A DNA stretch of 64,000 bases from an uncultured Oscillospiraceae bacterium (GTDB taxonomy: Bacteria; Bacillota; Clostridia; Oscillospirales; Oscillospiraceae): NCBI GenBank assembly GCA_904419145.1, contig CAJFQQ010000002.1, forward strand, positions 1 through 64,000, in the 5' to 3' direction. This document shows, piece after piece, positions 1 through 64,000 of this stretch; positions within the stretch are counted from its first letter, which is position 1, and the number at the start of each line of letters is the position of its first letter. The notes beneath the pieces are model-generated. The model worked only from the letters and a program-made list of their open reading frames with translations, was not told where the DNA came from and made no database searches. The translations under genes and the position numbers were made by a program.

Positions 1-578
1 AGCATCCACTGGCTCTTCTCCTTGCGGATGACGGGGCTGCCGCACCGCTCGCAGACGCCCTCCACTACCTCCTCGTTGGCCAGCACGCACTTGCAGGAGG
101 TGCACCAGTTCACCGGCATGGAGGTCTTGTAGGCCAGGCCGTGCTGATAGAGCTGCAGGAAAATCCACTGGGTCCACTTGTAGTACTTGGGGTCGGTGGT
201 ATCCACCACCCGGTCCCAGTCAAAGGAGTAGCCCAGCATATGCAGCTGCTTGGTGAAGTTGGCAATATTGTCGTGGGTCACCTTGGCCGGGTGGATATGG
301 TTCTTGATGGCGTAGTTCTCCGTGGGCAGGCCGAAGGCGTCAAAGCCGATGGGAAACAGCACATTGTACCCGTCCATCCGCTTCTTCCGGGCCACCACAT
401 CCATGGCGGTGTAGGGCCGGGCGTGGCCCACATGGAGGCCGTTGCCGGAGGGATAGGGGAACTCCACCAGCCCATAGAACTTGGGCTTGTCCGTCTCCCC
501 CGTCTTGGCAGCGAAGGTCTTTTCCTCCAGCCATTTCTGCTGCCACTTCTTCTCAATGGCGGTAAAATCGTATTTCAT
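1..578 (-). CDS. leuS: Leucyl-tRNA synthetase, N-terminal part (runs off the window)
   Basis: Charges tRNA-Leu with leucine in the cytoplasm. Only the first 192 residues are in the window; the 3' end lies beyond base 1. The protein starts [16 protein letters not shown] and carries the class I HIGH-type motif in [17 protein letters not shown], then the conserved [13 protein letters not shown] block and a zinc-ribbon start (NWCTSC followed by CERC), all typical of bacterial LeuRS. The ATG at 578 has an AGAGGA site about a dozen bases upstream. A near-consensus promoter stands about 60 bases upstream, and the leader is too short for a T-box, so tRNA-sensing control is not visible. Confidence 0.97.
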
Positions 579-634
579 GTCCGTCACACTTCCTCTGTTC
601 CCGCGCCCCAGGCGCGTCAATTCCATTCCGGGAT

Positions 635-663
635 ATTATATCGAAAATGCCGATCAATTGCAA
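635..663 (-). promoter_or_regulatory. Sigma-A type promoter of leuS
   Basis: On the minus strand TTGCAA and TATAAT are separated by exactly 17 bases, about 60 bases before the leuS start. Confidence 0.75.
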
Positions 664-692
664 GAGCAAGCCGGTGATTTGTTGGAAAAGCG

Positions 693-733
693 GCAAAAAA
701 CGCCTCCGGCGCCCTGAGCCGGACGCCGGAGGC
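693..733 (-). terminator. Rho-independent terminator after putP
   Basis: A 10-bp perfect stem GCCTCCGGCG/CGCCGGAGGC with a 12-base loop is followed on the minus strand by six Ts. It ends putP transcription ahead of leuS. Confidence 0.9.
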
Positions 734-752
734 TGTTACAGTTCCCTCTGAA

Positions 753-2318
753 TCAATCTTCTGCTGTGCGGGCCTGCTCGAACTCCGCCTGGATCTCCCG
801 GGAGGGGGCAGGGGTCAGCAGGGACACCACCACGATCACCACACAGGACACCAGGAACGCCGGCAGCAGCTCATAAATGGCAAACACGCCGCCCAGCCTG
901 CTGATCACCAGGTTCCATAGGAACACCATCACGCCGCCGGACACCATACCCGCCACAGCGCCAGCATGGGTGGTGCGCTTCCAGAACAGGGAGAACAGCA
1001 TCACTGGGCCAAAGGTGGCACCGAAGCCCGCCCAGGCGAAGCTGACAATGGTAAAGATCACGCTGTCCTCGTCCAGTGCAATCACCATACCCACAAGAGC
1101 TACCGCCAGCAGGGTAATGCGGCTGACGCGCATGACCTGCTTGTCGCTGGCATCCCGCCGCAGGATCCCCTGATAGATGTTCTTGGCCAGGGCAGAGGCG
1201 GCGATGAGCAGATAGGAGTCGGAGGAGCTGATGGTGGCCGCCAGGATGCCCGCCATGACAACGCCTGCAAACAGCGGGTGCATCAGCACGGAGGCCATGG
1301 AGGAGAAGATATTCTCCGCGTCGGAGGCGGTGAGGTGGGCGGTAGGCAGCATGGCCCGGCCAATGACGCCGATCATCACCGCCGCAGACAGGGAGATCAC
1401 CACCCATACCGTGGCAATACGGCGGGACTTTTTCAGCTCGCCGGCCCGGCGAATGGCGATGAACCGCAGCAGCACCTGGGGCATACCGAAGTAGCCCAGG
1501 CCCCAGGCCATGGAGGAGCAGATGGTCAGCAGGCTGTAATTGGCCGCCTCACCAAACAGCGGCTCCCCAGCGGCGGACACCGCTTGGACGCCGTCAGCTC
1601 CCACTTCCGGCACAGCTGTGGTAAAAAAGCTCCAGAAGCCGGGGATGCTCTTTGCGTTTTCCACCACGATATCAAACCCGCCCACATGGGCTGTGCCCAG
1701 CAGAAGAACTGCCAGCAGGGCGCAGACCATGACGATGGCCTGCATAAAGTCCGAGGCGCTCTCCGCCAGAAAGCCCCCCAGGAACGTATAGGCCAGCACA
1801 AACAGGGCCCCCAATGCCATCATCAGGCGATAATCCGCGTCAAACAGGGTGCTGAACAGTTTGCCGCAGGTGACAAAGCAGCTGCCCGCGTAGACGGCAA
1901 AGAACACCAGGATGAACACCGATGAAATCAGCATCAGCACCCTTTTCTTCTCATGGAAGCGGTTGCTGAAAAAGTCCGGCAGAGTGATGGCGTTCCCCGC
2001 CACATAGGAGTAGTGGCGCAGCCGCCGGGCTACAATCAGCCAATTGAAATAAGTACCCACAGCCAGTCCGATAGCGGTCCAGGCCGCGTCGGCCACACCG
2101 CACCAGTAGGCCACGCCGGGCAGGCCCATCAGAAGCCACCCACTCATATCCGAGGCCTCCGCGCTCATGGCCGCGATCCAAGGCCCCAGGGTCCGCCCAC
2201 CGATGAAATAGTTTTCTGAATTCTGGTTGGCCCGCTTGGCAAAATACAGGCCAATCCCGATTACCACCGCCATATAGCAGATCATGGCAATCAGAATCTG
2301 TACGGAACTGCTAGTCAA
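753..2318 (-). CDS. putP: Sodium/proline symporter PutP
   Basis: Sodium-coupled uptake of proline across the cytoplasmic membrane; SSF family, 521 residues, close to the usual 500. About a dozen hydrophobic segments are visible. The motif SAEASDMSGWLLMGLPG near residue 55 matches the Na+/proline site of PutP, and ISSSDSYLLIAASALAKNIY later in the chain matches the second sodium-site helix. The start is a TTG: AGGAGGG lies 9 bases upstream of it, whereas the ATG five bases further upstream is out of frame and hits a stop after two codons. It has its own promoter and terminator, so it is monocistronic. Confidence 0.95.
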   Translation of the reverse strand: MTSSSVQILIAMICYMAVVIGIGLYFAKRANQNSENYFIGGRTLGPWIAAMSAEASDMSGWLLMGLPGVAYWCGVADAAWTAIGLAVGTYFNWLIVARRLRHYSYVAGNAITLPDFFSNRFHEKKRVLMLISSVFILVFFAVYAGSCFVTCGKLFSTLFDADYRLMMALGALFVLAYTFLGGFLAESASDFMQAIVMVCALLAVLLLGTAHVGGFDIVVENAKSIPGFWSFFTTAVPEVGADGVQAVSAAGEPLFGEAANYSLLTICSSMAWGLGYFGMPQVLLRFIAIRRAGELKKSRRIATVWVVISLSAAVMIGVIGRAMLPTAHLTASDAENIFSSMASVLMHPLFAGVVMAGILAATISSSDSYLLIAASALAKNIYQGILRRDASDKQVMRVSRITLLAVALVGMVIALDEDSVIFTIVSFAWAGFGATFGPVMLFSLFWKRTTHAGAVAGMVSGGVMVFLWNLVISRLGGVFAIYELLPAFLVSCVVIVVVSLLTPAPSREIQAEFEQARTAED

Positions 2319-2387
2319 AACATGTACCCTCCTAACATTCGTTTGCTATTCCCCCGCAAATTTCTCTCCCGAAGAATATCATTTGAC

Positions 2388-2415
2388 AATATACAGCATT
2401 TTGAAAATTTGTCAA
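2388..2415 (-). promoter_or_regulatory. putP promoter
   Basis: TTGACA and TATATT with a 16-base spacer on the minus strand, about 70 bases upstream of the TTG start. The rest of the 334-base gap (2319-2652) holds the rsfS terminator; in 2477-2652 I see nothing assignable. Confidence 0.7.
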
Positions 2416-2434
2416 GTTTTACTCACCAAAGCCG

Positions 2435-2475
2435 CAAAAATATACCAGTCCCGCCATAATCGGAGGGACTGGTAT
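2435..2475 (-). terminator. Terminator of the smc-to-rsfS operon
   Basis: Perfect 11-bp stem ATACCAGTCCC/GGGACTGGTAT with a 12-base loop, followed by a T-rich ATTTTTG on the minus strand. It is the first convincing terminator downstream of smc in this direction. Confidence 0.8.
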
Positions 2476-2652
2476 GCTTGTCAAAATAGCCTCGCAGCGT
2501 TCCGCCGCCCGCAGGCGGCAGAATCCAATGAAAATCCGTTATTTCCGGGGACACTGACCTTCCCCGCGCAGCACAGCCGCGCGGCTTGCACTAAAAATGC
2601 GCCACCGCCACATTTTTGACACGCTGACATGCCACCCGGCGCGGACCCCCAC

Positions 2653-3012
2653 TCACTCCGCTGCCAGAAATTCACTCACATCCAGAGGCGTTCCGTCCTG
2701 CCACAGCCGTTCCAAAGAGTAGAATTCCCGGGCCTCGTTGCTGAACACATGGACCACAATGCTGCCAAAGTCCAGCAGCACCCATGTGCCGCCCCGATAG
2801 CCCTCCCGGTGGAGGGTGGGCTCGCCGCCCTCGTTGATCGCTTTTTCCACCGCGTCACACAGGGCATTGATCTGGGTATTGCTGGTGCCGGTGCAGATGA
2901 CGAAATAGTCTGCCAGACTGGTCAATGCCTCCACAGAGATTACCTTGATGTCCTGTCCCTTTCTGCTGTCCAATGCCTTCGCGGCCATAATGGCCATCTC
3001 TTTTGGGGTCAT
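2653..3012 (-). CDS. rsfS: Ribosomal silencing factor RsfS (Iojap family)
   Basis: Binds uL14 on the 50S subunit and blocks subunit joining when nutrients run low. 119 residues, the usual family size. Family hallmarks are visible: SLADYFVICTGTSNTQINAL in the first third and the block GTWVLLDFGSIVVHVF followed by REFYSLERLW. It is the last gene of the nadD-LCP-rsfS group, an order found in many Bacillota, and begins 28 bases after the LCP gene. Confidence 0.95.
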   Translation of the reverse strand: MTPKEMAIMAAKALDSRKGQDIKVISVEALTSLADYFVICTGTSNTQINALCDAVEKAINEGGEPTLHREGYRGGTWVLLDFGSIVVHVFSNEAREFYSLERLWQDGTPLDVSEFLAAE

Positions 3013-3040
3013 CCTGTTCTCCTTTCAGATATTTGATCCC

Positions 3041-4750
3041 TCAGGCTGCACTCTGCGCCTCCCGCTGATCCGCCCAAGGGTCGGGGTTGTAGTTGGGGTC
3101 CTGGAACGGGTCATAGTTGGGACTGCTGGGATCCGAAGGATCGTCCGTGGTCCCGGTCTCTCCCCCTTCTGAAGTCCCAGGATCCTCCGGCTGGGTCGTT
3201 TCGCCCGCATCAGTGGTGGTATCCGGATCGCTGGTATCTCCGGGATCCGTCGTACCGCCCGGATCTGTCGCAGTACCGGGATCCGTGGTGCCGGAGCTGT
3301 CCGGATCGGTCGTATTCCCAGGATCTGTGGTTGCACCGTCAGGATTGCTGGGATCTGTTGTGGTCTCGCCGGAGTTGTCCGGGTTCTCCGTTTCCTCGCC
3401 TTCCGTGTCCTCCACGTAAACGACACGTCCGTTGACGATCTCCGCCAAGCCGCTGTTGACATCGTTCATAAGCTGGTTGTGCTCGCTGTCAGCTACGGAG
3501 CCGGTGGTCGAGCTGATGGTACCGTCGCTGTTGATGCGCATGAGATCCAGATTGCTTAAGGAGATGTCGCTGTTATAGGGGTTGAGATAAGTGTTCACCA
3601 TGGAAACCAGCTCACTGGGCTTGAAGGTCACATAGGACTGATAGTTGTGCTGAGTCCGGCTGTAGCACTCCAAATAGTTTGCCGGAAGGGTATGGAAGGT
3701 AACCTTATTGGCACTGCCCAGCTCCAGGGCCTTCTGGGCGAACCAAGCCAGGTTCCCGATGGAGAGATCCGTCTCCACATTCTCCTTAAATACCTCCACC
3801 ATGGACCCCAGGTATTTCAGGTTTTTCAGCTGCAAGATCTGCTTGGCAGCTTCCACAATAAACTCCTGCTGCATCTGTGTACGCTTGGTATCGCTGCCAT
3901 CAAACCCTGCCTTCTTAGCGGCGTTGATCTCCCACTGGTAGACGTTGTTCTTCCGCCAGCGGATCAGCTGCATGGCCTTTTCCCCGTCCAAAAGCTGATA
4001 GCCATCCCACAGATCAATGGTAAATCCGTCTTCGGATGTGTCGATATAGTGCATGCGGATGGGCACATCGAAGTAGACACCGCCCACGGCTTCTACCAGA
4101 TCCCCCACGGCCTGCCAGTCCACCATGACATAGAAATTGGGATACACGCCAAGGGTCTTGCGCACCCAGTTCTTCACATTGCTGGTACCGCCCCAGATGG
4201 TGGAGTTGATCTTCTTCACGTCCGTGGAGAGGTTGATCATGGTATCCCGGGGGATGCTGCAGGCGTTGATCTCCCCGGTGTTGGTGTCGAACACAATCAG
4301 CATCAGCATGTCCGCATGGTTGTTCTCATCCGTCCGGCCGATGAGCAGGAAGGTGTAGACCCCGTCCTTCTGGTCGGTGATATAGTCGGGCAGCTCCTCG
4401 TCCACATTCACGCCCGCCTCCAGCAGGCCCAGCCGCTCCTCCTCCGTGAGATTCGGGTCATTGGGGTCCACGGTCTCGCTATTGGGATCAGTGATCTCCG
4501 GGGGTTTTACAATGCTGTTCCACACGGCCCGCACTACCAGAACCAGGCAGAGCACCACCGCCAGTATGATCCCCACAATCAGGAGAGGCCGGCGGGGATC
4601 TCCCTTCTTTTTTTGCTTTTTAGGCGGATGCCCCCCATCAGGCGCCGCACTCGCTCCCGCATGACTGGCCTGCGGTTTCTGCTCTGATGCGCCGCTCCTG
4701 CGCTGGGGCTCCGGGCGGGGTGCCTCCCGTTTTCCTTGATAATGATTCAT
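3041..4750 (-). CDS. LytR-CpsA-Psr (LCP) family cell-wall ligase with long acidic tail
   Basis: LCP enzymes transfer undecaprenyl-linked glycopolymers to peptidoglycan outside the membrane. 569 residues. A basic, disordered N-terminus is followed by one membrane helix at about 55-76, then the LCP core at about 130-300 with FLLIGRTDENNHADMLML, CSIPRDTMINL and the DGEKAMQLIRWRKN arginine motif. After about residue 450 the chain becomes a low-complexity tail built from D, P, T, G, S and N that fills the last ~120 residues. The start ATG overlaps the nadD-yqeK stop (ATGA), so the two are translationally coupled. The tail is probably a wall-spanning spacer or surface-exposed extension; that is inference. 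Confidence 0.92.
   Translation of the reverse strand: MNHYQGKREAPRPEPQRRSGASEQKPQASHAGASAAPDGGHPPKKQKKKGDPRRPLLIVGIILAVVLCLVLVVRAVWNSIVKPPEITDPNSETVDPNDPNLTEEERLGLLEAGVNVDEELPDYITDQKDGVYTFLLIGRTDENNHADMLMLIVFDTNTGEINACSIPRDTMINLSTDVKKINSTIWGGTSNVKNWVRKTLGVYPNFYVMVDWQAVGDLVEAVGGVYFDVPIRMHYIDTSEDGFTIDLWDGYQLLDGEKAMQLIRWRKNNVYQWEINAAKKAGFDGSDTKRTQMQQEFIVEAAKQILQLKNLKYLGSMVEVFKENVETDLSIGNLAWFAQKALELGSANKVTFHTLPANYLECYSRTQHNYQSYVTFKPSELVSMVNTYLNPYNSDISLSNLDLMRINSDGTISSTTGSVADSEHNQLMNDVNSGLAEIVNGRVVYVEDTEGEETENPDNSGETTTDPSNPDGATTDPGNTTDPDSSGTTDPGTATDPGGTTDPGDTSDPDTTTDAGETTQPEDPGTSEGGETGTTDDPSDPSSPNYDPFQDPNYNPDPWADQREAQSAA
3066..3410. repeat. Degenerate TTDPG-coding repeat in the LCP gene
   Basis: The 3' part of the LCP gene is a run of imperfect short repeats rich in GGATC and GTCGT-type words, coding for variations on T-T-D-P-(G/S/D). 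Unit length varies, so it is not a clean tandem array, but it is a likely site for copy-number change. Confidence 0.75.
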
Positions 4751-5940
4751 AGCAGCTTTCCTTTCAAATAATCCCTCGCACGCACACTATTGGGGTGCAG
4801 CACCATTCCCTTGCGGGATAAATCCTCCACCGCAATGGTAAGCCCCCTCAGAATCGCTCTGTCCAGATCCTCATAGGCCAGCGGCCGCAACTCCTTCAGC
4901 GCGCCGAAATTCCGGGTGGGCTCGATATAATCCGCCAGATAGATGATTTTCTCCAGCAGCGTCATGTCCGCCTTGCCGGTGGTATGCCAATAGATGGCGC
5001 TGCCGATCTCCTCGCTGACGCCAAAGAGGTCCCGGGCCAGTGCGGCGCCGGTTTTGGCGTGGAGGAGCTTGCCTCCCGCCTTCCGCTCCTGCTCATCCAC
5101 CCGGATGCCGTAGTGCTTGCACAGCCGCAGATGCTCCGACCGGCTCAGACGCTTGGTGCAGTCGTGGAGCAGGGCAGCCCGGCGGGCGTCCTCCTCGTTG
5201 GCGCCCCAGCGCAGTGCCAGCTTGGCTGCCGTCTCCTCGGTCCCCAGCACGTGGGGCACCCGGCGCTGGTCCAGCAGGGACAGCGCCGCCGGGCGGAGCA
5301 GCTCCAGGGGCAGGTGCTTCAGATCCGCCCGTGTGCCGTAGAGGTGATGAACCAAGATATAACCATAGACGGCAGGCAGCAGGAATTGGTTCCCGTCCCC
5401 CCGGCACAATTTTTCCCGGAGCTGTGTGGAGGAAATATCCACAATCTCAGGCAGGACTATGGTCACCACATCCGCACTATATTTCTCGTGGAGGTAGGCC
5501 CGCTGGGGGGCAAACAGCGCTTCTGTGTCCGCCTCGCTGCGTCCGAAGGCGCACAGGGTACAGCGCTTGGCAATCTCCTCCGGGTGCCGCCAGTTTTGAA
5601 ACGTCAGGAACATGTCCGTACCCATCAGCAGGTACAGGTGATCCTTGGGGTGCTGTTTCTGGATAGCGCGGACCGTGTCTGTGGTATAGCTCTTTCCCTG
5701 GCGTCTCAGCTCCAGGTCCAGCACCTCCACATGCTCCCCCAGGGCCTGCCCTGCCAGCTCCGCCATAGCCTGGCGGTGCCGCGGCGCAGGGGTTCCCTCC
5801 GCCAGCTCCTTGTGGGGCGGAATTCCGACGGGCACCAGGTACAGCTTGTCCAGTTTCAGGTATTCTATGGCAAACTTCGCCGCAGCCATGTGGCCCAGAT
5901 GGATGGGATTAAAGGTCCCTCCGTAGATTCCGATTTTCAT
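4747..5940 (-). CDS. nadD: Fusion of nicotinate-nucleotide adenylyltransferase NadD and HD hydrolase YqeK
   Basis: One 397-residue chain joins two enzymes usually made from adjacent genes. Residues 1-200 are NadD, which makes nicotinate adenine dinucleotide in NAD synthesis: GIYGGTFNPIHLGH holds the HxGH motif (H14, H17), and ISSTQLR at 169-175 is the second nucleotide-binding motif. Residues 210-397 are a YqeK-type HD domain (Ap4A hydrolase family): H230, the H259-D260 pair in ALLHDCTK, H294, H319 and D337 in LADYIEPTR are the expected metal ligands. No stop or frameshift lies between the domains. It sits between yhbY and the LCP gene, the normal place for separate nadD and yqeK. Confidence 0.95.
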   Translation of the reverse strand: MKIGIYGGTFNPIHLGHMAAAKFAIEYLKLDKLYLVPVGIPPHKELAEGTPAPRHRQAMAELAGQALGEHVEVLDLELRRQGKSYTTDTVRAIQKQHPKDHLYLLMGTDMFLTFQNWRHPEEIAKRCTLCAFGRSEADTEALFAPQRAYLHEKYSADVVTIVLPEIVDISSTQLREKLCRGDGNQFLLPAVYGYILVHHLYGTRADLKHLPLELLRPAALSLLDQRRVPHVLGTEETAAKLALRWGANEEDARRAALLHDCTKRLSRSEHLRLCKHYGIRVDEQERKAGGKLLHAKTGAALARDLFGVSEEIGSAIYWHTTGKADMTLLEKIIYLADYIEPTRNFGALKELRPLAYEDLDRAILRGLTIAVEDLSRKGMVLHPNSVRARDYLKGKLL

Positions 5941-5978
5941 TGCCGGTGTTCACCGCCAATCTTCCAAGCCATTCTGTC

Positions 5979-6299
5979 TCACTGCCCCTTTTTCGTATCC
6001 TTCAACAGCTGGATTTTCCGCTTGCTCTTGTCGTGCTGCTGCCGGTACAGCACAAATTTGGTGCCGATCACCTGCACCTGCTCGCTGCGGGTGAGGCGGC
6101 TCAGCTCCTCGCAGGCCTCTCGGGCGGTCAGGAGGGAGTTCTCCTGCACCTTGCACTTGATGATCTCCCGGGCCTCCAGCGCATCGTCGGCCTGCTTGAC
6201 CAGATTCTCTGTTATGCCGTCCTTGCCGATGTGGACGATGGTATCAATGCTGTTGGCGATACCCCGCAGCTGGGCCCGCTGTTTGCTTGTCAATTCCAT
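5979..6299 (-). CDS. yhbY: YhbY/CRM-domain RNA-binding protein
   Basis: Small CRM-domain protein that associates with the pre-50S ribosomal subunit. 106 residues starting MELTSKQRAQLRGIAN, with the family motif VHIGKDGIT and the basic C-terminal stretch after VQVIGTKFVLYRQ. I choose the ATG at 6299, which follows AAAGGA by 8 bases, over an in-frame ATG 63 bases upstream that adds a non-conserved extension. It lies directly upstream of nadD-yqeK with 38 bases between. Confidence 0.93.
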   Translation of the reverse strand: MELTSKQRAQLRGIANSIDTIVHIGKDGITENLVKQADDALEAREIIKCKVQENSLLTAREACEELSRLTRSEQVQVIGTKFVLYRQQHDKSKRKIQLLKDTKKGQ

Positions 6300-6395
6300 A
6301 TGTGGTTCCTTTCTGTCCGTCAGACAGTGATTTTCTCCAATCTGCCTTCCGCTTTGTCCCACGGAGATTTCGGCGCCGCGGGAGCCCTCTTTGAT

Positions 6396-6476
6396 CTTCC
6401 TTGGGCGGAATGAATCTGCCCTGCGGCGAGATTTTCCCTTCGGGAAAATGCTCGGACGCCGCTTGTGCGGCGGGAG
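6396..6476. repeat. Two-hairpin intergenic repeat element, copy A
   Basis: This block aligns with 9914-9996 after smc. Shared core: TGAAT(C/T)TGCCCTGCGGC, then a hairpin (here ATTTTCCC-TTC-GGGAAAAT, 6431-6449), then CTCGGACGC/CTTGGACGC and a GC-rich hairpin (here CGCCGC-TTGT-GCGGCG, 6457-6472). It lies between a duplicated rdgB end and yhbY. No reading frame is evident. Confidence 0.75.
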
Positions 6477-6562
6477 AAAAGGCGGCCTTACTTCTGAGCG
6501 GCAAAATATTCCTTTAATTTCTCTTCAAATACCGCCAGGGCCTTCCCCCGATGGACACCGCC
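6477..6562 (-). pseudogene. Duplicated 3' end of rdgB (fragment)
   Basis: About 86 bases match the true rdgB end at 6749-6835 with 8 substitutions and one single-base gap. Read on the minus strand it would encode HRGKALAVFEEKLKEYF and then AAQK and a stop, against AARQ and a stop in the intact gene. It has no start or upstream coding sequence and is a detached copy of the last ~23 codons. Confidence 0.85.
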
Positions 6563-6565
6563 CTC

Positions 6566-6726
6566 GGCTTTTGAATAAGCCTCCGGGCTTTTTCAAAAGC
6601 CTAAAATGCCGGTACTTTTACGCCGCAAGCGGCGCAAAAGTCCTCGCGTTGCTCGCCGCACCGCCTTGACAAGCAAGGCGCCGCGGGGCATTCGATCCAA
6701 CACGAGGTGGGCTGCGCCCCCTCGTG
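6566..6726. repeat. Array of four hairpins between the two rdgB ends
   Basis: Four successive inverted repeats fill the space between the duplicated and the true rdgB 3' end: GGCTTTTGAA/TTTCAAAAGCC (6566-6601), ACTTTTaCGCCGC/GCGGCGcAAAAGT (6614-6641), GCCTTG/CAAGGC (6663-6679) and CACGAGG/CCTCGTG with a further inner GGGC/GCCC (6701-6726). No gene is visible. The layout resembles REP/BIME-type clusters, but I cannot assign a family. Confidence 0.7.
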
Positions 6727-6759
6727 CTCCCCTATCTTTTTTCGTGGGAAAAGGCGGCG

Positions 6760-7356
6760 CTACTGCCGAGCGGCAAAATATTCCTTTAACTTCTCTTCAA
6801 ACACCGCCAGCGCCTTCCCTCGATGGGACACCGCCGCCTTTTCTTCCGGGGTTAGCTGGGCGTAGGTCTTGCGCAGCTGGGGCACAAAGAACACCGGATC
6901 GTAGCCAAAGCCGCCGGTGCCCTGGGGGGCAAAGGCGATGGTGCCCGGGCAGATGCCCTCGGCGTCAATCACGTCTCCGTTGGGGAAGCAGCAGGTGATG
7001 TGGCTGGTAAAGTGGGCCGCCCGATTGGTCTGGCCCCGGAGGGCCTGGAGCAGCAGCTGATAGCGCTGGATATCGTCCAGCTCCGGCCCGCCGTAGCGGG
7101 CGGAGTAGACGCCAGGGGCGCCGTTCAGGGCGTCCACGCAGACGCCGGAGTCATCGGCGATCGCCGGGAGGCCGCTGGCCTCCATCACTGCCTTTGCCTT
7201 CAGCAGGGCGTTTTCCGCAAAGGTGCTGCCGGTCTCCTCCACCTCTACATGGAGACCGATGTCGCTCTCCAGCACCACCTCCACCCCCTGGGCGGAGAGG
7301 ATATCCTGCATCTCCTTGAGCTTATGCTGATTCTGGGACGCCAATACGAATTTCAT
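6760..7356 (-). CDS. rdgB: XTP/dITP pyrophosphatase (Ham1/RdgB)
   Basis: Hydrolyses non-canonical purine triphosphates (ITP, dITP, XTP) to monophosphates and keeps them out of nucleic acids. 198 residues, normal length. Starts MKFVLASQNQHKLKEM with the nucleotide-binding SxNxxK motif, followed by STFAENALLKAKA, the IADDSGVCVDALNGAPGVYS block with the metal-binding aspartates, and FGYDPVF and SHRGKAL. Downstream of rph with 3 bases between. Its last ~85 bases are duplicated at 6477-6562. Confidence 0.97.
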   Translation of the reverse strand: MKFVLASQNQHKLKEMQDILSAQGVEVVLESDIGLHVEVEETGSTFAENALLKAKAVMEASGLPAIADDSGVCVDALNGAPGVYSARYGGPELDDIQRYQLLLQALRGQTNRAAHFTSHITCCFPNGDVIDAEGICPGTIAFAPQGTGGFGYDPVFFVPQLRKTYAQLTPEEKAAVSHRGKALAVFEEKLKEYFAARQ

Positions 7357-7359
7357 CCC

Positions 7360-8076
7360 TTATCCCTCCAAAATCTCTTTCTGCTTTGCCAGCAGCTCCC
7401 GGATCCCCTTCTCACACAGGCGCACCAGCTCCTGCTGCTCAGCCACGGTGAAGCCCCGGCCCTCGCCGGTGCCCTGGAGCTCGATCAGCTCCCCCGCGTC
7501 GTTCATCACGCAGTTGAGATCCACCATGGCGTGGCTGTCCTCCTCATAGCACAGGTCCAGCATAGGCACGTCCCCCACGATACCCGCCGACACAGCCGCC
7601 ACCGCGTGGCGGATGGGATTTCTCTCTACGGCACCGCTCTCCACCAGTTTTTTACAGGCAATGGCCAGGGCGATAAAGCCGCCGGTGACCGAGGCCGTCC
7701 GGGTGCCGCCGTCCCCCTGGAGCACGTCGCAGTCCACGGTGATGGTCCGCTCCCCCAGAGCGGCCAGGTCCACCGCGCCCCGGAGGCTGCGGCCAATGAG
7801 CCGCTGGATCTCCGCGCTGCGGGGGCTCAGCTTCAGCTTGCTCACATCCCGGCGGCTGCGCTCCCGGTTGGCCCGGGGCAGCATGGAGTACTCGGCGGTG
7901 ACCCAGCCGGTGCCCTCGGGCACATGGCGGGGCGTCCCCTCCTCCACGCTGGCGCAGCACAGCACCTTGGTATTGCCGCAGGAAATCAGGACGCTGCCCT
8001 CCGGAAACTTCACAAAGTCCGTGGCAATCTCCACATCCCGCAGTTCATCATATGCACGTCCGTCAATGCGTTGCAT
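7360..8076 (-). CDS. rph: Ribonuclease PH
   Basis: Phosphorolytic 3'-to-5' exonuclease that trims tRNA 3' ends. 238 residues. Family blocks are clear: an RxDGR-like N-terminus (QRIDGRAYDELR), the YSMLPRANRERSRRD loop, GRSLRGAVDL, and the phosphate/metal site DCDVLQGDGGTRTASVTGG. It pairs with rdgB, a common rph-rdgB arrangement in Bacillota. The ATG at 8076 follows AAAGAAGGAAA; the gene sits 40 bases after a small membrane protein gene. Confidence 0.96.
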   Translation of the reverse strand: MQRIDGRAYDELRDVEIATDFVKFPEGSVLISCGNTKVLCCASVEEGTPRHVPEGTGWVTAEYSMLPRANRERSRRDVSKLKLSPRSAEIQRLIGRSLRGAVDLAALGERTITVDCDVLQGDGGTRTASVTGGFIALAIACKKLVESGAVERNPIRHAVAAVSAGIVGDVPMLDLCYEEDSHAMVDLNCVMNDAGELIELQGTGEGRGFTVAEQQELVRLCEKGIRELLAKQKEILEG

Positions 8077-8116
8077 GAAAACTTTCCTTCTTTCTCTTTG
8101 CAGATGTCACTGGGTC

Positions 8117-8290
8117 TTATTCCGTCCGATTGATACACTGGATGAGGGAGTCGATAAACATCAGCCCCAGGCCCACCGCGCAGGCGGCGATGCCCAACCG
8201 CTCTGCCACAAACGTCAGCAGCACCCCGCCGATGAACAGTGCGCCGCCGGCGATGGTCCGGCAGAGCTCTTGAAACTGTTTTGGGTGCAT
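8117..8290 (-). CDS. Small two-helix membrane protein, function unknown
   Basis: A 57-residue reading frame beginning MHPKQFQELCRTIAGG. GGGAGG stands 8 bases before the ATG. Two hydrophobic segments are predicted at about 13-30 and 34-51 with very short loops, ending CINRTE. It lies 16 bases after ftsY and 40 before rph and must be co-transcribed with them. I do not recognise a family. Confidence 0.75.
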   Translation of the reverse strand: MHPKQFQELCRTIAGGALFIGGVLLTFVAERLGIAACAVGLGLMFIDSLIQCINRTE

Positions 8291-8306
8291 ATACCGCGCC
8301 TCCCCG

Positions 8307-9431
8307 TCAGATGATCGCGTTCACATACTCCTTTGCGTCGAAAGGCTGCAGGTCGTCGATGCCCTCGCCCAGCCCCACGAACTTCACCGGCACCCCCAGT
8401 TCCTGGGCGATGGCGATGACAATGCCGCCCTTGGCGGTACCGTCCAGCTTGGTGAGGATGATGCCGGTGCATCCGGCCGTCTCCTGGAACTGCTTGGCCT
8501 GGATGAGGCCGTTCTGCCCGGTGGTGGCGTCCAGCACCAGCAGCACCTCCAGCGCCGCCTCCGGCACCTCCCGGTCGATGATCTTGCGCAGCTTTCCCAG
8601 CTCCGCCATCAGATTGGACTTGTTGTGGAGCCGTCCGGCGGTGTCGCAGATCACCACGTCCACGCCCCGGGCCTTGGCGGCCTGCAGGGCGTCAAAGAGC
8701 ACCGCACCGGGGTCCGCCCCCTCGTGCTGGCGAACCAGCTCACAGCCGGCCCGGTTCGCCCAGATCTCCAGCTGGTCGGCGGCAGCTGCCCGGAAGGTAT
8801 CGCCGGCGCACAGCAGCACCCGCTTGCCCTCGCCCTTGAGCCGGGCGGCCAGCTTGCCGATGGAGGTGGTCTTGCCCACGCCGTTGACCCCGATCACCAG
8901 GATCACCGAGGGCTGGGTGGAGAGATCCAGGTCCTGGTGCTCCATGGTCAGGCACTCTGCCAGGATCTGCCGCAGCGTCACCTGGATTGCCTCCTGGCCG
9001 GAGATCCCCTCCTGGTTCATCCGCTTGCGCAGCTTTTCCACCGCCTGCATGGCAGTGGAGGCCCCCACATCCGCCAGGATCAGCCGCTCCTCCAGCTCCT
9101 CAAAAAATTCCTCGTCCGCCTCGGTAATGGAGGAGCCGAAGATGTCCCCCATATAAAACTTCTTCAGTCTCTGCCAGAGGCTGGGCTTTTTCTTTTCCTC
9201 TTTGGGCTCAGCTTCCCCCGTCTCCCCGGCCAGCGCCGGTTCCAGAGGTTCCCCTCCGGCTGCTTCTTCCCCTTCCGGGATCTCCCCCCCGCTGGCGCTG
9301 CCTGCCACTTCCGCAGCCTCTGCCGGCGCTGTCTGCCCTGCCACTTCCGCTGCTTCCTGCTCCGGCGCATCCGCCGCAGCGCCCTGTTCTTCTTCCTTTG
9401 GCTGTTTGCGCCACTTATCCCAAAATGCCAT
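8307..9431 (-). CDS. ftsY: Signal recognition particle receptor FtsY
   Basis: GTPase that docks SRP-ribosome complexes at the membrane for co-translational insertion. 374 residues. Residues 10-80 form an acidic, Ala/Glu-rich A domain; the N domain follows from about 85, and the G domain holds the P-loop [10 protein letters not shown] (181-190), [10 protein letters not shown] (211-220), DTAGR (263-267) and [10 protein letters not shown]. It ends with the usual [20 protein letters not shown]. Its position next to smc is conserved in many Bacillota (smc-ftsY). Confidence 0.97.
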
Positions 9432-9481
9432 GTGTATTTTCTCCTTGCTGTATTTCCCCGGAAACCCTCCGGTCTCCTGTT

Positions 9482-9712
9482 TTACTCCAGTTTCTCACCG
9501 CAGTGGGGGCAGTATTTCCCATATGTATAGCAATGGCCCAGATACCGCCCGCAGTATGGGCAGCGCAGCAGCGCGAACATCGCCGGTGCGCTGAGCAGCA
9601 CCAGTACAAACCCTGCCGCCAGCCATGGTGTGAAGAACAGCACAATGAGGCCCGCCAAAGCCGGGAGCATTGCAAGGCAAAACCGCAGCTGCATCTTCTG
9701 TTTCAGCTTCAC
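9482..9712 (-). CDS. Small membrane protein with C-terminal zinc ribbon
   Basis: 76 residues with a GTG start; AAGGAG lies 9 bases upstream. Two hydrophobic helices span about 12-29 and 32-48, followed by CPYCGRY-LGHCYTYGKY-CPHCGEKLE, two CxxC knuckles that should bind one zinc. An in-frame ATG at 9784 would extend it, but that codon directly abuts the duplicated smc end and lacks a good ribosome site. Function unknown; it lies between smc and ftsY and is likely co-transcribed. Confidence 0.75.
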   Translation of the reverse strand: MKLKQKMQLRFCLAMLPALAGLIVLFFTPWLAAGFVLVLLSAPAMFALLRCPYCGRYLGHCYTYGKYCPHCGEKLE

Positions 9713-9780
9713 CGTGATCCACTCCTTCCGTCTCTGACCATGAATTCCAAACGTCTGCGCTTCCCCTTCTGCCGACGGCG

Positions 9781-9868
9781 CCATGCTACTCGATCTTCAA
9801 TTCCTTCGCCATCTCGTTCATATTGATGGTCAGCATCTTGCTGACTCCCTTCTCCTGCATGGTGACCG
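9781..9868 (-). pseudogene. Duplicated 3' end of smc (fragment)
   Basis: About 84 bases match the true smc end (9997-10084) with four substitutions, then diverge. On the minus strand the copy still encodes VTMQEKGVSKML and TINMNEMAKELKIE followed by TAG. It has no start codon and is separated from the gene by a 128-base hairpin element. Confidence 0.85.
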
Positions 9869-9996
9869 CCCCAAAAAATCCTTCGATTTTTTGGGGCCCC
9901 CTTCCATTTCACTTCCTCGGGCAAAGTGAATTTGCCCTGCGGCAAGGTTTCCCCTCCGGTGAAACGCTTGGACGCGCCTGCGGCGCGGCGGCGTCC
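9869..9996. repeat. Hairpin element between the two smc ends (copy B of the repeat family)
   Basis: It starts with a perfect 12-bp hairpin CCCCAAAAAATC-CTTC-GATTTTTTGGGG (9869-9896). From about 9914 it aligns with the element at 6396-6476: TGAATTTGCCCTGCGGC, hairpin GTTTC...GAAAC (9947-9965), CTTGGACGC, and hairpin GCGCC-TGC-GGCGC (9974-9986). No coding potential is seen. Confidence 0.78.
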
Positions 9997-10001
9997 CCAT
10001 G

Positions 10002-13000
10002 CTACTCGATTTTCAATTCCTTCGCCATCTCGTTCATATTGATGGTCAGCATCTTGCTGACGCCCTTTTCCTGCATAGTGACGCCGTAGAGGACGTCCGC
10101 CTCCTCCATGGTGCCCCGCCGGTGGGTGATGACGATGAACTGGGTTTTGCCGCTGAGGGTCCGCATATACCGGGCAAAGCGAACCACGTTGGCCTCGTCC
10201 AGGGCCGCCTCGATCTCGTCCATGACACAGAAGGGGGTGGGATGGACCTTCAAGATCGCAAAATACAGGGCGATGGCCACAAAGGCCTTCTCTCCGCCGG
10301 AGAGCAGGGTGATGGTCTTGAGGGTCTTTCCCGGCGGCTGCGCCTTGATCTCAATGCCGCAGTTCAGGATATCCTCCGGGTCCTCCAGCTCCAGCGTGGC
10401 GGTGCCGCCGCCGAACAGCTCCAGGAACGTGGTCTGAAAGGTCTCGCTGATGAGCTGGAACTGCTGCCGGAAAATCCCCGTCATCTCCTGGGTGATATCC
10501 TCGATGATCCCGGTCAGTTCTCCCTTGGCCCGCTCCACATCGTCCCGCTGATCCGTCAGATAGGTGTACCGGGTGTTCACCCGCTCGAATTCGTCGATGG
10601 CGCCCACATTGACATTGCCAAGGCTCCCGATCTCCCGCTTCAGCTCTCCGATGCGGCGGTTGGCCTTGGGGACGCTCTCCAGCTCGATCCGCTGCTCCAT
10701 AGCCGCGGAATGGCTGAGCTCGTAGTGCTCCCACAGCCGGTCCAGGATCTGGCTCTCCTCCATGGCGCTGGTGGCCTTCCGCTGCTCCAGCCGGGCCACC
10801 TCCCGCTCGATGTTCAGCAGCGCGTCGTTGCGCTCCTTCAGCTCCCGGTCCGAGGCGGTGCGCTCCTGCTCGATGCGCAGCTTCTCCTGCCCCAGCTGCT
10901 CCAGCTTCTCCCGGAAGAGCCGGACCTGCTCCCTCAACCGCTCCGTCTGCACTGTGCGCTGTTCCAGCTCCGCCTGGATCTCCTGATTGGAGCGGCGGTA
11001 CTCCTCCAGCAGTGCCTCCCGGGAGGCCTTGTCCCCCATCATATCCTTCCGAAGCTGCTCAAGATCCGCCAGGGACCGCTCCATGGTATCCCGCTCGGCG
11101 CTGAGGGCCGCCAGCTCCGACTTGTGGGCGGAGATCTCCTCTCCCAGCGTGGCGGTGAGCTCCTGGAGGCCCGACTGCCCGGAGAGATGCTCCTCCGCCT
11201 GGCAGCGGTACTCCTCCGCCTCGGCGTCATGCCGGGCGATCTCCTGCTCCTTCTCCGCCACAGCCCCCCTGGCATCCTTCAATCGGCCGGCGAGGGCCTC
11301 CTGCTCTCCCTCCAGGTTCTCCAGGCTGGTGCGCAGGGTTTCCAGCAGCACGTCGTACTGTCCTTTCTCCCCCTGGAGCTTCAGTACCGCGTCCTCCGCT
11401 GTGCGCTGCTGGCCCTCGGCCACCTCCCGCTCATAGCGGGCGGCGGTGAGCTCCCGCTGGGCCTCCTCCGCCTCCTGGCCCGCCTGGGCCAGCGCCTGGG
11501 TCAGCTTTTCCAGCTTCCCCCGCAGGGCGGTCAGCTCATTGGCCCGGGTCAGGATCCCGGCGCTGCGGCTGACGCTGCCGCCGGTCATGGAGCCGCCCCG
11601 GTTGATGACTTGTCCGTCCAGTGTAACAATGCGGAACCGGTTCTGGTACTTGCGCGCCATGGCGATGCCGCAGTCCAGGTCCTCCACCACCACGGTGCGG
11701 CCCAGAAGATTGCGGAAGATGCCTTCGTATTGGCTGTCATAGCGCACCAGGCGGGAGGCCACGCCTACAAAGCCGTATTCGCTCTCCAGCCCCCGCTCCC
11801 GCAGCTCCTCACCCCGGATGGCGGTGAGGGGCAGGAAGGTGGCCCGTCCGCCGTCCCGCTGCTTCAGGAACTGAATGGCGCTCTTGGCGTCCTCCTCCCG
11901 GTCCACCACGATGTTCTGCATCCCGGCTCCCAGGGCGATCTCAATGGCCACGGTGTAGGCATTCTCCACCTGTATCAGGCTGGCGATGGGGCCATGGACG
12001 CCCCGCAGGGTGTTCTTCTCCGCAGCCTGCATCACCAGGCGCACCGCCTTGTTGAAGCCCTCGTACTCCTTTTCCATCTCCGTCAGGAGGGCAATGCGGT
12101 CCGACATGGCCTGATGGTCCATGGTGAGCTTCATTTTCCTGTCCTGCGCCGCCTGATGCCGCTTCTCCCGGCCCTCCAGCTTCATGGTGTGGCCGGCGAT
12201 CACGTTGCGGATGGCGGCGGCCTCCTCCTCCGCATCCTCCAGGCGGCGGCGGCACTGCTTGGCCTCGGCCTGCTTCCCCTCCAGGGTCTCCCGGGCGGAG
12301 GCCAGCTCGGCCGCCACCTCCCCCTGGCGATTCTCCATCTGCGTGATGCCGGCAGTAAGGGCAGAGAGCTCCGCCCGGGCGTCCGCCGCCGCGGCCACCG
12401 CCAGAGCCTCCTGTCCCCGCAGGCGCTCCGCCTCCTGGGCGGCGCTACGGTTCCCCTCGGCGGCCTCCTGGGCCCGCTGGAGCAGTGCGGAGAGCTCCGC
12501 CTCCAGCTGTCCCATGTGCGCCTCGATCTCCTGGATGCGGCCGCGCTGCTGCTCGATCTGGAGCCGCAGGCTCTCGCTGCGGCTGTCCTGGTCCGACAGC
12601 TCCCCGCCGATGCGCTCCATGCTCTCGCGGTTGTGCTGCAGGCGGGTATTCAACACGGCGGTCGCGCTGTCCTGCTCGCTGATCTTCCCCTCCAGCTCGG
12701 AAATCTCCCCGCGCGCCGCCTCCTGGTCCATATCGTTCTGCCGGGTACGCTGTCCGAACTGTTCGTTGGCCGCGTACAGATCGTCCAGCGCCTGCTGGGC
12801 CTGCTGCTGCTGTTCCACGGCGGCGGCATAATCTGCCTCCAGCTTCCGGCCCTTGGCCTTCAGCTCCTCCAGATTGCTCAGCCACACGGAGATCTCCAGC
12901 ACCCGCAGCTCATCGCGTAGAATGAGATATCGCTTGGCCTTTTCCGCCTGCTCCCGGAGGGGCTCCACCTGGAGCTCCAGCTCCGCGATCTTGTCGTTGA

Positions 13001-13574
13001 TGCGCACCAGATTCTCCTCCGTGCGCTCCAGCTTGCGCTCCGTCTCCTCCTTGCGGTGGCGGAACTTGGAGATGCCCGCCGCCTCCTCGAAGATCTCCCG
13101 GCGGTCGCCGCTCTTGACGGACAAAATCTCGTCGATACGGCCCTGTCCAATAATGGAGTATCCCTCCCGGCCAAGGCCCGTATCCATAAACAGCTCGTTA
13201 ATGTCCTTGAGACGCACAGACTGCTTGTTGATGTAGTATTCGCTCTCCCCGCTGCGGTAGTAGCGGCGGGTGACCATGACCTCGGGGCTGTCCACGGAAG
13301 GGAAAATGTGGGCGCTGTTGTCCAGCACCAGCGTCACCTGGGCAAAGCCCACCGGGCTCCGCTTCTCCGTGCCGCCGAAAATCACGTCCTCCATTTTCAC
13401 GCCCCGCAGGTTCTTGGAGCTCTGCTCCCCCATGACCCAGCGGATCGCGTCGGAGATATTGGATTTTCCCGATCCGTTGGGGCCCACAATGGCAGTGATC
13501 TCCTCGCCGAACTGCAATACCGTCTTGTCCGGGAAGGACTTGAACCCCTGGATCTCCAGCGCTTTTAAGTACAT
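10002..13574 (-). CDS. smc: Chromosome segregation SMC ATPase
   Basis: Forms the bacterial condensin with ScpA/ScpB and organises the chromosome. 1190 residues. The N-terminal ATPase half has the P-loop GPNGSGKSN (31-39); two long Ala/Glu/Gln-rich coiled coils flank a hinge near residues 510-670 that contains GGSMTGGS; the C-terminal half has the signature LSGGEKAF (1091-1098) and Walker B FCVMDEIEAALDEANV. I place the start at the ATG at 13574 (MYLKALEIQGFKSF) with AAGGAGA close upstream; an in-frame upstream codon adds 12 non-conserved residues. First gene of the long operon running to rsfS. Confidence 0.97.
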   Translation of the reverse strand: MYLKALEIQGFKSFPDKTVLQFGEEITAIVGPNGSGKSNISDAIRWVMGEQSSKNLRGVKMEDVIFGGTEKRSPVGFAQVTLVLDNSAHIFPSVDSPEVMVTRRYYRSGESEYYINKQSVRLKDINELFMDTGLGREGYSIIGQGRIDEILSVKSGDRREIFEEAAGISKFRHRKEETERKLERTEENLVRINDKIAELELQVEPLREQAEKAKRYLILRDELRVLEISVWLSNLEELKAKGRKLEADYAAAVEQQQQAQQALDDLYAANEQFGQRTRQNDMDQEAARGEISELEGKISEQDSATAVLNTRLQHNRESMERIGGELSDQDSRSESLRLQIEQQRGRIQEIEAHMGQLEAELSALLQRAQEAAEGNRSAAQEAERLRGQEALAVAAAADARAELSALTAGITQMENRQGEVAAELASARETLEGKQAEAKQCRRRLEDAEEEAAAIRNVIAGHTMKLEGREKRHQAAQDRKMKLTMDHQAMSDRIALLTEMEKEYEGFNKAVRLVMQAAEKNTLRGVHGPIASLIQVENAYTVAIEIALGAGMQNIVVDREEDAKSAIQFLKQRDGGRATFLPLTAIRGEELRERGLESEYGFVGVASRLVRYDSQYEGIFRNLLGRTVVVEDLDCGIAMARKYQNRFRIVTLDGQVINRGGSMTGGSVSRSAGILTRANELTALRGKLEKLTQALAQAGQEAEEAQRELTAARYEREVAEGQQRTAEDAVLKLQGEKGQYDVLLETLRTSLENLEGEQEALAGRLKDARGAVAEKEQEIARHDAEAEEYRCQAEEHLSGQSGLQELTATLGEEISAHKSELAALSAERDTMERSLADLEQLRKDMMGDKASREALLEEYRRSNQEIQAELEQRTVQTERLREQVRLFREKLEQLGQEKLRIEQERTASDRELKERNDALLNIEREVARLEQRKATSAMEESQILDRLWEHYELSHSAAMEQRIELESVPKANRRIGELKREIGSLGNVNVGAIDEFERVNTRYTYLTDQRDDVERAKGELTGIIEDITQEMTGIFRQQFQLISETFQTTFLELFGGGTATLELEDPEDILNCGIEIKAQPPGKTLKTITLLSGGEKAFVAIALYFAILKVHPTPFCVMDEIEAALDEANVVRFARYMRTLSGKTQFIVITHRRGTMEEADVLYGVTMQEKGVSKMLTINMNEMAKELKIE

Positions 13575-13637
13575 GCGTCTCTCCTTGCCGGCGGTCGAAT
13601 CAGACCGCATAGTCTTCCAGTCTAAAATAACTTATAT

Positions 13638-13666
13638 ATTATATCAGCACCTCCCGGGCTTGACAA
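13638..13666 (-). promoter_or_regulatory. Promoter of the smc operon
   Basis: TTGTCA and TATAAT with a 17-base spacer on the minus strand, about 65 bases upstream of the smc ATG. Confidence 0.8.
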
Positions 13667-13763
13667 GGGAAACCGCGCAAAACTTTCGTCTGTCTCCCCT
13701 GCTGATGGCAGATTGAAACTTTTTCCACGTCTAGCGCGTCACATCCCCGGCACACTGCCGCGC

Positions 13764-13797
13764 AAAAAGCAGCGGGGAGGATGTCCTCCCCGCTGCT
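13764..13797 (-). terminator. Terminator after the ClpP-like protease gene
   Basis: 13-bp perfect stem GCAGCGGGGAGGA/TCCTCCCCGCTGC with a two-base loop, followed by TTTTTG on the minus strand. Confidence 0.9.
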
Positions 13798-13800
13798 CTG

Positions 13801-14502
13801 CTATTGCTGCCGCGTTTTGCCGATCTGCTCATAGAGACATTCCAGCGCATCGGACAGGGTTCCAACCCGGTCGATGAGCCCCAGCTCCACCGCCTTCTCC
13901 CCGTAGAGCACGCTGCCCACATCGGCAGCCATCTCGTCGGTGGCCAGCATCAGCCGCTCAAACGTATCCGCGGTGATGTGGCTGTGGCGCACCACAAAGC
14001 TGACAATTCCCTCCTGGACCTTCTCAAAGTAGCGGAAGGTCTGGGGCGCGGCGATCACGGTGCCGGTGGTGCGCACCGGGTGGACCACCATAGACGCCGA
14101 GGGAACGATCATGCTCACCCTTGGCGCCACCGCCAGGGGCACGCCGATGGAGTGTCCACCCCCCAGCACCAGGGACACCGTGGGCTTGCGCATGCCGGCA
14201 ATCAGCTCGGCGATGGCCAGCCCCGCCTCAATGTCGCCGCCCACCGTGTTCAGCAGCAGTAAGATCCCGTCCACCTCGCTGCTCTGCTCCAAGTTCGCCA
14301 GCAGCGGCATCACATGCTCATACTTCGTGGTCTTTTGGGTCTCCGGCAGCACCTGATGCCCCTCGATCTGCCCGATGATCGTCAGGGTAAAGATATTCCC
14401 TCTGTCCGTATGGCTGACAGCGGCGCCGAAGTCCGTCACCTGCTGGCTCTCTGTGCCGGACTGCTCTCCGCCGTTCTGCGCGGGCTTTGTCTCTTCTGTC
14501 AT
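13801..14502 (-). CDS. ClpP-class serine protease, TepA-like
   Basis: 233 residues of the ClpP/crotonase fold. Motifs: LLLLNTVGGDIEAGLAIAE (substrate groove), LGGGHSIGVPLA with the nucleophile serine in the GHS position, and PSASMVVHPVRTTG with the catalytic histidine; the acidic residue should lie in the helical region that follows. Relatives include Bacillus TepA, linked to protein export and signal-peptide breakdown. The start MTEETKPAQ at 14502 has GGGAGGGG 8 bases upstream, but this site lies inside a strong hairpin (14511-14548). It follows the ABC exporter operon. Confidence 0.85.
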   Translation of the reverse strand: MTEETKPAQNGGEQSGTESQQVTDFGAAVSHTDRGNIFTLTIIGQIEGHQVLPETQKTTKYEHVMPLLANLEQSSEVDGILLLLNTVGGDIEAGLAIAELIAGMRKPTVSLVLGGGHSIGVPLAVAPRVSMIVPSASMVVHPVRTTGTVIAAPQTFRYFEKVQEGIVSFVVRHSHITADTFERLMLATDEMAADVGSVLYGEKAVELGLIDRVGTLSDALECLYEQIGKTRQQ

Positions 14503-14510
14503 AGAAGAAT

Positions 14511-14548
14511 CCCCTCCCTTTTGTCCTAGTCTTGACAAAAGGGAGGGG
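14511..14548 (-). promoter_or_regulatory. Hairpin enclosing the protease ribosome binding site
   Basis: A perfect 15-bp inverted repeat, CCCCTCCCTTTTGTC/GACAAAAGGGAGGGG, with an 8-base loop. On the minus-strand transcript the second arm contains the GGGAGGGG Shine-Dalgarno of the downstream protease gene, and the first arm pairs with all of it. It also sits 13 bases after the stop of the ABC permease gene and is followed by ATTCTTCT, so it could act as a weak terminator too. Confidence 0.8.
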
Positions 14549-14561
14549 TCTTATGCGCCGT

Positions 14562-16130
14562 TTACAGCGCCTCCCAGCAGGCGCTTCCCCGGCGGTACAG
14601 CCACCGCAGGCACAGTGCCGCCGCCAGGGCCAGAACCACTGCCCACGCGGCAAAATATACCGCCGCCGTCAGCGTATCCATCCAGATGAAATACGGGATT
14701 GCCAGCAGAACCGTCACCGCCATGCCTCCTAAAACAGAGATCATGGATGCGGCGCTCTGTTTCACCGCCTGGGTCTCGCTGTCCCAGTCCAGCTTGGGCA
14801 GGCGCAGGTTGACGGCCAGCCCCGTCACGGCGATAAAGGCAGCAAAAGCCGCCGGGGTCAGCACCAGCAGCGTCCCCATCGCCAGGCTGGGACGCAGTAC
14901 CCAGACCGCCGTGCCGGCACACACCAGCAGGGGCGGCAGACAGACCGCCAGATGGGCCAGGAGCTTGGCCCGGAGAATCTCCCGGGGCGTTACCGGCAGG
15001 CTTTTGAGGATCCAGAGGTTTTTCCCCTCCAGGGAGATGGAGGAGGTGGTCAGGTCCACCGTGCCGCAGCAAAAGCAGATGATAAATATGGCAACCGTCG
15101 GTAATAGATCCGGGTTCAGCGCCCCTATCTCTCCCGCCGCCTCCAACAGGTCTGCCCGTTTCACCACCAGGGCTGCCGCCCCTACCAGCATCAGCAGCGC
15201 ACCGATGCCGGCATTGAGGAGGTAGACGCTGCTGCCGAAAAAGCGGCCCAGCTCCTTGCGCAGCAGTGCCCCGCCCACGCTGCCCGCCCGCAGCTCCTCC
15301 GCCCGCCAGGCCCGGCGGGCCACCTTTTTGGGGGCTGTGGCAATGTGCAGGAAGGTCCTGGACAAAATCCAGTACACCAGGGCGAACAGGAGCAGCGTCC
15401 CCAGGAAGAACAGCAGCAGGTCCCTCAGTTCCCCCGCCATCCCCATGCCGAAGAGATAGAAGGGATACAGGAAGCCCCGCACGGCCTGCGCCACCGCCTG
15501 GCTGTTCAGCAAAATGGCCTGGATCGCGGCGTTGGCCCGGGCATAGATCAGGAGATATCCCCCCAGGAACAGCAGCGTCAGGACAACTGAGAACAGATTC
15601 TTATAGCGCATCCGTGCCGTCAGCAGGCCGATCAGCCACCCAAAAAAGCAGCTCAGGCACAGCGGCAGCAGGGGGAGCAGCACAAGGGACAGCATGGCCC
15701 GCAGGACAAATGTGCCGGTTCCGCCATAGACCACCACCGCCGGCACCAGCACCACGGCTCCCAGCAGCAGGTCAAAGAGGTACAGCACCAGCATCCGGCT
15801 CCCCAGCACCACGGACGGCCGAATGGGCAGGGACAGGAGCAGCTGGTTGTCCTGGGCATCATAGAGCTGCTGCTGGGTCATAAAGACGCTGCCAGCAAAG
15901 GCCAGGCCCGCGGAAAGAATACCGGCCAGCGCAAAATACAGCCAGCTTAGTCCCGCCTCTGCCAGGGGCCGCAGGGCCCAGAACAACAGGCCGAAGAGTC
16001 CTCCGAACACCACGACGCAATAGAGCAGCAGAAATCCGTAGAGAACGCGCATCCCCCTGCGGTGCCTGCCGCTGCCGGTCAGTGCGTTCAAGAACAGGCG
16101 AATACGGATGGCACAGAGTCTTTTAAGCAT
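14562..16130 (-). CDS. ABC-2-type exporter permease
   Basis: 522 residues with about 12 hydrophobic segments spread along the whole chain, starting MLKRLCAIRIRLFLNALTG. It has a basic cytoplasmic stretch in the middle (APKKVARRAWRAEELRAG). No large extracellular domain is present, unlike the FtsX type. The start overlaps the end of the ATPase gene by 8 bases, and the two together make a two-component ABC exporter. Substrate unknown. An in-frame upstream start is possible but would be buried in the ATPase gene, and the extra residues are an out-of-frame read of it. Confidence 0.85.
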   Translation of the reverse strand: MLKRLCAIRIRLFLNALTGSGRHRRGMRVLYGFLLLYCVVVFGGLFGLLFWALRPLAEAGLSWLYFALAGILSAGLAFAGSVFMTQQQLYDAQDNQLLLSLPIRPSVVLGSRMLVLYLFDLLLGAVVLVPAVVVYGGTGTFVLRAMLSLVLLPLLPLCLSCFFGWLIGLLTARMRYKNLFSVVLTLLFLGGYLLIYARANAAIQAILLNSQAVAQAVRGFLYPFYLFGMGMAGELRDLLLFFLGTLLLFALVYWILSRTFLHIATAPKKVARRAWRAEELRAGSVGGALLRKELGRFFGSSVYLLNAGIGALLMLVGAAALVVKRADLLEAAGEIGALNPDLLPTVAIFIICFCCGTVDLTTSSISLEGKNLWILKSLPVTPREILRAKLLAHLAVCLPPLLVCAGTAVWVLRPSLAMGTLLVLTPAAFAAFIAVTGLAVNLRLPKLDWDSETQAVKQSAASMISVLGGMAVTVLLAIPYFIWMDTLTAAVYFAAWAVVLALAAALCLRWLYRRGSACWEAL

Positions 16131-16836
16131 GGTCGTCCTCCAATTCCAGGAACACGTCCTCCAGGGACTGATCCCCCTTGACCTCCTCCATGGCCCCCGC
16201 CGCCACCAGCTTCCCATTCTTGATAATAGCGACCTTGTGGCACAGCCGCTCCGCCACCTCCAGCACATGGGTGGAGAAGAAGATGGCGCTGCCCTGGGCG
16301 CAGAGATCCGCCATCAGCCCCTTGAGCACATGGGTAGCCTTAGGGTCCAGCCCCACAAAGGGCTCGTCCATGAGCATGAGCCTTGGCTGGTGGAGCAGGG
16401 CGGAGATCACTGCCAGCTTCTGCTTCATGCCGTGGGAATAGGAGCTGATGGGCTGGGCCAGATCGTCGGTCAGCTCCAGCCGTTCGGCGTAGTCCCGGAT
16501 GCGCCCCTCCCGCTGCCCGCTGGGAACCTGAAAGACATCGGCGATAAAATTGAGATATTTCGTCCCGGTCATAAACTCATACAGATCCGGGTTGTCCGGC
16601 AGATAGGCAATCTTCCGCTTGCATGCCACCGGATTCCGGCGGACGGAGATGCCGTCCACCAGGATATCTCCCTCCTCAAACGGCAAAATACCGCAGCAAG
16701 CCTTCAGGGTAGTCGTTTTTCCAGCCCCATTATGGCCAATAAAGGCACAAATTTCCCCGGCCTGAATGGTCAGAGATAAATCGTCTACTGCAGTTTTCTT
16801 CCCATATCGTTTTGTAAAATGTTGAATCTCCAGCAT
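16123..16836 (-). CDS. ABC exporter ATP-binding subunit
   Basis: 237 residues, CcmA/DrrA-type ATPase. Walker A GHNGAGKTTT near residue 34, Q-loop region YLPDNPDLYEFMTG, signature SYSHGMKQKL (a common variant of LSGGQ), Walker B LMLMDEPFVGLDP, and H-loop STHVLE. GGAGGAGG precedes the ATG. It is the first gene of a three-gene run (ATPase, permease, protease) with a promoter and a palindrome directly upstream. Confidence 0.93.
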   Translation of the reverse strand: MLEIQHFTKRYGKKTAVDDLSLTIQAGEICAFIGHNGAGKTTTLKACCGILPFEEGDILVDGISVRRNPVACKRKIAYLPDNPDLYEFMTGTKYLNFIADVFQVPSGQREGRIRDYAERLELTDDLAQPISSYSHGMKQKLAVISALLHQPRLMLMDEPFVGLDPKATHVLKGLMADLCAQGSAIFFSTHVLEVAERLCHKVAIIKNGKLVAAGAMEEVKGDQSLEDVFLELEDDHA

Positions 16837-16858
16837 GATCCTGCCTCCTCCGGCAATT

Positions 16859-16880
16859 CATTTAGATAATTCTCTAAATG
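16859..16880. promoter_or_regulatory. Palindromic operator in the ABC exporter leader
   Basis: CATTTAGA-N6-TCTAAATG, perfect 8-bp arms, starts about 8 bases downstream of the -10 box, where a bound repressor would block initiation. No regulator gene adjoins it. Confidence 0.6.
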
Positions 16881-16888
16881 TTTGCCTC

Positions 16889-16917
16889 AGTGTAGCACAC
16901 GGATACCGTTCCGTCAA
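16889..16917 (-). promoter_or_regulatory. ABC exporter promoter
   Basis: TTGACG and TACACT separated by 17 bases on the minus strand. Confidence 0.7.
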
Positions 16918-16971
16918 GAGGCAATTCTCTGCTGACTCTGCGGCTTTATGGGATGGGCCGCCCCAAGCCCT

Positions 16972-17024
16972 GAAAAATATGTACCGCCCACACCGGATCT
17001 CCGAGCGGTACGGGCGGTACATAT
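16972..17024 (-). terminator. Terminator after the aldo/keto reductase gene
   Basis: 13-bp perfect stem ATATGTACCGCCC/GGGCGGTACATAT with a 22-base loop, followed on the minus strand by TTTTTCA. Confidence 0.85.
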
Positions 17025-17028
17025 CATT

Positions 17029-18054
17029 TCATTTTGCTTGGTAGTGGGCCATAAAGTCCTTGTAGAACGCCAGATTTTCTTCCAGCAGCTTGGGGGTATC
17101 CAAGCTGTAGGGGCAGTGGCCGGCACACTTGTTGCAGTGCAGGCACTCAGCCACCTTAGCCATTTTGGCTTGGGCCTCGGGCGTAACATTCCACTCGACC
17201 GGCGCCCGGCCCAGAAGCAGCTTCATGCGGGCGCAAGTGGGAATGTCGATCCCAGCCGGGCAGGGCATACAGTAGCCGCAGCCGCGGCAGAAATTTCCTG
17301 CCAGTTCTTCTCGATCCCGCGCAATTACCGCCTGGATCTCCTCCGTCAGTGCCGGCGGATTCTCATTGTAAGACAGGAATTCCTCCAATTCGCTCATACG
17401 CTGTACGCCCCAGATGGGCAGCACATGGGGGTATTGGGCCATCCACGCATAGGCTGCGGCGGAATTGGAAATCAGTCCGCCGGACAGAGCCTTCATAGCG
17501 ATGAATCCCATGCCTGCCTGGGCCGCTGATTGGGCCAGTGCGACATCCTTTTCGCTGGCGAGATAGGAGAAGGGGAACTGCAGCGTGGCATAGAGCCCGC
17601 TGTCCACCGCCTCCTGGGCCACCGGCAGGCGGTGGTTGGTGATGCCGATGAAGCGAACCTTTCCGGCCTGCTGGGCGGCCAGTGCCGCATCGTAAAGGCC
17701 GTCCTCCCCGCCGGGACGGGGACAAAATGCGGGGTTATGGAATTGAATAATATCTATATAGTCTGTCCGCAAATTCCGGAGGCTGGTTTCCAAATGCTCG
17801 TTGAACTCTGCCGCATTTTTGGCCATGGTTTTGGTGGAAATAAAGATCTCACTGCGCACATCGGACAGGGCCGCCCCGATCTTTTCTTCACTGTCTGTAT
17901 AGCCCCGGGCTGTATCAAAAAAGCGGATCCCTCCGTCAAAAGCGCGGCGCAAAAGTGCCTTCGCCTCTTCCATCGAGATGCGCTGGATCGGCAGTGCGCC
18001 GAAGCCGTTTTTCCCCACAGTGATGCCGGTCCTGCCAAGGGTGACTGTCTGCAT
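17029..18054 (-). CDS. Aldo/keto reductase with C-terminal 4Fe-4S domain
   Basis: 341 residues. Residues 1-270 form the aldo/keto reductase barrel, with the catalytic aspartate in RFFDTARGYTDSE, the lysine in ISTKTM and the histidine region IIQFHNP. The C-terminus holds two cysteine sets, FCRGCGYCMPCPAGIDIPTC and CLHCNKCAGHCPYSLDTP, that fit two 4Fe-4S clusters, as in the anaerobe-type reductases of this family. Start MQTVTLGRTG at 18054 with GGGAGG 7 bases upstream. Physiological substrate unknown. It is divergent from an Xre regulator, which may control it. Confidence 0.9.
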   Translation of the reverse strand: MQTVTLGRTGITVGKNGFGALPIQRISMEEAKALLRRAFDGGIRFFDTARGYTDSEEKIGAALSDVRSEIFISTKTMAKNAAEFNEHLETSLRNLRTDYIDIIQFHNPAFCPRPGGEDGLYDAALAAQQAGKVRFIGITNHRLPVAQEAVDSGLYATLQFPFSYLASEKDVALAQSAAQAGMGFIAMKALSGGLISNSAAAYAWMAQYPHVLPIWGVQRMSELEEFLSYNENPPALTEEIQAVIARDREELAGNFCRGCGYCMPCPAGIDIPTCARMKLLLGRAPVEWNVTPEAQAKMAKVAECLHCNKCAGHCPYSLDTPKLLEENLAFYKDFMAHYQAK

Positions 18055-18090
18055 GCTGGTTCCTCCCTTTCTCATAGCTTCATATTCTGT

Positions 18091-18119
18091 ATCATAACAG
18101 AATTTTCTTTTTCTGAAAA
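18091..18119 (-). promoter_or_regulatory. Putative aldo/keto reductase promoter
   Basis: TTTTCA and TATGAT with a 17-base spacer on the minus strand. Confidence 0.5.
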
Positions 18120-18147
18120 GCCCTTTTTCTCCGCAACAGATGGTTGC

Positions 18148-18176
18148 TTTACAGCCAAACGTCCCTGTGCTACACT
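18148..18176 (+). promoter_or_regulatory. Promoter of the Xre/zinc-ribbon regulator
   Basis: TTTACA and TACACT with a 17-base spacer. The ribosome site begins about 8 bases after the -10 box, so the leader is very short. Confidence 0.7.
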
Positions 18177-18197
18177 GGAACACAAGGAGGCGATGGG

Positions 18198-18641
18198 ATG
18201 GAATTCAAGGATCATTTTTTGAAGCTCCGGGAGCGGCGGGGCCTCTCTCAGCAGGAGGTGGCGGAGCAGCTGAATGTGACCCGGCAGGCGGTGAGCCGCT
18301 GGGAGCGGGGGGAGACCACCCCCAATGTGGACACGCTGAAGCAGATCTCCCGGCTCATGGATGTATCCCTCAACACCCTGCTGGGCTGCCCCCGGGAGCT
18401 GTACTGCCAGAGCTGCGGCATGCCCCTGGAGGACGAATTTCTGGGCCGGGACAGCGACGGCGCGCTCAACGAGAAGTTCTGCAAATGGTGCTATGATGAA
18501 GGGCACTTCCTCAGCGACTGCACCATGGAGGAGATGCAGGAGCAGTGTGTATCCATCTTGGTGCAGCAGGGCGTGGAGGAGAGCGCCGCCCGGCAGCATA
18601 TGGTGTCGATCCTGCCCCAGCTGGAGCGGTGGAAACAGTAG
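18198..18641 (+). CDS. Xre-family regulator with C-terminal zinc ribbon
   Basis: 147 residues. Residues 5-60 are an Xre helix-turn-helix (LSQQEVAEQLNVTRQAVSRW followed by ERGETTPNVDTL). From about 72 the chain carries YCQSCGMPL and FCKWCYDEGHF, the pattern of the Zn_ribbon_2 type often fused to such regulators. AAGGAGG lies 7 bases before the ATG. Divergent from the 4Fe-4S aldo/keto reductase; a joint terminator separates it from ilvE. Confidence 0.9.
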   Translation: MEFKDHFLKLRERRGLSQQEVAEQLNVTRQAVSRWERGETTPNVDTLKQISRLMDVSLNTLLGCPRELYCQSCGMPLEDEFLGRDSDGALNEKFCKWCYDEGHFLSDCTMEEMQEQCVSILVQQGVEESAARQHMVSILPQLERWKQ

Positions 18642-18675
18642 AAAAGGACCGCCTGCAATGTCAGGCGGTCCTTTT
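18642..18675. terminator. Bidirectional terminator between the Xre regulator and ilvE
   Basis: 14-bp perfect stem AAAAGGACCGCCTG/CAGGCGGTCCTTTT with a 6-base loop, giving T runs in both directions between convergent genes. Confidence 0.92.
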
Positions 18676-18683
18676 GCGCAGGA

Positions 18684-19757
18684 TCAGGGCTTCTCGGGCA
18701 CGGGATAGACCCAGCCATAGGGATCGGCAATGCTGCCCCACTGGATGCCGGTGAGGGTATCGTAGAGCCACTGGGCGGTAGGCCCATTCTCCTCGCCGAT
18801 GGCGTAGGCCTTGTCCTGGTAGCAGAACTTGCCGATGGGGGAAATGACGGCGGCGGTGCCGCAGCCCCAGGCCTCCTCCAGCTTGCCGCTCTCCAGTGTC
18901 TTGATGAGCTCGTCCACGGCGAACAGGCGCTCCTCCACCTCATAGCCCTTGTCCTTTAGCAGCTGGATGCAGGAGCGGCGGGTGATGCCCGGCAGCACGG
19001 AGCCGGTGAGGGCGGGGGTGACGATCTTGCCGTCGATCTTGAACATGACGTTCATGCCGCCCACCTCTTCAATATACCGCTGGTGGACGCCGTCCAGCCA
19101 CAGCACCTGATCGTAGCCCTTCTGCTCTGCCTTGGCGGCGGCGCGGTTGGCGGCGGCGTAGTTTCCGCCGCACTTGGCGTAGCCGGTGCCGCCGCGGACA
19201 GCACGGACATCGTGGTCCTCGATGAGGATGCTCACCGGGCGCAGACCGCCGGCGAGATAGGCCCCTACCGGGGAGAGAATAATCATCATCTTGGCGTGGC
19301 CGATGTTGTGGAGGCCCAGATCAATATCTGTGCAGAACTCCACCGGGCGGATGTACAGGGAGGTGCCCGGCGCATTGGGGACCCAATCCTGGTCCAGGGC
19401 CACCAGCTTGGTCAGGGCCTCCAACATGAAGTCCGCGTCAAAGTCCGGCAGCTGGATACGCTCGGCGCTGTTGCGCATGCGCTCCATGTTGTCCCGGGGG
19501 CGGAACATCTGCACCTTGCCCTGGGCGGTGCGGTAGGCCTTCAGCCCCTCGAACACCTCCGCCCCGTAGTGGAACACGGCGGCGCCGGGGTGGATGGACA
19601 GGTTCTCCATGGGATGGATGCGGGCGTCGTGCCACCCCTGCTCGGGGCTGTAGTCCATCTCAAACATGTGGTCGGTAAAGATAGTGCCAAAGCCGGCCTT
19701 CCGGGGATCGGCGGGCTTTTCCGCCGGGTGAGTGGTGCGGGTGATGGTGAGTTCCAT
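18684..19757 (-). CDS. ilvE: Branched-chain amino acid aminotransferase
   Basis: PLP enzyme that interconverts Leu, Ile and Val with their 2-oxo acids. 357 residues, the length of the fold-type IV BCAT2 group. Motifs: FEGLKAYR, the ARG-type site FRPRDNMERM, PLP lysine K195 in GGTGYAKCGGNYAAAN, EEVGGMNVMF, and GSVLPGITRRS. AGAGGAGG precedes the ATG. It is monocistronic with a consensus promoter. No leader peptide or T-box is seen in the short upstream region. Confidence 0.97.
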   Translation of the reverse strand: MELTITRTTHPAEKPADPRKAGFGTIFTDHMFEMDYSPEQGWHDARIHPMENLSIHPGAAVFHYGAEVFEGLKAYRTAQGKVQMFRPRDNMERMRNSAERIQLPDFDADFMLEALTKLVALDQDWVPNAPGTSLYIRPVEFCTDIDLGLHNIGHAKMMIILSPVGAYLAGGLRPVSILIEDHDVRAVRGGTGYAKCGGNYAAANRAAAKAEQKGYDQVLWLDGVHQRYIEEVGGMNVMFKIDGKIVTPALTGSVLPGITRRSCIQLLKDKGYEVEERLFAVDELIKTLESGKLEEAWGCGTAAVISPIGKFCYQDKAYAIGEENGPTAQWLYDTLTGIQWGSIADPYGWVYPVPEKP

Positions 19758-19796
19758 GGTGAAAGCCTCCTCTAGTTTTTATGCAAACTCAAAATA

Positions 19797-19826
19797 ATTG
19801 TAACCCCATCAGGCGGCAGTTGTCAA
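19797..19826 (-). promoter_or_regulatory. ilvE promoter
   Basis: TTGACA and TACAAT with an 18-base spacer on the minus strand. Confidence 0.75.
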
Positions 19827-19846
19827 GAAAAGAGCAACATCAAACA

Positions 19847-19872
19847 CCCCGGAGGGAATTTTCCCTCCGGGG
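19847..19872 (-). terminator. Terminator after the dehydratase-activase pair
   Basis: 12-bp perfect stem CCCCGGAGGGAA/TTCCCTCCGGGG with a two-base loop. The downstream T run is weak (GTTTGATGTT). Confidence 0.65.
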
Positions 19873-19888
19873 CGCTCTTACGTTTACT

Positions 19889-21151
19889 TTACGATTGGCT
19901 GCGCCGAGCGTTGGCCAGCATCAGCTTCAACCGGTTCTCCTGGTTGACCTTGGTGGCGCCGGCGTCGTAGTCGATGGCAACAATATTGATGTTGGAATCC
20001 CTGGCCTTGATGGGCTTCATCATCCCCTTGCCGCAGATGTGGTTGGGCAGGCACCCAAAGGGCTGGGTGCAGACGATGTTGTTCACGCCCTTGTCCGCCA
20101 GCTCCAGCATCTCTGCCGTGAGGAGCCACCCCTCCCCCATCTTGACGCCCATGCTGATGGTCCCCTGGACCAGGGAGATGGTGTGGGTAAAGATGGTGGG
20201 CGGCGTGAAGCGGCCGTCGGCCTTCATGATGTCGATGATATCCTGCTCCTTTTTCAGCAGGTAGTTGAAGGCGATCTGGTAGATGAAGTGCCACTTCTTT
20301 CCCATGCCGTAGAGCTTATAGTCCAGCACGAAGTTATAAGCGCAGTAGAGGCAGAAGTCCAGCAGGCCCGGGATCACCACCTCGGCCCCCTCGTCCACCA
20401 GGAACTGCTCCAGGTTGTTGTTGCCCAGGGGGGAGTACTTCACGAAGATCTCCCCCACGATGCCCACCATCACCTTCTCCGACTTCTCCATGGGCAGTGC
20501 CGCGAAGTCGTCCAGGATGCGGTGGTAGTTGGCCTTCACCGTCTTGTAGTTGTGCTTGCTGGAGGCGGTCATCTCTTCCGCCAGCCGGTCGGTCCAGCGG
20601 TCGGCCAGGGCCTGGGCGCTGCCCTTCTCCACCTCATAGGGCTTGGTCTGGTTCACCAGGTTCATCAGCAGGTCCCCGTACAGCACGCCGTAGAGCATCT
20701 TGCGCACCAGAGGCAGCGTCAGCTGGAACCCCGGGTGGTTCTCCAGCCCCGTCATGCTCAGGGAGATCACCGGCACCTGGCCCATCCCCGCCTTTTTCAG
20801 GGCCTTTCGCAGCAGGTGGATGTAGTTGCTGGCCCGGCAGCCGCCGCCGGTCTGGAACAGCACCAGCGCCACCTTGTCCGGGTCGTAGCCCCCGTTCTGC
20901 AGGGCGTCCAGAAACTGGCCGATCACCAGGATGGCGGGGTAGCAGGTGTCGTTGTGGACATATTTCAGCCCGGTCTCCGCGATGTGGGGCCCCTGGGTCT
21001 CCAGGAGCTTCACCTTGTAGCCCTCCCGCTCCATAACCTTGCCGATGATCTTGAAGTGCATGGGCAGCATGTTGGGCACCAGGATAGTGTGGGTAGATTT
21101 CATCTCCTCGGTAAAGGGGACGTAGTCCCATGTTCTCTGGGATTTGCTCAT
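19889..21151 (-). CDS. 2-hydroxyacyl-CoA dehydratase-related protein (COG3581 type)
   Basis: 420 residues related to the C-terminal part of large acyl-CoA dehydratase activase proteins. Conserved cysteines sit in HNDTCYPAILVIGQF, FQTGGGCRASNY, DFCLYCAYNF and CTQPFGCLPNHICGKG and could bind an Fe-S cluster. The start overlaps the end of the 993-residue partner by four bases (ATGA), so the two are translationally coupled. In many clostridia these are one ~1400-residue protein; here they are two chains. The reaction is not established for this subfamily. Confidence 0.82.
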   Translation of the reverse strand: MSKSQRTWDYVPFTEEMKSTHTILVPNMLPMHFKIIGKVMEREGYKVKLLETQGPHIAETGLKYVHNDTCYPAILVIGQFLDALQNGGYDPDKVALVLFQTGGGCRASNYIHLLRKALKKAGMGQVPVISLSMTGLENHPGFQLTLPLVRKMLYGVLYGDLLMNLVNQTKPYEVEKGSAQALADRWTDRLAEEMTASSKHNYKTVKANYHRILDDFAALPMEKSEKVMVGIVGEIFVKYSPLGNNNLEQFLVDEGAEVVIPGLLDFCLYCAYNFVLDYKLYGMGKKWHFIYQIAFNYLLKKEQDIIDIMKADGRFTPPTIFTHTISLVQGTISMGVKMGEGWLLTAEMLELADKGVNNIVCTQPFGCLPNHICGKGMMKPIKARDSNINIVAIDYDAGATKVNQENRLKLMLANARRSQS

Positions 21152-24129
21152 GCCAGCACCGCCTCCCTCTCCCGCCGGGCCTGCTTCTGGCGGCGCTCCT
21201 TCTCCTCCAGGGCGCCGATCAGGCTCCGGAGGCGGATCTTCACCGCCCCCAGGTTGGTGATCTCGTCAATCTTGATCTGGGTGTAGAGCTTGTCATAGCT
21301 CTCCAAAACAGAGCGCACCTCGTCCGTAGTGATGGCGTCCACGCCGCAGCCGAAGGAGACCAGCTGCACCAGCTCCGTGTCCGCGTGCTCCCCGGCGTAC
21401 CGGGCCGCCCGGTAGAGCCGGGCGTGGTAGGTCCACTGGTTGAGAACGTGGACATCCACCGGATCAGCCAGGTGGCAGATGCTGTCCTCGCTGACCACCA
21501 CGAACCCCAGGGCGCTGGCCAGTTTGTCGATACCGTGGCCGATCTCCGGGTCGATGTGGTAGGGCCGGCCAGCCAGGATCATGATGCGCTTGCCGTGGGT
21601 CCGGGCGTAGGCCAGGGCGGTCTCACCCTGCCGCCGGACGGCCTCCATGTGGGCCTCATAGGCGGCAAAGCCCGCGTCCACCGCATGGCGGACCTCCTTT
21701 TTGGTGATGCCCGGGAACCGGGCGGAGAGGCTTGCGGTGAGCTCCTTCACCAGCTCTTTGCGGTTGTTGATGTTCAGGAAGGGGTAGAGGAACGTCGTCT
21801 GTTTCAGGTCGTCCATGTTGCCGTGGAGCAGCTCGGAGTAGTAGGCCACCACCGGGCAGTTGTAGTGGTTGTCGCTCTCGTGTTCATCTACGTTGTACGT
21901 GAGGCAGGGGTAGAAGATGGCGTCCACCTTCCGCTCCAGCAGCTCCTCCATGTGGCCGTGCATGATCTTGGCTGGATAGCAGGCGGTATCCGAGGGGATG
22001 GAGAACTGCCCCTTCTCATAGGTGCGCCGGGTGGACAGGCCGCTCACCTCCACCCGGAAGCCCATGTCCTGGAAGAGGGCGTGCCACAGGGGCAGCAGCT
22101 CATACATCCCCAGGGCCAGAGGCAGCCCGATGGTGCCCCGGGTGCCCTCACCCGGGGCCAGGGACGCTAGGGCGTCCCGCTTCCAGGCGTAGAGGTTGGG
22201 CAGCTCCGACGTCACCGGCAGGCCCAGGCCCTTCTGGCACTGGTTGCCGGAGATGAACCGCTTGCCGTCGGAGAAGATATTGATGGTCAGGCGGCAGCTG
22301 TTGGCACAGCCGTGGCAGGTGGCCGCCTTGGCGGTGTGGGTGAAGGCAGCCAGCCCCTCTCTGGAGATCAGGGTACTCTCCTCCACATCCATGGCGTACA
22401 GCGCCGCGCCGTAGGCCCCCATGAGGCCGGCGATGGCGGGGCGGATGACGTTGCGCCCCAGCTCCAGCTCAAAGGCACGGAGCACCGCGTCGTTGTAGAA
22501 GGTGCCGCCCTGGACCACGATGTGCTCCCCCAGCTCGTCGGCGCTGCCGGCCCGGATGACCTTGTAGATGGCGTTCTTCACCACGCTGATGGAGAGTCCC
22601 GCGGAGATATCCTCCACCGTGGCTCCGTCCTTCTGGGACTGCTTCACCGAGGAGTTCATAAACACGGTGCACCGGCTCCCCAGGTTCACCGGCCCCTTAC
22701 TGTGAAGGCCCTTCTCCGCAAAGTCCGCGATCTCATAGCCCATGGACTTGGCAAAGGTCTCGATAAAGGAGCCGCAGCCGGAGGAGCAGGCCTCGTTGAG
22801 CATGATGGAGTCGATGGCGCCGTTTTTGATCTTGAAGCACTTGATGTCCTGGCCGCCGATGTCCAGGATGAAGTCCACCTCCGGGCAGAAATACTTGGCG
22901 GCAGTGTAGTGGGCGATGGTCTCTACCACCCCCTTGTCCACGCCAAAGGCGTTCTGGATCAGCTCCTCCCCGTAGCCGGTGACGGCGCTGCCGACAATCT
23001 TCACCCGGCCGCCGCAGAGGTCATAGATCTTCTCCAGCTGTTCCTTCACCAGCTGCACCGGGTTCCCCTTGTTGGAGCTGTAATATGTATAGAGCAGCTC
23101 CTTGTCCTCGCCCAGCAGGCACAGCTTGGTGGTGGTGCTGCCGCAGTCGATGCCCAGCCACGCCCTGCCGCTGTACTCCCGGATGTCCAGCCGCTCCACA
23201 TCCGCCCCGGCGTGGCGCTTGCAGAAGGCCTCGTAGTCCGCCTGGCTCTCAAAGAGGGGCGGCAGGCGGTTGGCCACCGTCCGCTCCGCCAGGCTCTTCT
23301 CAATGGCGGCAGTGAGGTCCACCACGGTCACGCTCTTCCCTGCCTCCCGGGCATACAGCGCCGCGCCGTAGGCCACGGCGAAGCGGCCGTACTCCGGGAA
23401 CACCGCCTGCTCGTCGCTGAGCTTCAGTGTCTCCTGGAAGCGCTCCCGGAGGCCCTTGCAGTAGTAGAGAGGGCCGCCCAGAAACAGCACCTTGCCGCTG
23501 ATCTTCCGGCCCTGGGCCAGGCCTGCGATGGTCTGGTTCACCACCGCCTGGTAGATGCTGGCGGCCACGTCCTCCTTGTTGGCCCCCTGGTTCAGGAGGG
23601 GCTGGATGTCGCTCTTGGCAAACACGCCGCAGCGGCTGGCGATGGGGTAGATGCGGGTGTGGCGCAGGCTCAGCTTGTCCATCTCGTCCACGGTGACGTT
23701 CAGGAGGGTGGCCATCTGATCGATAAAGGCCCCGGTGCCACCGGCGCAGGAGCCGTTCATCCGCTCCTCCATGCCGCCGTCGAAGAAGATGATCTTGGCG
23801 TCCTCGCCCCCCAGCTCGATCACCGCGGAGGTGTCCGGCTCCAGGCGCTTCACCACCTCGCCGGTGGCGAACACCTCCTGGACAAAGGGGATCCCCACGC
23901 TCTCCGCAAGGCCCAGGCCGGCGCTGCCGGACAGGGCCACGGTAAAGGGGCGGTCCCCGATGAAGGGGGCCGCCTGCTGCAGCAGTTCCAATGTCTTTTG
24001 CCGCACCTGGGACATGTGGCGCTGGTACTCCTGGTAGAGGATCTCCTCCCCTTCCAGCAGCACCACTTTCACTGTGGTGCTGCCCACATCGATGCCCAGG
24101 GACAGCTGCTTGTTCTCATTCCTAGTCAT
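21148..24129 (-). CDS. Acyl-CoA dehydratase activase: two BadF/BcrA ATPase domains plus DUF2229
   Basis: 993 residues. Two ASKHA-fold ATPase modules follow each other. The first begins LSLGIDVGSTTVKVV with GGEDAK and NGSCAGGTGAFID; the second begins near residue 325 with WLGIDCGSTTTKLC and has GGQDIKCFK and NEACSSGCGSF. The GxCxxGTG/GCGS cysteines are the ligands expected for the 4Fe-4S cluster bridging an activase dimer. The last third is a DUF2229-like region with CHGCANSCRLTINIF. Such activases use ATP to push an electron into a dehydratase. No classical dehydratase subunits lie nearby, so the target is open. Coupled to the downstream partner by a 4-base overlap. Confidence 0.87.
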   Translation of the reverse strand: MTRNENKQLSLGIDVGSTTVKVVLLEGEEILYQEYQRHMSQVRQKTLELLQQAAPFIGDRPFTVALSGSAGLGLAESVGIPFVQEVFATGEVVKRLEPDTSAVIELGGEDAKIIFFDGGMEERMNGSCAGGTGAFIDQMATLLNVTVDEMDKLSLRHTRIYPIASRCGVFAKSDIQPLLNQGANKEDVAASIYQAVVNQTIAGLAQGRKISGKVLFLGGPLYYCKGLRERFQETLKLSDEQAVFPEYGRFAVAYGAALYAREAGKSVTVVDLTAAIEKSLAERTVANRLPPLFESQADYEAFCKRHAGADVERLDIREYSGRAWLGIDCGSTTTKLCLLGEDKELLYTYYSSNKGNPVQLVKEQLEKIYDLCGGRVKIVGSAVTGYGEELIQNAFGVDKGVVETIAHYTAAKYFCPEVDFILDIGGQDIKCFKIKNGAIDSIMLNEACSSGCGSFIETFAKSMGYEIADFAEKGLHSKGPVNLGSRCTVFMNSSVKQSQKDGATVEDISAGLSISVVKNAIYKVIRAGSADELGEHIVVQGGTFYNDAVLRAFELELGRNVIRPAIAGLMGAYGAALYAMDVEESTLISREGLAAFTHTAKAATCHGCANSCRLTINIFSDGKRFISGNQCQKGLGLPVTSELPNLYAWKRDALASLAPGEGTRGTIGLPLALGMYELLPLWHALFQDMGFRVEVSGLSTRRTYEKGQFSIPSDTACYPAKIMHGHMEELLERKVDAIFYPCLTYNVDEHESDNHYNCPVVAYYSELLHGNMDDLKQTTFLYPFLNINNRKELVKELTASLSARFPGITKKEVRHAVDAGFAAYEAHMEAVRRQGETALAYARTHGKRIMILAGRPYHIDPEIGHGIDKLASALGFVVVSEDSICHLADPVDVHVLNQWTYHARLYRAARYAGEHADTELVQLVSFGCGVDAITTDEVRSVLESYDKLYTQIKIDEITNLGAVKIRLRSLIGALEEKERRQKQARREREAVLA

Positions 24130-24351
24130 GCGTTATCATCTCTCCCGAGAATTTTCCATTTTATATCAATATAGTATCATACCATATCCGTCCGGAAAAT
24201 CACTTGTACAAATCGTAAACTTTTTGTTAAGAATTTCGTCGGATTCTGGAGAATTCGCCTACTTCCCTATAAAAACATAAAAATCCCCGCCTGTCTACCC
24301 CAAAGTTGCTGCCAGGGGAGGGAGAACCTCTCATTCCATCCTCTGTTCCCC

Positions 24352-24380
24352 TTGACAATCCCATTCCGTCTTATTATAAT
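24352..24380 (+). promoter_or_regulatory. Promoter of the TetR-flavodoxin operon
   Basis: TTGACA and TATAAT with a 17-base spacer, a consensus promoter. The rest of the 287-base gap (24130-24351) is AT-rich near the activase gene and shows no feature I can name. Confidence 0.82.
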
Positions 24381-24403
24381 CTATTTATATAAACTATTTA
24401 TAT
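24381..24403. promoter_or_regulatory. Probable TetR operator
   Basis: Direct repeat CTATTTATAT-N3-CTATTTATAT directly after the -10 box; the middle also reads as a near-palindrome ATATAAAC...TTTATAT. The position suits autorepression. Confidence 0.55.
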
Positions 24404-24416
24404 TTTGAGGTGCCCC

Positions 24417-25010
24417 ATGCCAAAGCAAAAAATCACCCGCGAGATGGTGCTGGAGGCCGCCTTTGCCATCGCCCGGGAGCAGGGGCCGGAGCAGGTGCTG
24501 GTAAAGGCCATTGCCCAGCGCCTGGGCTGCTCGGTCCAGCCCATCTACAGCTACTGCGACAATATGGAATCCCTGCGGAGCGATCTCAGTGAAATGGCCG
24601 GGGCGTTTCTGGGGCGGTATCTGGCGGAGCATGTGGACAGGGATCATCTCTTCCGCTCCACCGGGGACGCCTACCTCCGCTTTGCCAAGGAGGAGCCCCA
24701 CCTCTTCCGCCTCTACTTCTTCCGCCGCCGTCCCCCGGCGTCCTCCCTGGCGGAGCTGTGCGCCCAGGAGTCCAATCCCCGGATGGCAGCCTTCCTCCAA
24801 AGCTCTCTGGGGCTGAGTGAGGCCGATGCCAGGGCCCTCCACCTCCACATGACCATCTATACCATGGGACTCTCGTTCCTGCTCTCCGCCTCTGGAGGCG
24901 GCCTTTCTCTGGAGGAATTGCAGCAGCAGATGGAGACAGCCTATGCCGCCTTTGCCGGCCAGGCCGGGCTTCCCATGCTCAACGACAACCAGAAAGGAGA
25001 AACCCAATGA
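24417..25010 (+). CDS. TetR-family transcriptional regulator
   Basis: 197 residues. The N-terminal helix-turn-helix (ITREMVLEAAFAIAREQG through LGCSVQPIYSYCDNMESL) is TetR-like, with the atypical recognition helix PIYSYC in place of TLYRHF; the rest is a helical ligand domain. I start at the ATG at 24417, preceded by GAGGTG; a TTG four codons upstream overlaps that site. It shares an operon with a flavodoxin-like protein (ATGA overlap) and likely represses both. Confidence 0.88.
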   Translation: MPKQKITREMVLEAAFAIAREQGPEQVLVKAIAQRLGCSVQPIYSYCDNMESLRSDLSEMAGAFLGRYLAEHVDRDHLFRSTGDAYLRFAKEEPHLFRLYFFRRRPPASSLAELCAQESNPRMAAFLQSSLGLSEADARALHLHMTIYTMGLSFLLSASGGGLSLEELQQQMETAYAAFAGQAGLPMLNDNQKGETQ

Positions 25011-25519
25011 CCCCCATCATCCTCTACCACTCCCGCACCGGCTTTACCCAGCAGTATGCCACCTGGCTCTCCGAGGATCTCCGCTGCCCCGCCCTCCCCT
25101 ACCGGGAGCGCGGCAGCATCGACTGGTCCAAGTACGACACGGTCCTCTTCGGCAGCTGGTTCCACGCAGGCAGCGTCATGGGAAAGAAATGGCTGAAACA
25201 GCAGCTGCCCCAGTGGAAGGAGAAGCGCATCATTCTCTTCGTCACCGGCGCCGCCCCGGCGGGAGAGGCCCAGGCGGCGGCTATGGAACAGAATTTCAGC
25301 CCCCAGGAGTGGGCGCAGCTGCACGCCTTCTACCTCCCCGGCGGCCTGCGGTATGAGCGGATGGGCACGGTGGACCGGGCCATGATGGCGGTTTACCGGA
25401 AGATGCTCCGGGTCAAGGAGGGCAGGGACAGCGTGGCCTATCAGACCATCTGCCACTCCTTCGACATGGCGGACCGGGCGGCCATCCAACCGATCGTGGA
25501 CTGCTGCCAGGCACTGTGA
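25007..25519 (+). CDS. Flavodoxin-like protein
   Basis: 170 residues starting MTPIILYHSRTGFTQQYA, the FMN phosphate-binding loop of flavodoxins. DTVLFGSWFHAGSVMGKKW and FVTGAAPAG match the second and third FMN loops. It resembles the flavodoxin domain proteins (HemG-like length) that act as small quinone or protoporphyrinogen oxidoreductases, though the substrate is unknown. Translationally coupled to the TetR gene upstream and followed by a strong terminator. Confidence 0.83.
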   Translation: MTPIILYHSRTGFTQQYATWLSEDLRCPALPYRERGSIDWSKYDTVLFGSWFHAGSVMGKKWLKQQLPQWKEKRIILFVTGAAPAGEAQAAAMEQNFSPQEWAQLHAFYLPGGLRYERMGTVDRAMMAVYRKMLRVKEGRDSVAYQTICHSFDMADRAAIQPIVDCCQAL

Positions 25520-25524
25520 CCGTA

Positions 25525-25563
25525 AAAAGACCCCGGAGCCGAAAAACGGCTCCGGGGTCTTTT
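25525..25563. terminator. Bidirectional terminator
   Basis: 17-bp perfect stem AAAAGACCCCGGAGCCG/CGGCTCCGGGGTCTTTT with an AAAAA loop. It serves the flavodoxin operon and possibly the Bce-like operon arriving from the other side. Confidence 0.93.
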
Positions 25564-25628
25564 CTGATTTGCTCTATAGAGATACTATGGGGCGGCGGAA
25601 ACGCCGCGCCCCGGTTACAACCGGCGGT

Positions 25629-26165
25629 TCAATAGGCCTCTCTCCACTGCGCCTGTTTCCAGACCGTCCGTGCGGCCAGCTCATAGAGGGCGGAGAGGAG
25701 CAGCAACACGCTGATATATCGGGCCAGATTCGTCAGCCCGCCGAAAGGGGCCGTCAGCATCCAGACGACGCTCCCCGCCATCAGAAGCACTGCCAGGGCT
25801 GCCAACCCTTTGGACCGGAGAACCATCAGGGCCACCGCCAGATAGAGGGCCCCCTCCACCAGGATCAGGCCCAGGTAGAGCATCATCCGGGACTGCATCT
25901 GCTGCATCAGCACCACGGACGTGCCCGCCAGACCCAGCAGTACACAGGCGGTCAGCAGCCCCACCCGGCTGGCAAACGAGCGGGGGCCGCCGGAACAGGA
26001 CGCCACCACCAAAACCACTCCATTGAGAAGAAGATACCCGATGGCGGCATAAGCCAGTCCCCGGTCCAGAAAATCCGGCACCAGCAGCGCCCCAGCACCC
26101 ATGGCGCACAGAGCCAGGGCCCGAAGGGGGGCCAGCCTTGCAAAGCGCATGCCAATCAATTCCAT
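25629..26165 (-). CDS. Six-helix membrane protein, HdeD/DUF308-like
   Basis: 178 residues with six hydrophobic segments in three pairs (for example ALALCAMGAGALLVPDFLDR, YAAIGYLLLNGVVLVVASC, ALYLAVALMVLRSKG). The pattern is that of HdeD/DUF308 proteins; family assignment is by layout, not by a signature. Start MELIGMRFARLAPL at 26165 with GAGGAGG 6 bases upstream. It follows the BceB-like permease by 11 bases and is probably the last gene of that operon. Confidence 0.72.
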   Translation of the reverse strand: MELIGMRFARLAPLRALALCAMGAGALLVPDFLDRGLAYAAIGYLLLNGVVLVVASCSGGPRSFASRVGLLTACVLLGLAGTSVVLMQQMQSRMMLYLGLILVEGALYLAVALMVLRSKGLAALAVLLMAGSVVWMLTAPFGGLTNLARYISVLLLLSALYELAARTVWKQAQWREAY

Positions 26166-26176
26166 AACCAGCCTCC

Positions 26177-28234
26177 TCAACTGACGATCTTGTAATAGGT
26201 CCGGGCGGTGAGCAGATACACCGCGCCGTAGACGATGAAGAATACCAGCACCGTGTCCAGGGTGCACAGGGCGGTGAGCAGGACATTGCGCAGGGAGAAC
26301 AGCTCCAGCAGCTGCACCACCATGTTGAAGTCAAACAGGATGTGGATGGCCGCCACGGCAATGGGCAGGAAGAACACCATCAGCACCTGGCTGCGGATGG
26401 AGGCGCGGACCTCAGCCCGGGTCAGGCCCACCTGCTGCATGATCTCAAAGCGGCGGCGGTCCTCATAGCCCTCGCTGACCTGCTTGTAGTAGATGATGAG
26501 GACCGTGGCCATGAGGAAGATGACCCCCAGCACGATGCCCAGGAACAGGAAGCCCCCGGCCATGGCGTAACCGTCAGCCTCGGCGGCGGCCTTCAGGTCC
26601 ACGGAGAGGGAGTAATAGTACCCCACGTCCTCCATGGGGCCGGCGAACAGTCCGCTCTCCCCCCAGAAGACGCCGTCCAGGGCCTCCACATCCGCCTCCG
26701 ACGTGCCGTCCTCGATCTGGATGAGCCCCCGCCAGTACATGTCATAAGGGTTGGCGTAGGCGGCGTGCTGCATGGCGTAGGCCTCGTCCACCGCCGCCTC
26801 GCTGCCCACCACCAGGCACAGGGGCTCATACTCATCCGGTGTCCAGAAAAACATGGGGATCTCCGCCGCCCGGCCCGCCAGTTGATAGGTGGCCTCCACG
26901 TCCCCATCCCGGAAGGTGATGGTGTCCGGCAGGGATTCCCCGCCGCAGACCACCACCTCCCCCTCCGCCAAGGTGGGGGCGGCCTCCCCGGTGAGGGCTG
27001 TGTAGGTGTCGGCCGAAATGAAGTAGATCGTCCGCCGCACCGCATCCGGCCCCAGATCCGTTTCAAAGTCCAGAAGAAAGTCCCCGGTCCCCGCCTGCTG
27101 CACGGCAAAGGTGGCATAGCGGATGGAATCGGTGTCCGCCACGGCAAAGCCCGCGTCCTGGAGGGCCCGGACGCTCCGGTCCAGCATGGGCTGGCCCTGG
27201 AAGGGTGTCGCGCCCTCCTCTGTGGTGAGGGGGTCATACTGGGCGGTGAGGTTTACATCGGCGGGATACTGGGCGTCGATGATCTCCCCGGTGCCGAGGT
27301 ACAGGGACAGCGTCCCGGACACCATGACCATCACCATGGTGGAGAGGATACAGATGTTGGCTAGGCCCACGGCGTTGCGCTTCATACGGTAGAGCATGCC
27401 GGAGATGCCGATGAAGTGGCTGGTCTGGTAATAGAACTTCTTGTTGGCCCGGAGCAGTTTCAGCACGGAGATGCTCACCGCGGTGAACAGGCAGTAGGTG
27501 CCCAGGATCACCAGGAACACCGCCAGAAAATACATCGCCAAAGCCGAGATCGGATCGTCCGCAGTAATGGCAATCCAATAGCCCGCCCCCAGGGATAGAA
27601 TGCCGACGAGGGTCATCAGCCACTTGGTCCGGGGCTCCCGCTCCCCCTGGCTGGTACTCTGGAGCATCTGCACCGGGCTGGACACCCGAATGCGCAGGAG
27701 GTTGACCACCAATGTAGCCAGCACCAGCAACACAAAAATCACAGCCGTCAAAACAATGGCAGGCACGGATATGGTGATGCCGAAGGGCACATCGAACCGG
27801 AGCATCTGATAGAGGAACAGCGTCACCAGTTTGTGAAACAGCATCCCCACCAGGAGGCCCGAGACGATGCCGCCGCCCCCGATGAAAAGGCTCTCATAGC
27901 ACAGGAGCCTTGCCAGATTCCCTTTGCCCATACCCAGGATGTTGTAGAGCCCCAGCTCCCGCCGCCGCTGCTTCATAAGGAAACTGTTGGTATAGAAGAG
28001 GATGGCCGCCGTAAAGAGACCGGCGATGAACATGCCCAGCACCATCATGGACTGGACGTACTGATAGCCCCGCAGTTCTTTGGCCCCGGGGTCAAAGACC
28101 AGGGCGGACATGATGTAGAACGCGGCGCTGGTCCCCAGGACCGTCAGGCCGTAGGGCACGAAAAAGCGGCGGTTTTTGATGATATTCTGCCCCGCCAGCC
28201 GGGGATACAGGGATTTCTTACGCACCTGCCTCAC
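26177..28234 (-). CDS. BceB-like ABC permease (FtsX type, peptide-antibiotic resistance)
   Basis: 685 residues. It has the BceB layout: an N-terminal helix after LYPRLAGQNIIKNRRFFVPY, an FtsX-type block of three helices with QRRRELGLYNILGMGKGNLARLL, a second set of four helices, one large extracellular domain (about 320-550) before helix 8, and a C-terminal FtsX-type triplet with YEDRRRFEIMQQVGLTRAEVRA. With the BceA-like ATPase (17-base overlap) and the nearby kinase and response regulator it makes a sensing-and-detoxification module for cell-wall-active peptides such as bacitracin; the actual peptide is unknown. Confidence 0.9.
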   Translation of the reverse strand: MRQVRKKSLYPRLAGQNIIKNRRFFVPYGLTVLGTSAAFYIMSALVFDPGAKELRGYQYVQSMMVLGMFIAGLFTAAILFYTNSFLMKQRRRELGLYNILGMGKGNLARLLCYESLFIGGGGIVSGLLVGMLFHKLVTLFLYQMLRFDVPFGITISVPAIVLTAVIFVLLVLATLVVNLLRIRVSSPVQMLQSTSQGEREPRTKWLMTLVGILSLGAGYWIAITADDPISALAMYFLAVFLVILGTYCLFTAVSISVLKLLRANKKFYYQTSHFIGISGMLYRMKRNAVGLANICILSTMVMVMVSGTLSLYLGTGEIIDAQYPADVNLTAQYDPLTTEEGATPFQGQPMLDRSVRALQDAGFAVADTDSIRYATFAVQQAGTGDFLLDFETDLGPDAVRRTIYFISADTYTALTGEAAPTLAEGEVVVCGGESLPDTITFRDGDVEATYQLAGRAAEIPMFFWTPDEYEPLCLVVGSEAAVDEAYAMQHAAYANPYDMYWRGLIQIEDGTSEADVEALDGVFWGESGLFAGPMEDVGYYYSLSVDLKAAAEADGYAMAGGFLFLGIVLGVIFLMATVLIIYYKQVSEGYEDRRRFEIMQQVGLTRAEVRASIRSQVLMVFFLPIAVAAIHILFDFNMVVQLLELFSLRNVLLTALCTLDTVLVFFIVYGAVYLLTARTYYKIVS

Positions 28235-28985
28235 CTCCGGTGGCCAGCAGGGTCAGGGTATCGGCGATCTTCTGGTAGAGCTGGCTGTCCGTGCTCTCCC
28301 CCCGGTAGAGCTGGTGGAAGACCTGGCCGTCCCGGATGAACAGCACCCGTCCGGCGTGGCTGGCGGCCTTGGCGCTGTGGGTCACCATGAGGATGGTCTG
28401 TCCTGCGGCGTTGATCTGGGCGAACAGGCGCAGCAGGCTGTCGGTGGCCTTGGAGTCCAGGGCCCCGGTGGGCTCGTCGGCCAGGACCAGCTGAGGCGCG
28501 GTGATGAGGGCCCGGGCCACGGCAGTCCGCTGCTTCTGGCCGCCGGAGATCTCATAGGGGTACTTTTTCAGAATGTCGGCAATGCCCAGCTGCGCGGCCA
28601 GGGGCTTGAGCTTCTCCTCCATCTCCCGGAAGGGGCGGCCCGAGAGCACCAGGGGCAGCAGGATGTTGTCCTGGACGGAAAAGGTGTCCAGGAGGTTGAA
28701 ATCCTGGAACACGAATCCCAGATTGTCCCGGCGGAAGGCGGCGATGTCCTTCTCCCGGATCGCCACGATATCCATCCCGTTCAGGAGCACCTGGCCGCTG
28801 GTGGGCTTGTCCAGGGCCGCCAGAATGTTCAGCAGCGTGGTTTTTCCGCTGCCGGACTCGCCCATGATGGCCACATACTCCCCCTTCTCCACGGAGAAGG
28901 TCACGTCGGAGAGGGCCTGAACCTGGGTGCCGCCGAATCGGGTGGTATAGATTTTTTTTACATTGCTGACTTGCAGGATCGGCAT
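28218..28985 (-). CDS. BceA-like ABC ATPase
   Basis: 255 residues, MacB/LolD-type ATPase. Walker A GESGSGKTTLLN, Q-loop FVFQDFNLLDTFSV, signature EISGGQKQRTAVARAL, Walker B LVLADEPTGALDSK, and H-loop VTHSAKAAS. YTTRFGGTQVQAL near the start is typical of BceA. Start MPILQVSNVKK at 28985 with AAGGAGG 7 bases upstream. First gene of the operon; a BceR-type box and a weak -35 lie upstream, fitting activator-dependent expression. Confidence 0.93.
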   Translation of the reverse strand: MPILQVSNVKKIYTTRFGGTQVQALSDVTFSVEKGEYVAIMGESGSGKTTLLNILAALDKPTSGQVLLNGMDIVAIREKDIAAFRRDNLGFVFQDFNLLDTFSVQDNILLPLVLSGRPFREMEEKLKPLAAQLGIADILKKYPYEISGGQKQRTAVARALITAPQLVLADEPTGALDSKATDSLLRLFAQINAAGQTILMVTHSAKAASHAGRVLFIRDGQVFHQLYRGESTDSQLYQKIADTLTLLATGGEAGA

Positions 28986-29015
28986 GAAGATTCCTCCTTG
29001 GGAAGTGTTGCCCTT

Positions 29016-29044
29016 AGTATAGCGCCCCGGTGCGGCCGGTGCCA
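29016..29044 (-). promoter_or_regulatory. BceA-like gene promoter
   Basis: TATACT with a poor -35 (TGGCAC) at 17 bases on the minus strand, 31 bases upstream of the ATG; a poor -35 is expected if the response regulator activates here. Confidence 0.65.
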
Positions 29045-29064
29045 TTGCTTTGGCTTACACCTGT

Positions 29065-29080
29065 CTTACAGTTCTGTAAG
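29065..29080. promoter_or_regulatory. BceR-type operator
   Basis: CTTACAG-TT-CTGTAAG, a perfect palindrome that contains TTACA-N4-TGTAA. BceR-like regulators are known to bind TNACA-N4-TGTAA. It sits about 20 bases upstream of the -35. A further half-site CTTACAC lies at 29054-29060. Confidence 0.8.
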
Positions 29081-29158
29081 ATTGCCGCGTCTCTCGGCGC
29101 ATCTGTCAATATTGAACAGTTTTTTCTTTTTCGTTGCAAAAATATTTGTACAATCTAC

Positions 29159-29186
29159 TTGCATTTTCCGTCGTATCTGCTATGAT
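29159..29186 (+). promoter_or_regulatory. Promoter of the 128-residue membrane protein gene
   Basis: TTGCAT and TATGAT with a 16-base spacer, giving a leader of about 75 bases. Confidence 0.6.
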
Positions 29187-29269
29187 AAAGGGGGAGGAAA
29201 CCAGAGCGCATTGATCTAAGCAAGCAGGAGGCCCACTGCATCGGTCACACCGAAAGGAGGCTCATCCAC

Positions 29270-29656
29270 ATGAACCAGATCCAACATCTGTTCGCAGGTA
29301 CCAGGGCCGCCAGGCTCCTGGCCTGTGCCACCGGCATCTGCGTCTCGTTCCTGCTGTATTACGTCGGAGAATCGTCTGTATTCCTGGCGCTCCTGCTTCT
29401 GTTCCTGCTGCTCCAGGCCCTCGCCATGTGCCAGACACCGCCCCGGAAGGACGGCCACTGCATCCGGGACGGCTGGGGCTGGTATCCTCTCTCCATCGCC
29501 TGCGCCAGCGGCGGCATCGTTCTTATCAGTGTCCTGCTCGCTCCGGGGGCAGACCTGACGTGGAATCTGATCTCACTGTCCGCATCTCTGGGTGCCTTGA
29601 TCGTGGGGATCGTCAGCGAGTGGACCTATCCCCTCTGGAGCCACAGAAGTCAGTAA
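29270..29656 (+). CDS. Four-helix membrane protein of unknown function
   Basis: 128 residues. Hydrophobic segments at about 15-31, 37-53, 73-91 and 97-113; no motif I recognise. AAAGGAGG lies 9 bases upstream of the ATG, and a strong terminator follows. It lies on the opposite strand between the Bce-like transporter operon and its kinase/regulator pair, and a link to that module is only positional. Confidence 0.75.
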   Translation: MNQIQHLFAGTRAARLLACATGICVSFLLYYVGESSVFLALLLLFLLLQALAMCQTPPRKDGHCIRDGWGWYPLSIACASGGIVLISVLLAPGADLTWNLISLSASLGALIVGIVSEWTYPLWSHRSQ

Positions 29657-29705
29657 AGCCTTTCCGTAAGAGAACCCCTTATGATCTGTTCTGTTACTGC
29701 ACCCG

Positions 29706-29740
29706 CGCCGGGGGACCTGTTAGGTCCCCCGGCGTTTTTT
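29706..29740 (+). terminator. Terminator after the four-helix protein gene
   Basis: 13-bp perfect stem CGCCGGGGGACCT/AGGTCCCCCGGCG followed by TTTTTT. Confidence 0.93.
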
Positions 29741-29755
29741 CTGCCTGCAAAGAGG

Positions 29756-29787
29756 AGTGCCGGCGTCCCCTGGGGGACGCCGGCACT
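29756..29787 (-). terminator. Terminator after the sensor kinase gene
   Basis: 15-bp perfect stem AGTGCCGGCGTCCCC/GGGGACGCCGGCACT; on the minus strand it is followed by the pyrimidine-rich CCTCTTTGC. Confidence 0.7.
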
Positions 29788-29796
29788 GTTTCCCGT

Positions 29797-30783
29797 TTAC
29801 TCCACCTCCAGGGCACTCCGCCCCAGCTCGATGCGCACCTCTGTCCCCTTCCCCACCCGGGAGGAAAGGGAGATCCGGTGGCCCAGCCGGTCGCAGATCT
29901 GCCGGCAGAGGTAGAGGCCAATGCCGGTGGACCGCTTGTCCGTGCGGCCGTTGCAGCCGGTATAGCCGTTCTCAAACACCCGGGGCAGGTCCTCCGGCGC
30001 AATACCGATGCCATTGTCCTGAATGACCAGAGTATCTCCCTGGGCAAAAATCCGCACTGTGCCGCCCCGGGCGTACTTCACCGCGTTGGAGAGCACCTGC
30101 TCCACCACAAAGCCCAGCCACTTCTCATCGGTGAGGACCCGGAGAGAGAGGGGCTGCAGGTCCAGGGACACCCGGCTGTGGATAAAGAGCTGGGCGTATT
30201 TGCGCACCGCCTGCCGCACGATCTGCTCCAGCGGCACCTCCCGGATGAGATAGTCTGTGGTGTCGCTGCCCAGGCGGAGATACTGCAGCACCATCTCCAC
30301 ATACTGCTCGATCTTGAACAGCTCCGCCGACAGCTCCCGGCCCCGCTCCGTATCGTCCCCCTGGAGCAGCAGGCGCATGGCGGCGATGGGGGTCTTGATC
30401 TGGTGGGCCCAGAGGGTATAGTACTCCACCATCTCCCGCCGCCGTTCATCCCCCTGGGACACCAGGGTCTGCCGGTCCCGGTAGAGGATCTCCAGCAGCT
30501 CCTGATAGGCCGCCTCGATGGAGCCCCAGGGCTCCGGAAGATCCTCCAGCCCCAGGGTCACATGGCTTGCCAATGCTTTCAGGGCCCGCCACCGGCGCCG
30601 CCACAGTAGGAAGTCCACCCCGGCCATCAGGGCTGTGCCGACGCTCCCCAGCAGCACCGCGTATCCTACCGCCTCCCCGGGCAGATCATACAGGGCGAAT
30701 ACCATGGCGAACACCACCGCCCAGCCCCCCAGGAGCAGCAGCAAAAAGCCCCGCTGCTTCCAATATCCTCTCAACAGCTCCAT
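29797..30783 (-). CDS. BceS-like intramembrane-sensing histidine kinase
   Basis: 328 residues. Two membrane helices (about 13-32 and 40-60) are joined by a loop of under 10 residues, so there is no extracellular sensor domain; such kinases read the state of a BceAB-type transporter. The phosphorylated histidine is H127 in LWAHQIKTPIAAM. The ATPase domain has the N box VLSNAVKYARGG, the G1 box IQDNGIGIAPEDL and RSTGIGLYLCRQI. It follows the response regulator by three bases. Confidence 0.92.
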   Translation of the reverse strand: MELLRGYWKQRGFLLLLLGGWAVVFAMVFALYDLPGEAVGYAVLLGSVGTALMAGVDFLLWRRRWRALKALASHVTLGLEDLPEPWGSIEAAYQELLEILYRDRQTLVSQGDERRREMVEYYTLWAHQIKTPIAAMRLLLQGDDTERGRELSAELFKIEQYVEMVLQYLRLGSDTTDYLIREVPLEQIVRQAVRKYAQLFIHSRVSLDLQPLSLRVLTDEKWLGFVVEQVLSNAVKYARGGTVRIFAQGDTLVIQDNGIGIAPEDLPRVFENGYTGCNGRTDKRSTGIGLYLCRQICDRLGHRISLSSRVGKGTEVRIELGRSALEVE

Positions 30784-30786
30784 ACG

Positions 30787-31461
30787 TTACTCCACCAGAT
30801 AGCCCAGGCCCTTTTTGGTGCGGATGAAGCCCTCCAGGCCCATGCCGTCCAGCTTCCGCCGCAGGCGGTTCATATTCACCGACAGGGTATTCTCGTCCAC
30901 AAAGCTGTCCGTCTCCCACAGCTTCTGCATCAGTGTCTCCCGGGATACCGTCCGTCCCCGGTTCTCCAGCAGCACCTGGAGGATGCGGTACTCGTTGCGG
31001 GAGAGGTCCAGTTTCTCCTCCCCATAGGACAGCGTGGCGTCCCGCAGGTTCAGCACCGCCCCCCGGTGCTCCAGCCGTCCGGTATCCGCGGCAAAGTCGT
31101 AGGTCCGGCGCAGCAAAGCCTGGACCTTGGCGGTGAGGACCTCCAGGTCAAAGGGCTTGGCGATGAAGTCGTCGCCGCCCATGTTCATGGCCATGACGAT
31201 GTTCATGTTGTCCGAGGCGGAGGAGAGGAAGATAATAGGCACCTGGGAGATCTTGCGGATCTCCGTGCACCAGTGGTAGCCGTTGAAAAAGGGCAGATAG
31301 ATGTCCAGCAGCACCAGCTGGGGGCCAAAAGCGCGAAACTCCTCCAGAATGTTGGAAAAGTCCTGTGCGATCCGCACCTGGCAGCCCCAAGCCTCCATGT
31401 GCCGGGCCACCGCGGCGGCGATCACCGCGTCGTCCTCCACCAGATAGATCTTTGTTTCCAA
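30787..31461 (-). CDS. BceR-like response regulator (OmpR family)
   Basis: 224 residues. Receiver domain with acidic pocket VEDD, phosphorylation site LVLLDIYLPFFNG and the lysine of AKPFD; C-terminal winged helix with RNEYRILQVLLENRG, VDENTLSVNMNRLRRKLD and RTKKGLGYLV, all typical of the BceR group. I use the TTG start at 31461: GGAAGGAGG lies 7 bases upstream and the protein begins LETKIYLVEDD; no in-frame ATG or GTG lies closer. It should bind the box in front of the BceA-like gene. Confidence 0.93.
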   Translation of the reverse strand: METKIYLVEDDAVIAAAVARHMEAWGCQVRIAQDFSNILEEFRAFGPQLVLLDIYLPFFNGYHWCTEIRKISQVPIIFLSSASDNMNIVMAMNMGGDDFIAKPFDLEVLTAKVQALLRRTYDFAADTGRLEHRGAVLNLRDATLSYGEEKLDLSRNEYRILQVLLENRGRTVSRETLMQKLWETDSFVDENTLSVNMNRLRRKLDGMGLEGFIRTKKGLGYLVE

Positions 31462-31491
31462 GGGTCTGCCTCCTTCCCCATGTTCCCCTCT

Positions 31492-31520
31492 ATGGTAACC
31501 GAAAACAAAGCATTTGGCAA
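31492..31520 (-). promoter_or_regulatory. Promoter of the regulator/kinase pair
   Basis: TTGCCA and TACCAT with a 17-base spacer on the minus strand. Confidence 0.6.
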
Positions 31521-31564
31521 GGGTCCCGCCCAGCCAGCCTGCCTCCGGCTTCCGGCAGACAGCA

Positions 31565-31590
31565 GCCCGGCCCCGCAAAAGGGGCCGGGC
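31565..31590 (-). terminator. Terminator after the GerMN lipoprotein gene
   Basis: 10-bp stem GCCCGGCCCC/GGGGCCGGGC with loop GCAAAA; only a weak T-rich stretch follows. Confidence 0.6.
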
Positions 31591-31613
31591 CGTCTTCCGT
31601 ACTCTGTTGGAAT

Positions 31614-32231
31614 TCAGCTGACTTCAAAGAAAGTCATCGGCTCGTCATACACGGCGTGGCCGGTCTCCACCACTTCCCCGCCGCAGGTCAGCGTCAGCGT
31701 CTGGGCATTGTAGGCCGTGAGCATGGTGTTCACCAGGCTCCCCATTACCATGGTCTCGCCTGCCGTGCCCGTGCCGGTCACAGCCGACAGGAATTCCTCC
31801 GAGAGGTCCAGCGTGATAGAGAGCTCCCCGACTTCGTAGCTCACCACATCGCCCTCCTGGGTCTCCACGCCGTCGCCTACGGTCTCAAACGCATCTACCG
31901 TGACCCCCTCCGGCAGTACGCCGTGGGCAATGAGGGCATCCACGATCCCCTGGGGGCTGGCCTCCACGGTCTCCTCCACAGTGTCGAAACCGTCGGCGTT
32001 GTCGTTGGGGAGATACAGGGTAACCATAAACTCATCCAGGACGGCAATATCCGGCTGGGTCGTCTCCTCCGCATCCGCTGTCGTTGTGTCCGCGTCGGTC
32101 TGGCTGGACTGGGATGGTGCATTTCCGTCAGCCGCACCGCCGTTGTCAGAGGAGGTGCAGCCGGCCAGGGTCAGCGCCAGCAGTGCCAGAGCCAGAATCA
32201 AGGTGCATACTTGCTTTTTTTTGATGGACAT
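31614..32231 (-). CDS. GerMN-domain lipoprotein
   Basis: 205 residues. Signal peptide with lipobox LTLAGC (Cys near residue 25), then a Ser/Asp/Thr-rich linker to about 60. The rest matches the GerMN layout: VTLYLPNDNADGF at the start of the domain, LIAHGVLPEGVTV, LDLSEEFLSAV, MVMGSLVNTMLTAY and LTCGGEVVETG. GerMN proteins occur in spore germination and cell-envelope proteins; its role here is unknown. It lies 74 bases after a TetR gene and may share its transcript. Confidence 0.8.
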   Translation of the reverse strand: MSIKKKQVCTLILALALLALTLAGCTSSDNGGAADGNAPSQSSQTDADTTTADAEETTQPDIAVLDEFMVTLYLPNDNADGFDTVEETVEASPQGIVDALIAHGVLPEGVTVDAFETVGDGVETQEGDVVSYEVGELSITLDLSEEFLSAVTGTGTAGETMVMGSLVNTMLTAYNAQTLTLTCGGEVVETGHAVYDEPMTFFEVS

Positions 32232-32305
32232 GGGACGTCCCTCCTTTCTTGCTATGAGTTGAGACGCACAATTCTAAAAAATGTTCCTGATCTGCAAAGT
32301 GTTTT

Positions 32306-32899
32306 TCAGCCTCTTGAACGATTCCCTTCCTCTTCTCTCAGCACCGGCTTGATCACCCGCAGGAAATAGCCTGTCAGCTCCTCGGGCGTCTGCTTTTGCT
32401 TATGGTTCAGCCACCAGAGGACCGTCTCCACAAAGGTAGATGAGATATGATTCACCAGAAAATCTTCCGGCAACGCCTGTGCGTCATGAAGGGGGATTTG
32501 CTCCAGCTGCAGGCGGACCAGATGATTGAGGCTGTTTTTGAAATAGCGGAGGAAGAGGTCGCTGCTCTCACAGGAGAGCAGGCCCAGGATATTCCGGTCG
32601 TTCTCCTGCAGGTGCTGCAGCAGATGGAGAAAGACGGAAGCCGGCGCTTCTCCATCGGAATATCTCCCGTGGGTATGGGTATGGTCCAAAGCCGCGCCGA
32701 TGATGTGGGCAAACAGCTCCGCGCACAGTTCCCGGAGCAGGTCATCCTTGGTCTCAAAATGGGCATAGAAGGTGGTGCGCCCCACGTTGGCAGCGTCGAT
32801 GATCTCCTGCACGGTGATTTTGTGATAGCTCTTCTGGGAGAGCAGCTCACTGAAGGCATCAAAGATCGCCTTTCTGGTCTTTTCTTGCCGCCGGTCCAT
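32306..32899 (-). CDS. TetR-family regulator next to a metal ATPase
   Basis: 197 residues. N-terminal helix-turn-helix KITVQEIIDAANVGRTTFYA followed by HFETKDDLLREL; the C-terminal part is the TetR_C_7-like helical domain ending in a W-W-L-N stretch. The ATG at 32899 follows GGAGG by 5 bases. It is divergent from the P-type ATPase, and a palindrome in the shared promoter region is the obvious operator. Confidence 0.9.
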   Translation of the reverse strand: MDRRQEKTRKAIFDAFSELLSQKSYHKITVQEIIDAANVGRTTFYAHFETKDDLLRELCAELFAHIIGAALDHTHTHGRYSDGEAPASVFLHLLQHLQENDRNILGLLSCESSDLFLRYFKNSLNHLVRLQLEQIPLHDAQALPEDFLVNHISSTFVETVLWWLNHKQKQTPEELTGYFLRVIKPVLREEEGNRSRG

Positions 32900-32992
32900 A
32901 GCATCCTCCAAAACAGTTTTTTCGGATTGTTCCGTATCTTACATCCATTGGAATTTATCTCTTGTTTCAGAACCACCCAGTCACTACAATAA

Positions 32993-33010
32993 AAACAGAA
33001 CAATCTGTTT
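32993..33010. promoter_or_regulatory. Probable TetR operator over the ATPase promoter
   Basis: AAACAGA-ACAA-TCTGTTT, a perfect 7-bp palindrome touching the -35 box of the ATPase promoter. A related word, GATTGTTC (32925-32932), the complement of GAACAATC in this site, lies near the TetR start. Confidence 0.65.
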
Positions 33011-33037
33011 GATATCGCATATAGCATACGGTATACG
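33009..33037 (+). promoter_or_regulatory. P-type ATPase promoter
   Basis: TTGATA and TATACG with a 17-base spacer. Confidence 0.6.
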
Positions 33038-33080
33038 GCCCCTGAAGTCAAGCGGCCTGGCTGAAAAAGGAGGAAGGGTT

Positions 33081-34952
33081 ATGCTCCAGCGCATCAACAC
33101 AGTACTTTCGGGTCTCCCTATGACGATGGTAAGCGCAGTTTTCCTGGCAGCCAGCTTTGTCCTGCCCCGGGCGGGGGGTACGCTTCCTGTAGATCCGGCC
33201 TGGGTAACCGTGGTCATCTGTGGCATCCCGCTGCTTTATCTGGCGGTCTGGCGGATCATCCACAATCCCGGCATCAACAAGATCTCCTCTGCCCTGCTCA
33301 TCGTCATCGCCATGTTCGCCGCCATCGGTATTGGGGACTTGTTCGCCGCCGGCGAGGTGGCTTTCATCATGGCTCTGGGGGCACTGCTGGAGGAGGCCAC
33401 TACCAACCGGGCCAAGAAAGGGCTCAAGAAGCTGATTGGTTTGGCCCCCGCCCAGGGCCGCCGCATCCGGAACGGAAAGGAGGAGATGATCCCGGCCGAT
33501 CAGATCCGCCGGGGCGACGTACTCCGCATCCTGCCCGGCGAGACCATCCCGGTGGACGGTACTATCCGCAGCGGCGAGACCTCGGTGGATCAGTCCATCA
33601 TGACCGGCGAATCCCTGCCGGTTGACAAGGGCGTGGGCGAGGACGTGTTCTGCGGCACCATTAACTGCTTCGGCTCCATCGACATCACCGCCACCAAGGT
33701 AGGCGAGGACAGTTCCCTCCAAAAGCTCATCCGCATGGTGCAGGAGGCCGAGAATAAGCAGGCCCCCATGCAGCGCATCGCGGACCGGGTGGCCAGCTGG
33801 CTGGTGCCGGTGGCTTTGCTCATTGCCATCCTGGCCTATGTGTTCACCCGGAACATCGTCACCGCTGTGACAGTGCTGGTGGTGTTCTGTCCCTGTGCCC
33901 TGGTGCTGGCCACCCCCACGGCCATCATGGCCGCCATCGGCCAGGCCACCAAGCACGGTGTCATCATCAAGTCCGGCGAGGCCCTGGAGAAGATGGGCCG
34001 GGTGGACACCATCGCCTTCGACAAGACCGGTACCCTCACCTACGGCCGGCTGGAGGTCAGCGACGTCCTTTCCTTTCAAAAAAGCCTGACGGAAGAAGCT
34101 CTGCTCACCCTGGCTGCCTCGGCAGAGGCCAGGAGCGAGCACCCCCTGGGCAAGGCCATCGTGGCCCGGGCAAAGGAGCAGGGGCTGCCGTTAACAGAAT
34201 CCCGGAATTTCCGCATGATGGCAGGCAGGGGCGTCGCCGCCCAGATCTCCGGACGCGACCTTCTCTGCGGAAACGAGAAGTTCCTTTTGGAACACGGCGT
34301 TATCATTGACGCTTCCATTCACATCGTGCTGGAGCAGCTGCGTTCCGAGGGCAAGGCTTCCATCCTGGTGGCGGAAGGGACGCGGTGCGTCGGCGTCATC
34401 GCCCTGTCCGATGTGCTCCGTCCGGAGGCCAGGGATATGGTGTCCCGCCTGAGCGCCATGCATACCCGCACGGTCCTGCTCACCGGAGACAACCGGATGA
34501 CCGCGGACTACTTGGCCAAACAGGTCGGCATCAGCGAGATCCGCGCCCAGCTGCTGCCGGAGGAGAAAGTGGGCAGCATCGAGGCCCTGCGGGAGGCGGG
34601 GCGGAAAGTATGTATGATCGGTGACGGAGTCAACGACGCCCCGGCTCTCAAGACCGCCGATGTGGGGGTGGCCATGGGCAGCATGGGCAGTGACATCGCC
34701 GTGGAGGCCGCGGATATTGCCCTGATGAGCGACGATATCTCCAAGATCCCCTATCTCAAGCGGCTGTCCAATGCCACGGTCAGGACCATCAAGCTGAGCA
34801 TCACCCTGTCCATGTGCATCAACTTTTTTGCCATCATCGCCTCACTGCTGGGGCTGCTCAATCCCACCACCGGGGCCCTGGTCCATAACGCCGGTTCCTG
34901 CCTTGTGGTGTTGATTGCAGCCCTGCTGTACGATAGGAAATTTCGTATCTGA
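33081..34952 (+). CDS. P1B-type heavy-metal-transporting ATPase
   Basis: 623 residues; pumps a metal ion across the membrane using ATP. Motifs: TGES (175-178), the CPC metal site in FCPCALVLATP (270-272), DKTGTLT with phosphorylated D314, SEHPLG and GDGVNDAPAL. There is no N-terminal HMA domain or His-rich stretch; the protein starts with a short hydrophobic pair. The last helix reads LVHNAGSCLVVLIAALLY, which is not the Cu-type pattern and is closer to Zn/Cd/Mn-type pumps; the ion cannot be fixed from sequence. AAAGGAGG precedes the ATG at 33081. Divergent TetR regulator. Confidence 0.92.
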   Translation: MLQRINTVLSGLPMTMVSAVFLAASFVLPRAGGTLPVDPAWVTVVICGIPLLYLAVWRIIHNPGINKISSALLIVIAMFAAIGIGDLFAAGEVAFIMALGALLEEATTNRAKKGLKKLIGLAPAQGRRIRNGKEEMIPADQIRRGDVLRILPGETIPVDGTIRSGETSVDQSIMTGESLPVDKGVGEDVFCGTINCFGSIDITATKVGEDSSLQKLIRMVQEAENKQAPMQRIADRVASWLVPVALLIAILAYVFTRNIVTAVTVLVVFCPCALVLATPTAIMAAIGQATKHGVIIKSGEALEKMGRVDTIAFDKTGTLTYGRLEVSDVLSFQKSLTEEALLTLAASAEARSEHPLGKAIVARAKEQGLPLTESRNFRMMAGRGVAAQISGRDLLCGNEKFLLEHGVIIDASIHIVLEQLRSEGKASILVAEGTRCVGVIALSDVLRPEARDMVSRLSAMHTRTVLLTGDNRMTADYLAKQVGISEIRAQLLPEEKVGSIEALREAGRKVCMIGDGVNDAPALKTADVGVAMGSMGSDIAVEAADIALMSDDISKIPYLKRLSNATVRTIKLSITLSMCINFFAIIASLLGLLNPTTGALVHNAGSCLVVLIAALLYDRKFRI

Positions 34953-35067
34953 AGCGCTTTCCCAGCTGATGGAAACATCTCTCCGCTTCCTCCGGCGGCC
35001 CGGCTCTCCGAAATCCTCTGCAAGATCGCTGGGCACCGCTCCTTTCCAACGCAGCACCGCCCACAAA

Positions 35068-35102
35068 GGAAAAGCGCCGCTCACAAAGAGCGGCGCTTTT
35101 CC
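35068..35102. terminator. Bidirectional terminator between the ATPase and the DeoR gene
   Basis: 14-bp stem GGAAAAGCGCCGCT/AGCGGCGCTTTTCC with T runs in both directions. Confidence 0.92.
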
Positions 35103-35118
35103 ATCGTGATAGCACAAA

Positions 35119-35880
35119 TCAATAAAGCAATGTAATATGATTGGCAGAAAGCCAATCCACCCATTCATCGTCCGGTCGCTGGTCTGTAATGACCACATCC
35201 ACCTGATCCAAGTCAAACAGTTTGGTAAATGCCAATTTTCCAAACTTTGTGTGGTCCACCAGCAGGAAAACTTTCTGAGACTGCCCTACCAGTAGCCGTT
35301 TGATCTCCGCCTCATCCTCATCGCTGTCAAAGGCACCTGTCCCCAGTTGAAGCCCCTTGCAGCTGACAAGGGCAATATCCATGTGGTAATCCCGGATCGT
35401 GTTGCGTGCAATCGCTCCCTGGAAGGAATACGATTTTTTGTTCAGCACACCCCCGGTAGACAGGATCTTGATTTTGGAATCCTCCAGCTCCCGGAGGATA
35501 TTGGCTGAGTAGGTCAACAGAAGCAGATCCTCACGGTTGCTGAGCAAATGGACAGCCTCCATTACAGTAGAGCTGGAATCTGCCCCAATGGTCACACCGC
35601 GCTTTGGAATCTGCTCGGCGACGATCCGAGCAATCGCCCGTTTCTCTTCCACATTGATCTGGGTACGGCGCATATAGCTGATACGGACCTCTGTATTGCC
35701 CATGTTCAGCACTGCGCCGCCGTAGGTCCGGGTCACCAGCCCCTCCCCCTCCAGCTTCTCCAGATCTCGCCGGATCGTCTCCTCTGTTACCTCAAACTGC
35801 TTGCTCAGATCAGAAACAACAACACGTTTTTCCGCTTTGACAATGGAACGGATGCTTTCGAGTCTGTTTTTTTGAGCCAT
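35119..35880 (-). CDS. DeoR-family sugar-phosphate-sensing repressor
   Basis: 253 residues starting MAQKNRLESIRSIVKAEKRV. N-terminal helix-turn-helix with VVVSDLSKQFEVTEETIRRD followed by LEKLEGEGLVTRTYGGAV, the DeoR signature; the C-terminal domain has the sugar-phosphate-binding fold (GADSSSTVMEAVHLL, STGGVLNKKSYSFQG, DEDEAEIKRLLV, DHTKFGKLAF). GAGGAGG lies about 12 bases upstream of the ATG at 35880. It closes the sugar catabolic block and is the natural regulator of 35969-48172. Confidence 0.93.
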   Translation of the reverse strand: MAQKNRLESIRSIVKAEKRVVVSDLSKQFEVTEETIRRDLEKLEGEGLVTRTYGGAVLNMGNTEVRISYMRRTQINVEEKRAIARIVAEQIPKRGVTIGADSSSTVMEAVHLLSNREDLLLLTYSANILRELEDSKIKILSTGGVLNKKSYSFQGAIARNTIRDYHMDIALVSCKGLQLGTGAFDSDEDEAEIKRLLVGQSQKVFLLVDHTKFGKLAFTKLFDLDQVDVVITDQRPDDEWVDWLSANHITLLY

Positions 35881-35968
35881 CTTTCCCTTTGTCCTCCTCG
35901 CATCTTGACGCATTCCATTATACAGAAAACTTGTTGTTATTTCAATAGGGTTTGGGGAACCGCCCATC

Positions 35969-36964
35969 TTAGCGGTCCAGGGCCTCCGCCATCTCGCGCA
36001 TCATCTGCACGTCCTCCGCGCTGAGATCAATGTCGGCGGCGTGGGTGTTGGCGCGGATCTGATCCGGGCTGGTGGCACCGCTGAGCAGGACCACCTTCTC
36101 GTCCTGAGCCAGGATCCAGGCCAGGGAGAGGTCCGCGATGGCGCAGTTGTACTTCTCGCACAGAGGCTTGAGCTGATCCAGGAAGTCAAACACCCGGGGC
36201 AGGTTCTCCGGCTGGAACCACTTCTTGGGGATCTGAGCGCCTACGGGCTTGTAGTCGCGGGGCAGCGCACCGCTGAGCAGACCCATCTCCAGGGGGGAGT
36301 ACGCCTGCAGCACGATGCCGTGCTTCTTGCAGATGGGCAGCAGATCCTGCTCCACAGCGCGGTCCAGGATGCTGTACTTGGCCTGGACGATGTCCAGATC
36401 GCCGTACTTCAGATACTCCTCCACCTGCTCGGGGGTCACATTGGCCGCGCCGATGGCGTGGATCTTGCCCTGGGCCTTCAGCTCATTGAGCAGCTCCATG
36501 GTCTCGCTGATGGGGGTGTAGTAGGGCTCCACCGCCTGCCAGTGGGACATGTACACGTCGATGTAGTCGGTGCCCAGGCGCTCCAGGCTCATGTCGATCT
36601 CGTGGAGGATGGAGTCCCGGGACAGGTTCTTGTAGAGCTGGGTATCGCCCACCTTGTTGAAGAGGGCACCCTTGCGGTCCCAGACGATACCGAACTTGGT
36701 GATGATGCACATGTCATCCCGGTTCATCTTCTTCAGGGCCTTGCCCACGATCCGCTCACTGTTGCCGAAGTTGTAGCCGGGAGCGGTGTCGATCATGTTC
36801 ACGCCGGCGCCGGGGCAGGCACAGATGGTCTCAATGCTCTTCTCCTCCGCCGCGGCCTGCTCCTCCGGGGTCTGGCCCCAGGCGGGACCGCCGCCGATGG
36901 CCCAGGTGCCGAGGCTCAGGCGGGATACCGGCTTATCCAGTGTACCAATCTTAATCGTCTTCAT
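35969..36964 (-). CDS. Aldo/keto reductase
   Basis: 331 residues, NADPH-type aldo/keto reductase barrel without an Fe-S tail. Catalytic residues: D in MIDTAPGYNFGNSE, K in CIITKFG, and H in VYMSHWQAV; the NADP-binding end reads LSGATSPDQIRANTHA. Start MKTIKIGTLDKPVSR at 36964 with GGAGG 8 bases upstream. It follows the class II aldolase by 69 bases with no terminator, so it could reduce an aldehyde made by the aldolases of this cluster (inference). Confidence 0.9.
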   Translation of the reverse strand: MKTIKIGTLDKPVSRLSLGTWAIGGGPAWGQTPEEQAAAEEKSIETICACPGAGVNMIDTAPGYNFGNSERIVGKALKKMNRDDMCIITKFGIVWDRKGALFNKVGDTQLYKNLSRDSILHEIDMSLERLGTDYIDVYMSHWQAVEPYYTPISETMELLNELKAQGKIHAIGAANVTPEQVEEYLKYGDLDIVQAKYSILDRAVEQDLLPICKKHGIVLQAYSPLEMGLLSGALPRDYKPVGAQIPKKWFQPENLPRVFDFLDQLKPLCEKYNCAIADLSLAWILAQDEKVVLLSGATSPDQIRANTHAADIDLSAEDVQMMREMAEALDR

Positions 36965-37033
36965 AGCGCGTTCCTCCATATATGAATTGTTGCCGCAGCC
37001 TGTGGATGCGGATGCTTCGCCCTGCCGGGCCGC

Positions 37034-37888
37034 TTATTTTTCAAACCAGCCCTGGGCCTTGCCGTTGCTGCCGAAGAGCATGATCTTGTTCTCTGCCCGG
37101 GCCTGGACGGCGTCGCGGACCTTGATGTTCAGGCCCTGGTATTTCTCATCCGGCGGGCAGGCGTGGATCGCATCCATGGCGGCCTCGCACAGCTCGGTGT
37201 GAATGTTGATCTTGGTGATGCCCAGGTCGATGGCGTGGCGGATATCCTCATCGCCGATTCCGGAGGCGCCGTGGAGCACCAGGGGGATGGACACGCTGTT
37301 GCGGACCTTCTCCAGAATGTCGAAGTTGATCTGCGGGGGCGCGGTATAGGCGCCGTGCTGGTTGCCGATGGCAATGGCCAGGGAGTCGATGCCGGTGCGC
37401 TCCACGAACTCGGCGGCCTGGCTGGGGTCGGTGTACATGTAGTGGGCCAGAGCCTCCTCATAGTTGGTCTCGGCGCCCACATGGCCCAGCTCAGCCTCCA
37501 CGGGGATGCACATGGGGTGGAAGCGGTCCACGACCTCCTTGGTCATGCGGATGTTCTCCTCAAAGGGGTAGGCGGAGCCGTCGATCATCAGGGAGTTGTA
37601 GCCGATATCAATGGCGTGGCTCACGATCTCATAGCTGCGGCCGTGGTCCCAGTGGATGGAGCAGGGCAGGGAGGTGGTGGTGGCGTAGGAGCGCATCATA
37701 TGGACGAAGTGGTTGATGTCGGTGTTTACCAGGAACCCGCTGCCGAAGGAGAGGATCACCGGGGACTGGAGCTTTTCACAGGCCTTCATCACGCCGGAGA
37801 GCATCTCCACGTTCCAGATGCAGAAGTTCGCCACGGCGTAGTGCTCTTTCTGCGCCTTCACCAACATGTCCTTTGTGGATACAAGCAT
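37034..37888 (-). CDS. Class II ketose-bisphosphate-type aldolase (first copy)
   Basis: 284 residues, zinc-dependent FbaA/GatY/KbaY family. It reversibly cleaves a ketose-1,6-bisphosphate-type substrate to DHAP and an aldehyde. Zinc and catalytic motifs: SIHWDHG with the catalytic Asp and first His, VEAELGHVG, GNQHGAY, LVLHGASGIGDEDI and KINIHTEL. The specificity residues differ from classical FbaA, so the sugar is unknown. It shares the cluster with a second such aldolase at 46374. GAGGTAAG precedes the ATG. Confidence 0.9.
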   Translation of the reverse strand: MLVSTKDMLVKAQKEHYAVANFCIWNVEMLSGVMKACEKLQSPVILSFGSGFLVNTDINHFVHMMRSYATTTSLPCSIHWDHGRSYEIVSHAIDIGYNSLMIDGSAYPFEENIRMTKEVVDRFHPMCIPVEAELGHVGAETNYEEALAHYMYTDPSQAAEFVERTGIDSLAIAIGNQHGAYTAPPQINFDILEKVRNSVSIPLVLHGASGIGDEDIRHAIDLGITKINIHTELCEAAMDAIHACPPDEKYQGLNIKVRDAVQARAENKIMLFGSNGKAQGWFEK

Positions 37889-37976
37889 ATTCTTACCTCA
37901 ATCTTTCCGTAAAGTTGTGGGTAGGTATGATGAAATGGATGTGAAAAGGACACCCAGTTCAAACAAAGTGGGATTG

Positions 37977-38006
37977 CCGGCCGCCCCGATCCACCGGGAC
38001 GGCCGG
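37977..38006 (-). other. Intercistronic hairpin
   Basis: CCGGCCGcCCCG/CGGGaCGGCCGG with one mismatch, between the FucA-type and FbaA-type aldolase genes; no T run follows. It may tune mRNA stability or partial termination. Confidence 0.5.
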
Positions 38007-38023
38007 ACTGTTTGGAAGCGGGA

Positions 38024-38662
38024 TCAGACCTCGATGTCCCGGGCCAGGATCCGGTCGATCTCGGACTGGGGGATATCAATGGTGGGGCCCAGAAGCTTTG
38101 CGATGCAGATCTCCTTGGCAAACTTCTCGGCGGCCTCCACGCGCTGGAAGGCCTTCTCCAGGGTAGAGCCGACGGCCAGAACGCCGTGGTTGCCCAGCAG
38201 AACCAGATTGCGGTTCTTCAGATAGGGAGCGGCCTGATCCAGGATCTCGCGGGTGCCGGGCTGGCCATAGGGGGCCACGGGGATATCCTTGAAGTGGAAC
38301 AGGATCTCCGGATGGCACTTCTGATCAATGGGCACATGGCACATGGCGTGGGCGGTGAGGAAGGGGGAGTGGCAGTGGATCACAGCATTGATGTCCGGGC
38401 GCAGCTCATAGGAGTTGTGGTGCATGATGGTCTCGGAGGAGGACTTCTTGGTGCCGTGGATCTGGTTGCCCTCCTCGTCAATGACGCAGATCAGGTCCTC
38501 GGTCAGGGTGCTCTTCCTGGTTCTGGCCGGGGTGATGTACAGGAGACCGTCCTGCTTGATGGACAGGTTCCCCTCATAGGTGTTGACCAGCTGGGCGGCC
38601 TCCATAGCCTTTGCGACGCGGATGATTTCTCGAATGACATCATAATCAATGGTGCGGCTCAT
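38024..38662 (-). CDS. Class II aldolase, FucA/AraD type
   Basis: 212 residues, the size of L-fuculose-1-phosphate aldolase. Zinc ligands are visible in INAVIHCHSPF (two His) and LLGNHGVLAVG (third His); the catalytic glutamate is in KKSSSETIMHH. NTYEGNLSIK and LLYITPARTRK match the phosphate-binding part. Acts on a ketose-1-phosphate to give DHAP and an aldehyde, or is an epimerase of the AraD type; length and position beside a kinase favour the aldolase. Starts at 38662 after GGAGGT; the FGGY kinase ends 5 bases upstream of it. Confidence 0.9.
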   Translation of the reverse strand: MSRTIDYDVIREIIRVAKAMEAAQLVNTYEGNLSIKQDGLLYITPARTRKSTLTEDLICVIDEEGNQIHGTKKSSSETIMHHNSYELRPDINAVIHCHSPFLTAHAMCHVPIDQKCHPEILFHFKDIPVAPYGQPGTREILDQAAPYLKNRNLVLLGNHGVLAVGSTLEKAFQRVEAAEKFAKEICIAKLLGPTIDIPQSEIDRILARDIEV

Positions 38663-38667
38663 TTTGC

Positions 38668-40161
38668 TTACCTCCAATTTCCTTTTCTCTTGTCGATGGT
38701 ATTTAATGTAAGCAGGGCCTTTTTCCACTTGCCTGTCGGATCAGGCCGGGGAAGAAAGGTGCTGCTTATAAACGAATGCTGGGCGGTCCGGCGGACCGAT
38801 GCCTCATCCGGCAGCTCTCCGGTGGCATAGAGCTGCATGAGGACGTTGCCGAGGGCGCTGGAGACGCCGCTTCCGGTGGTCACCGGGAGCTCCAGGGCGT
38901 CGGCCAGACGCTGCATCAGCAGCGCGTTGCGGATCCCGCCGCCGATGGCGGACAGCCCCTGGTAGGATCTGCCGGTGATCTGCCGGACCTGCTCCAGGGA
39001 CCACAGCGCTTGCAGCACAATGCTGTCAAACACGCAGTTTGCGATCTCGCCCATGGTGCGGGGGACCGTCTGTTCCGTCTCACGGCAGTAGGCGGCGATG
39101 CTCTCCAGAATGTTGCCGCCCTCCATCCGCAGGCACGGGTCACAGACGTTCAAATAGGTGGTGTTTTCGCCGGCGCTGCGGCAGGCGTCCATCACGTCGT
39201 CATAGCTGAGGGAGGGTCGCTCCCGCCGCCAGAGGGTCATGCACTGCTCAAAGAGCCACATGGCGTTGAAATCCCGGCACAGTGAATATCCAAAGGGGCC
39301 CCGCATGGTTTTGAAGGCGCCGTCGAAGCCCTGCTGGGAGATGATGGGCTGCGCCGTCCTGGTCCCGAAGATCAGCGACGTGCCGATGCTGGCAAAGACC
39401 TTGTTGTCATCCAGCCCGGGCGCCGCCAAAAGGGCCGCCTCCGTGTCGTGGCTGGTGACGGTAACGACCTGCAGCGCCCCGCCTACCTCCGCCGCAACAG
39501 CCTGCGTCAGCGGGTGGAGGCTCCTGCCGCCCTCCACCAGAGGGGGCAGGATCTTCGTAGGGATCCCCAGGCGCTCCATAACAGCGGTGTTCCACCGCCG
39601 TCCGGTGGCGTCCAGAAGATCTGCCACCGACGCCATGGATTCCTCCGCGGTGATCTGTCCTGTCAGATAGAAGTTCAGCAGATCCGGCAGGAGGAGCAGC
39701 CAGCGGCAGCGGTGAATGGGACTGTCCGGGTGCCCTGCGTCGTAAAACAGCTGCATCAGCACACGGATATCCGTGGGATAGACGCCACTGGAGCGGTAGA
39801 GCTCGTCAATGGGAACGACCTGCCCCATGCGGCTGAGGATCCCCTTCGTCCGTGTATCCTTATAAAAATAGGGGAGCTCCAGAAGGGCGAGGGAATCGTC
39901 CAGCAGGCCATAGCCGTTGCCGAAGGTATCAATTCCCATGGTCTGTGGCTGGATTCCTTTGCTTCGCAGATCGCGGATGCCCGTTTTGATCAATTCCAGC
40001 AGCTCCGGGACATTGATACGGACATGACCATCCACAGAAACCGGGCGGGTCGCCACGCTGTACTGATCCATGATCTCAACCTGGCCGTCGTGATATCGGG
40101 CAGCAAGGATCTTGGCACTGCTGCCGCCAATATCAATTGCCAAGCAAACTCTCTCCAGCAT
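38668..40161 (-). CDS. FGGY-family sugar kinase, rhamnulokinase-like
   Basis: 497 residues. N-terminal phosphate loop CLAIDIGGSSAKILA, GIDTFGNGYGLLD, and the second-domain SHDTEAALLAAP and IGTSLIFGTRT; the C-terminal ATP-site block is LSAIGGGIRNALLMQRLADA. These are closest to rhamnulokinase (RhaB)-type members. Together with the FucA-type aldolase downstream it would make a ketose-1-phosphate and cleave it. Promoter at 40219-40247 with repeated CTTTGAT words. Confidence 0.88.
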   Translation of the reverse strand: MLERVCLAIDIGGSSAKILAARYHDGQVEIMDQYSVATRPVSVDGHVRINVPELLELIKTGIRDLRSKGIQPQTMGIDTFGNGYGLLDDSLALLELPYFYKDTRTKGILSRMGQVVPIDELYRSSGVYPTDIRVLMQLFYDAGHPDSPIHRCRWLLLLPDLLNFYLTGQITAEESMASVADLLDATGRRWNTAVMERLGIPTKILPPLVEGGRSLHPLTQAVAAEVGGALQVVTVTSHDTEAALLAAPGLDDNKVFASIGTSLIFGTRTAQPIISQQGFDGAFKTMRGPFGYSLCRDFNAMWLFEQCMTLWRRERPSLSYDDVMDACRSAGENTTYLNVCDPCLRMEGGNILESIAAYCRETEQTVPRTMGEIANCVFDSIVLQALWSLEQVRQITGRSYQGLSAIGGGIRNALLMQRLADALELPVTTGSGVSSALGNVLMQLYATGELPDEASVRRTAQHSFISSTFLPRPDPTGKWKKALLTLNTIDKRKGNWR

Positions 40162-40218
40162 TGTTTTTCACGCCACCCCTTCCCAGCCGTACCGTATTTC
40201 CTCTGTTGTCTTTAGATT

Positions 40219-40247
40219 AGTATACACGCATTCTTTGATTTGGTCAA
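40219..40247 (-). promoter_or_regulatory. Promoter of the kinase-aldolase operon
   Basis: TTGACC and TATACT with a 17-base spacer on the minus strand. Confidence 0.78.
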
Positions 40248-40290
40248 CAAAAATCTTTGTTTCAAAAATATAATTTACTATTCAAAGATT
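40231..40290. promoter_or_regulatory. Cluster of CTTTGAT/ATCTTTG words, candidate DeoR operators
   Basis: Three related words stand within 60 bases: TTCTTTGATT (40231-40240), ATCTTTG (40253-40259) and CAAAGAT (40283-40289), the last two as an inverted pair. The first lies between the -10 and -35 boxes. CTTTGATTTG (40233-40242) recurs at 41464. Confidence 0.55.
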
Positions 40291-40311
40291 TCATTTCTTC
40301 ACAAGGCCGCT

Positions 40312-41184
40312 TTACCGCTCCCGTACCCCCGCTAAATCGAATAGTCGATGGATGCATCCAATGGCATCCCGTGCCGCATCTGCCGCATCCATCCGGCTGT
40401 ATCGCCCCACGGTAGGCTCCATGGGTTCTACGATCACCGGCCCACTGTAGCCTGCGCCCTCAAACAGCCGTAGGATCTCCACACAGTCCACCAAGTCGTT
40501 CTCGCCCGGCATGGCACGGATGTGGTCGTCCTGTTCCTCGCGGCTGCGGGAGGCATCTGGGTTGCACAGGTGCAGGTTGACAACCCGCTCCGGGTGTCGG
40601 ACTGCATAATAGAGATCGTCCTCCCGGCTGCCGCTGGTGTACCAATGGATGGTGTCGAAAACGAAGCCGATCTCCAGGGAGACAGCGTCTGCCAGGGACA
40701 GAACCCCCATCAATGAGTGGATAAAGGGATAGCGGAACTGGTCACGCACGGTTTTTGCCCCCATAAACTCCAGGCCGTACTGGATGCCCTCCTGGGAGAG
40801 GACGTGATAGATCTGGGACAGACGGGAGGCGTGCCAGTCGAAGTTGTCGCGGTAGGAGAATCGGTCGCTTCCGGGCCAGATATGGTTGTAGGCCCGGCTG
40901 CACCCGGCAAGCCTGGCCCGGTGTGCCCACTGACCGAACTCCACAACACGGTCTGCGAACTCCTCATCTGAAATTTTATACATATCCGCCGGCGCCATAA
41001 TCAATCCGAAGCGCATCCCTATGCTTTCCATCTTTTCCCTCGCCTCAGACGCCGCTTCATCTGTATCAAAAGCCCCTGCCGGTACCTCAATCCCGCGAAA
41101 TCCGCTCACCACAGCCGCATCCAGCAGAATCTGGAACGGATGATGATTCATGCCCATTGTGCGTGGATTCAAATTGGAATACAT
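40312..41184 (-). CDS. Sugar isomerase/epimerase (AP-endonuclease-2-like TIM barrel)
   Basis: 290 residues. The TIM-barrel motifs of the xylose-isomerase-like family are visible: GFRGIEVPAGAFD, MRFGLIMAPADM, YGLEFMGAKT with a metal-binding Glu, IGFVFDTIHWYTSG (Asp and His), VVNLHLCNPDA, MPGENDLVD and PVIVEPMEP. Members interconvert ketoses or aldoses and ketoses. GAGGAAAA precedes the ATG. It is the natural first step before the FGGY kinase. Confidence 0.88.
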   Translation of the reverse strand: MYSNLNPRTMGMNHHPFQILLDAAVVSGFRGIEVPAGAFDTDEAASEAREKMESIGMRFGLIMAPADMYKISDEEFADRVVEFGQWAHRARLAGCSRAYNHIWPGSDRFSYRDNFDWHASRLSQIYHVLSQEGIQYGLEFMGAKTVRDQFRYPFIHSLMGVLSLADAVSLEIGFVFDTIHWYTSGSREDDLYYAVRHPERVVNLHLCNPDASRSREEQDDHIRAMPGENDLVDCVEILRLFEGAGYSGPVIVEPMEPTVGRYSRMDAADAARDAIGCIHRLFDLAGVRER

Positions 41185-41334
41185 CAGTTTTCCTCCTTAT
41201 TTGTAACCCTTGTACCATTTTTTACAAATATAACATCAATACAGATTATTCTTTCTGCAAAATGTTGCTTTCCAACTTTTTATATCACTACTTTAGTTTG
41301 GATGCAATAAGTTTTTCCGTCAAAATCGAATAAT

Positions 41335-41364
41335 TGTTGAAAATCAACATTTTACTGTGTTGAT
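41335..41364. promoter_or_regulatory. Palindrome with extra half-site in the divergent intergenic region
   Basis: TGTTGA-AAA-TCAACA (41335-41349) followed by a further GTTGAT (41359-41364). The 351-base region 41185-41535 between the isomerase and the importer operon is AT-rich and regulatory; I see no gene in it. Confidence 0.5.
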
Positions 41365-41408
41365 TTATGTAACAAACATAGAATTCACTTTTTAATAACA
41401 GAAAAAAC

Positions 41409-41437
41409 TTGCATTTCAGAAAAATATCTTCTATACT
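41409..41437 (+). promoter_or_regulatory. Promoter of the Liv-type importer operon
   Basis: TTGCAT and TATACT with a 17-base spacer, about 100 bases before the first ATG. Confidence 0.8.
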
Positions 41438-41446
41438 TTGGCTAAA

Positions 41447-41499
41447 CTTACACGACACCCAACCTTTGATTTGTGTAAGGAACCTGAGTGTGGTCACTC
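41447..41499 (+). promoter_or_regulatory. Importer leader with two hairpins and a CTTTGATTTG word
   Basis: The leader holds a hairpin CTTACAC/GTGTAAG (41447-41479) and a small GAGTG-TGGT-CACTC hairpin (41486-41499). CTTTGATTTG (41464-41473) is the same 10-mer as at the kinase promoter and is a candidate DeoR site. Confidence 0.5.
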
Positions 41500-41535
41500 A
41501 ACCGCGATCTTGTCAATACTATTTTGGAGGTAAAG

Positions 41536-42882
41536 ATGTCTATGAAGAAACTGATTTGTCTACTTCTGACAGCGGCCATGATGTTCTCTCTGGTCGCCTG
41601 CGGAGGGAACACCACCACCAACAACACCGCCGGCAACGGCAACACCAACAATTCCGGCACCACAGATGAGGGCGGCGACGCCGCCACCGGCGATACCATT
41701 AGAATCGGCGTGCTGACTCCGCTGACCGGCGCCAGCGCCCAGCTGGGCAACCAGGTTGCAGAGATCTATCAGATGGTCACCGATATCATCAACGAGGAGC
41801 ATCCCGAGCTGACCATGGCCATGGCCGCCAACGCCGGCATCCAGAGCATGGGCGGGGCGAAGCTGGAGCTGGTCATCGCTGACCACAAGAGCGACGCCAC
41901 CACCGCCGTATCCGAAGCCCGCCGCCTGATCTCCGAAGAGAATGTGGTTGCCATCTGCGGCGAGTTCACCAGCGCAATCGCCAAAGCCGTTGCAGTTGTC
42001 ACCGAGCAGTACCAGGTTCCTCTGGTAGCCTCCTGCTCCGCTGTAAGCCTGACTGACGGCACCAATAACTTCCAGTGGTTCTTCCGTTACGCCATCACCG
42101 ACGAGACCTACATCAAGGATACCTTCGACTTCCTGAACTACCTCAACGAGAACTATGATGCCGGCATCGAGACTGTGGCCCTGTTCTCCGAAGACAGCGA
42201 GTTTGGTGCCAATATCGTGCCTCTGGAAGAGAAGTATGCCGAAGAGTATGGTTATGAGATCGTTGAGACCATCAATTATTCCTCCAGCGCTACCAACCTG
42301 ACCTCTGAGGTCATGCGTATTAAAGAGGCCGATCCCGACGTACTGCTGATGTCCTCCTTTGTATCCGACGCCCTGCTGTTCTTCAACACCTGCAAGGAGC
42401 AGCAGTACACCCCCAACTTCATTATCGGCCAGCGGGGCGGCTTCATCCAGAGCGACTATCTGACCGCCATGGGCGATGAGAACAACTACATCTGCACCAC
42501 CGCCAGCTGGGGCTCCGACATTACCACCGCCGTGACCCAGGAGCTCGTGGAGCTGTGGGCCAACTCAGAGTACAACAGCGAGAAGGTCGCCCTGATGGAC
42601 AGCCACGTGAAGGACGTTATGAACCTGCTGTTCATCGCCATGGCCATTGAGCAGGCCGGCACCACCGAGAACACCGCCCTGCGGGAGGCTCTGCTGAACC
42701 TGGAGTATGATATGGACACCCTGATGATTCCCTGGAGCGGCATCGAGTTCAACGAGTATGGCCAGAACACCAAGGCCAACGGCTTCATCACCCAGTACTA
42801 TGACGGCGCTTACCGCACGGTGTACCCCGAGGCCGGCGCTTCCATGGAGCCCGTTTACCCCATGCCGGAGTTCGCCTATTGA
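41536..42882 (+). CDS. Liv-type ABC importer substrate-binding lipoprotein
   Basis: 448 residues. Signal peptide with lipobox SLVACGG, an Asn/Thr/Gly linker to about residue 50, then the type I periplasmic-binding fold of the LivJ/LivK family: IRIGVLTPLTGASAQLG, VVAICGEFTSAIAKAVAVV, VPLVASCSAVSL, FFRYAITDE and VLLMSSFVSDALLFF. Start MSMKKLICLL at 41536 with GGAGG upstream. The family usually binds branched-chain amino acids, but also urea, amides and aromatic acids. The sugar-catabolic genes in the same operon suggest a different ligand. Confidence 0.93.
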   Translation: MSMKKLICLLLTAAMMFSLVACGGNTTTNNTAGNGNTNNSGTTDEGGDAATGDTIRIGVLTPLTGASAQLGNQVAEIYQMVTDIINEEHPELTMAMAANAGIQSMGGAKLELVIADHKSDATTAVSEARRLISEENVVAICGEFTSAIAKAVAVVTEQYQVPLVASCSAVSLTDGTNNFQWFFRYAITDETYIKDTFDFLNYLNENYDAGIETVALFSEDSEFGANIVPLEEKYAEEYGYEIVETINYSSSATNLTSEVMRIKEADPDVLLMSSFVSDALLFFNTCKEQQYTPNFIIGQRGGFIQSDYLTAMGDENNYICTTASWGSDITTAVTQELVELWANSEYNSEKVALMDSHVKDVMNLLFIAMAIEQAGTTENTALREALLNLEYDMDTLMIPWSGIEFNEYGQNTKANGFITQYYDGAYRTVYPEAGASMEPVYPMPEFAY

Positions 42883-42968
42883 TGATTCCGGGGAGTACTG
42901 ACCCCAGCGACTGATTGACTGATTGAGATTAAGACACCTCAGAGATTTTCCCTGCACAGCAAAATCCT

Positions 42969-43009
42969 GGCAATGCCATCCCCGGGCATCGTGTGGGGAT
43001 GGCATTGCC
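42969..43009 (+). other. Intercistronic hairpin between binding protein and permease genes
   Basis: Perfect 15-bp stem GGCAATGCCATCCCC/GGGGATGGCATTGCC with an 11-base loop and no T run. As in malE-malF, it could protect the upstream message and lower permease expression. Confidence 0.75.
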
Positions 43010-43071
43010 CCCATTCGGGGAAATTCTGCACGGGTTTCAGACGTTGTTTTTGTTAGGAGGAGCCGCATTCC

Positions 43072-43932
43072 ATGACTGTATTTTTACAAGGTGTATACGA
43101 AGGCATCATCAACGGCTCGATCCTGGCGCTGATTGCGATGGGCATCGCTCTGGTATGGGGCGTTATGAATATCCTCAGCTTTTCTCAGGGCGAATTCCTG
43201 ATGCTGGGCATGTTCGTATCCTACTATGCCAATCGTTATTTGGGCCTGGATCCCATTGTGGCCATGCCGCTGTCCGCCGGGGCCCTGTTCCTGCTGGGCA
43301 TTGTGATCTACAAGCTGATCATCTCCCGGGCGCTGCGGGGACCGATCCTCTCCCAGCGGCTGATTACATTTGCCCTGAGCATGGTGCTGGTCTATTCCGC
43401 CCAGATGTTTTTTGGCGCGGAGTATAAACAGCTGGTCAACCCTGTGATTTTCTCCGGCACCATCGACCTGGGCTTCATCACCATTGCCAAGCAGAAGCTG
43501 GTGCCCTTTATCCTGGCGCTGCTGGTGGCCGGCCTGCTGTTCCTGTTCCTCAACCGCACCCGGATGGGCAAGGCCATCCAGGCCACCAGCATGGACCGCT
43601 ATGCCGCCGGCCTGGTGGGCATCAATCCCGACCGGTCCTACACCATCGCCTTTGCTATGGCCAGCGCCGTGGCCGGCGCCGCCGGCTGTGCCCTGACCTA
43701 TTACTACTATATGTTCCCCAACGTGGGCGCCACGTTCCAGCTGTGGGGCTTCATCGCGGTGGCCATGGGCGGCTTCGGCAGCGTGACCGGCGCTTTCCTC
43801 AGCGGGCTGGTCATGGGCCTGGCGGATACCCTTACCGGCCTGTATGTCAATACCGCTATCAAGTACATCGGCGTGTGCGTCGTATTCCTAGTCACGGTGT
43901 CTTTCCGTCCTAAGGGCATCTTCGGTAAGTAA
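43072..43932 (+). CDS. LivH-type ABC permease
   Basis: 286 residues with about eight membrane helices. Family markers: GIINGSILALIAMGIALVWG at the start, NILSFSQGEFLMLG, the cytoplasmic coupling loop AIQATSMDRYAAGLVGINPD, and AVAMGGFGSVTGAFLSG. AGGAGG lies 11 bases upstream of the ATG. First of two permease subunits; forms a heterodimer with the next gene product. Confidence 0.94.
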   Translation: MTVFLQGVYEGIINGSILALIAMGIALVWGVMNILSFSQGEFLMLGMFVSYYANRYLGLDPIVAMPLSAGALFLLGIVIYKLIISRALRGPILSQRLITFALSMVLVYSAQMFFGAEYKQLVNPVIFSGTIDLGFITIAKQKLVPFILALLVAGLLFLFLNRTRMGKAIQATSMDRYAAGLVGINPDRSYTIAFAMASAVAGAAGCALTYYYYMFPNVGATFQLWGFIAVAMGGFGSVTGAFLSGLVMGLADTLTGLYVNTAIKYIGVCVVFLVTVSFRPKGIFGK

Positions 43933-43949
43933 GGAGGGGGAGCATCAAT

Positions 43950-44945
43950 ATGAAAAAATTATCTTACAAAAAGCTCCTGTTGTGCGCCGGGATTCTGGTC
44001 ATTTTGATTGTGCTGCCCCTGATCTTCAACACTGCGTTTTCCCACCACATTATGACCATGATGTGCATTTGGGCCCTGTTGGGCATGGGCTGGAACTTCA
44101 TCGGCGGATATGCCGGCCAGATCTCCAACGGCCACGCTATCTATTACGCCTTTGGTGCCTATACCAACGCGATGTTGCTCCAGTGGTTCAACCTGTCCCC
44201 CTGGATTGCCATGTGGATCGGCTGCCTGCTGTCTGCCGGAATCGCCTTCCTGATCGGCAAGGGCCTGCTGCGCTTCCGGGGCCACGTGTTCGCCATTGCT
44301 ACTATGGCTGTAGCCGAGTGCGTGCGCCTGATCTTCATTAACACAAAAGCCATTGGCGGCGCCACCGGCGTGTATATCTTCAACGCCGAGCTGGATCCAG
44401 CTCTGTATATGCAGTTCACAGACACCAAGACCTATGTCTATCTGTATATGGCATTCGTTGTTGCTGTCCTGCTGTTTGTCCGCTGGCTGAACACCACCAA
44501 ATTCTGCTACTACCTGCGTGCCATCAACGGCAATGAAACCGCCGCTGAAAGCGCCGGCATCAATGCCGCCAACTATAAACTGTGGGCCTATATGCTCAGC
44601 GCCGCCATCGTCAGCCTGGCCGGCAGCCTCTATATGCAGTTCATGCGGTATACCGACCCCTCCATGATTCTGACCTCCAACATCTCCATGATGATCGTCC
44701 TGGTTACAGTTATGGGTGGCGTAGGCACTGTGTATGGGCCCTTGATCGGCGCTATTGTCCTGACCTATATCTCGGAGTATACCCGTGTCTATCTGAGCCA
44801 TTATAACGGCCTGGACATGGTTATCTATGGCGTTCTGGTCATCCTGATTGTTTTGTTTATCCCCGATGGTCTGATTTCCATTCCCGGCAGAATCCGCAAG
44901 CACCGGGAGCACAAGGCTGCAGTAAAGGAGGCGCCAGCAAAATGA
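43950..44945 (+). CDS. LivM-type ABC permease
   Basis: 331 residues, about ten membrane helices. Markers: MGWNFIGGYAGQISNGHAIY, the coupling loop YLRAINGNETAAESAGINAA and VTVMGGVGTVYGPLIGAIVL. It lacks a long N-terminal extension. The last four bases overlap the ATPase start (ATGA), so the two are translationally coupled. Confidence 0.94.
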   Translation: MKKLSYKKLLLCAGILVILIVLPLIFNTAFSHHIMTMMCIWALLGMGWNFIGGYAGQISNGHAIYYAFGAYTNAMLLQWFNLSPWIAMWIGCLLSAGIAFLIGKGLLRFRGHVFAIATMAVAECVRLIFINTKAIGGATGVYIFNAELDPALYMQFTDTKTYVYLYMAFVVAVLLFVRWLNTTKFCYYLRAINGNETAAESAGINAANYKLWAYMLSAAIVSLAGSLYMQFMRYTDPSMILTSNISMMIVLVTVMGGVGTVYGPLIGAIVLTYISEYTRVYLSHYNGLDMVIYGVLVILIVLFIPDGLISIPGRIRKHREHKAAVKEAPAK

Positions 44946-45673
44946 GCAACTATATTCTGCAAGTAAACGACGCCACCAAAAAATTCAGCGGCCTGATGGC
45001 TAACGAAGGCATTACCTTTGATGTAGGGGTGGGCGAAATTCTGGGACTTGTGGGACCTAACGGCGCCGGCAAGACCACCCTGTTCAACTCCCTCAGCGGG
45101 GTCCATCAGTTGACCCGCGGTACCATTACATTTGACGGTCAGGATATCACAAAGCTTAGCAGCCACCAGATCTGTAAGCTTGGAATCGGCCGTACCTTCC
45201 AAATCCCCCAGGCCATTGTGACCCTGTCTGTGGAAGAAAATGTGCTGATCGGCGCGCTGTGCCACACCAACAATATGAAGGTGGCGCGCAAGCACGCCCA
45301 TGAGACCATTGAGTTCTGCGGCCTGGCTGCTCTGGCCGACAAGCCGGCAGCCATCCTGAATGTGGCGCAGAAGAAACGTCTGGAGATCGCCCGAGCCTAT
45401 GCTACTGATCCCAAGCTGCTTCTTCTGGACGAGACTATGGCCGGGCTCACTGCCACTGAACGCGTAGAATCCATCCAGCTGATCCGCGAGATCAACAATC
45501 AAGGTGTCAGTATCGTGATGATCGAGCACAACATGGACGTGGTAATGAGTGTGTCCAACCGTGTCCTTGTGCTGGATGCCGGCAAGGTGCTGGCCCTCGG
45601 CTCTCCAGAGGAAGTCACCTCCAACGAGGCCGTGATTAACGCCTATCTGGGAGGAGGTAAGAAAGATGCTTAA
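44942..45673 (+). CDS. LivG-type ABC ATPase with altered signature motif
   Basis: 243 residues. Walker A GPNGAGKTTLFN, LivG-type insert region GIGRTFQIPQAIVTLSVEENV, Walker B LLLLDETMAGLTATE and H-loop IEHNMD. The ABC signature reads ILNVAQKKRLEIARA instead of LSxGQ: the serine and glycine are gone. Variants of this position are known in a subset of LivG proteins, and the partner LivF-type subunit keeps a canonical signature, so ATP sites may be asymmetric. Confidence 0.93.
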   Translation: MSNYILQVNDATKKFSGLMANEGITFDVGVGEILGLVGPNGAGKTTLFNSLSGVHQLTRGTITFDGQDITKLSSHQICKLGIGRTFQIPQAIVTLSVEENVLIGALCHTNNMKVARKHAHETIEFCGLAALADKPAAILNVAQKKRLEIARAYATDPKLLLLDETMAGLTATERVESIQLIREINNQGVSIVMIEHNMDVVMSVSNRVLVLDAGKVLALGSPEEVTSNEAVINAYLGGGKKDA

Positions 45674-46370
45674 GGTGGAACATGTGCAGACCGGATATGA
45701 CGGCGTCCCTGTCGTCCACGACGCATCTCTGCAGGTCAATCAGGGGACTATCGTGGCATTGGTCGGTTCAAACGGTTCCGGCAAGACCTCTCTGCTGCGG
45801 GCCATCACCGGGACTCTTCCGGTGATGCGCGGCAATATCACCTACAAGGGCCAGTCCATTGTGGGGATGAAGTCCTATAAGCTGCTGGATATGGGAATTT
45901 CCATGGTTCCTGAAGGCCGCCACCTGTTTGGCAAGATGTCCGTACGGGACAATCTGATGATGGGGGCCTACACTGTCCGGGACAAGGCTGAGATTGAAAA
46001 GCGCCTGAGGTTCGTCTTCCAACTGCTCCCCCGTGTGGAGGAGCGCCAGAAGCAGCAGGCAGACACTCTCTCCGGCGGTGAGCAGCAGATGGTGGCCATC
46101 GCTCGCGGGCTCATGGCGAGCCCGGAGCTTCTGATCCTGGACGAGCCCTCCCTGGGTTTGATGCCAAAGCTGGTGACGGAGATCTTTGAATTCATCCGGC
46201 GCATTAAGGATGCCGGCGTCACCATTATCATTGTGGAACAGAACGCTATGGCCACACTGGAGATGAGCGACTACGCCTATGTGATGCAGAACGGCGAAAC
46301 CATCCTGGAGGGCACCGGCCAAGATCTCCTGGCCGACGAGCAAGTGAAGAAAGCATATTTGGGAGGATAA
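45666..46370 (+). CDS. LivF-type ABC ATPase
   Basis: 234 residues. Walker A GSNGSGKTSLL, YVPEGR-like MVPEGRHLFGKMSVRDNL, signature TLSGGEQQMVAIARGL, Walker B LLILDEPSLGLMP and H-loop VEQNA. Overlaps the LivG-type gene by 8 bases and is followed 3 bases later by an aldolase gene, tying import to catabolism in one transcript. Confidence 0.94.
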   Translation: MLKVEHVQTGYDGVPVVHDASLQVNQGTIVALVGSNGSGKTSLLRAITGTLPVMRGNITYKGQSIVGMKSYKLLDMGISMVPEGRHLFGKMSVRDNLMMGAYTVRDKAEIEKRLRFVFQLLPRVEERQKQQADTLSGGEQQMVAIARGLMASPELLILDEPSLGLMPKLVTEIFEFIRRIKDAGVTIIIVEQNAMATLEMSDYAYVMQNGETILEGTGQDLLADEQVKKAYLGG

Positions 46371-46373
46371 ATC

Positions 46374-47201
46374 ATGCTTGTTACACTAAAGGAACTGCTG
46401 CAGCAGTATATGACCAGCGACAAGGCAGTCGGGGCCTTCAATGTCACCACCTACTGCGATGCCAAGCCTGTGATTACGGCAGCCGAGAAAAAGAATGCGC
46501 CTGTGATCGTCCAGGTAGGCGGCTTTGCCACCCGCTATATGGATCTGGAGCTGTGGGGCAAGCTGCTGGTGACCATGGCCGATCGTTCCCCGGTGCCTGT
46601 GTGCATCCATCTGGACCACTCCAAAGACGTGGAGGAGTGCCAGAAGGCCATTGACGCCGGTTTTTCCTCCGTGATGTATGACGGCTCCCAGCTGTCCTAC
46701 GAGGAGAACGTGCGCCTCACCAGCGAGGTGGTGCGCCGCGCCGCCCAGAAGGGTGTCAGCGTGGAGGGTGAGATCGGCTCCGTGGCCTATTCCGGCACTG
46801 ATGCTTACAAGGCCGAAGCCTCTGACCCCGATACTGTTGCCCGCTTTGTGGCCGATACGGGCGTTGACGCCGTGGCTGTGGCCGTGGGAACCCTGCACCG
46901 CATGGAGACCCAGGCTGCCCATCTGGACTTTGACCTGCTGCGTGCCATCCAGGCCAAAGTGGACATCCCTCTGGTGATCCACGGCTCCTCCGGCCTGTGC
47001 GACGAGGACTTCAAGCAGATGTGCGCTACCCATGTCACCAAGGTGAACATCGGCACCGCCCTGCGTATGGCCTTTGACAAGGGGCTGCGCACCGCCCTCA
47101 ACGACCACCCCGAGAGCAACGTGTTTACCGAGATCGCCCACATCCCCATGCAGTATGTGGAGGACAAGGTGATTGAAAAGCTGGGCCTCCTCGGCTTCTA
47201 A
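46374..47201 (+). CDS. Class II ketose-bisphosphate-type aldolase (second copy)
   Basis: 275 residues, FbaA/GatY/KbaY/IolJ family. Motifs: VGAFNVTTYCDAK, VCIHLDHSKDVEEC with the catalytic Asp and zinc His, VEGEIGSVAYSG, VAVGTLHRME, LVIHGSSGLCDEDF and VTKVNIGTALRMAF. It differs clearly from the copy at 37034, which suggests a different substrate or stereochemistry rather than a recent duplication. The start lies 3 bases after the LivF-type gene, with GGAGGATAA as ribosome site. Confidence 0.9.
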   Translation: MLVTLKELLQQYMTSDKAVGAFNVTTYCDAKPVITAAEKKNAPVIVQVGGFATRYMDLELWGKLLVTMADRSPVPVCIHLDHSKDVEECQKAIDAGFSSVMYDGSQLSYEENVRLTSEVVRRAAQKGVSVEGEIGSVAYSGTDAYKAEASDPDTVARFVADTGVDAVAVAVGTLHRMETQAAHLDFDLLRAIQAKVDIPLVIHGSSGLCDEDFKQMCATHVTKVNIGTALRMAFDKGLRTALNDHPESNVFTEIAHIPMQYVEDKVIEKLGLLGF

Positions 47202-47224
47202 TTCCGATCTGACAGGAGGACATC

Positions 47225-48172
47225 ATGGGTAATTTTGATGTCATTTGTGTGGGCAACTCCGCAGTGGACGTACCTCTTTGCCCGGTTGGCCCTGAGATTT
47301 TTTCCTACGACTCTTATCCCATTGACCGCATTATCCCCCAGGTGGGCGGCAGCGGCACCAACGTGTCCACCATCCTCTCCCGCCTGGGGAAGCGGGTGAA
47401 GCTCATCACGCTGCTGGGCGACGACATGCTGGGGGATTTCCTGATCCGCCACTGCCAGAGGAACGGTATCGACACCTCCTCCATCGCCCGCCGCAGTGAT
47501 ATCGACACGCCGCTGAGCGTGGGGCTGGTCCGCGCCGACGGTGAGCGGGGCTTTGTGGTCAGCAAGAGCAGCAGCACCTTCTCCTTCTGCGCGGAGGATG
47601 TGAACAGTGCGGATTTTGCCGGGGCAAAGGCCATGGTCTTTTCCAGCATTTTTATCATGCCGCGCTTTGACGACGCCGGTCTGACCAAGGTATTCTCCGA
47701 CGCGCAGAAGGCAGGCCTTGTGGTCTGCGCCGATATGATGCGCAGCCGGACCGGCCAGCGGATCGACGCCATTGCCACCGCGCTCTCCCATGTGGACTAC
47801 TTCTTCGCCAACTTCGAGGAGGCGGAGTTCCTGACCTCCCAGTCCGCCTACCACAGCATGTCCCAGGTCCTGCTTGACGCGGGCGTCAAGCACGTACTCA
47901 TCAAAAACGGGAAAGAGGGCTGCTATATCCGCGACAACGAGACAGAACAGCTCCTGCCCGCCTTTTTGAACGAACACCCGGTGGATACCATCGGCGCCGG
48001 AGATAACTTCGCGGCAGGCTTTGTCGCGGCACTGCTGGATGGCCTCACCTTCCCGGAGGCTGCCCGGTTTGCCAATGCCACTGCCGCCATCTCCGTAGGC
48101 GCTCCCGGCTCCACCAACGGTGTCCAGAGCAAGGAGCAGGTAGAGACCCTCCTCCGGCAGGCCTCTGTCTGA
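47225..48172 (+). CDS. PfkB-family sugar kinase
   Basis: 315 residues, ribokinase fold. Motifs: DVICVGNSAVDV, GGSGTNVSTILSRLG (substrate side), FFANFEEAEFL, and the C-terminal PfkB signature DTIGAGDNFAAGFVAALLDG with the catalytic Asp in GAGDNF. It follows the aldolase by 23 bases and is the last gene before a strong terminator. It would phosphorylate the sugar or the monophosphate handled by the aldolase. Confidence 0.92.
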   Translation: MGNFDVICVGNSAVDVPLCPVGPEIFSYDSYPIDRIIPQVGGSGTNVSTILSRLGKRVKLITLLGDDMLGDFLIRHCQRNGIDTSSIARRSDIDTPLSVGLVRADGERGFVVSKSSSTFSFCAEDVNSADFAGAKAMVFSSIFIMPRFDDAGLTKVFSDAQKAGLVVCADMMRSRTGQRIDAIATALSHVDYFFANFEEAEFLTSQSAYHSMSQVLLDAGVKHVLIKNGKEGCYIRDNETEQLLPAFLNEHPVDTIGAGDNFAAGFVAALLDGLTFPEAARFANATAAISVGAPGSTNGVQSKEQVETLLRQASV

Positions 48173-48213
48173 TCCCCTCCTTGTGAGTCTACCTACCTTT
48201 TCCCCTTCTAGGT

Positions 48214-48258
48214 CAGAGGCCGGAGGTCCAAAAAGGACCTCCGGCCTCTGGCCTTTTT
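48214..48258 (+). terminator. Terminator of the importer-aldolase-kinase operon
   Basis: 16-bp perfect stem CAGAGGCCGGAGGTCC/GGACCTCCGGCCTCTG with an AAAAA loop, then GCCTTTTT. Confidence 0.93.
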
Positions 48259-48321
48259 CACTTGGCGTTCTCTTGGATGGAAGGGAACGGGTAGTGGTGG
48301 GTGCCGCGATTTTCTTGAAAC

Positions 48322-48362
48322 AAAAAGCAGGCAGGGCCCCGGAGGATTCCTCCGGGGCCCTG
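48322..48362 (-). terminator. Terminator of the pxp operon
   Basis: 14-bp perfect stem CAGGGCCCCGGAGG/CCTCCGGGGCCCTG followed on the minus strand by CCTGCTTTTTG. Confidence 0.85.
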
Positions 48363-48385
48363 CTGTCGTCATTTGGTTGGATGCT

Positions 48386-49147
48386 TTACTGGAAGTTGCG
48401 GATCTCGATGCCCTCCCTAGCAAAGACCTCGCGGATCTTCTGCACAAAGGCCAGGGCCTTGGGACCGTCGCCATGGACGCAGAGGGTGTCCCCCTTGATG
48501 TCCAGCTCCTTGCCGTTGATGGAGGTCACCTTACCCTCCTTTACCATGCGGACGCACCGCGCAATGGCGATGTTTTCATCGGTGATCATGGAGCCCTCCA
48601 TGGAGCGGGGCACCAGGGAGAGGTCGTCCATATAGGCCCGGTCTGCAAAAATCTCGCTCTTGGCCACCAGCCCCATGTTCTCCGCCTCCTCGCCCAGCAC
48701 GGCACCGGCGCAGTAGTAGATCATGATGCTCTTGTCGATCTCGCATACCGCCTCGCAGATGGCCCGGGACACCTCCCGGTCATACTGGCAGAGGTTGCCC
48801 AGGGCCCCGTGGGGCGCCACGTGCTGGAGCTTCATCCCGTGCCCGGCCAGGAAGGCCTGGAGGGCGCCGATCTGGTACTTCATGTAGTTTTTCACCTCAA
48901 TGGGCTTGAGCACCATTTTCCGCCGGCCAAAGCCCAGCAGGTCCGGATATCCCGGGTGTGCGCCCACGGCCACGCCACGGGCCGCGGCGGCCTTCACCGT
49001 GGTGTCCATCACCATGGGATCGCCGGCGTGAAAGCCGCAGGCCACATTGGCGGAGGTGACATATTTGATGATTTCCTCGTCGCCGCCGATCTTATAGGCG
49101 CCGAAGCTCTCGCCCATATCGCTGTTCAAGTCGATCTGATAAGCCAT
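48386..49147 (-). CDS. pxpA: 5-oxoprolinase subunit A (LamB/YcsF family)
   Basis: 253 residues. With PxpB and PxpC it converts 5-oxoproline (pyroglutamate) to glutamate using ATP. Family markers: QIDLNSDMGESFGAY at the start, SANVACGFHAGDP, GVAVGAHPGYPDLLGFGRR, HVAPHGALGN, EIFADRAYMDD, LVPRSMEGSMI and LCVHGDGPKAL. Start at 49147 with GAAGGAGG 8 bases upstream. Last gene of a four-gene operon read away from a LysR regulator. Confidence 0.95.
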   Translation of the reverse strand: MAYQIDLNSDMGESFGAYKIGGDEEIIKYVTSANVACGFHAGDPMVMDTTVKAAAARGVAVGAHPGYPDLLGFGRRKMVLKPIEVKNYMKYQIGALQAFLAGHGMKLQHVAPHGALGNLCQYDREVSRAICEAVCEIDKSIMIYYCAGAVLGEEAENMGLVAKSEIFADRAYMDDLSLVPRSMEGSMITDENIAIARCVRMVKEGKVTSINGKELDIKGDTLCVHGDGPKALAFVQKIREVFAREGIEIRNFQ

Positions 49148-49161
49148 TTGCTGTTCCTCCT

Positions 49162-50178
49162 TCAACATTCTTCCACCTGGATGGTAAAGGTCTGCCCGTT
49201 CACCTGTACCCGATAGGTCCGCCCCACCGGCTCCGGCGCCTCCATCTGCTGCTGCAGTGCCGCCAGCTCCCTGCGCCAGTCGGCGTACAGCTGCTGGGCC
49301 TCGTCCACAGAGACCTTCTCAAAGCGGATCTGGTCCCCGGCCTTGCTCTGCCCGATCACAGGCAGATCCACGGTGATGACCGTGGCGATCTTGGTGTAGC
49401 CCCCAACGGTCTGGTGGTCCGCCATCATGATGATGGGGTGGCCGTCGGAGGGGACCTGGACGGAGCCAATGGCGATCCCGTCGGAGATGATATTGCCGTC
49501 GGTCTTGTGGGCCACCACAGGGCCCTCCAGCCGGTAGCCCATGCGGTCAAAATCCTTGCCCACGGTGTAGGTGCCGCACAGGAAATCCGCGATCCCCTGT
49601 TCCGTGAAGCGGTCGTCCTGGGGGCCCAGGATGACCCGCACCGTCCGGGGGCCGCTCTCGATGGCCGGTGCCTCCAGGCGGCGACGGGCCAGATTGGGCA
49701 GGCTGGCCACCGTGCTCCGGAGCGGGAGCTCGTCCCCCTTCTCCAGACGGCGGCCCTGATACCCGCCGATCTTGAAGCGGGGCAGGGTGGAGCGGCTCCC
49801 CAGCACCTGGGGGATGTCCAGGCCGCCGGCAAAGGCCATATAGGCCCGGCAGCCGCTGACCGGCGCGCCGAAGGAGACCGTATCCCCCGCTTTCATCGCC
49901 AGAGCGCGGTAGGTCTCCGCGCTCTCGCCGTTGACGCGCAGAGACAGGTCCGCGCCGGTGACGGCGATCACCGCGGGACTGGTAAAGCGCAGCGTCGGCC
50001 CCAGCAGGGTGATCTCCAGCGCCGCCTCATTGGGGTCGTTTCCCACCAGCACGTTGGCGGTCTGGAAGGCGCGCTGGTCCATGGGACCGGAGGTGGACAG
50101 GCCGTATTGCTCATAGCCGAAGCGGCCGATGTCCTGGACGGTGGTCAGGACACCGCCATTTTCTACGATCACACCCAT
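49162..50178 (-). CDS. pxpC: 5-oxoprolinase subunit C
   Basis: 338 residues, KipA/AHS2 family. Starts MGVIVENGGVLTTVQDIGRFGYEQYGLSTS-like (TTVQD and GRFGY are the family signature), continues with GPMDQRAFQTANVLVGND, AITGADL-type AVTGADLSL, SDGIAIGSVQVPSDGHPIIMM and ADHQTVGGYTKIA. It lies between pxpB and pxpA with gaps of 3 and 14 bases. Confidence 0.94.
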   Translation of the reverse strand: MGVIVENGGVLTTVQDIGRFGYEQYGLSTSGPMDQRAFQTANVLVGNDPNEAALEITLLGPTLRFTSPAVIAVTGADLSLRVNGESAETYRALAMKAGDTVSFGAPVSGCRAYMAFAGGLDIPQVLGSRSTLPRFKIGGYQGRRLEKGDELPLRSTVASLPNLARRRLEAPAIESGPRTVRVILGPQDDRFTEQGIADFLCGTYTVGKDFDRMGYRLEGPVVAHKTDGNIISDGIAIGSVQVPSDGHPIIMMADHQTVGGYTKIATVITVDLPVIGQSKAGDQIRFEKVSVDEAQQLYADWRRELAALQQQMEAPEPVGRTYRVQVNGQTFTIQVEEC

Positions 50179-50181
50179 CGC

Positions 50182-50910
50182 TCACGCCTCCTTCTCATAG
50201 GTTCTGCACACGTAGGTGCCCGCTTCCACCTGGGCGCGGATGGAACGGAACTCCGCCGGGGAGATGGGAACGTGGTGCATCCACTGGCCGGACTGGAGGA
50301 GGAAGGGGTTCTCCTTCCGGCTGTCGTAGGCCAGGACGGGGGTGGTGCCGATGATGTTCCAGCCGCAGGGCTGCTCGAAGGGGATGATATCGCTGAGGCC
50401 CAGCTGCACCACGATGCTGCCGCCCGGGATCTTCACCCGCGGCGTCTCGCGGCGCTTGAAGGAGAACGGATTCTCCATCCGGGCAGAGTAGGGATGCCCC
50501 GGCGCAAAGCCCAGCATGTAGACAAAATAGTCGCTCTGGCTGTGGATGCGGATGATCTCCTCCACACTCTTTCCCTCGATCTGAGCGATCTCCTGGATAT
50601 CCGCGGCGTACTCCCCCTCATAGCACACCGGGATCTCCGTGACAATCGCCGGCGGCAGCTCCACATTGCCCAGGTGCTCTCCCAGCTGTTCAACCTTCTC
50701 CATCAGTTTTTGGTAGGAAATCACCAGCGGGTCATAGTGGATCAGCAGGGAGCGATAGGCCGGCACCAGCTCCCCCAACCCATCCAGCTTTGCACGCTCC
50801 AGTGCTACCTTCAGCGAACGGACCTTCTGGTTCACCGGAATACTGATCTCATTTTCAAACTCCACCAGAAGCGCCTGATCGCCGGCAAAACGGAATGTCA
50901 TTTCACTCAT
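50182..50910 (-). CDS. pxpB: 5-oxoprolinase subunit B
   Basis: 242 residues, KipI/AHS1 family. Markers: FRFAGDQALLVEFENEIS, LLIHYDPLVIS, IPVCYEGEYAADIQEIA, VYMLGFAPGHPYSARM, RRETPRVKIPGGSIVVQLG and QPCGWNIIG. Although Bacillus KipI inhibits a sporulation kinase, the complete A-B-C set here points to 5-oxoprolinase. Confidence 0.94.
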   Translation of the reverse strand: MSEMTFRFAGDQALLVEFENEISIPVNQKVRSLKVALERAKLDGLGELVPAYRSLLIHYDPLVISYQKLMEKVEQLGEHLGNVELPPAIVTEIPVCYEGEYAADIQEIAQIEGKSVEEIIRIHSQSDYFVYMLGFAPGHPYSARMENPFSFKRRETPRVKIPGGSIVVQLGLSDIIPFEQPCGWNIIGTTPVLAYDSRKENPFLLQSGQWMHHVPISPAEFRSIRAQVEAGTYVCRTYEKEA

Positions 50911-50931
50911 CCGGGCCCAGCCTCCCTTCCG

Positions 50932-51612
50932 TCAGTCTACGTACTCCACGCCCAGCTGCTCCAGAGTGGCGTCAACAAAGGGGCGGGGGAAGCCCTTGCC
51001 GGAGAGAATACCGGCGATCTGCCCCTCCTCCTTCTTGTGGACCGCCCATGCCTCAGCGGCCAGGGCCTCCGCCTCGTGGGGCTTCACCACCAGGAGACTG
51101 TCCCCGTCGCCCACCAGGATATCACCCGGGCAGATCACCTGGCCGCCCACGGCTACCGGGAAGTTGATCTCGCCGGGGCCGTTCTTATAGGGCCCGTTGG
51201 GGACGACGCCCCGGGCGTAGACCGGGAAGTCCGTGTAGGCGGAAAGCTCATCCTTGTCGCGGACACAGCCGTCCACCACAAAGCCGACGATCCCGCGGCT
51301 CTTGGCGTAGGTAGACATGATCTCGCCGCACAGGGCGCGGCTCAGGCTGCCGCCGGCGGCAATGACCAGCACGTCGCCGGGCTTGGCCAGATCCAGGGCC
51401 TTGTGGAACATCAGGTTATCCCCCTCCGGGCAGCGGACGGTAAACGCCACGCCCAGCAGCGGGGACTTGTTCAGGTTCTTCAGCCCGGCGTCCACCGACG
51501 CGATACGGCCCATGCAGTCGTCGATATTTGCTACCGGCAGACCGCGGAACGCCTCCACCAGCTTGGGGTCAGGACGCTCGAAATCTCTGCGAATTCTGCA
51601 ACCAATTGCCAT
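50932..51612 (-). CDS. RraA-like aldolase/decarboxylase
   Basis: 226 residues of the RraA/HMG-aldolase fold. GDVLVIAAGGSLSRALCGEIM and GIVGFVVDGCVRDKDEL match the active-site loop (G-x-R-D) that binds Mg2+ and pyruvate-type substrates in 4-hydroxy-4-methyl-2-oxoglutarate aldolase/oxaloacetate decarboxylase. True RraA RNase E regulators are shorter and found in proteobacteria. It is the first gene of the pxp operon, an unusual partner for 5-oxoprolinase. Confidence 0.87.
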   Translation of the reverse strand: MAIGCRIRRDFERPDPKLVEAFRGLPVANIDDCMGRIASVDAGLKNLNKSPLLGVAFTVRCPEGDNLMFHKALDLAKPGDVLVIAAGGSLSRALCGEIMSTYAKSRGIVGFVVDGCVRDKDELSAYTDFPVYARGVVPNGPYKNGPGEINFPVAVGGQVICPGDILVGDGDSLLVVKPHEAEALAAEAWAVHKKEEGQIAGILSGKGFPRPFVDATLEQLGVEYVD

Positions 51613-51680
51613 TGTTGTTGACCTTCTTTCTTTCAGCTGTCCCCGGCGCCGCCAGGGATCATAAATTTTGTTGCTATCCC

Positions 51681-51710
51681 AATATTACTATGATATATTG
51701 ATATATTATT
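51681..51710. promoter_or_regulatory. AT-rich regulator site between the LysR gene and the pxp operon
   Basis: Tandem GATATATT GATATATT (51692-51707) within an A/T stretch with several T-N11-A matches, the pattern bound by LysR-type regulators, between divergent genes. Confidence 0.5.
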
Positions 51711-51738
51711 ACAAAATTCAATAAATAGGAGGGAGCAT

Positions 51739-52659
51739 ATGAATCTGGCCGATATCGAAATGTTCCTCATCATCGTGCGCACCAAGAGCATCACCAAAAC
51801 GGCGGATGCCCTGTTCCTCTCCCAGCCCACGGTCAGCCAGCGGCTGAAGGCCATGGAGCAGGAGCTGAACTACCCCCTGATTCTGCGCAGCAAGGGCTTC
51901 AAGCAGATCGAGCTGACCCAGGAGGGGATGGACTTTGTGCCCATTGCCGAGCGGATGGTGTCCTTGTGGAAGGAGACCAAGCTGCTGCAGCACAACCGGG
52001 ACAGGAAGCTTCTGAATGTGGGGTGTACGGACAGCGTGAATGTGGCGCTGCTTGCCCCCTTCTATCGGGAGCTGCTCCGCCAGGAAACGTCGCTGGATCT
52101 CAACATCCAGACCCATCACTCCTCGGAGCTATATGGGCTCCTGGACGACCATGATATCGACGTGGCCTTCGTCTTCTACCATCTTTATTACAAAAATATC
52201 ATATCACAGCTGGTTTTCCAAGAGAAATTCTACCTGGTACAGTCCCAGCACCCGGCGGTCAGCAAGGCTCTGGTCCATACGGAGGAGCTGGACCCGGCCA
52301 TGGAGCTGTTTTTGAAGTGGGACGACCCCTATCAGCTGTGGCACGACCAGTGGCTGACCAACTACGCCAGACCCCATTTCAGCACCGATATCATTTCGCT
52401 GATCGGGCAGCTGTGGGACGACGACCGCTACTGGATGGTCGCGCCGGAGTCCGTTGTGGCCGCCCTCAGCCGCAGCCGCCCTGTCTATGTCAGCCGGCTG
52501 AAAAATCCGCCGCCGGACCGCTGCTGCTACAAGATCACCCACCGCGCGCCATTGCCCACCAACCAGAAGGCGCTGGCCTATTTTGAGGAGAAGCTGGACG
52601 AATACCTGGCCGATCTCCGCTTTGACATCCCGGTGGGGCAGGTCTGGCAGCAGATGTAA
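51739..52659 (+). CDS. LysR-family regulator of the pxp operon
   Basis: 306 residues. N-terminal winged helix with FLIIVRTKSITKTADALFLS followed by QPTVSQRLKAMEQEL; the rest is the LysR co-inducer domain (LNVGCTDSVNVALLAPFY, DDHDIDVAFVF). AGGAGGG precedes the ATG. Divergent from the RraA-pxpBCA operon with 126 bases between, so it very likely controls it, perhaps in response to 5-oxoproline or a downstream metabolite. Confidence 0.93.
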   Translation: MNLADIEMFLIIVRTKSITKTADALFLSQPTVSQRLKAMEQELNYPLILRSKGFKQIELTQEGMDFVPIAERMVSLWKETKLLQHNRDRKLLNVGCTDSVNVALLAPFYRELLRQETSLDLNIQTHHSSELYGLLDDHDIDVAFVFYHLYYKNIISQLVFQEKFYLVQSQHPAVSKALVHTEELDPAMELFLKWDDPYQLWHDQWLTNYARPHFSTDIISLIGQLWDDDRYWMVAPESVVAALSRSRPVYVSRLKNPPPDRCCYKITHRAPLPTNQKALAYFEEKLDEYLADLRFDIPVGQVWQQM

Positions 52660-52668
52660 ACGGACCGG

Positions 52669-53850
52669 TTACCGGCCTGCCTTCAGCTCGGCCACGGCCT
52701 TCTTCAGCCGCTCCATGGCCTCCACGATGCGTTCGTAGCTGCAGGCATAGGAGAGGCGGATATAGCCCTCGCCGCTGGGACCAAAGGCAGAGCCGGGGAC
52801 GGTGGCGATATGGGCGTGGTCCAGCAGGTAGTCCGCCACCTCGCTGGAGGAGCGGCCCAGCGTCTTGATATTCACAAAGATATAGAACGCGCCCTCCGGG
52901 TTCTTGCAGCTGATGCCGTCAATGCTGTTGATGGCGCTGACGGCGTAGTCCCGCCGCCGCTGGTACTCGGCCACCATGCGCTGCACATCCGGCTCGCCTT
53001 TTTCCAGAGCGGTGATGGCGGCCTCCTGGACAAAGGAGGAGGCGCAGGTGTTGATGTACTGGTGGACGCGGACCATGGCCTGGATGAACTCCACCGGCGC
53101 CGCCACATAGCCCAGCCGCCAGCCGGTCATGGAGTAGCACTTGGAGAAGCCGTTGAGGGTAATGGTCCGCTCCTTCATGCCGGGCAGGGAAGCAAAGCTG
53201 ACGTGCTTGGCGCCGCCATAGACCAGCTTCTCATAGATCTCATCGGAGACCACAATCAGGTTGTGCTGCTCCACGATTTTCGCCAGCTTTTCCAGCGTCT
53301 CCCGGGACTGCACTGCCCCGGTGGGATTGCTGGGGGTGTTCATCACCAGCATCTTCGTCTTGGGGGTGATGAGGCTCTCGATCTCATCCAGGTCCAGCTG
53401 GTAGTCATTTTCCTCCCGCAGCCGATAGGTGACAGGCTTCGCGCCGAAGAAATTCGGCACATGGATGTAGTTCAGCCACACGGGGTCCGGGACCAGCACC
53501 TCGTCCCCCTCGTTGAGGAAGGCCGCCACAGCGGCATAGGTGCCCTCGCCCACGCCGATGGTCACCAGGATCTCGTCTGGTGTATAGGTGATGTCGTTGT
53601 CCCGCTGCAGCTTGTCGCAGATGGCTTTGCGCAGCTCATTGGTGCCGTAGTTGGAGGTGTAAAAGACGTTTCCCTTGCGAACGCTCTCATACAGCGCCTC
53701 CTTGATGACCTCGGGGGTATCAAAGTCCGGGCGGCCGATCTCCATATGGATGATGTCCGCGCCCTCCCGCTGCATCTTGTTGGCCCGCTCCATCATAACA
53801 CGGATGCCGGAGAAGGGCAGCATCTCCATGCGTTTGGCCGTTTCAAACAT
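52669..53850 (-). CDS. Class I/II aminotransferase, aspartate-aminotransferase-like
   Basis: 393 residues, PLP fold type I. Motifs: IIHMEIGRPDFDTPEVI, LVTIGVGEGTYAAVAAFL, MNTPSNPTGAVQS (Asn that contacts PLP), VSDEIYEKLVYGG (Asp), the Schiff-base Lys in LNGFSKCYSMTGWRLGY and YIRLSYACSYERI with the substrate Arg. Substrate preference cannot be read from this. AAGGAGG precedes the ATG. Its promoter is covered by a 13-bp inverted repeat, so it is likely regulated on its own. Confidence 0.92.
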   Translation of the reverse strand: MFETAKRMEMLPFSGIRVMMERANKMQREGADIIHMEIGRPDFDTPEVIKEALYESVRKGNVFYTSNYGTNELRKAICDKLQRDNDITYTPDEILVTIGVGEGTYAAVAAFLNEGDEVLVPDPVWLNYIHVPNFFGAKPVTYRLREENDYQLDLDEIESLITPKTKMLVMNTPSNPTGAVQSRETLEKLAKIVEQHNLIVVSDEIYEKLVYGGAKHVSFASLPGMKERTITLNGFSKCYSMTGWRLGYVAAPVEFIQAMVRVHQYINTCASSFVQEAAITALEKGEPDVQRMVAEYQRRRDYAVSAINSIDGISCKNPEGAFYIFVNIKTLGRSSSEVADYLLDHAHIATVPGSAFGPSGEGYIRLSYACSYERIVEAMERLKKAVAELKAGR

Positions 53851-53905
53851 GCCGGTGTCCTCCTTTTTGTGATGTTTGTGCCTCGATTGGCGTTCTCTGG
53901 GCCTT

Positions 53906-53935
53906 ATTATAGTCCTGATACTATTTATTTGTAAA
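53906..53935 (-). promoter_or_regulatory. Aminotransferase promoter
   Basis: TTTACA and TATAAT with an 18-base spacer on the minus strand. Confidence 0.72.
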
Positions 53936-53946
53936 ATAAATAGTAT
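53918..53946. promoter_or_regulatory. Operator over the aminotransferase promoter
   Basis: ATACTATTTATTT-GTA-AAATAAATAGTAT, a perfect 13-bp inverted repeat that covers the -35 box and most of the spacer. Confidence 0.7.
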
Positions 53947-54004
53947 AGATAGTAATTATAGTAAATCCAAATATATAGAACATCCCTTCTCCATGGGACA
54001 GATG

Positions 54005-54045
54005 CAGCAGGCCCCGGGAACCACTGTAGTTCCCGGGGCCTGCTG
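54005..54045 (-). terminator. Large hairpin downstream of purA
   Basis: 17-bp perfect stem CAGCAGGCCCCGGGAAC/GTTCCCGGGGCCTGCTG with a 7-base loop; T run weak. A second small hairpin GAGCCG-CTATA-CGGCTC (54069-54085) stands between it and purA in a stretch I cannot otherwise explain. Confidence 0.65.
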
Positions 54046-54136
54046 TCCCTAACTATTTCCTATATAACGAGCCGCTATACGGCTCTTACTGCCTGCATCG
54101 GTCGAATCTCCAGCGTACCTATAGTTCTGCCCGCAC

Positions 54137-55408
54137 TTAGAACATCTTGATGTATGCGTCCCGCTCCGCGCCCACGGACACGTACTGGATGGGGCAGCCC
54201 ACCGCCTTCTCCAGATACTGGATGTAGTCCAGGGCGGCCTTGGGCAGCTCCTCCTTCTTCCGGCAACCGGACAGATCGCCAAAGCCCTCCATGTACTCGA
54301 TAACAGGCTTGGCCCGGTTCAGCCGCTCCCCTACCGGGAAGTCGGTGGTGATTTCGCCGTCGATATCGTAGGCAACCACCACGGGCACCTTCTCCATATA
54401 GGCCATGACGTCGATCTTCGTCAGGGCGATGGTGTCAGCGCCCTGCATCATCACGCCATACTTGCTGGCGACCACGTCAAAGGGGCCAACGCGGCGGGGC
54501 CGTCCGGTGGCCGCGCCGTACTCGCCGCCGGCGTCCCGGAGCTTCTTGGCGTCCTCGCCGAAGTACTCACAGGTGAAGGGCCCCTCCCCCACGCAGCTGG
54601 AGTAGGCCTTCATGATGCCGATGGTGTTGTCCAGCTTCTTGGCGGGGATGCCGCTGCCGATGGGGGCGTAGGCGGCGATGGTGGAAGAGCTGGAGGTATA
54701 GGGGAAGATACCGAAGTCGATATCCCGCAGAGCGCCCAGCTGGGCTTCAAACATGATGTTCTTCCCCTCGTCGGCAGCCTTGGTGAGATAGAGGGTAGTG
54801 TCGCAGATGTAGTCCAGCCAGGGGGTGCCGAACTGCTCCAGCCACGCCATCATCTCCTCGGCCTGGATGGGCTCGTGGCCGTATCCCTTCTCCACGGTCA
54901 GGTTCTTCCACTCCACAATGTCGGAGATCCGCTCCTTCAAGCCCGCCAAATTCCTGAGATCGCCCATGCGCAGGGTCTTTTTCATGTACTTGTCCCCGTA
55001 CACCGGGCCGATGCCCCGGCGTGTGGAGCCGAACTTCTTGCCCGCCAGGCGATCCTCCTCCAGGCAGTCCATGAGCTTGTGGTAGGGCATGCAGATGGTG
55101 GCCTTGTCGCTGATCTTCAGGTTCTCCGGCGTCACAGTGATGCCGCCCTGACGCAGACGCTCCACCTCTCCGCACAGGTGCTCCAGGTCGATGACCATGC
55201 CAGGGCCCATCACGTTGACGGTCCCCTCCCGCAGAATACCGGAGGGCAGCAGATTCAGGATGAACTTGCCCTTGTCGTTGACCACGGTGTGGCCGGCGTT
55301 GTTTCCGCCCTGATAGCGGATCACCACATCATACTGCTGGCTCAGCAGGTCCACCATGCGGCCCTTGCCCTCATCGCCCCAGTTGATGCCTACGATGGCT
55401 GTTAACAT
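54137..55408 (-). CDS. purA: Adenylosuccinate synthetase
   Basis: Joins IMP and aspartate using GTP, first committed step to AMP. 423 residues. Markers: VGINWGDEGKGRMVDLL (P-loop and catalytic Asp), RYQGGNNAGHTVV (catalytic His), FGSTRRGIGPVYGDK, GAATGRPRRVGPFDVV and the C-terminal LTKIDV-containing block. GGAGGAA precedes the ATG. It follows purB by 89 bases and completes the IMP-to-AMP branch with it. Confidence 0.97.
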   Translation of the reverse strand: MLTAIVGINWGDEGKGRMVDLLSQQYDVVIRYQGGNNAGHTVVNDKGKFILNLLPSGILREGTVNVMGPGMVIDLEHLCGEVERLRQGGITVTPENLKISDKATICMPYHKLMDCLEEDRLAGKKFGSTRRGIGPVYGDKYMKKTLRMGDLRNLAGLKERISDIVEWKNLTVEKGYGHEPIQAEEMMAWLEQFGTPWLDYICDTTLYLTKAADEGKNIMFEAQLGALRDIDFGIFPYTSSSSTIAAYAPIGSGIPAKKLDNTIGIMKAYSSCVGEGPFTCEYFGEDAKKLRDAGGEYGAATGRPRRVGPFDVVASKYGVMMQGADTIALTKIDVMAYMEKVPVVVAYDIDGEITTDFPVGERLNRAKPVIEYMEGFGDLSGCRKKEELPKAALDYIQYLEKAVGCPIQYVSVGAERDAYIKMF

Positions 55409-55497
55409 GACGTTTCCTCCATTTCAAATCTCATCAGTGAACAATGCAGCCGATTGAAGCTTATCATACGATCTATTATGATTTTGATATGCAGTCC

Positions 55498-56928
55498 TCA
55501 AACATTGATGGAGACTTCCACGCCCATCAAATCCTGATACCGCTCCAAAACAGGGCGGACATACTGGCGCAGGAAGTCCTCGGTCTGCCCCTCGGCGCAG
55601 CCGGTGAACTTGTGGACATCCAGAAGGGCGTCCAGCTCCTGGCGGTTCATGGGGAAGCGGTCGTCTGCCGCGATGCGGTCCAGCAGATCGTTGTCCCCGC
55701 CATTGAGCTTCATCTCCTTGGCCACGGCCACCGAGTGCTGGCGGATGGCCTCGTGGAGCTCCTGGCGGTCGCCGCCCCGCTCCACACAGTCCATCATGAT
55801 GTTTTCCGTGGCCATAAAGGGCAGCTCCTCCATCAGGTGGCGCTCCATGACCTTGGGATAGGGGCTCCCGCCGGAGATCACGTTGGTATAGAGCTGCAGG
55901 ATGGCGTCCACCGCCAAAAATGCCTCCGGGATGGAGATGCGGCGGTTGGCGCTGTCGTCCAGAGTCCGCTCAAACCACTGGGTGGCGGCGGTGATGGCGG
56001 GGTTCATCAGGTCGCACATGACGTACCGGCTCAGGGAGGCGATGCGCTCGGAGCGCATGGGGTTGCGCTTGTAGGCCATGGCGCTGGAGCCGATCTGACC
56101 GGACTCAAAGGGCTCATCAAACTCCTTCAGGTGGCTGAGGAGCCGGATGTCGTTGGAGAACTTGGCCGCGCTCTGAGCGATGCCACTGAGGACGGAGAGG
56201 ACGTTGAAGTCCACCTTCCGGCTGTAGGTCTGGCCGGATACCGGGTACACCCCGTCGAAATCCATGCGCTTGGCGATCAGCTGCTCCAGCTGCTTCACCT
56301 TCTCCGCGTCGCCGTGGAACAGCTCCAGGAAGCTGGCCCCGGTGCCGGTGGTGCCCTTGCAGCCCAGGAGCTTCAGGTTCGCCAGCTGGTGCTCCAGTGC
56401 CTCCAGATCCATCAGCAGGTCCTGGGCCCACAGGGTGGCCCGCTTGCCCACGGTGGTGGGCTGGGCGGCCTGGAAGTGGGTGTAGGCCAGCGTGGGCTGG
56501 CCCTTCCACTTCTCCATAAAGTCGGCCAAAGCGTTCAGGGTATTCACCAGGAGGCGGCGGATCTGCCACAGGCCCTCCCGCATCTGGATGATATCCGTGT
56601 TGTCCCCCACATAGCAGGAGGTGGCCCCCAGATGGATGATAGGCTTGGCATCCGGGCAGCAGGCCCCATAGGTCAGGACATGGGCCATCACGTCGTGGCG
56701 GACCCGCTTTTCCTCCCGAGCAGCCATGTCGTAGTCAATATCGTAAATGTGGGCACGCATCTGCTGGATCTGCGCGTCGGTAATAGGCAGGCCCAACTCC
56801 TGCTCGCTCTCCGCCAGGGCGATCCAGAGCTTCCGCCAGGTGGAAAACTTGAAATCTTCCGAAAAAATGTGCTGCATCGTGCGGCTGGCGTACCGGCTGC
56901 ACAGGGGGTTGCGGTAACTGTCGTGCAT
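55498..56928 (-). CDS. purB: Adenylosuccinate lyase
   Basis: 476 residues. Cleaves adenylosuccinate to AMP and SAICAR to AICAR, releasing fumarate. Markers: NPLCSRYASRTMQHIFSE at the start, the IIHLGATSCYVGDNTD block, AYTHFQAAQPTTVGKRATLW with the active-site His, and the fumarase-superfamily signature region GSSAMAYKRNPMRSERI. The N-terminus is close to the longer, eukaryote-like ADSL group common in clostridia. Confidence 0.96.
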   Translation of the reverse strand: MHDSYRNPLCSRYASRTMQHIFSEDFKFSTWRKLWIALAESEQELGLPITDAQIQQMRAHIYDIDYDMAAREEKRVRHDVMAHVLTYGACCPDAKPIIHLGATSCYVGDNTDIIQMREGLWQIRRLLVNTLNALADFMEKWKGQPTLAYTHFQAAQPTTVGKRATLWAQDLLMDLEALEHQLANLKLLGCKGTTGTGASFLELFHGDAEKVKQLEQLIAKRMDFDGVYPVSGQTYSRKVDFNVLSVLSGIAQSAAKFSNDIRLLSHLKEFDEPFESGQIGSSAMAYKRNPMRSERIASLSRYVMCDLMNPAITAATQWFERTLDDSANRRISIPEAFLAVDAILQLYTNVISGGSPYPKVMERHLMEELPFMATENIMMDCVERGGDRQELHEAIRQHSVAVAKEMKLNGGDNDLLDRIAADDRFPMNRQELDALLDVHKFTGCAEGQTEDFLRQYVRPVLERYQDLMGVEVSINV

Positions 56929-56985
56929 CGTTTTCGCGCCCTTTCTTTCTGTTTTCCGCGCCTTTGCGCATAACGGAACAGGATA

Positions 56986-57014
56986 ATTGTATCATGGAGA
57001 TTTTGCCCCCGCAA
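56986..57014 (-). promoter_or_regulatory. purB promoter
   Basis: TTGCGG and TACAAT with a 17-base spacer on the minus strand; no purine riboswitch or PurR box is apparent in the short leader. Confidence 0.65.
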
Positions 57015-57102
57015 TGGACAGATTTGCAAAGAAATACACCTGCAATCCCGGGATTTATTCCATTTCCCACAACTTTTTTTGGTTTGTAAATTTTTTGTCA
57101 AA

Positions 57103-57132
57103 TTCACATTTACTTTTGGCGCTATCTATGAT
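57103..57132 (+). promoter_or_regulatory. trmB promoter
   Basis: TTCACA and TATGAT with an 18-base spacer, about 40 bases before the start. Confidence 0.5.
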
Positions 57133-57169
57133 AGAGTTAATATAATATCATTTTGGGAGGAAATCGCCC

Positions 57170-57859
57170 ATGCGCATGCGCAAAAAGAAAAATCTGGTGC
57201 CCCGTATGGAGCGCTGTGCCGCCGTCCACGTGGAGGACGGTTTTTTTATGAGAGGACACTGGCGGGATTTGCTGCCCGGCGCCACAGAGCTGCGGGTGGA
57301 GCTGGGCTGCGGCAAAGGCCGGTTCACCGTGGAGACCGCGGCGGCGGAGCCGGAGGTGCTGTTCATCGCCATCGAGCGGGTGGCCGACGCCCTGGTGGTC
57401 GCCATGGAGCGCGCCATGGCTGCCGGCCTGAAAAACGTCTTTTTTGTGGTGGGGGACGCCGCCGCCCTTCCCGACTACTTTGCGGAAGATGAGGTAGACC
57501 GGATCTACGTCAACTTCTGCGACCCCTGGCCCCCCAAGCGCCAGGCCAAGCGGCGGCTGACCCACCACAACTTCCTCCAGCTTTACCGCCGGGTGCTGAA
57601 GATGGGCGGGGAGATTCACTTCAAAACCGACAATGGCCCCCTGTTCGAATTCTCCCTGGAGGAATTCCCCCAGGCGGGATATACCCTCAGCCAGGTCACA
57701 CGGGACCTCCACGGTCAGGGCCCCCAGGGCGTCATGACCGACTACGAAGCCAAATTCTTTGCCGAGGGACTCCCTATCAACCGCTGCGTGGGCACGAAAA
57801 TTCCCTGGGAGGCTCTGCTGTCAGAGGAATCGCCGTCAGATGCAGGAACACCGCAATAA
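57170..57859 (+). CDS. trmB: tRNA (guanine-N7-)-methyltransferase
   Basis: Methylates G46 of tRNA using S-adenosylmethionine. 229 residues. Motifs: LRVELGCGKGRFTVETA (SAM site), IAIERVADALVVAMERA, the DRIYVNFCDPWPPKRQAKRR signature with the catalytic Asp, and EIHFKTDNGPLFEFSL. GGGAGG precedes the ATG; monocistronic. Confidence 0.96.
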   Translation: MRMRKKKNLVPRMERCAAVHVEDGFFMRGHWRDLLPGATELRVELGCGKGRFTVETAAAEPEVLFIAIERVADALVVAMERAMAAGLKNVFFVVGDAAALPDYFAEDEVDRIYVNFCDPWPPKRQAKRRLTHHNFLQLYRRVLKMGGEIHFKTDNGPLFEFSLEEFPQAGYTLSQVTRDLHGQGPQGVMTDYEAKFFAEGLPINRCVGTKIPWEALLSEESPSDAGTPQ

Positions 57860-57867
57860 TTGTCAAA

Positions 57868-57898
57868 GGGAGCGCCTGGGCAATGCCCAGGCGCTCCC
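57868..57898. terminator. Convergent terminator between trmB and the MATE gene
   Basis: 14-bp perfect stem GGGAGCGCCTGGGC/GCCCAGGCGCTCCC with an AAT loop between converging genes; T runs are short. Confidence 0.75.
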
Positions 57899-57911
57899 AG
57901 CGTTTCATCGT

Positions 57912-59294
57912 CTATTTTTTTGCAGCAGTCTGTTGCCGGTCCATGACGCCTCTGGGCAGCCAGTGGCCGAATTTGTAGTAGACCAGAAAGGCCACACTGG
58001 AGATCCCCCAGGTCAACGGATAACAAAATGCGATAACACCATTGGATGCATGCGCAAAGCCATACAGCCACAGGTAGAGGATCCGCACCACGCAGGTGGT
58101 GCACAGGGTAATGATGGCCGGTTTCAGCGCGTTGCCCACACCGCGCATGGTGGCGGACATTACCTCCGTGCAGGAGAACAACACATAGAAGGAGCAGGTC
58201 ATCACCGTTACATCCATGCCGATCTGGAGCACCGTCGGGTCGTCGTTGAACAGGCGGATCAGCGGATAGCGCAGCAGACAGGTCAGAACCGAGAAAATCG
58301 CCGAGACAATCACATGCATCCCTAGCCCGACCCGGATGCTCCCTTTCACCCGGTCAATTTTCCGCGCGCCGTAGTTCTGACCAACAAAGGTCATAATGGC
58401 AATGCCGATAGCATTGCTGATGGGCCAGTAAATGTCGTCAATCTTCCGATAGGCTGTCCACCCAGCCATCGCGTCGGTGCCCAGGCTGTTGATGGCGGAC
58501 TGTACCAGCATATTGGCAATATTATACATGGAGGACTGAATACCCGCGGGAATCCCAATTTGGATCATCCGGTAGAGGATCAGGCGGTTGAACCGCTCCC
58601 CCCGGAGCTTGGGCCGCAGGTTCTCCGGCAGGCGGCCCAGCACCAGCAGAACCATCACCGCGCACATCACCTGGGACAGGGCGGTGGCCGCCGCGGCACC
58701 CACCACGCCCCAGTGGAACACCATAACAAAGAGCATGTCCAGCCCCACATTGGCCACAATGCAGACGCCCAGGAACAGCAGCGGCTTCTTGGCATCCCCC
58801 ATGGCCCGGAGGATGCCGCTGCCCATATTGTAAAGCATGGTGGGAATCATGCCCAGGAAGTAAACCTGGAGATAGTCGGCGGAGCTGTCGATGGTATCCG
58901 CTGTGGTGTGAAGCAGCACCAAAAGGGGCCGGGCGCTTACCACACCCAGTACCATCAGCACCGCCCCGCAGACCACCGCCAGCACCATGGAGCAGTAGAT
59001 CCCCTCCCGGACCCGGCGCTCCCGGCCGGCGCCATAGGCCTGGGAGATCACCACCGACGCCCCGGAGGCCAGCGCCACGAAGAAGTTCACCAGCAGCGTG
59101 ATGATGCTGGTGGATGACCCGCCTACCGCCGCCAAAGCCTCCTTGCCCAGCGCCTGCCCCACAATAATGGCATCCGCCGCGTTGTAGAGCTGCTGGAGCA
59201 GCGTCCCCAGCATGATGGGGATGAAGAACAGCAGCATCTCCTTCCAGATGACACCCTCTGTGATCCGATCCTTTGCCAACGCATGTTTTTCCAT
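57912..59294 (-). CDS. MATE-family efflux transporter
   Basis: 460 residues with 12 hydrophobic helices in two related halves. Cation-coupled export of drugs or metabolites. Markers: FFIPIMLGTLLQQLYNAADA at helix 1, SGASVVISQAYGAGRERR in the first half and the equivalent FVGQNYGARKIDRVKGSI in the second half. GGGGGAG precedes the ATG. Substrate unknown; no regulator gene adjoins it. Confidence 0.93.
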   Translation of the reverse strand: MEKHALAKDRITEGVIWKEMLLFFIPIMLGTLLQQLYNAADAIIVGQALGKEALAAVGGSSTSIITLLVNFFVALASGASVVISQAYGAGRERRVREGIYCSMVLAVVCGAVLMVLGVVSARPLLVLLHTTADTIDSSADYLQVYFLGMIPTMLYNMGSGILRAMGDAKKPLLFLGVCIVANVGLDMLFVMVFHWGVVGAAAATALSQVMCAVMVLLVLGRLPENLRPKLRGERFNRLILYRMIQIGIPAGIQSSMYNIANMLVQSAINSLGTDAMAGWTAYRKIDDIYWPISNAIGIAIMTFVGQNYGARKIDRVKGSIRVGLGMHVIVSAIFSVLTCLLRYPLIRLFNDDPTVLQIGMDVTVMTCSFYVLFSCTEVMSATMRGVGNALKPAIITLCTTCVVRILYLWLYGFAHASNGVIAFCYPLTWGISSVAFLVYYKFGHWLPRGVMDRQQTAAKK

Positions 59295-59335
59295 GAGTTC
59301 TCCCCCAAAAATCTCTTCTTGACATTCGCCTGACT

Positions 59336-59364
59336 GTTATACGCCTTTTCACAGCGGATTGCAA
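59336..59364 (-). promoter_or_regulatory. MATE gene promoter
   Basis: TTGCAA and TATAAC with a 17-base spacer on the minus strand. Confidence 0.65.
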
Positions 59365-59497
59365 GAGGGATTTTATATTTTTCAATCGATTTTTCGGTTT
59401 TTCGAAGAAAATCTTCGTTTTGCTGAATCCTCCGCAGGTTTTGAAGGGGGCGGCTGTGTATTTTGCACCGAACCCCTGTCACCCGCTTGTTTCTGAT

Positions 59498-59526
59498 TTG
59501 AATTTTTCCGGAAAGTCTGGTATACT
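59498..59526 (+). promoter_or_regulatory. Promoter of the DUF362 gene
   Basis: TTGAAT and TATACT with a 17-base spacer, 30 bases before the start. Confidence 0.72.
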
Positions 59527-59556
59527 GGGGCCAAATCCTATGAGGAGGAGAAACGG

Positions 59557-60636
59557 ATGTCAAAAATCTTCGAAATATACGGCAGCGATGCCCACAAGAT
59601 GACCGTGGCCCTGATGGAGGCCGCCAACGTGGCGGACATGATCCCCAAGGGGGGCAGCGTGGCCCTGAAGCCCAACCTGGTGGTGGCGGGCCGGCCCGAG
59701 GACGGGGCCACCACCCACGCCGGAGTGCTGTCCGGGTGCATGGAGTACCTGCAGAAGCACGGGTTTACCAATATCAGCGTGATCGAGGGTTCCTGGGTGG
59801 GGGACGACACCGGCCGCGCCTTCCGGATGGCCGGCTACGACAAGGTCTGCAAGGAGTACGGCGTGCCCTACTACGACCTGAAACGGGACAAGACCCGCAC
59901 CGTCAAAACCGCCATGCGCTCCATGGAGATCTGCTGCCGGGCGCTGGACACGGATTTTCTCATCAATCTGCCGGTGCTCAAGGGCCACTGCCAGACGGTG
60001 ATGACCTGCGCGCTGAAAAACTGCAAGGGGTGCCTGCCGGACAAGGAGAAGCGCCGCTTCCACTCCGAGGGGCTCCACAAGCCCATCGCCGCTCTGGGCG
60101 CCTATCTGAAGCCCCAGCTCACCATCGTGGACAGCATCTGCGGGGACCTGAACTTCGAGGAGGGCGGCACGCCGGTCTACACCAACCGCATGTATCTGGG
60201 CACCGATCCGGTCCAGCTGGACGCCTACGGCTGCAAGCTCATGGGCCTCAGCCTCAGCCAGGTGCCCTATATCAAGATGGCCGAGCAGATGGGCGGCGGC
60301 AGCACTGCCGTCAGCGAGAGCGACATTGTGAAGCTCAACGAGCCGGAGGCCGGGTCCTCCTACCCCGCCCCCTCGGGCACGGTGGCAAGCCTCACCAGAA
60401 GCGTGCACCAGAAATCCGCCTGCAGCGCCTGTTACGCCAGTCTGGTCCGGGCCCTGTACAACGCCAAGCGCGCCGGCATTCGGGTGGACCGGCCCATCTA
60501 TATCGGCCAGGAGTTCAAGGGGCAGAGCCTGGATGGCATCGGGATCGGCGCCTGCTGCGCCGGCGCCGCCTGCCCGGTGAAGGGCTGCCCCCCCACGGCG
60601 GAGGCCATTCTGGCGGTGCTGAAGGAACAGCAGTAA
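59557..60636 (+). CDS. DUF362-domain protein
   Basis: 359 residues. The DUF362 core shows GSVALKPNLVVAGRPEDGATTHAG-type sequence (KPNL and THP-like THAG), FLINLPVLKGHCQTVMTCALKN and LTIVDSICGDLNFEEGG, ending with a cysteine-rich tail SACSACYASL and CCAGAACPVKGCPP. The cysteines could hold an Fe-S cluster. Biochemical function is not established for the family. GAGGAGAAACGG precedes the ATG; a small lipoprotein gene follows within 10 bases. Confidence 0.88.
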   Translation: MSKIFEIYGSDAHKMTVALMEAANVADMIPKGGSVALKPNLVVAGRPEDGATTHAGVLSGCMEYLQKHGFTNISVIEGSWVGDDTGRAFRMAGYDKVCKEYGVPYYDLKRDKTRTVKTAMRSMEICCRALDTDFLINLPVLKGHCQTVMTCALKNCKGCLPDKEKRRFHSEGLHKPIAALGAYLKPQLTIVDSICGDLNFEEGGTPVYTNRMYLGTDPVQLDAYGCKLMGLSLSQVPYIKMAEQMGGGSTAVSESDIVKLNEPEAGSSYPAPSGTVASLTRSVHQKSACSACYASLVRALYNAKRAGIRVDRPIYIGQEFKGQSLDGIGIGACCAGAACPVKGCPPTAEAILAVLKEQQ

Positions 60637-60646
60637 GGAGGCTCCC

Positions 60647-61072
60647 GTGAGAAAGAAGCTGGCTGTCTGGTCTCTGGCCGCCCTGCTGCTCCTGGGCCTT
60701 ACCGCCTGCAGCGGCGGTGACAGCGAGGACGCCTTCACCGTGCGGGTGGTCTGCGAGAGCCCGGACGTCTACCAGATCTTCTATACCTGTTACCTGGGCG
60801 ATGAGGCCGTCGGCATGGGCGGTATGGCGGATCTGGAGGGCGGCGAGATCACCGAGGATACCGACCTGACCCTCACCTTCCCCGCCGCGTATTTCGAGGA
60901 TGGCGCGGACCTCTCCCAGTTCGCCATGGATTTCTCCCCCTATGGGGAGGGTGACACCAGCGAGATCGCCACCACGGAGAAGATCGCCATTCCCGCTGCA
61001 TATGGGGAGACCTACACTGTCGTGTTCTCCGGGGACGAGGCCTCCGGGTTCCAGGCGGCTCTGCAATCCTAG
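60647..61072 (+). CDS. Small secreted lipoprotein
   Basis: 141 residues with a GTG start 5 bases after AAGGAGG. The signal peptide has the lipobox LGLTACSG (Cys near residue 21); the mature part is acidic, with no domain I recognise and a predicted beta-rich character (TVRVVCESPDVYQIFY, IAIPAAYGETYTVVFSG). Co-transcribed with the DUF362 gene and followed by a strong terminator. Confidence 0.83.
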   Translation: MRKKLAVWSLAALLLLGLTACSGGDSEDAFTVRVVCESPDVYQIFYTCYLGDEAVGMGGMADLEGGEITEDTDLTLTFPAAYFEDGADLSQFAMDFSPYGEGDTSEIATTEKIAIPAAYGETYTVVFSGDEASGFQAALQS

Positions 61073-61100
61073 CCGCCGCGCCCCTGCTTCAGATGAAATA

Positions 61101-61140
61101 AAAACAGGCTCCGGCCGCAGTTGCGGCCGGAGCCTGTTTT
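61101..61140. terminator. Bidirectional terminator
   Basis: 18-bp perfect stem AAAACAGGCTCCGGCCGC/GCGGCCGGAGCCTGTTTT with a 4-base loop; T runs on both sides between converging genes. Confidence 0.94.
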
Positions 61141-61153
61141 TGTTCTCTTTTTC

Positions 61154-63289
61154 CTACCACCGTTTCCAGGCGATATTCATATCCACATTCCCCTCAATGC
61201 CGGGAACGCTGCCGCTGCTGGTGTACTGCCACATCTGGTAATTATAGTACATGGTGGGGTACATGGCGTCCGACGACGGATACTGGGCAAACCAGAAGTC
61301 GTAGTCCGTCAGCTGGCTGAGATCGTACATCAGATAGCCCACCGTCAGATTGAAGTATACCATCGGCGTATATCCCTCATCGGCGATCCGCTCGCTGAAG
61401 GCGATGGCGCAGTCGGTGAGGGTCTGATTGTCAATGTCGTTGGTCCGGGCATTGCTGGAGCCAATGGTCTCCCAGTCGAACACCACCGGATAGGTGATGT
61501 CATAGCCCGCGATAGCGTCCAGTACGTACTCCGCCTCGTCGATGGCCTCCTGGGGGGTGATGGCCTGGGAGAAGAAGTAGACCCCCACATCCAGTCCCGC
61601 ATCCAGGGCCCCCTGGACATTCTGATGGAACTTGCTGTCCAAGTTCAGCGTTCCTTCGGTATAGCCCCGGAATCCCACCCGGATGAACGCAAATTCCACA
61701 CCGGACTGCTTCACCTGCTGCCAATCGATCTCCCCCTGGTAGCTGGACACATCAATGCCGATAGAGGTGTCCATATCCGGATCGTCATAGACCATGACGC
61801 TGCCGTCCAGATAGAACAGGTCCTTGTCATACTCGCACACCGGCACATCCTCCAGGATAGGCACCTTGTAGTCCCGGAAGGGGATGTAGCCCAGCTCCTC
61901 CGGTGTCAGCTCCTCTTCGGGCTCCTCGGGCTTCTCCGGCTCGTCCGGTTCATCAGGCACGTCCGGCTCCGACTGGTCCGGCACACACTGGTACATTCGC
62001 CAGACAATGGCACAGATCTCCGCCCGGGTAATGCTGTCGTCCGGCAGATACACCAGCTGGTCCTGTGCGTCATAGGAGCCCATCACCACGCCCACCTCAT
62101 AGAGGGCCGCGGCGTAAGGGCTGTCGGTATCCACAAAGGGGGACTCCCCCTCCCGCAGCGTCAGCCCCATAGCCTGGGCGGCGAGCTTGGCAATGAGGCC
62201 CCGGTCGATGGGATCGTCCAGATCCGCAATATCCGCCGCGTCGATATAGCCCTTGCTGATAGCCAGCTGGTAATAGCCGTTGGCCCAGTGCTCCACGCTG
62301 ACGTCCGCCACCGTCTGCTCCTCCTCGCCGGCGGCCAGGAGGATGATCTTCAGCGCCTCGCCGGCGGTGATATTGTTCTGCGGCAGGAAGGTACCGTCGC
62401 CGTAGCCGTTGATCATGCCCGCCCGGGTCAGGTTCTTCACATAGGCGTAGAACCAGTCTCTCTCCCGCACATCTGCAAAGGGGTTCTCCCAGGGCGTGGC
62501 GTCCAGCCCCAAATCCGCCACCGCGGTCCGGCCCCACTGGGCGTAGACTGTGATATTGGCGGTGGCAATGTCATCGGCGGTGAACTGCGTGCCGTTGCTG
62601 TAGTACCACCCCTGGAAATACTGTCCCCGGCAGGTGGCGGAGGGCAGCGTGCCATAGGACTGGTTAATGGGGTAAAAGGCTGTGCTGTGCTCGATCTCCC
62701 CGTCCCCCACATCAAAGTGGACGTAGACATACTCCTCGTCGGCGGTGTTGTCATACTCCCCGTAGAGGAACAGATATGCTTCCTGCAGGCGGCGCTGCGC
62801 CAGCCCCAGTACCGGCTCATCTCCCACGTGGCACCAGGTGCCGATGGCATTGACCACCTCGTCCGTACTGTAATTCTCAATGCCGTTCATCAGATACTGA
62901 CACAGGCGGTAGGTCGGATTGATCCATGTGGTGCCCAGGTTGTAGGTCAGGCTCATCAGCGCGTCAAACTGGTACTGCTCCAGCTGGATCTGATACTGGT
63001 TCAGGAACACATTGACCCGGGTCTCCTGCTCCTCCAGATGTTCCAGCATCAGTTCCGTGGCCTCCTCCTGGGTAATGCCATAGGGATACTCGTCCCGCTC
63101 GCACTGGGTACCGTAGCCAATATACCAGTTCCCGCCATCCTCGTAGGCGTACTCCTCAAACCCCTCAAATTCCTGGATAAAGGCCAGGCCCTCGGCGCTG
63201 ATGGTCATGGTGTCCACGGCCATGGCCTCCACCGGAAGCAGCATGACAAGGAGAAGCAGGGACAGGAACAGGGCAGACAGTCTTTTCAT
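61154..63289 (-). CDS. SLH-anchored lysozyme with both GH24 and GH25 domains
   Basis: 711 residues, secreted. Signal peptide 1-24. Residues 28-175 are a GH24 phage-type lysozyme: E42 in FEGFEEYAYEDGG and D51 are the catalytic acids, and WYIGYG has Tyr56 where Thr is usual. Residues 186-252 look like a Listeria-Bacteroides repeat (GWYYSNGTQF, VYAQWG). Three SLH domains follow (about 269-321, 328-377 and 383-433), then a Pro/Glu/Asp linker (440-470). Residues 508-711 are a GH25 muramidase with D513 in GIDVSSYQG and D605/E607 in FDWET. Both domains cut the same MurNAc-GlcNAc bond in their families. The SLH set should tether it to wall polymer; likely an autolysin for wall remodelling. Confidence 0.92.
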   Translation of the reverse strand: MKRLSALFLSLLLLVMLLPVEAMAVDTMTISAEGLAFIQEFEGFEEYAYEDGGNWYIGYGTQCERDEYPYGITQEEATELMLEHLEEQETRVNVFLNQYQIQLEQYQFDALMSLTYNLGTTWINPTYRLCQYLMNGIENYSTDEVVNAIGTWCHVGDEPVLGLAQRRLQEAYLFLYGEYDNTADEEYVYVHFDVGDGEIEHSTAFYPINQSYGTLPSATCRGQYFQGWYYSNGTQFTADDIATANITVYAQWGRTAVADLGLDATPWENPFADVRERDWFYAYVKNLTRAGMINGYGDGTFLPQNNITAGEALKIILLAAGEEEQTVADVSVEHWANGYYQLAISKGYIDAADIADLDDPIDRGLIAKLAAQAMGLTLREGESPFVDTDSPYAAALYEVGVVMGSYDAQDQLVYLPDDSITRAEICAIVWRMYQCVPDQSEPDVPDEPDEPEKPEEPEEELTPEELGYIPFRDYKVPILEDVPVCEYDKDLFYLDGSVMVYDDPDMDTSIGIDVSSYQGEIDWQQVKQSGVEFAFIRVGFRGYTEGTLNLDSKFHQNVQGALDAGLDVGVYFFSQAITPQEAIDEAEYVLDAIAGYDITYPVVFDWETIGSSNARTNDIDNQTLTDCAIAFSERIADEGYTPMVYFNLTVGYLMYDLSQLTDYDFWFAQYPSSDAMYPTMYYNYQMWQYTSSGSVPGIEGNVDMNIAWKRW

Positions 63290-63384
63290 GGGCGTACATC
63301 ACTTTCTACAGATTTTCATGTATAGAGACGAAATCCGCGGGGCGCCGCACACCCTCCGCCCGGTTTCGACACAATTCGGGTATC

Positions 63385-63412
63385 AGTATAACACACGCGC
63401 GCTGTTTTGCAA
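63385..63412 (-). promoter_or_regulatory. Lysozyme gene promoter
   Basis: TTGCAA and TATACT with a 16-base spacer on the minus strand, giving a leader of about 90 bases. Confidence 0.65.
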
Positions 63413-63493
63413 AGAGTTGTTATGTAAATTTAAGCATTTTGTAAAATAATTGTGGACAGTGGGGCACAAGCGTCCATTTCCCCGCCTTCTCCC

Positions 63494-63522
63494 TTTACGG
63501 GTGGGGCGGAATGTGCTATACT
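63494..63522 (+). promoter_or_regulatory. mtnN promoter
   Basis: TTTACG and TATACT with a 17-base spacer. Confidence 0.7.
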
Positions 63523-63567
63523 GATCCCAAATCAACCGACACATTCTGTCAGCAAAGGAGCCTCACC

Positions 63568-64000
63568 ATGAAAATCGCCCTGTCCTACGCCATGGCCGGT
63601 GAAATCGCCAGCATCCTGCCCCCGGAGGCCCAGCCCCTGGAGACGGTGGCCGGTGTCCCCTTCTACGCCATCGACGAGAACATTACCGCCTACTGCGGCG
63701 GCATCGGAAAGGTCAACGCCGCTATGGCCACCCAGCTGTGTATCGACCGGTATCACCCGGATCTGATCCTCAACGCCGGGGTGGCCGGCAGCTTCCAGGA
63801 CCTGCCCATCGGCACCATCGTCCTGGCCGATTCCCTCATCCAGCACGATGTGGACACCTCCCCCATCGGCGATCCGGTGGGCCTTGTGTCCACGGTGAAC
63901 CGTCTGGAATTCCCGGTGGAGCGATTGGAGCAGGCAAAGGCCCTGCTGGATGCCCAGGGCGTGTCCTATGTCACCGGGAAGGTGGCCTCCGGCGACGCCT
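63568..64000 (+). CDS. mtnN: 5'-methylthioadenosine/S-adenosylhomocysteine nucleosidase, N-terminal part
   Basis: Cleaves MTA and SAH at the glycosidic bond in methionine salvage and methyl-group recycling. The first 144 residues are present; the 3' end lies past 64000. Markers: CGGIGKVNAAMATQL, DLILNAGVAGSF, the purine-side loop LADSLIQHDVDTSPIG, and VASGDA at the window edge, where the catalytic aspartate stands. AAAGGAG precedes the ATG at 63568. Confidence 0.95.
   Translation, partial: MKIALSYAMAGEIASILPPEAQPLETVAGVPFYAIDENITAYCGGIGKVNAAMATQLCIDRYHPDLILNAGVAGSFQDLPIGTIVLADSLIQHDVDTSPIGDPVGLVSTVNRLEFPVERLEQAKALLDAQGVSYVTGKVASGDA

Follow-up and report, generated by a model that had tools for sequence, protein, structure and literature searches.

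A Liv-type importer inherited as one unit with sugar-cleavage enzymes in an uncultured Oscillospiraceae bacterium

In an uncultured Oscillospiraceae bacterium, a Liv-type importer and a set of sugar-cleavage enzymes are encoded by 13 genes that are inherited as one unit; a preliminary description of this DNA had proposed from their arrangement that the two are linked. The genes lie at positions 35119-48172 of the window, the whole stretch of 64,000 nucleotides that was analysed. On balance, and by a small measure, the evidence favors a self-contained module that degrades an acidic polyhydroxy compound (a uronate-like or ulosonate-like sugar acid) by cleavage of the Ydj type.

Organization and conservation of the block

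The 13 genes are intact and form two divergent operons with a common conserved promoter region (Table 1). The gene set, coordinates, and family assignments of the preliminary description all hold, as do its gaps of 3 bases between LivF and Ald2 and 23 bases between Ald2 and PfkB. The DeoR and aldo/keto reductase genes are separated by 1 base, and the FGGY and FucA genes overlap.

Table 1. Features of the block, with positions in the window
Feature	Position	Strand	Remarks
DeoR-family regulator, YdjF relative	35119..35967	-	49% identity to YdjF from E. coli and Klebsiella, which match best among plasmid-collection records
Aldo/keto reductase, YdjG relative	35969..36979	-	NCBIfam equivalog NF049922; 60% identity
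Ald1, class II aldolase, YdjI relative	37034..37888	-	61% identity; HWDHGRS active-site stretch in common; metal His kept
FucA-type class II aldolase, Aldolase_II fold	38024..38728	-	Metal His and catalytic Glu, seen by inspection
FGGY kinase, rhamnulokinase/fuculokinase type	38668..40161	-	
Xylose-isomerase-like TIM barrel, IolI/ketose 3-epimerase fold	40312..41184	-	
Common divergent regulatory region	41185..41487	.	Promoter and palindrome pair
Substrate-binding protein, lipoprotein type, HAAT/Peripla_BP_6	41488..42882	+	Nearest structure 8WCH
LivH-type permease	43072..43932	+	
LivM-type permease	43950..44945	+	
LivG-type ATPase	44942..45673	+	
LivF-type ATPase	45666..46370	+	
Ald2, class II aldolase	46374..47201	+	Several relatives adjoin iolC in inositol clusters
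PfkB kinase, YdjH relative	47225..48172	+	45-46% identity
Strong terminator-like hairpin	48210..48254	+	Closes importer operon

The divergent operons are separated by 303 bases. The promoter of the importer operon (TTGCAT-17-TATACT) is identical in all four species that carry the block, and a palindromic site is kept in all four. The palindrome GTTGN5CAAC occurs as a pair, at 41264-41276 and 41336-41348, and these are candidate DeoR operators. Since the palindrome was first noticed in 41185..41487 itself, its rarity in the window cannot serve as independent evidence. A search of the stretches between ydj genes in E. coli and Klebsiella gave no convincing counterpart. The common promoter region and the palindromes count in favor of a single module.

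The block is intact and collinear in the sister genomes G006 and G007 (loci L028 and L029), and in G004 it is spread over two contigs (L030 and L127). Every gene is under purifying selection, with dN/dS values of 0.05-0.27. The flanks vary between the sister species, showing that the conserved unit extends from DeoR to PfkB, and the same gene order within differing flanks indicates that the adjacency is not due to chance. The importer and Ald1 are absent from the 7 other members of the genus, and Ald1 at the same identity level is absent from 397 other genomes of the phylum. This rarity, like the order kept without the flanks, favors the sugar-acid module, while the small number of independent lineages among the carriers (only about two) weighs against it. 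A scan of named organisms with the binding protein returned only the three sister MAGs, all from uncultured Oscillospiraceae, and two trivial partial matches.

The preliminary description had made its linkage depend on the neighborhood of importer homologues, and the outcome is split. Homologues at 83-84% identity lie alongside aldolases in all cases seen, whereas those at 30-39% identity lack the aldolases and are found near genes for 5-oxoprolinase, D-glutamate cyclase, lactate racemase, or RuBisCO-like proteins. The different neighbors of the distant homologues are what would be expected if unrelated operons had come together by accident. However, 13 genes in a kept order, with varying flanks and purifying selection throughout, make this explanation extremely improbable. 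That the distant relatives are all in other contexts, several of them tied to 5-oxoproline, also counts against the sugar-acid module.

Catabolic enzymes and their relatives

Four of the proteins are related to the E. coli ydj cluster, a kinship that does not appear in the preliminary description. The DeoR regulator, aldo/keto reductase, Ald1, and PfkB have YdjF, YdjG, YdjI, and YdjH of E. coli as their best matches (45-61% identity), and the reductase scores 571.7 against the NF049922 cut-off of 550. We know of no natural substrate for the ydj cluster, YdjI included, although its enzymes have been characterized. In RefSeq, YdjH is named octuluronate kinase and YdjI octuluronate-1-phosphate aldolase. 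E. coli YdjH and YdjI favor long sugars ending in a carboxylate (PMC9602453). The four relatives, the RefSeq names, and the carboxylate preference all favor an acidic sugar. E. coli K-12 ydjEFGHIJKL has closely related DeoR, reductase, PfkB kinase, and class II aldolase genes, but it also has MFS uptake proteins (YdjE/YdjK) and two zinc dehydrogenases; YdjE/YdjK transporters and YdjJ/YdjL dehydrogenases are not found among the 13 block genes. The block instead has an ABC importer of the Liv type, along with a further class II aldolase and the isomerase/FGGY/FucA branch. At the Arg in the LMRDAS stretch of YdjI, Ald1 has Ile, so the two aldolases may act on different substrates; this substitution weighs against the sugar-acid module.

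A second branch appears to consist of the isomerase, the FGGY kinase, and the FucA-type aldolase. The presence of three aldolases and two kinases suggests parallel branches and not one linear path. The preliminary description, with its route of isomerization, phosphorylation, and cleavage, had not anticipated this. Residues E139, D177, H205, and E253 of the TIM barrel are invariant and are likely its metal set; a full set favors the sugar-acid module.

The second branch could also belong to a pathway for a neutral deoxy- or pentose-type sugar, similar to that for L-fucose or L-rhamnose, with a recruited HAAT importer and the Ydj-type enzymes acting on the same sugar. L-Fucose and L-rhamnose catabolism likewise involves an FGGY kinase and a FucA-type aldolase, the FGGY kinase of the block resembles rhamnulokinase and fuculokinase, and FGGY, FucA, and DeoR are also found together in an L-fucose plasmid cluster. 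However, kinase scores of 261 and 96.5 bits are far below the rhamnulokinase/fuculokinase-type equivalog cut-offs of 528 and 471 bits, and FucA scores 77 against a fuculose-phosphate aldolase cut-off of 400. For an isomerase, the block has a small TIM barrel (PF01261) that resembles IolI, and none of the FucI/RhaA type. The carboxylate preference of YdjH and YdjI (PMC9602453) also argues against a neutral sugar, as does the binding of carboxylates by the nearest structural relatives of the importer, making this pathway quite unlikely.

Ald2 differs from Ald1 and YdjI in having His-Arg at the site of their His-Gly motif. Its relatives adjoining iolC have also lost His-Gly, and this shared loss favors the sugar-acid module; the iolC product acts on an acid sugar. 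As in the IolC/IolJ-type pair of myo-inositol catabolism, PfkB adjoins a class II aldolase, and a non-Gly motif after the active-site His is common to that system and Ald2. Unlike the myo-inositol system, the block has no IolG, IolD, IolE, or IolB, and its PfkB is nearer to YdjH than to IolC structures. The best structure matches of Ald2 are 8Q57 and 8Q58, which we take to be sulfo-sugar aldolases, and this raised the Sulfo-EMP2 sulfoquinovose pathway as a candidate. In Sulfo-EMP2, as in the block, there is a PF01116 aldolase, and it cleaves a ketose 1-phosphate to DHAP; the SqiK kinase belongs to PF00365 and SqvD is modelled on FucI (PMC9594981). The block has PfkB and FGGY kinases and a PF01261 isomerase, and these kinase and isomerase families rule Sulfo-EMP2 out.

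The importer and its ligand

The importer is of the HAAT/Liv type, with a Peripla_BP_6 binding protein, LivH and LivM permeases, and LivG and LivF ATPases encoded in one operon. It shares the five-component architecture of E. coli LivJ/LivK-HMGF, and its permeases and ATPases are 28-44% identical to those of E. coli. In contrast, the binding protein lacks the features expected of a Leu/Ile/Val-specific importer, namely the amine-binding Glu and the hydrophobic side-chain pocket. In the alignment with LivJ, Glu226 (the amine-binding Glu) corresponds to Gly317, which is next to Arg316; neither of these is Glu. Most hydrophobic pocket residues are also missing; Tyr18 is aligned with Leu and Phe276 with Ser. 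The carboxylate-binding residues S79 and T102 are kept as S162 and S184. D294 was considered as the retained Glu and rejected, since it aligns with LivJ residue 205 and not 226.

The nearest structure is 8WCH, a crystal structure of SAR11_0655 with L-pyroglutamate. Structurally it aligns with the binding protein over 391 residues at 32% identity, with a Z of 50.7; the next match has a Z of 40.2. SAR11_0655 is also closest by sequence, at 34% identity, and is absent from the preliminary description. It differs from the binding protein in gene context and in the residues aligned with LivJ pocket positions (residues 160, 161, 182-184, and 291); Phe replaces the Tyr of the 8WCH clade at 291 and 160. 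The retained S162 and S184, the lack of a Glu226 equivalent, and the 8WCH ligand, which is a ring compound with a carboxylate but no charged amine, are consistent with a sugar acid.

The main rival is that the importer supplies L-pyroglutamate (5-oxoproline) to the adjacent PxpBCA 5-oxoprolinase and is in a sugar operon by co-option or coincidence. In addition to the 8WCH match, homologues at 34-35% identity that lie on alphaproteobacterial plasmids have D-glutamate cyclase and 5-oxoprolinase as neighbors, and a pxpA-C-B operon begins 214 bases after PfkB in the window. Within the genus, PxpA is found in 4/4 carriers of the block and in 0/7 non-carriers (Fisher p 0.003), although rpoB places carriers beside non-carriers. 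On the other hand, the block and pxp operons are parted by separate terminators, pxp is on another contig in G004, away from the block, and it comes after a DAACS symporter gene in each of the three sisters. In the sisters, the Liv genes are nevertheless kept beside the aldolases. Together with the Phe replacements and the low identity to SAR11_0655, this makes a pyroglutamate importer unlikely. The DAACS symporter gene is missing from the window, and no close homologue was found in this genome. The pxp operon was also considered as a physical part of the block and rejected, as it has its own terminator and is unlinked in the sisters.

A sugar-pyroglutamate or sugar-amino-acid conjugate, its sugar half degraded by the block and its 5-oxoproline half by PxpBCA, would join the pyroglutamate-binding relative, the co-occurrence of PxpA, and the sugar enzymes. 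However, the block genes include no glycosidase, deglycase (FrlB-like), or amidase, and with pxp unlinked to the block in the sisters such a ligand is highly unlikely.

We infer the identity of the ligand from the proteins that would handle it. It is probably an acidic polar compound, because YdjH and YdjI favor carboxylate ends, a preference known for the E. coli enzymes only, and the binding protein has no amine-binding Glu. Of the unusual polar ligands suggested previously, an acidic one is therefore probable, while sulfo- and amino-sugars have no positive support. For a sugar acid, the importer would hold the ligand by its carboxylate and take it up, and the TIM-barrel enzyme would isomerize or epimerize it to ketoses. 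The YdjH-like PfkB and the FGGY kinase may phosphorylate these, most likely at O1. The aldolases, each selective for other stereoisomers, would cleave the ketose phosphates to DHAP and an aldehyde, which the YdjG-like reductase would reduce. The YdjF-like protein may be a repressor that senses an intermediate and acts on the palindromes between the operons.

Implications for HAAT importers and the ydj pathway

The analysis suggests that the HAAT/Liv-type family also imports acidic sugars. A literature search on HAAT importers of sugars gave nothing usable. Tentatively, this HAAT branch could be a dedicated sugar-acid importer tied to an expanded Ydj pathway, with two kinase/aldolase branches splitting epimeric ketose-acid phosphates. 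If so, its ligand would be a lead to the natural substrate of the E. coli ydj cluster. Here the ydj core is tied to an importer with a binding protein, a kind of protein that can be screened directly for its ligands. Knowing the ligand of the protein encoded at 41488-42882 would put to the test what such pathways degrade and whether HAAT importers extend to carbohydrate acids.

The importer and the cleavage genes are inherited together

The thirteen genes named in the preliminary description are present and intact, with families as assigned there, and its gaps of 3 and 23 bases (LivF-Ald2-PfkB) are correct.

Genes of the importer and sugar-phosphate cleavage block and of the adjoining pxp (5-oxoprolinase) region
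Feature	Position	Strand
DeoR	35119-35967	minus
Aldo/keto reductase	35969-36979	minus
Ald1, class II aldolase	37034-37888	minus
FucA-type aldolase	38024-38728	minus
FGGY kinase	38668-40161	minus
Xylose-isomerase-like TIM barrel	40312-41184	minus
Binding protein	41488-42882	plus
LivH, LivM, LivG, LivF (in that order)		plus
Ald2, class II aldolase	46374-47201	plus
PfkB kinase	47225-48172	plus
pxpB-pxpC-pxpA	48386-50910	minus
PxpA-PxpC-PxpB-RraA-like operon	48386-51612	minus
Divergent LysR	51739-52659	plus

Three more species of the genus, close relatives of one another, have the binding protein at 83-84% identity, so that independent lineages with the block number about two. G006 and G007 have all 13 genes in unchanged order (loci L028 and L029), while in G004 the block is on two contigs (L030 and L127), with the break between the isomerase and the binding protein. 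The flanks outside DeoR and PfkB in these sister species are unlike those of the window, and therefore the conserved unit is the 13-gene block as described. Every gene is under purifying selection (dN/dS 0.05-0.27). The same genes within differing flanks show that the proposed link between importer and cleavage genes is an inherited one.

The close importer and Ald1 were not found in the other seven genus members, nor was Ald1 at that identity level found in 397 other genomes sampled from the phylum. By rpoB comparison, G003 is closest to the window genome and G009 to the three sisters; neither has the block, and its presence is therefore patchy. The rpoB of the window genome (G000:C59:7170-8288; L144, L146, L147) is split into three parts by changes of frame, which probably reflect an error of assembly or sequencing. 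A search of a limited literature library yielded no cluster in which this enzyme set accompanies a Liv-type importer.

The 303 bases between the operons contain TTGCAT and TATACT hexamers, identical in all four species. They also contain a pair of palindromic, mutually complementary sites, GTTGCTTTCCAAC and GTTGAAAATCAAC, largely preserved in the sisters and with 59 bases between the arms in both the window and L028. These are candidate operators that the DeoR protein may bind.

Enzymes of the two branches

Ald1 matches E. coli YdjI (PDB 6OFU) with an E value of 3.5e-107 (8.9e-58 for the next structure) and 61% identity. The best match of the PfkB kinase is YdjH (45-46% identity). The aldo/keto reductase is above the NCBIfam equivalog cut-off for YdjG (60% identity), and the DeoR protein has its top matches, at 49%, in the YdjF proteins of E. 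coli and Klebsiella. The E. coli cluster, ydjEFGHIJKL, also has two putative transporters and two dehydrogenases. RefSeq names YdjH as L-glycero-L-galacto-octuluronate kinase and YdjI as the corresponding 1-phosphate aldolase. According to PMC9602453, both favor long-chain sugars that end in a carboxylate, and the compound that YdjI handles best is not one known from nature.

The TIM barrel, FGGY kinase and FucA-type aldolase form a second branch. The TIM barrel has the IolI/ketose-3-epimerase fold and a complete metal set, and the kinase is of the rhamnulokinase/fuculokinase type, scoring far under those equivalog cut-offs. In G074 (L125, 7748-9480) a relative of the isomerase (36%) adjoins a relative of the PfkB kinase (30%) beside a heparinase-II/III-like protein, and this pair may recur there in a uronate-related setting.

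Several Ald2 relatives on named replicons adjoin either iolC in inositol clusters or a PfkB gene. The glycine after the active-site histidine is present in Ald1, YdjI and PTS-linked aldolases, and absent in Ald2 and these relatives. The IolJ-type substrate of the inositol pathway is an acid. The kinship of Ald2 to IolJ-type aldolases is a hint, not proof, that its substrate would be acidic.

Pyroglutamate and the pxp operon

It is a real warning that the importer may carry pyroglutamate and serve the pxp genes, which lie directly past PfkB in the window. The distribution of PxpA in the genus matches the block carriers, with four of four having it versus none of seven other members, a count limited by MAG incompleteness (76-93% for non-carriers). 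The warning is weakened because the pxp operon, which runs toward PfkB from the opposite strand, ends in its own terminator-like hairpin, separate from the 20-pair one 3' of PfkB, because in G004 the pxp genes are on a separate contig with other neighbors, and because in all three sisters they are preceded by a DAACS-type symporter gene absent from the window. Also, the Liv genes stay beside the aldolases whether pxp is near or not. The gene set of the window operon, which has an aminotransferase nearby, recurs in the three sister species.

The binding protein and its ligand

Modeled with a mean pLDDT of 86.6, the binding protein is closest in structure to 8WCH (Z 50.7, rmsd 2.3, 391 residues; next entry Z 40.2), which is SAR11_0655 with co-purified L-pyroglutamate. 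Position 291 is Phe in the window group and Tyr in 8WCH and 30 of 31 other homologues. In the alignment with LivJ, the E. coli Leu/Ile/Val-binding protein, carboxylate-binding Ser79 and Thr102 correspond to Ser162 and Ser184. The aligned protein has no acidic counterpart of Glu226, the amine-binding residue of LivJ (Gly317 is there, with Arg316 adjacent), and several hydrophobic pocket residues are altered. This combination counts against Leu/Ile/Val, and the alignment speaks for a ligand with a carboxylate and no charged alpha-amine.

Outside the block group, the nearest importer is that of G009 (LivH 60%, binding protein 37-39%). Its locus (L031, G009:C9, 7976-19934) also encodes a SorC-type regulator, RidA and an M29-like protein, together with two PEP-hydrolase-like proteins and one that is RuBisCO-like. 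The last scores under all NCBIfam cut-offs and is nearest to MtnW. This gene set may represent an undescribed pathway. The importer half recurs in G1140 (L158). More distant importers adjoin lactate-racemase-like, M24/M29-like, D-glutamate cyclase and 5-oxoprolinase genes, and the aldolases of the block were not found beside them among the loci examined. Importers of the 8WCH clade in L091, L097, L100 and L104 are about 60 bases or less from genes of the nickel-dependent lactate-racemase family, a position that suggests hydroxy acids as ligands of this importer clade.

We infer the order of the steps and which of the two kinases pairs with which of the three aldolases. The preference of YdjH and YdjI, the kinship of Ald2, a binding site that has lost the amine-binding Glu but retains its carboxylate-binding positions, and the carboxylate ligand in the nearest structure are hints that point to an acidic polyhydroxy compound as the ligand.
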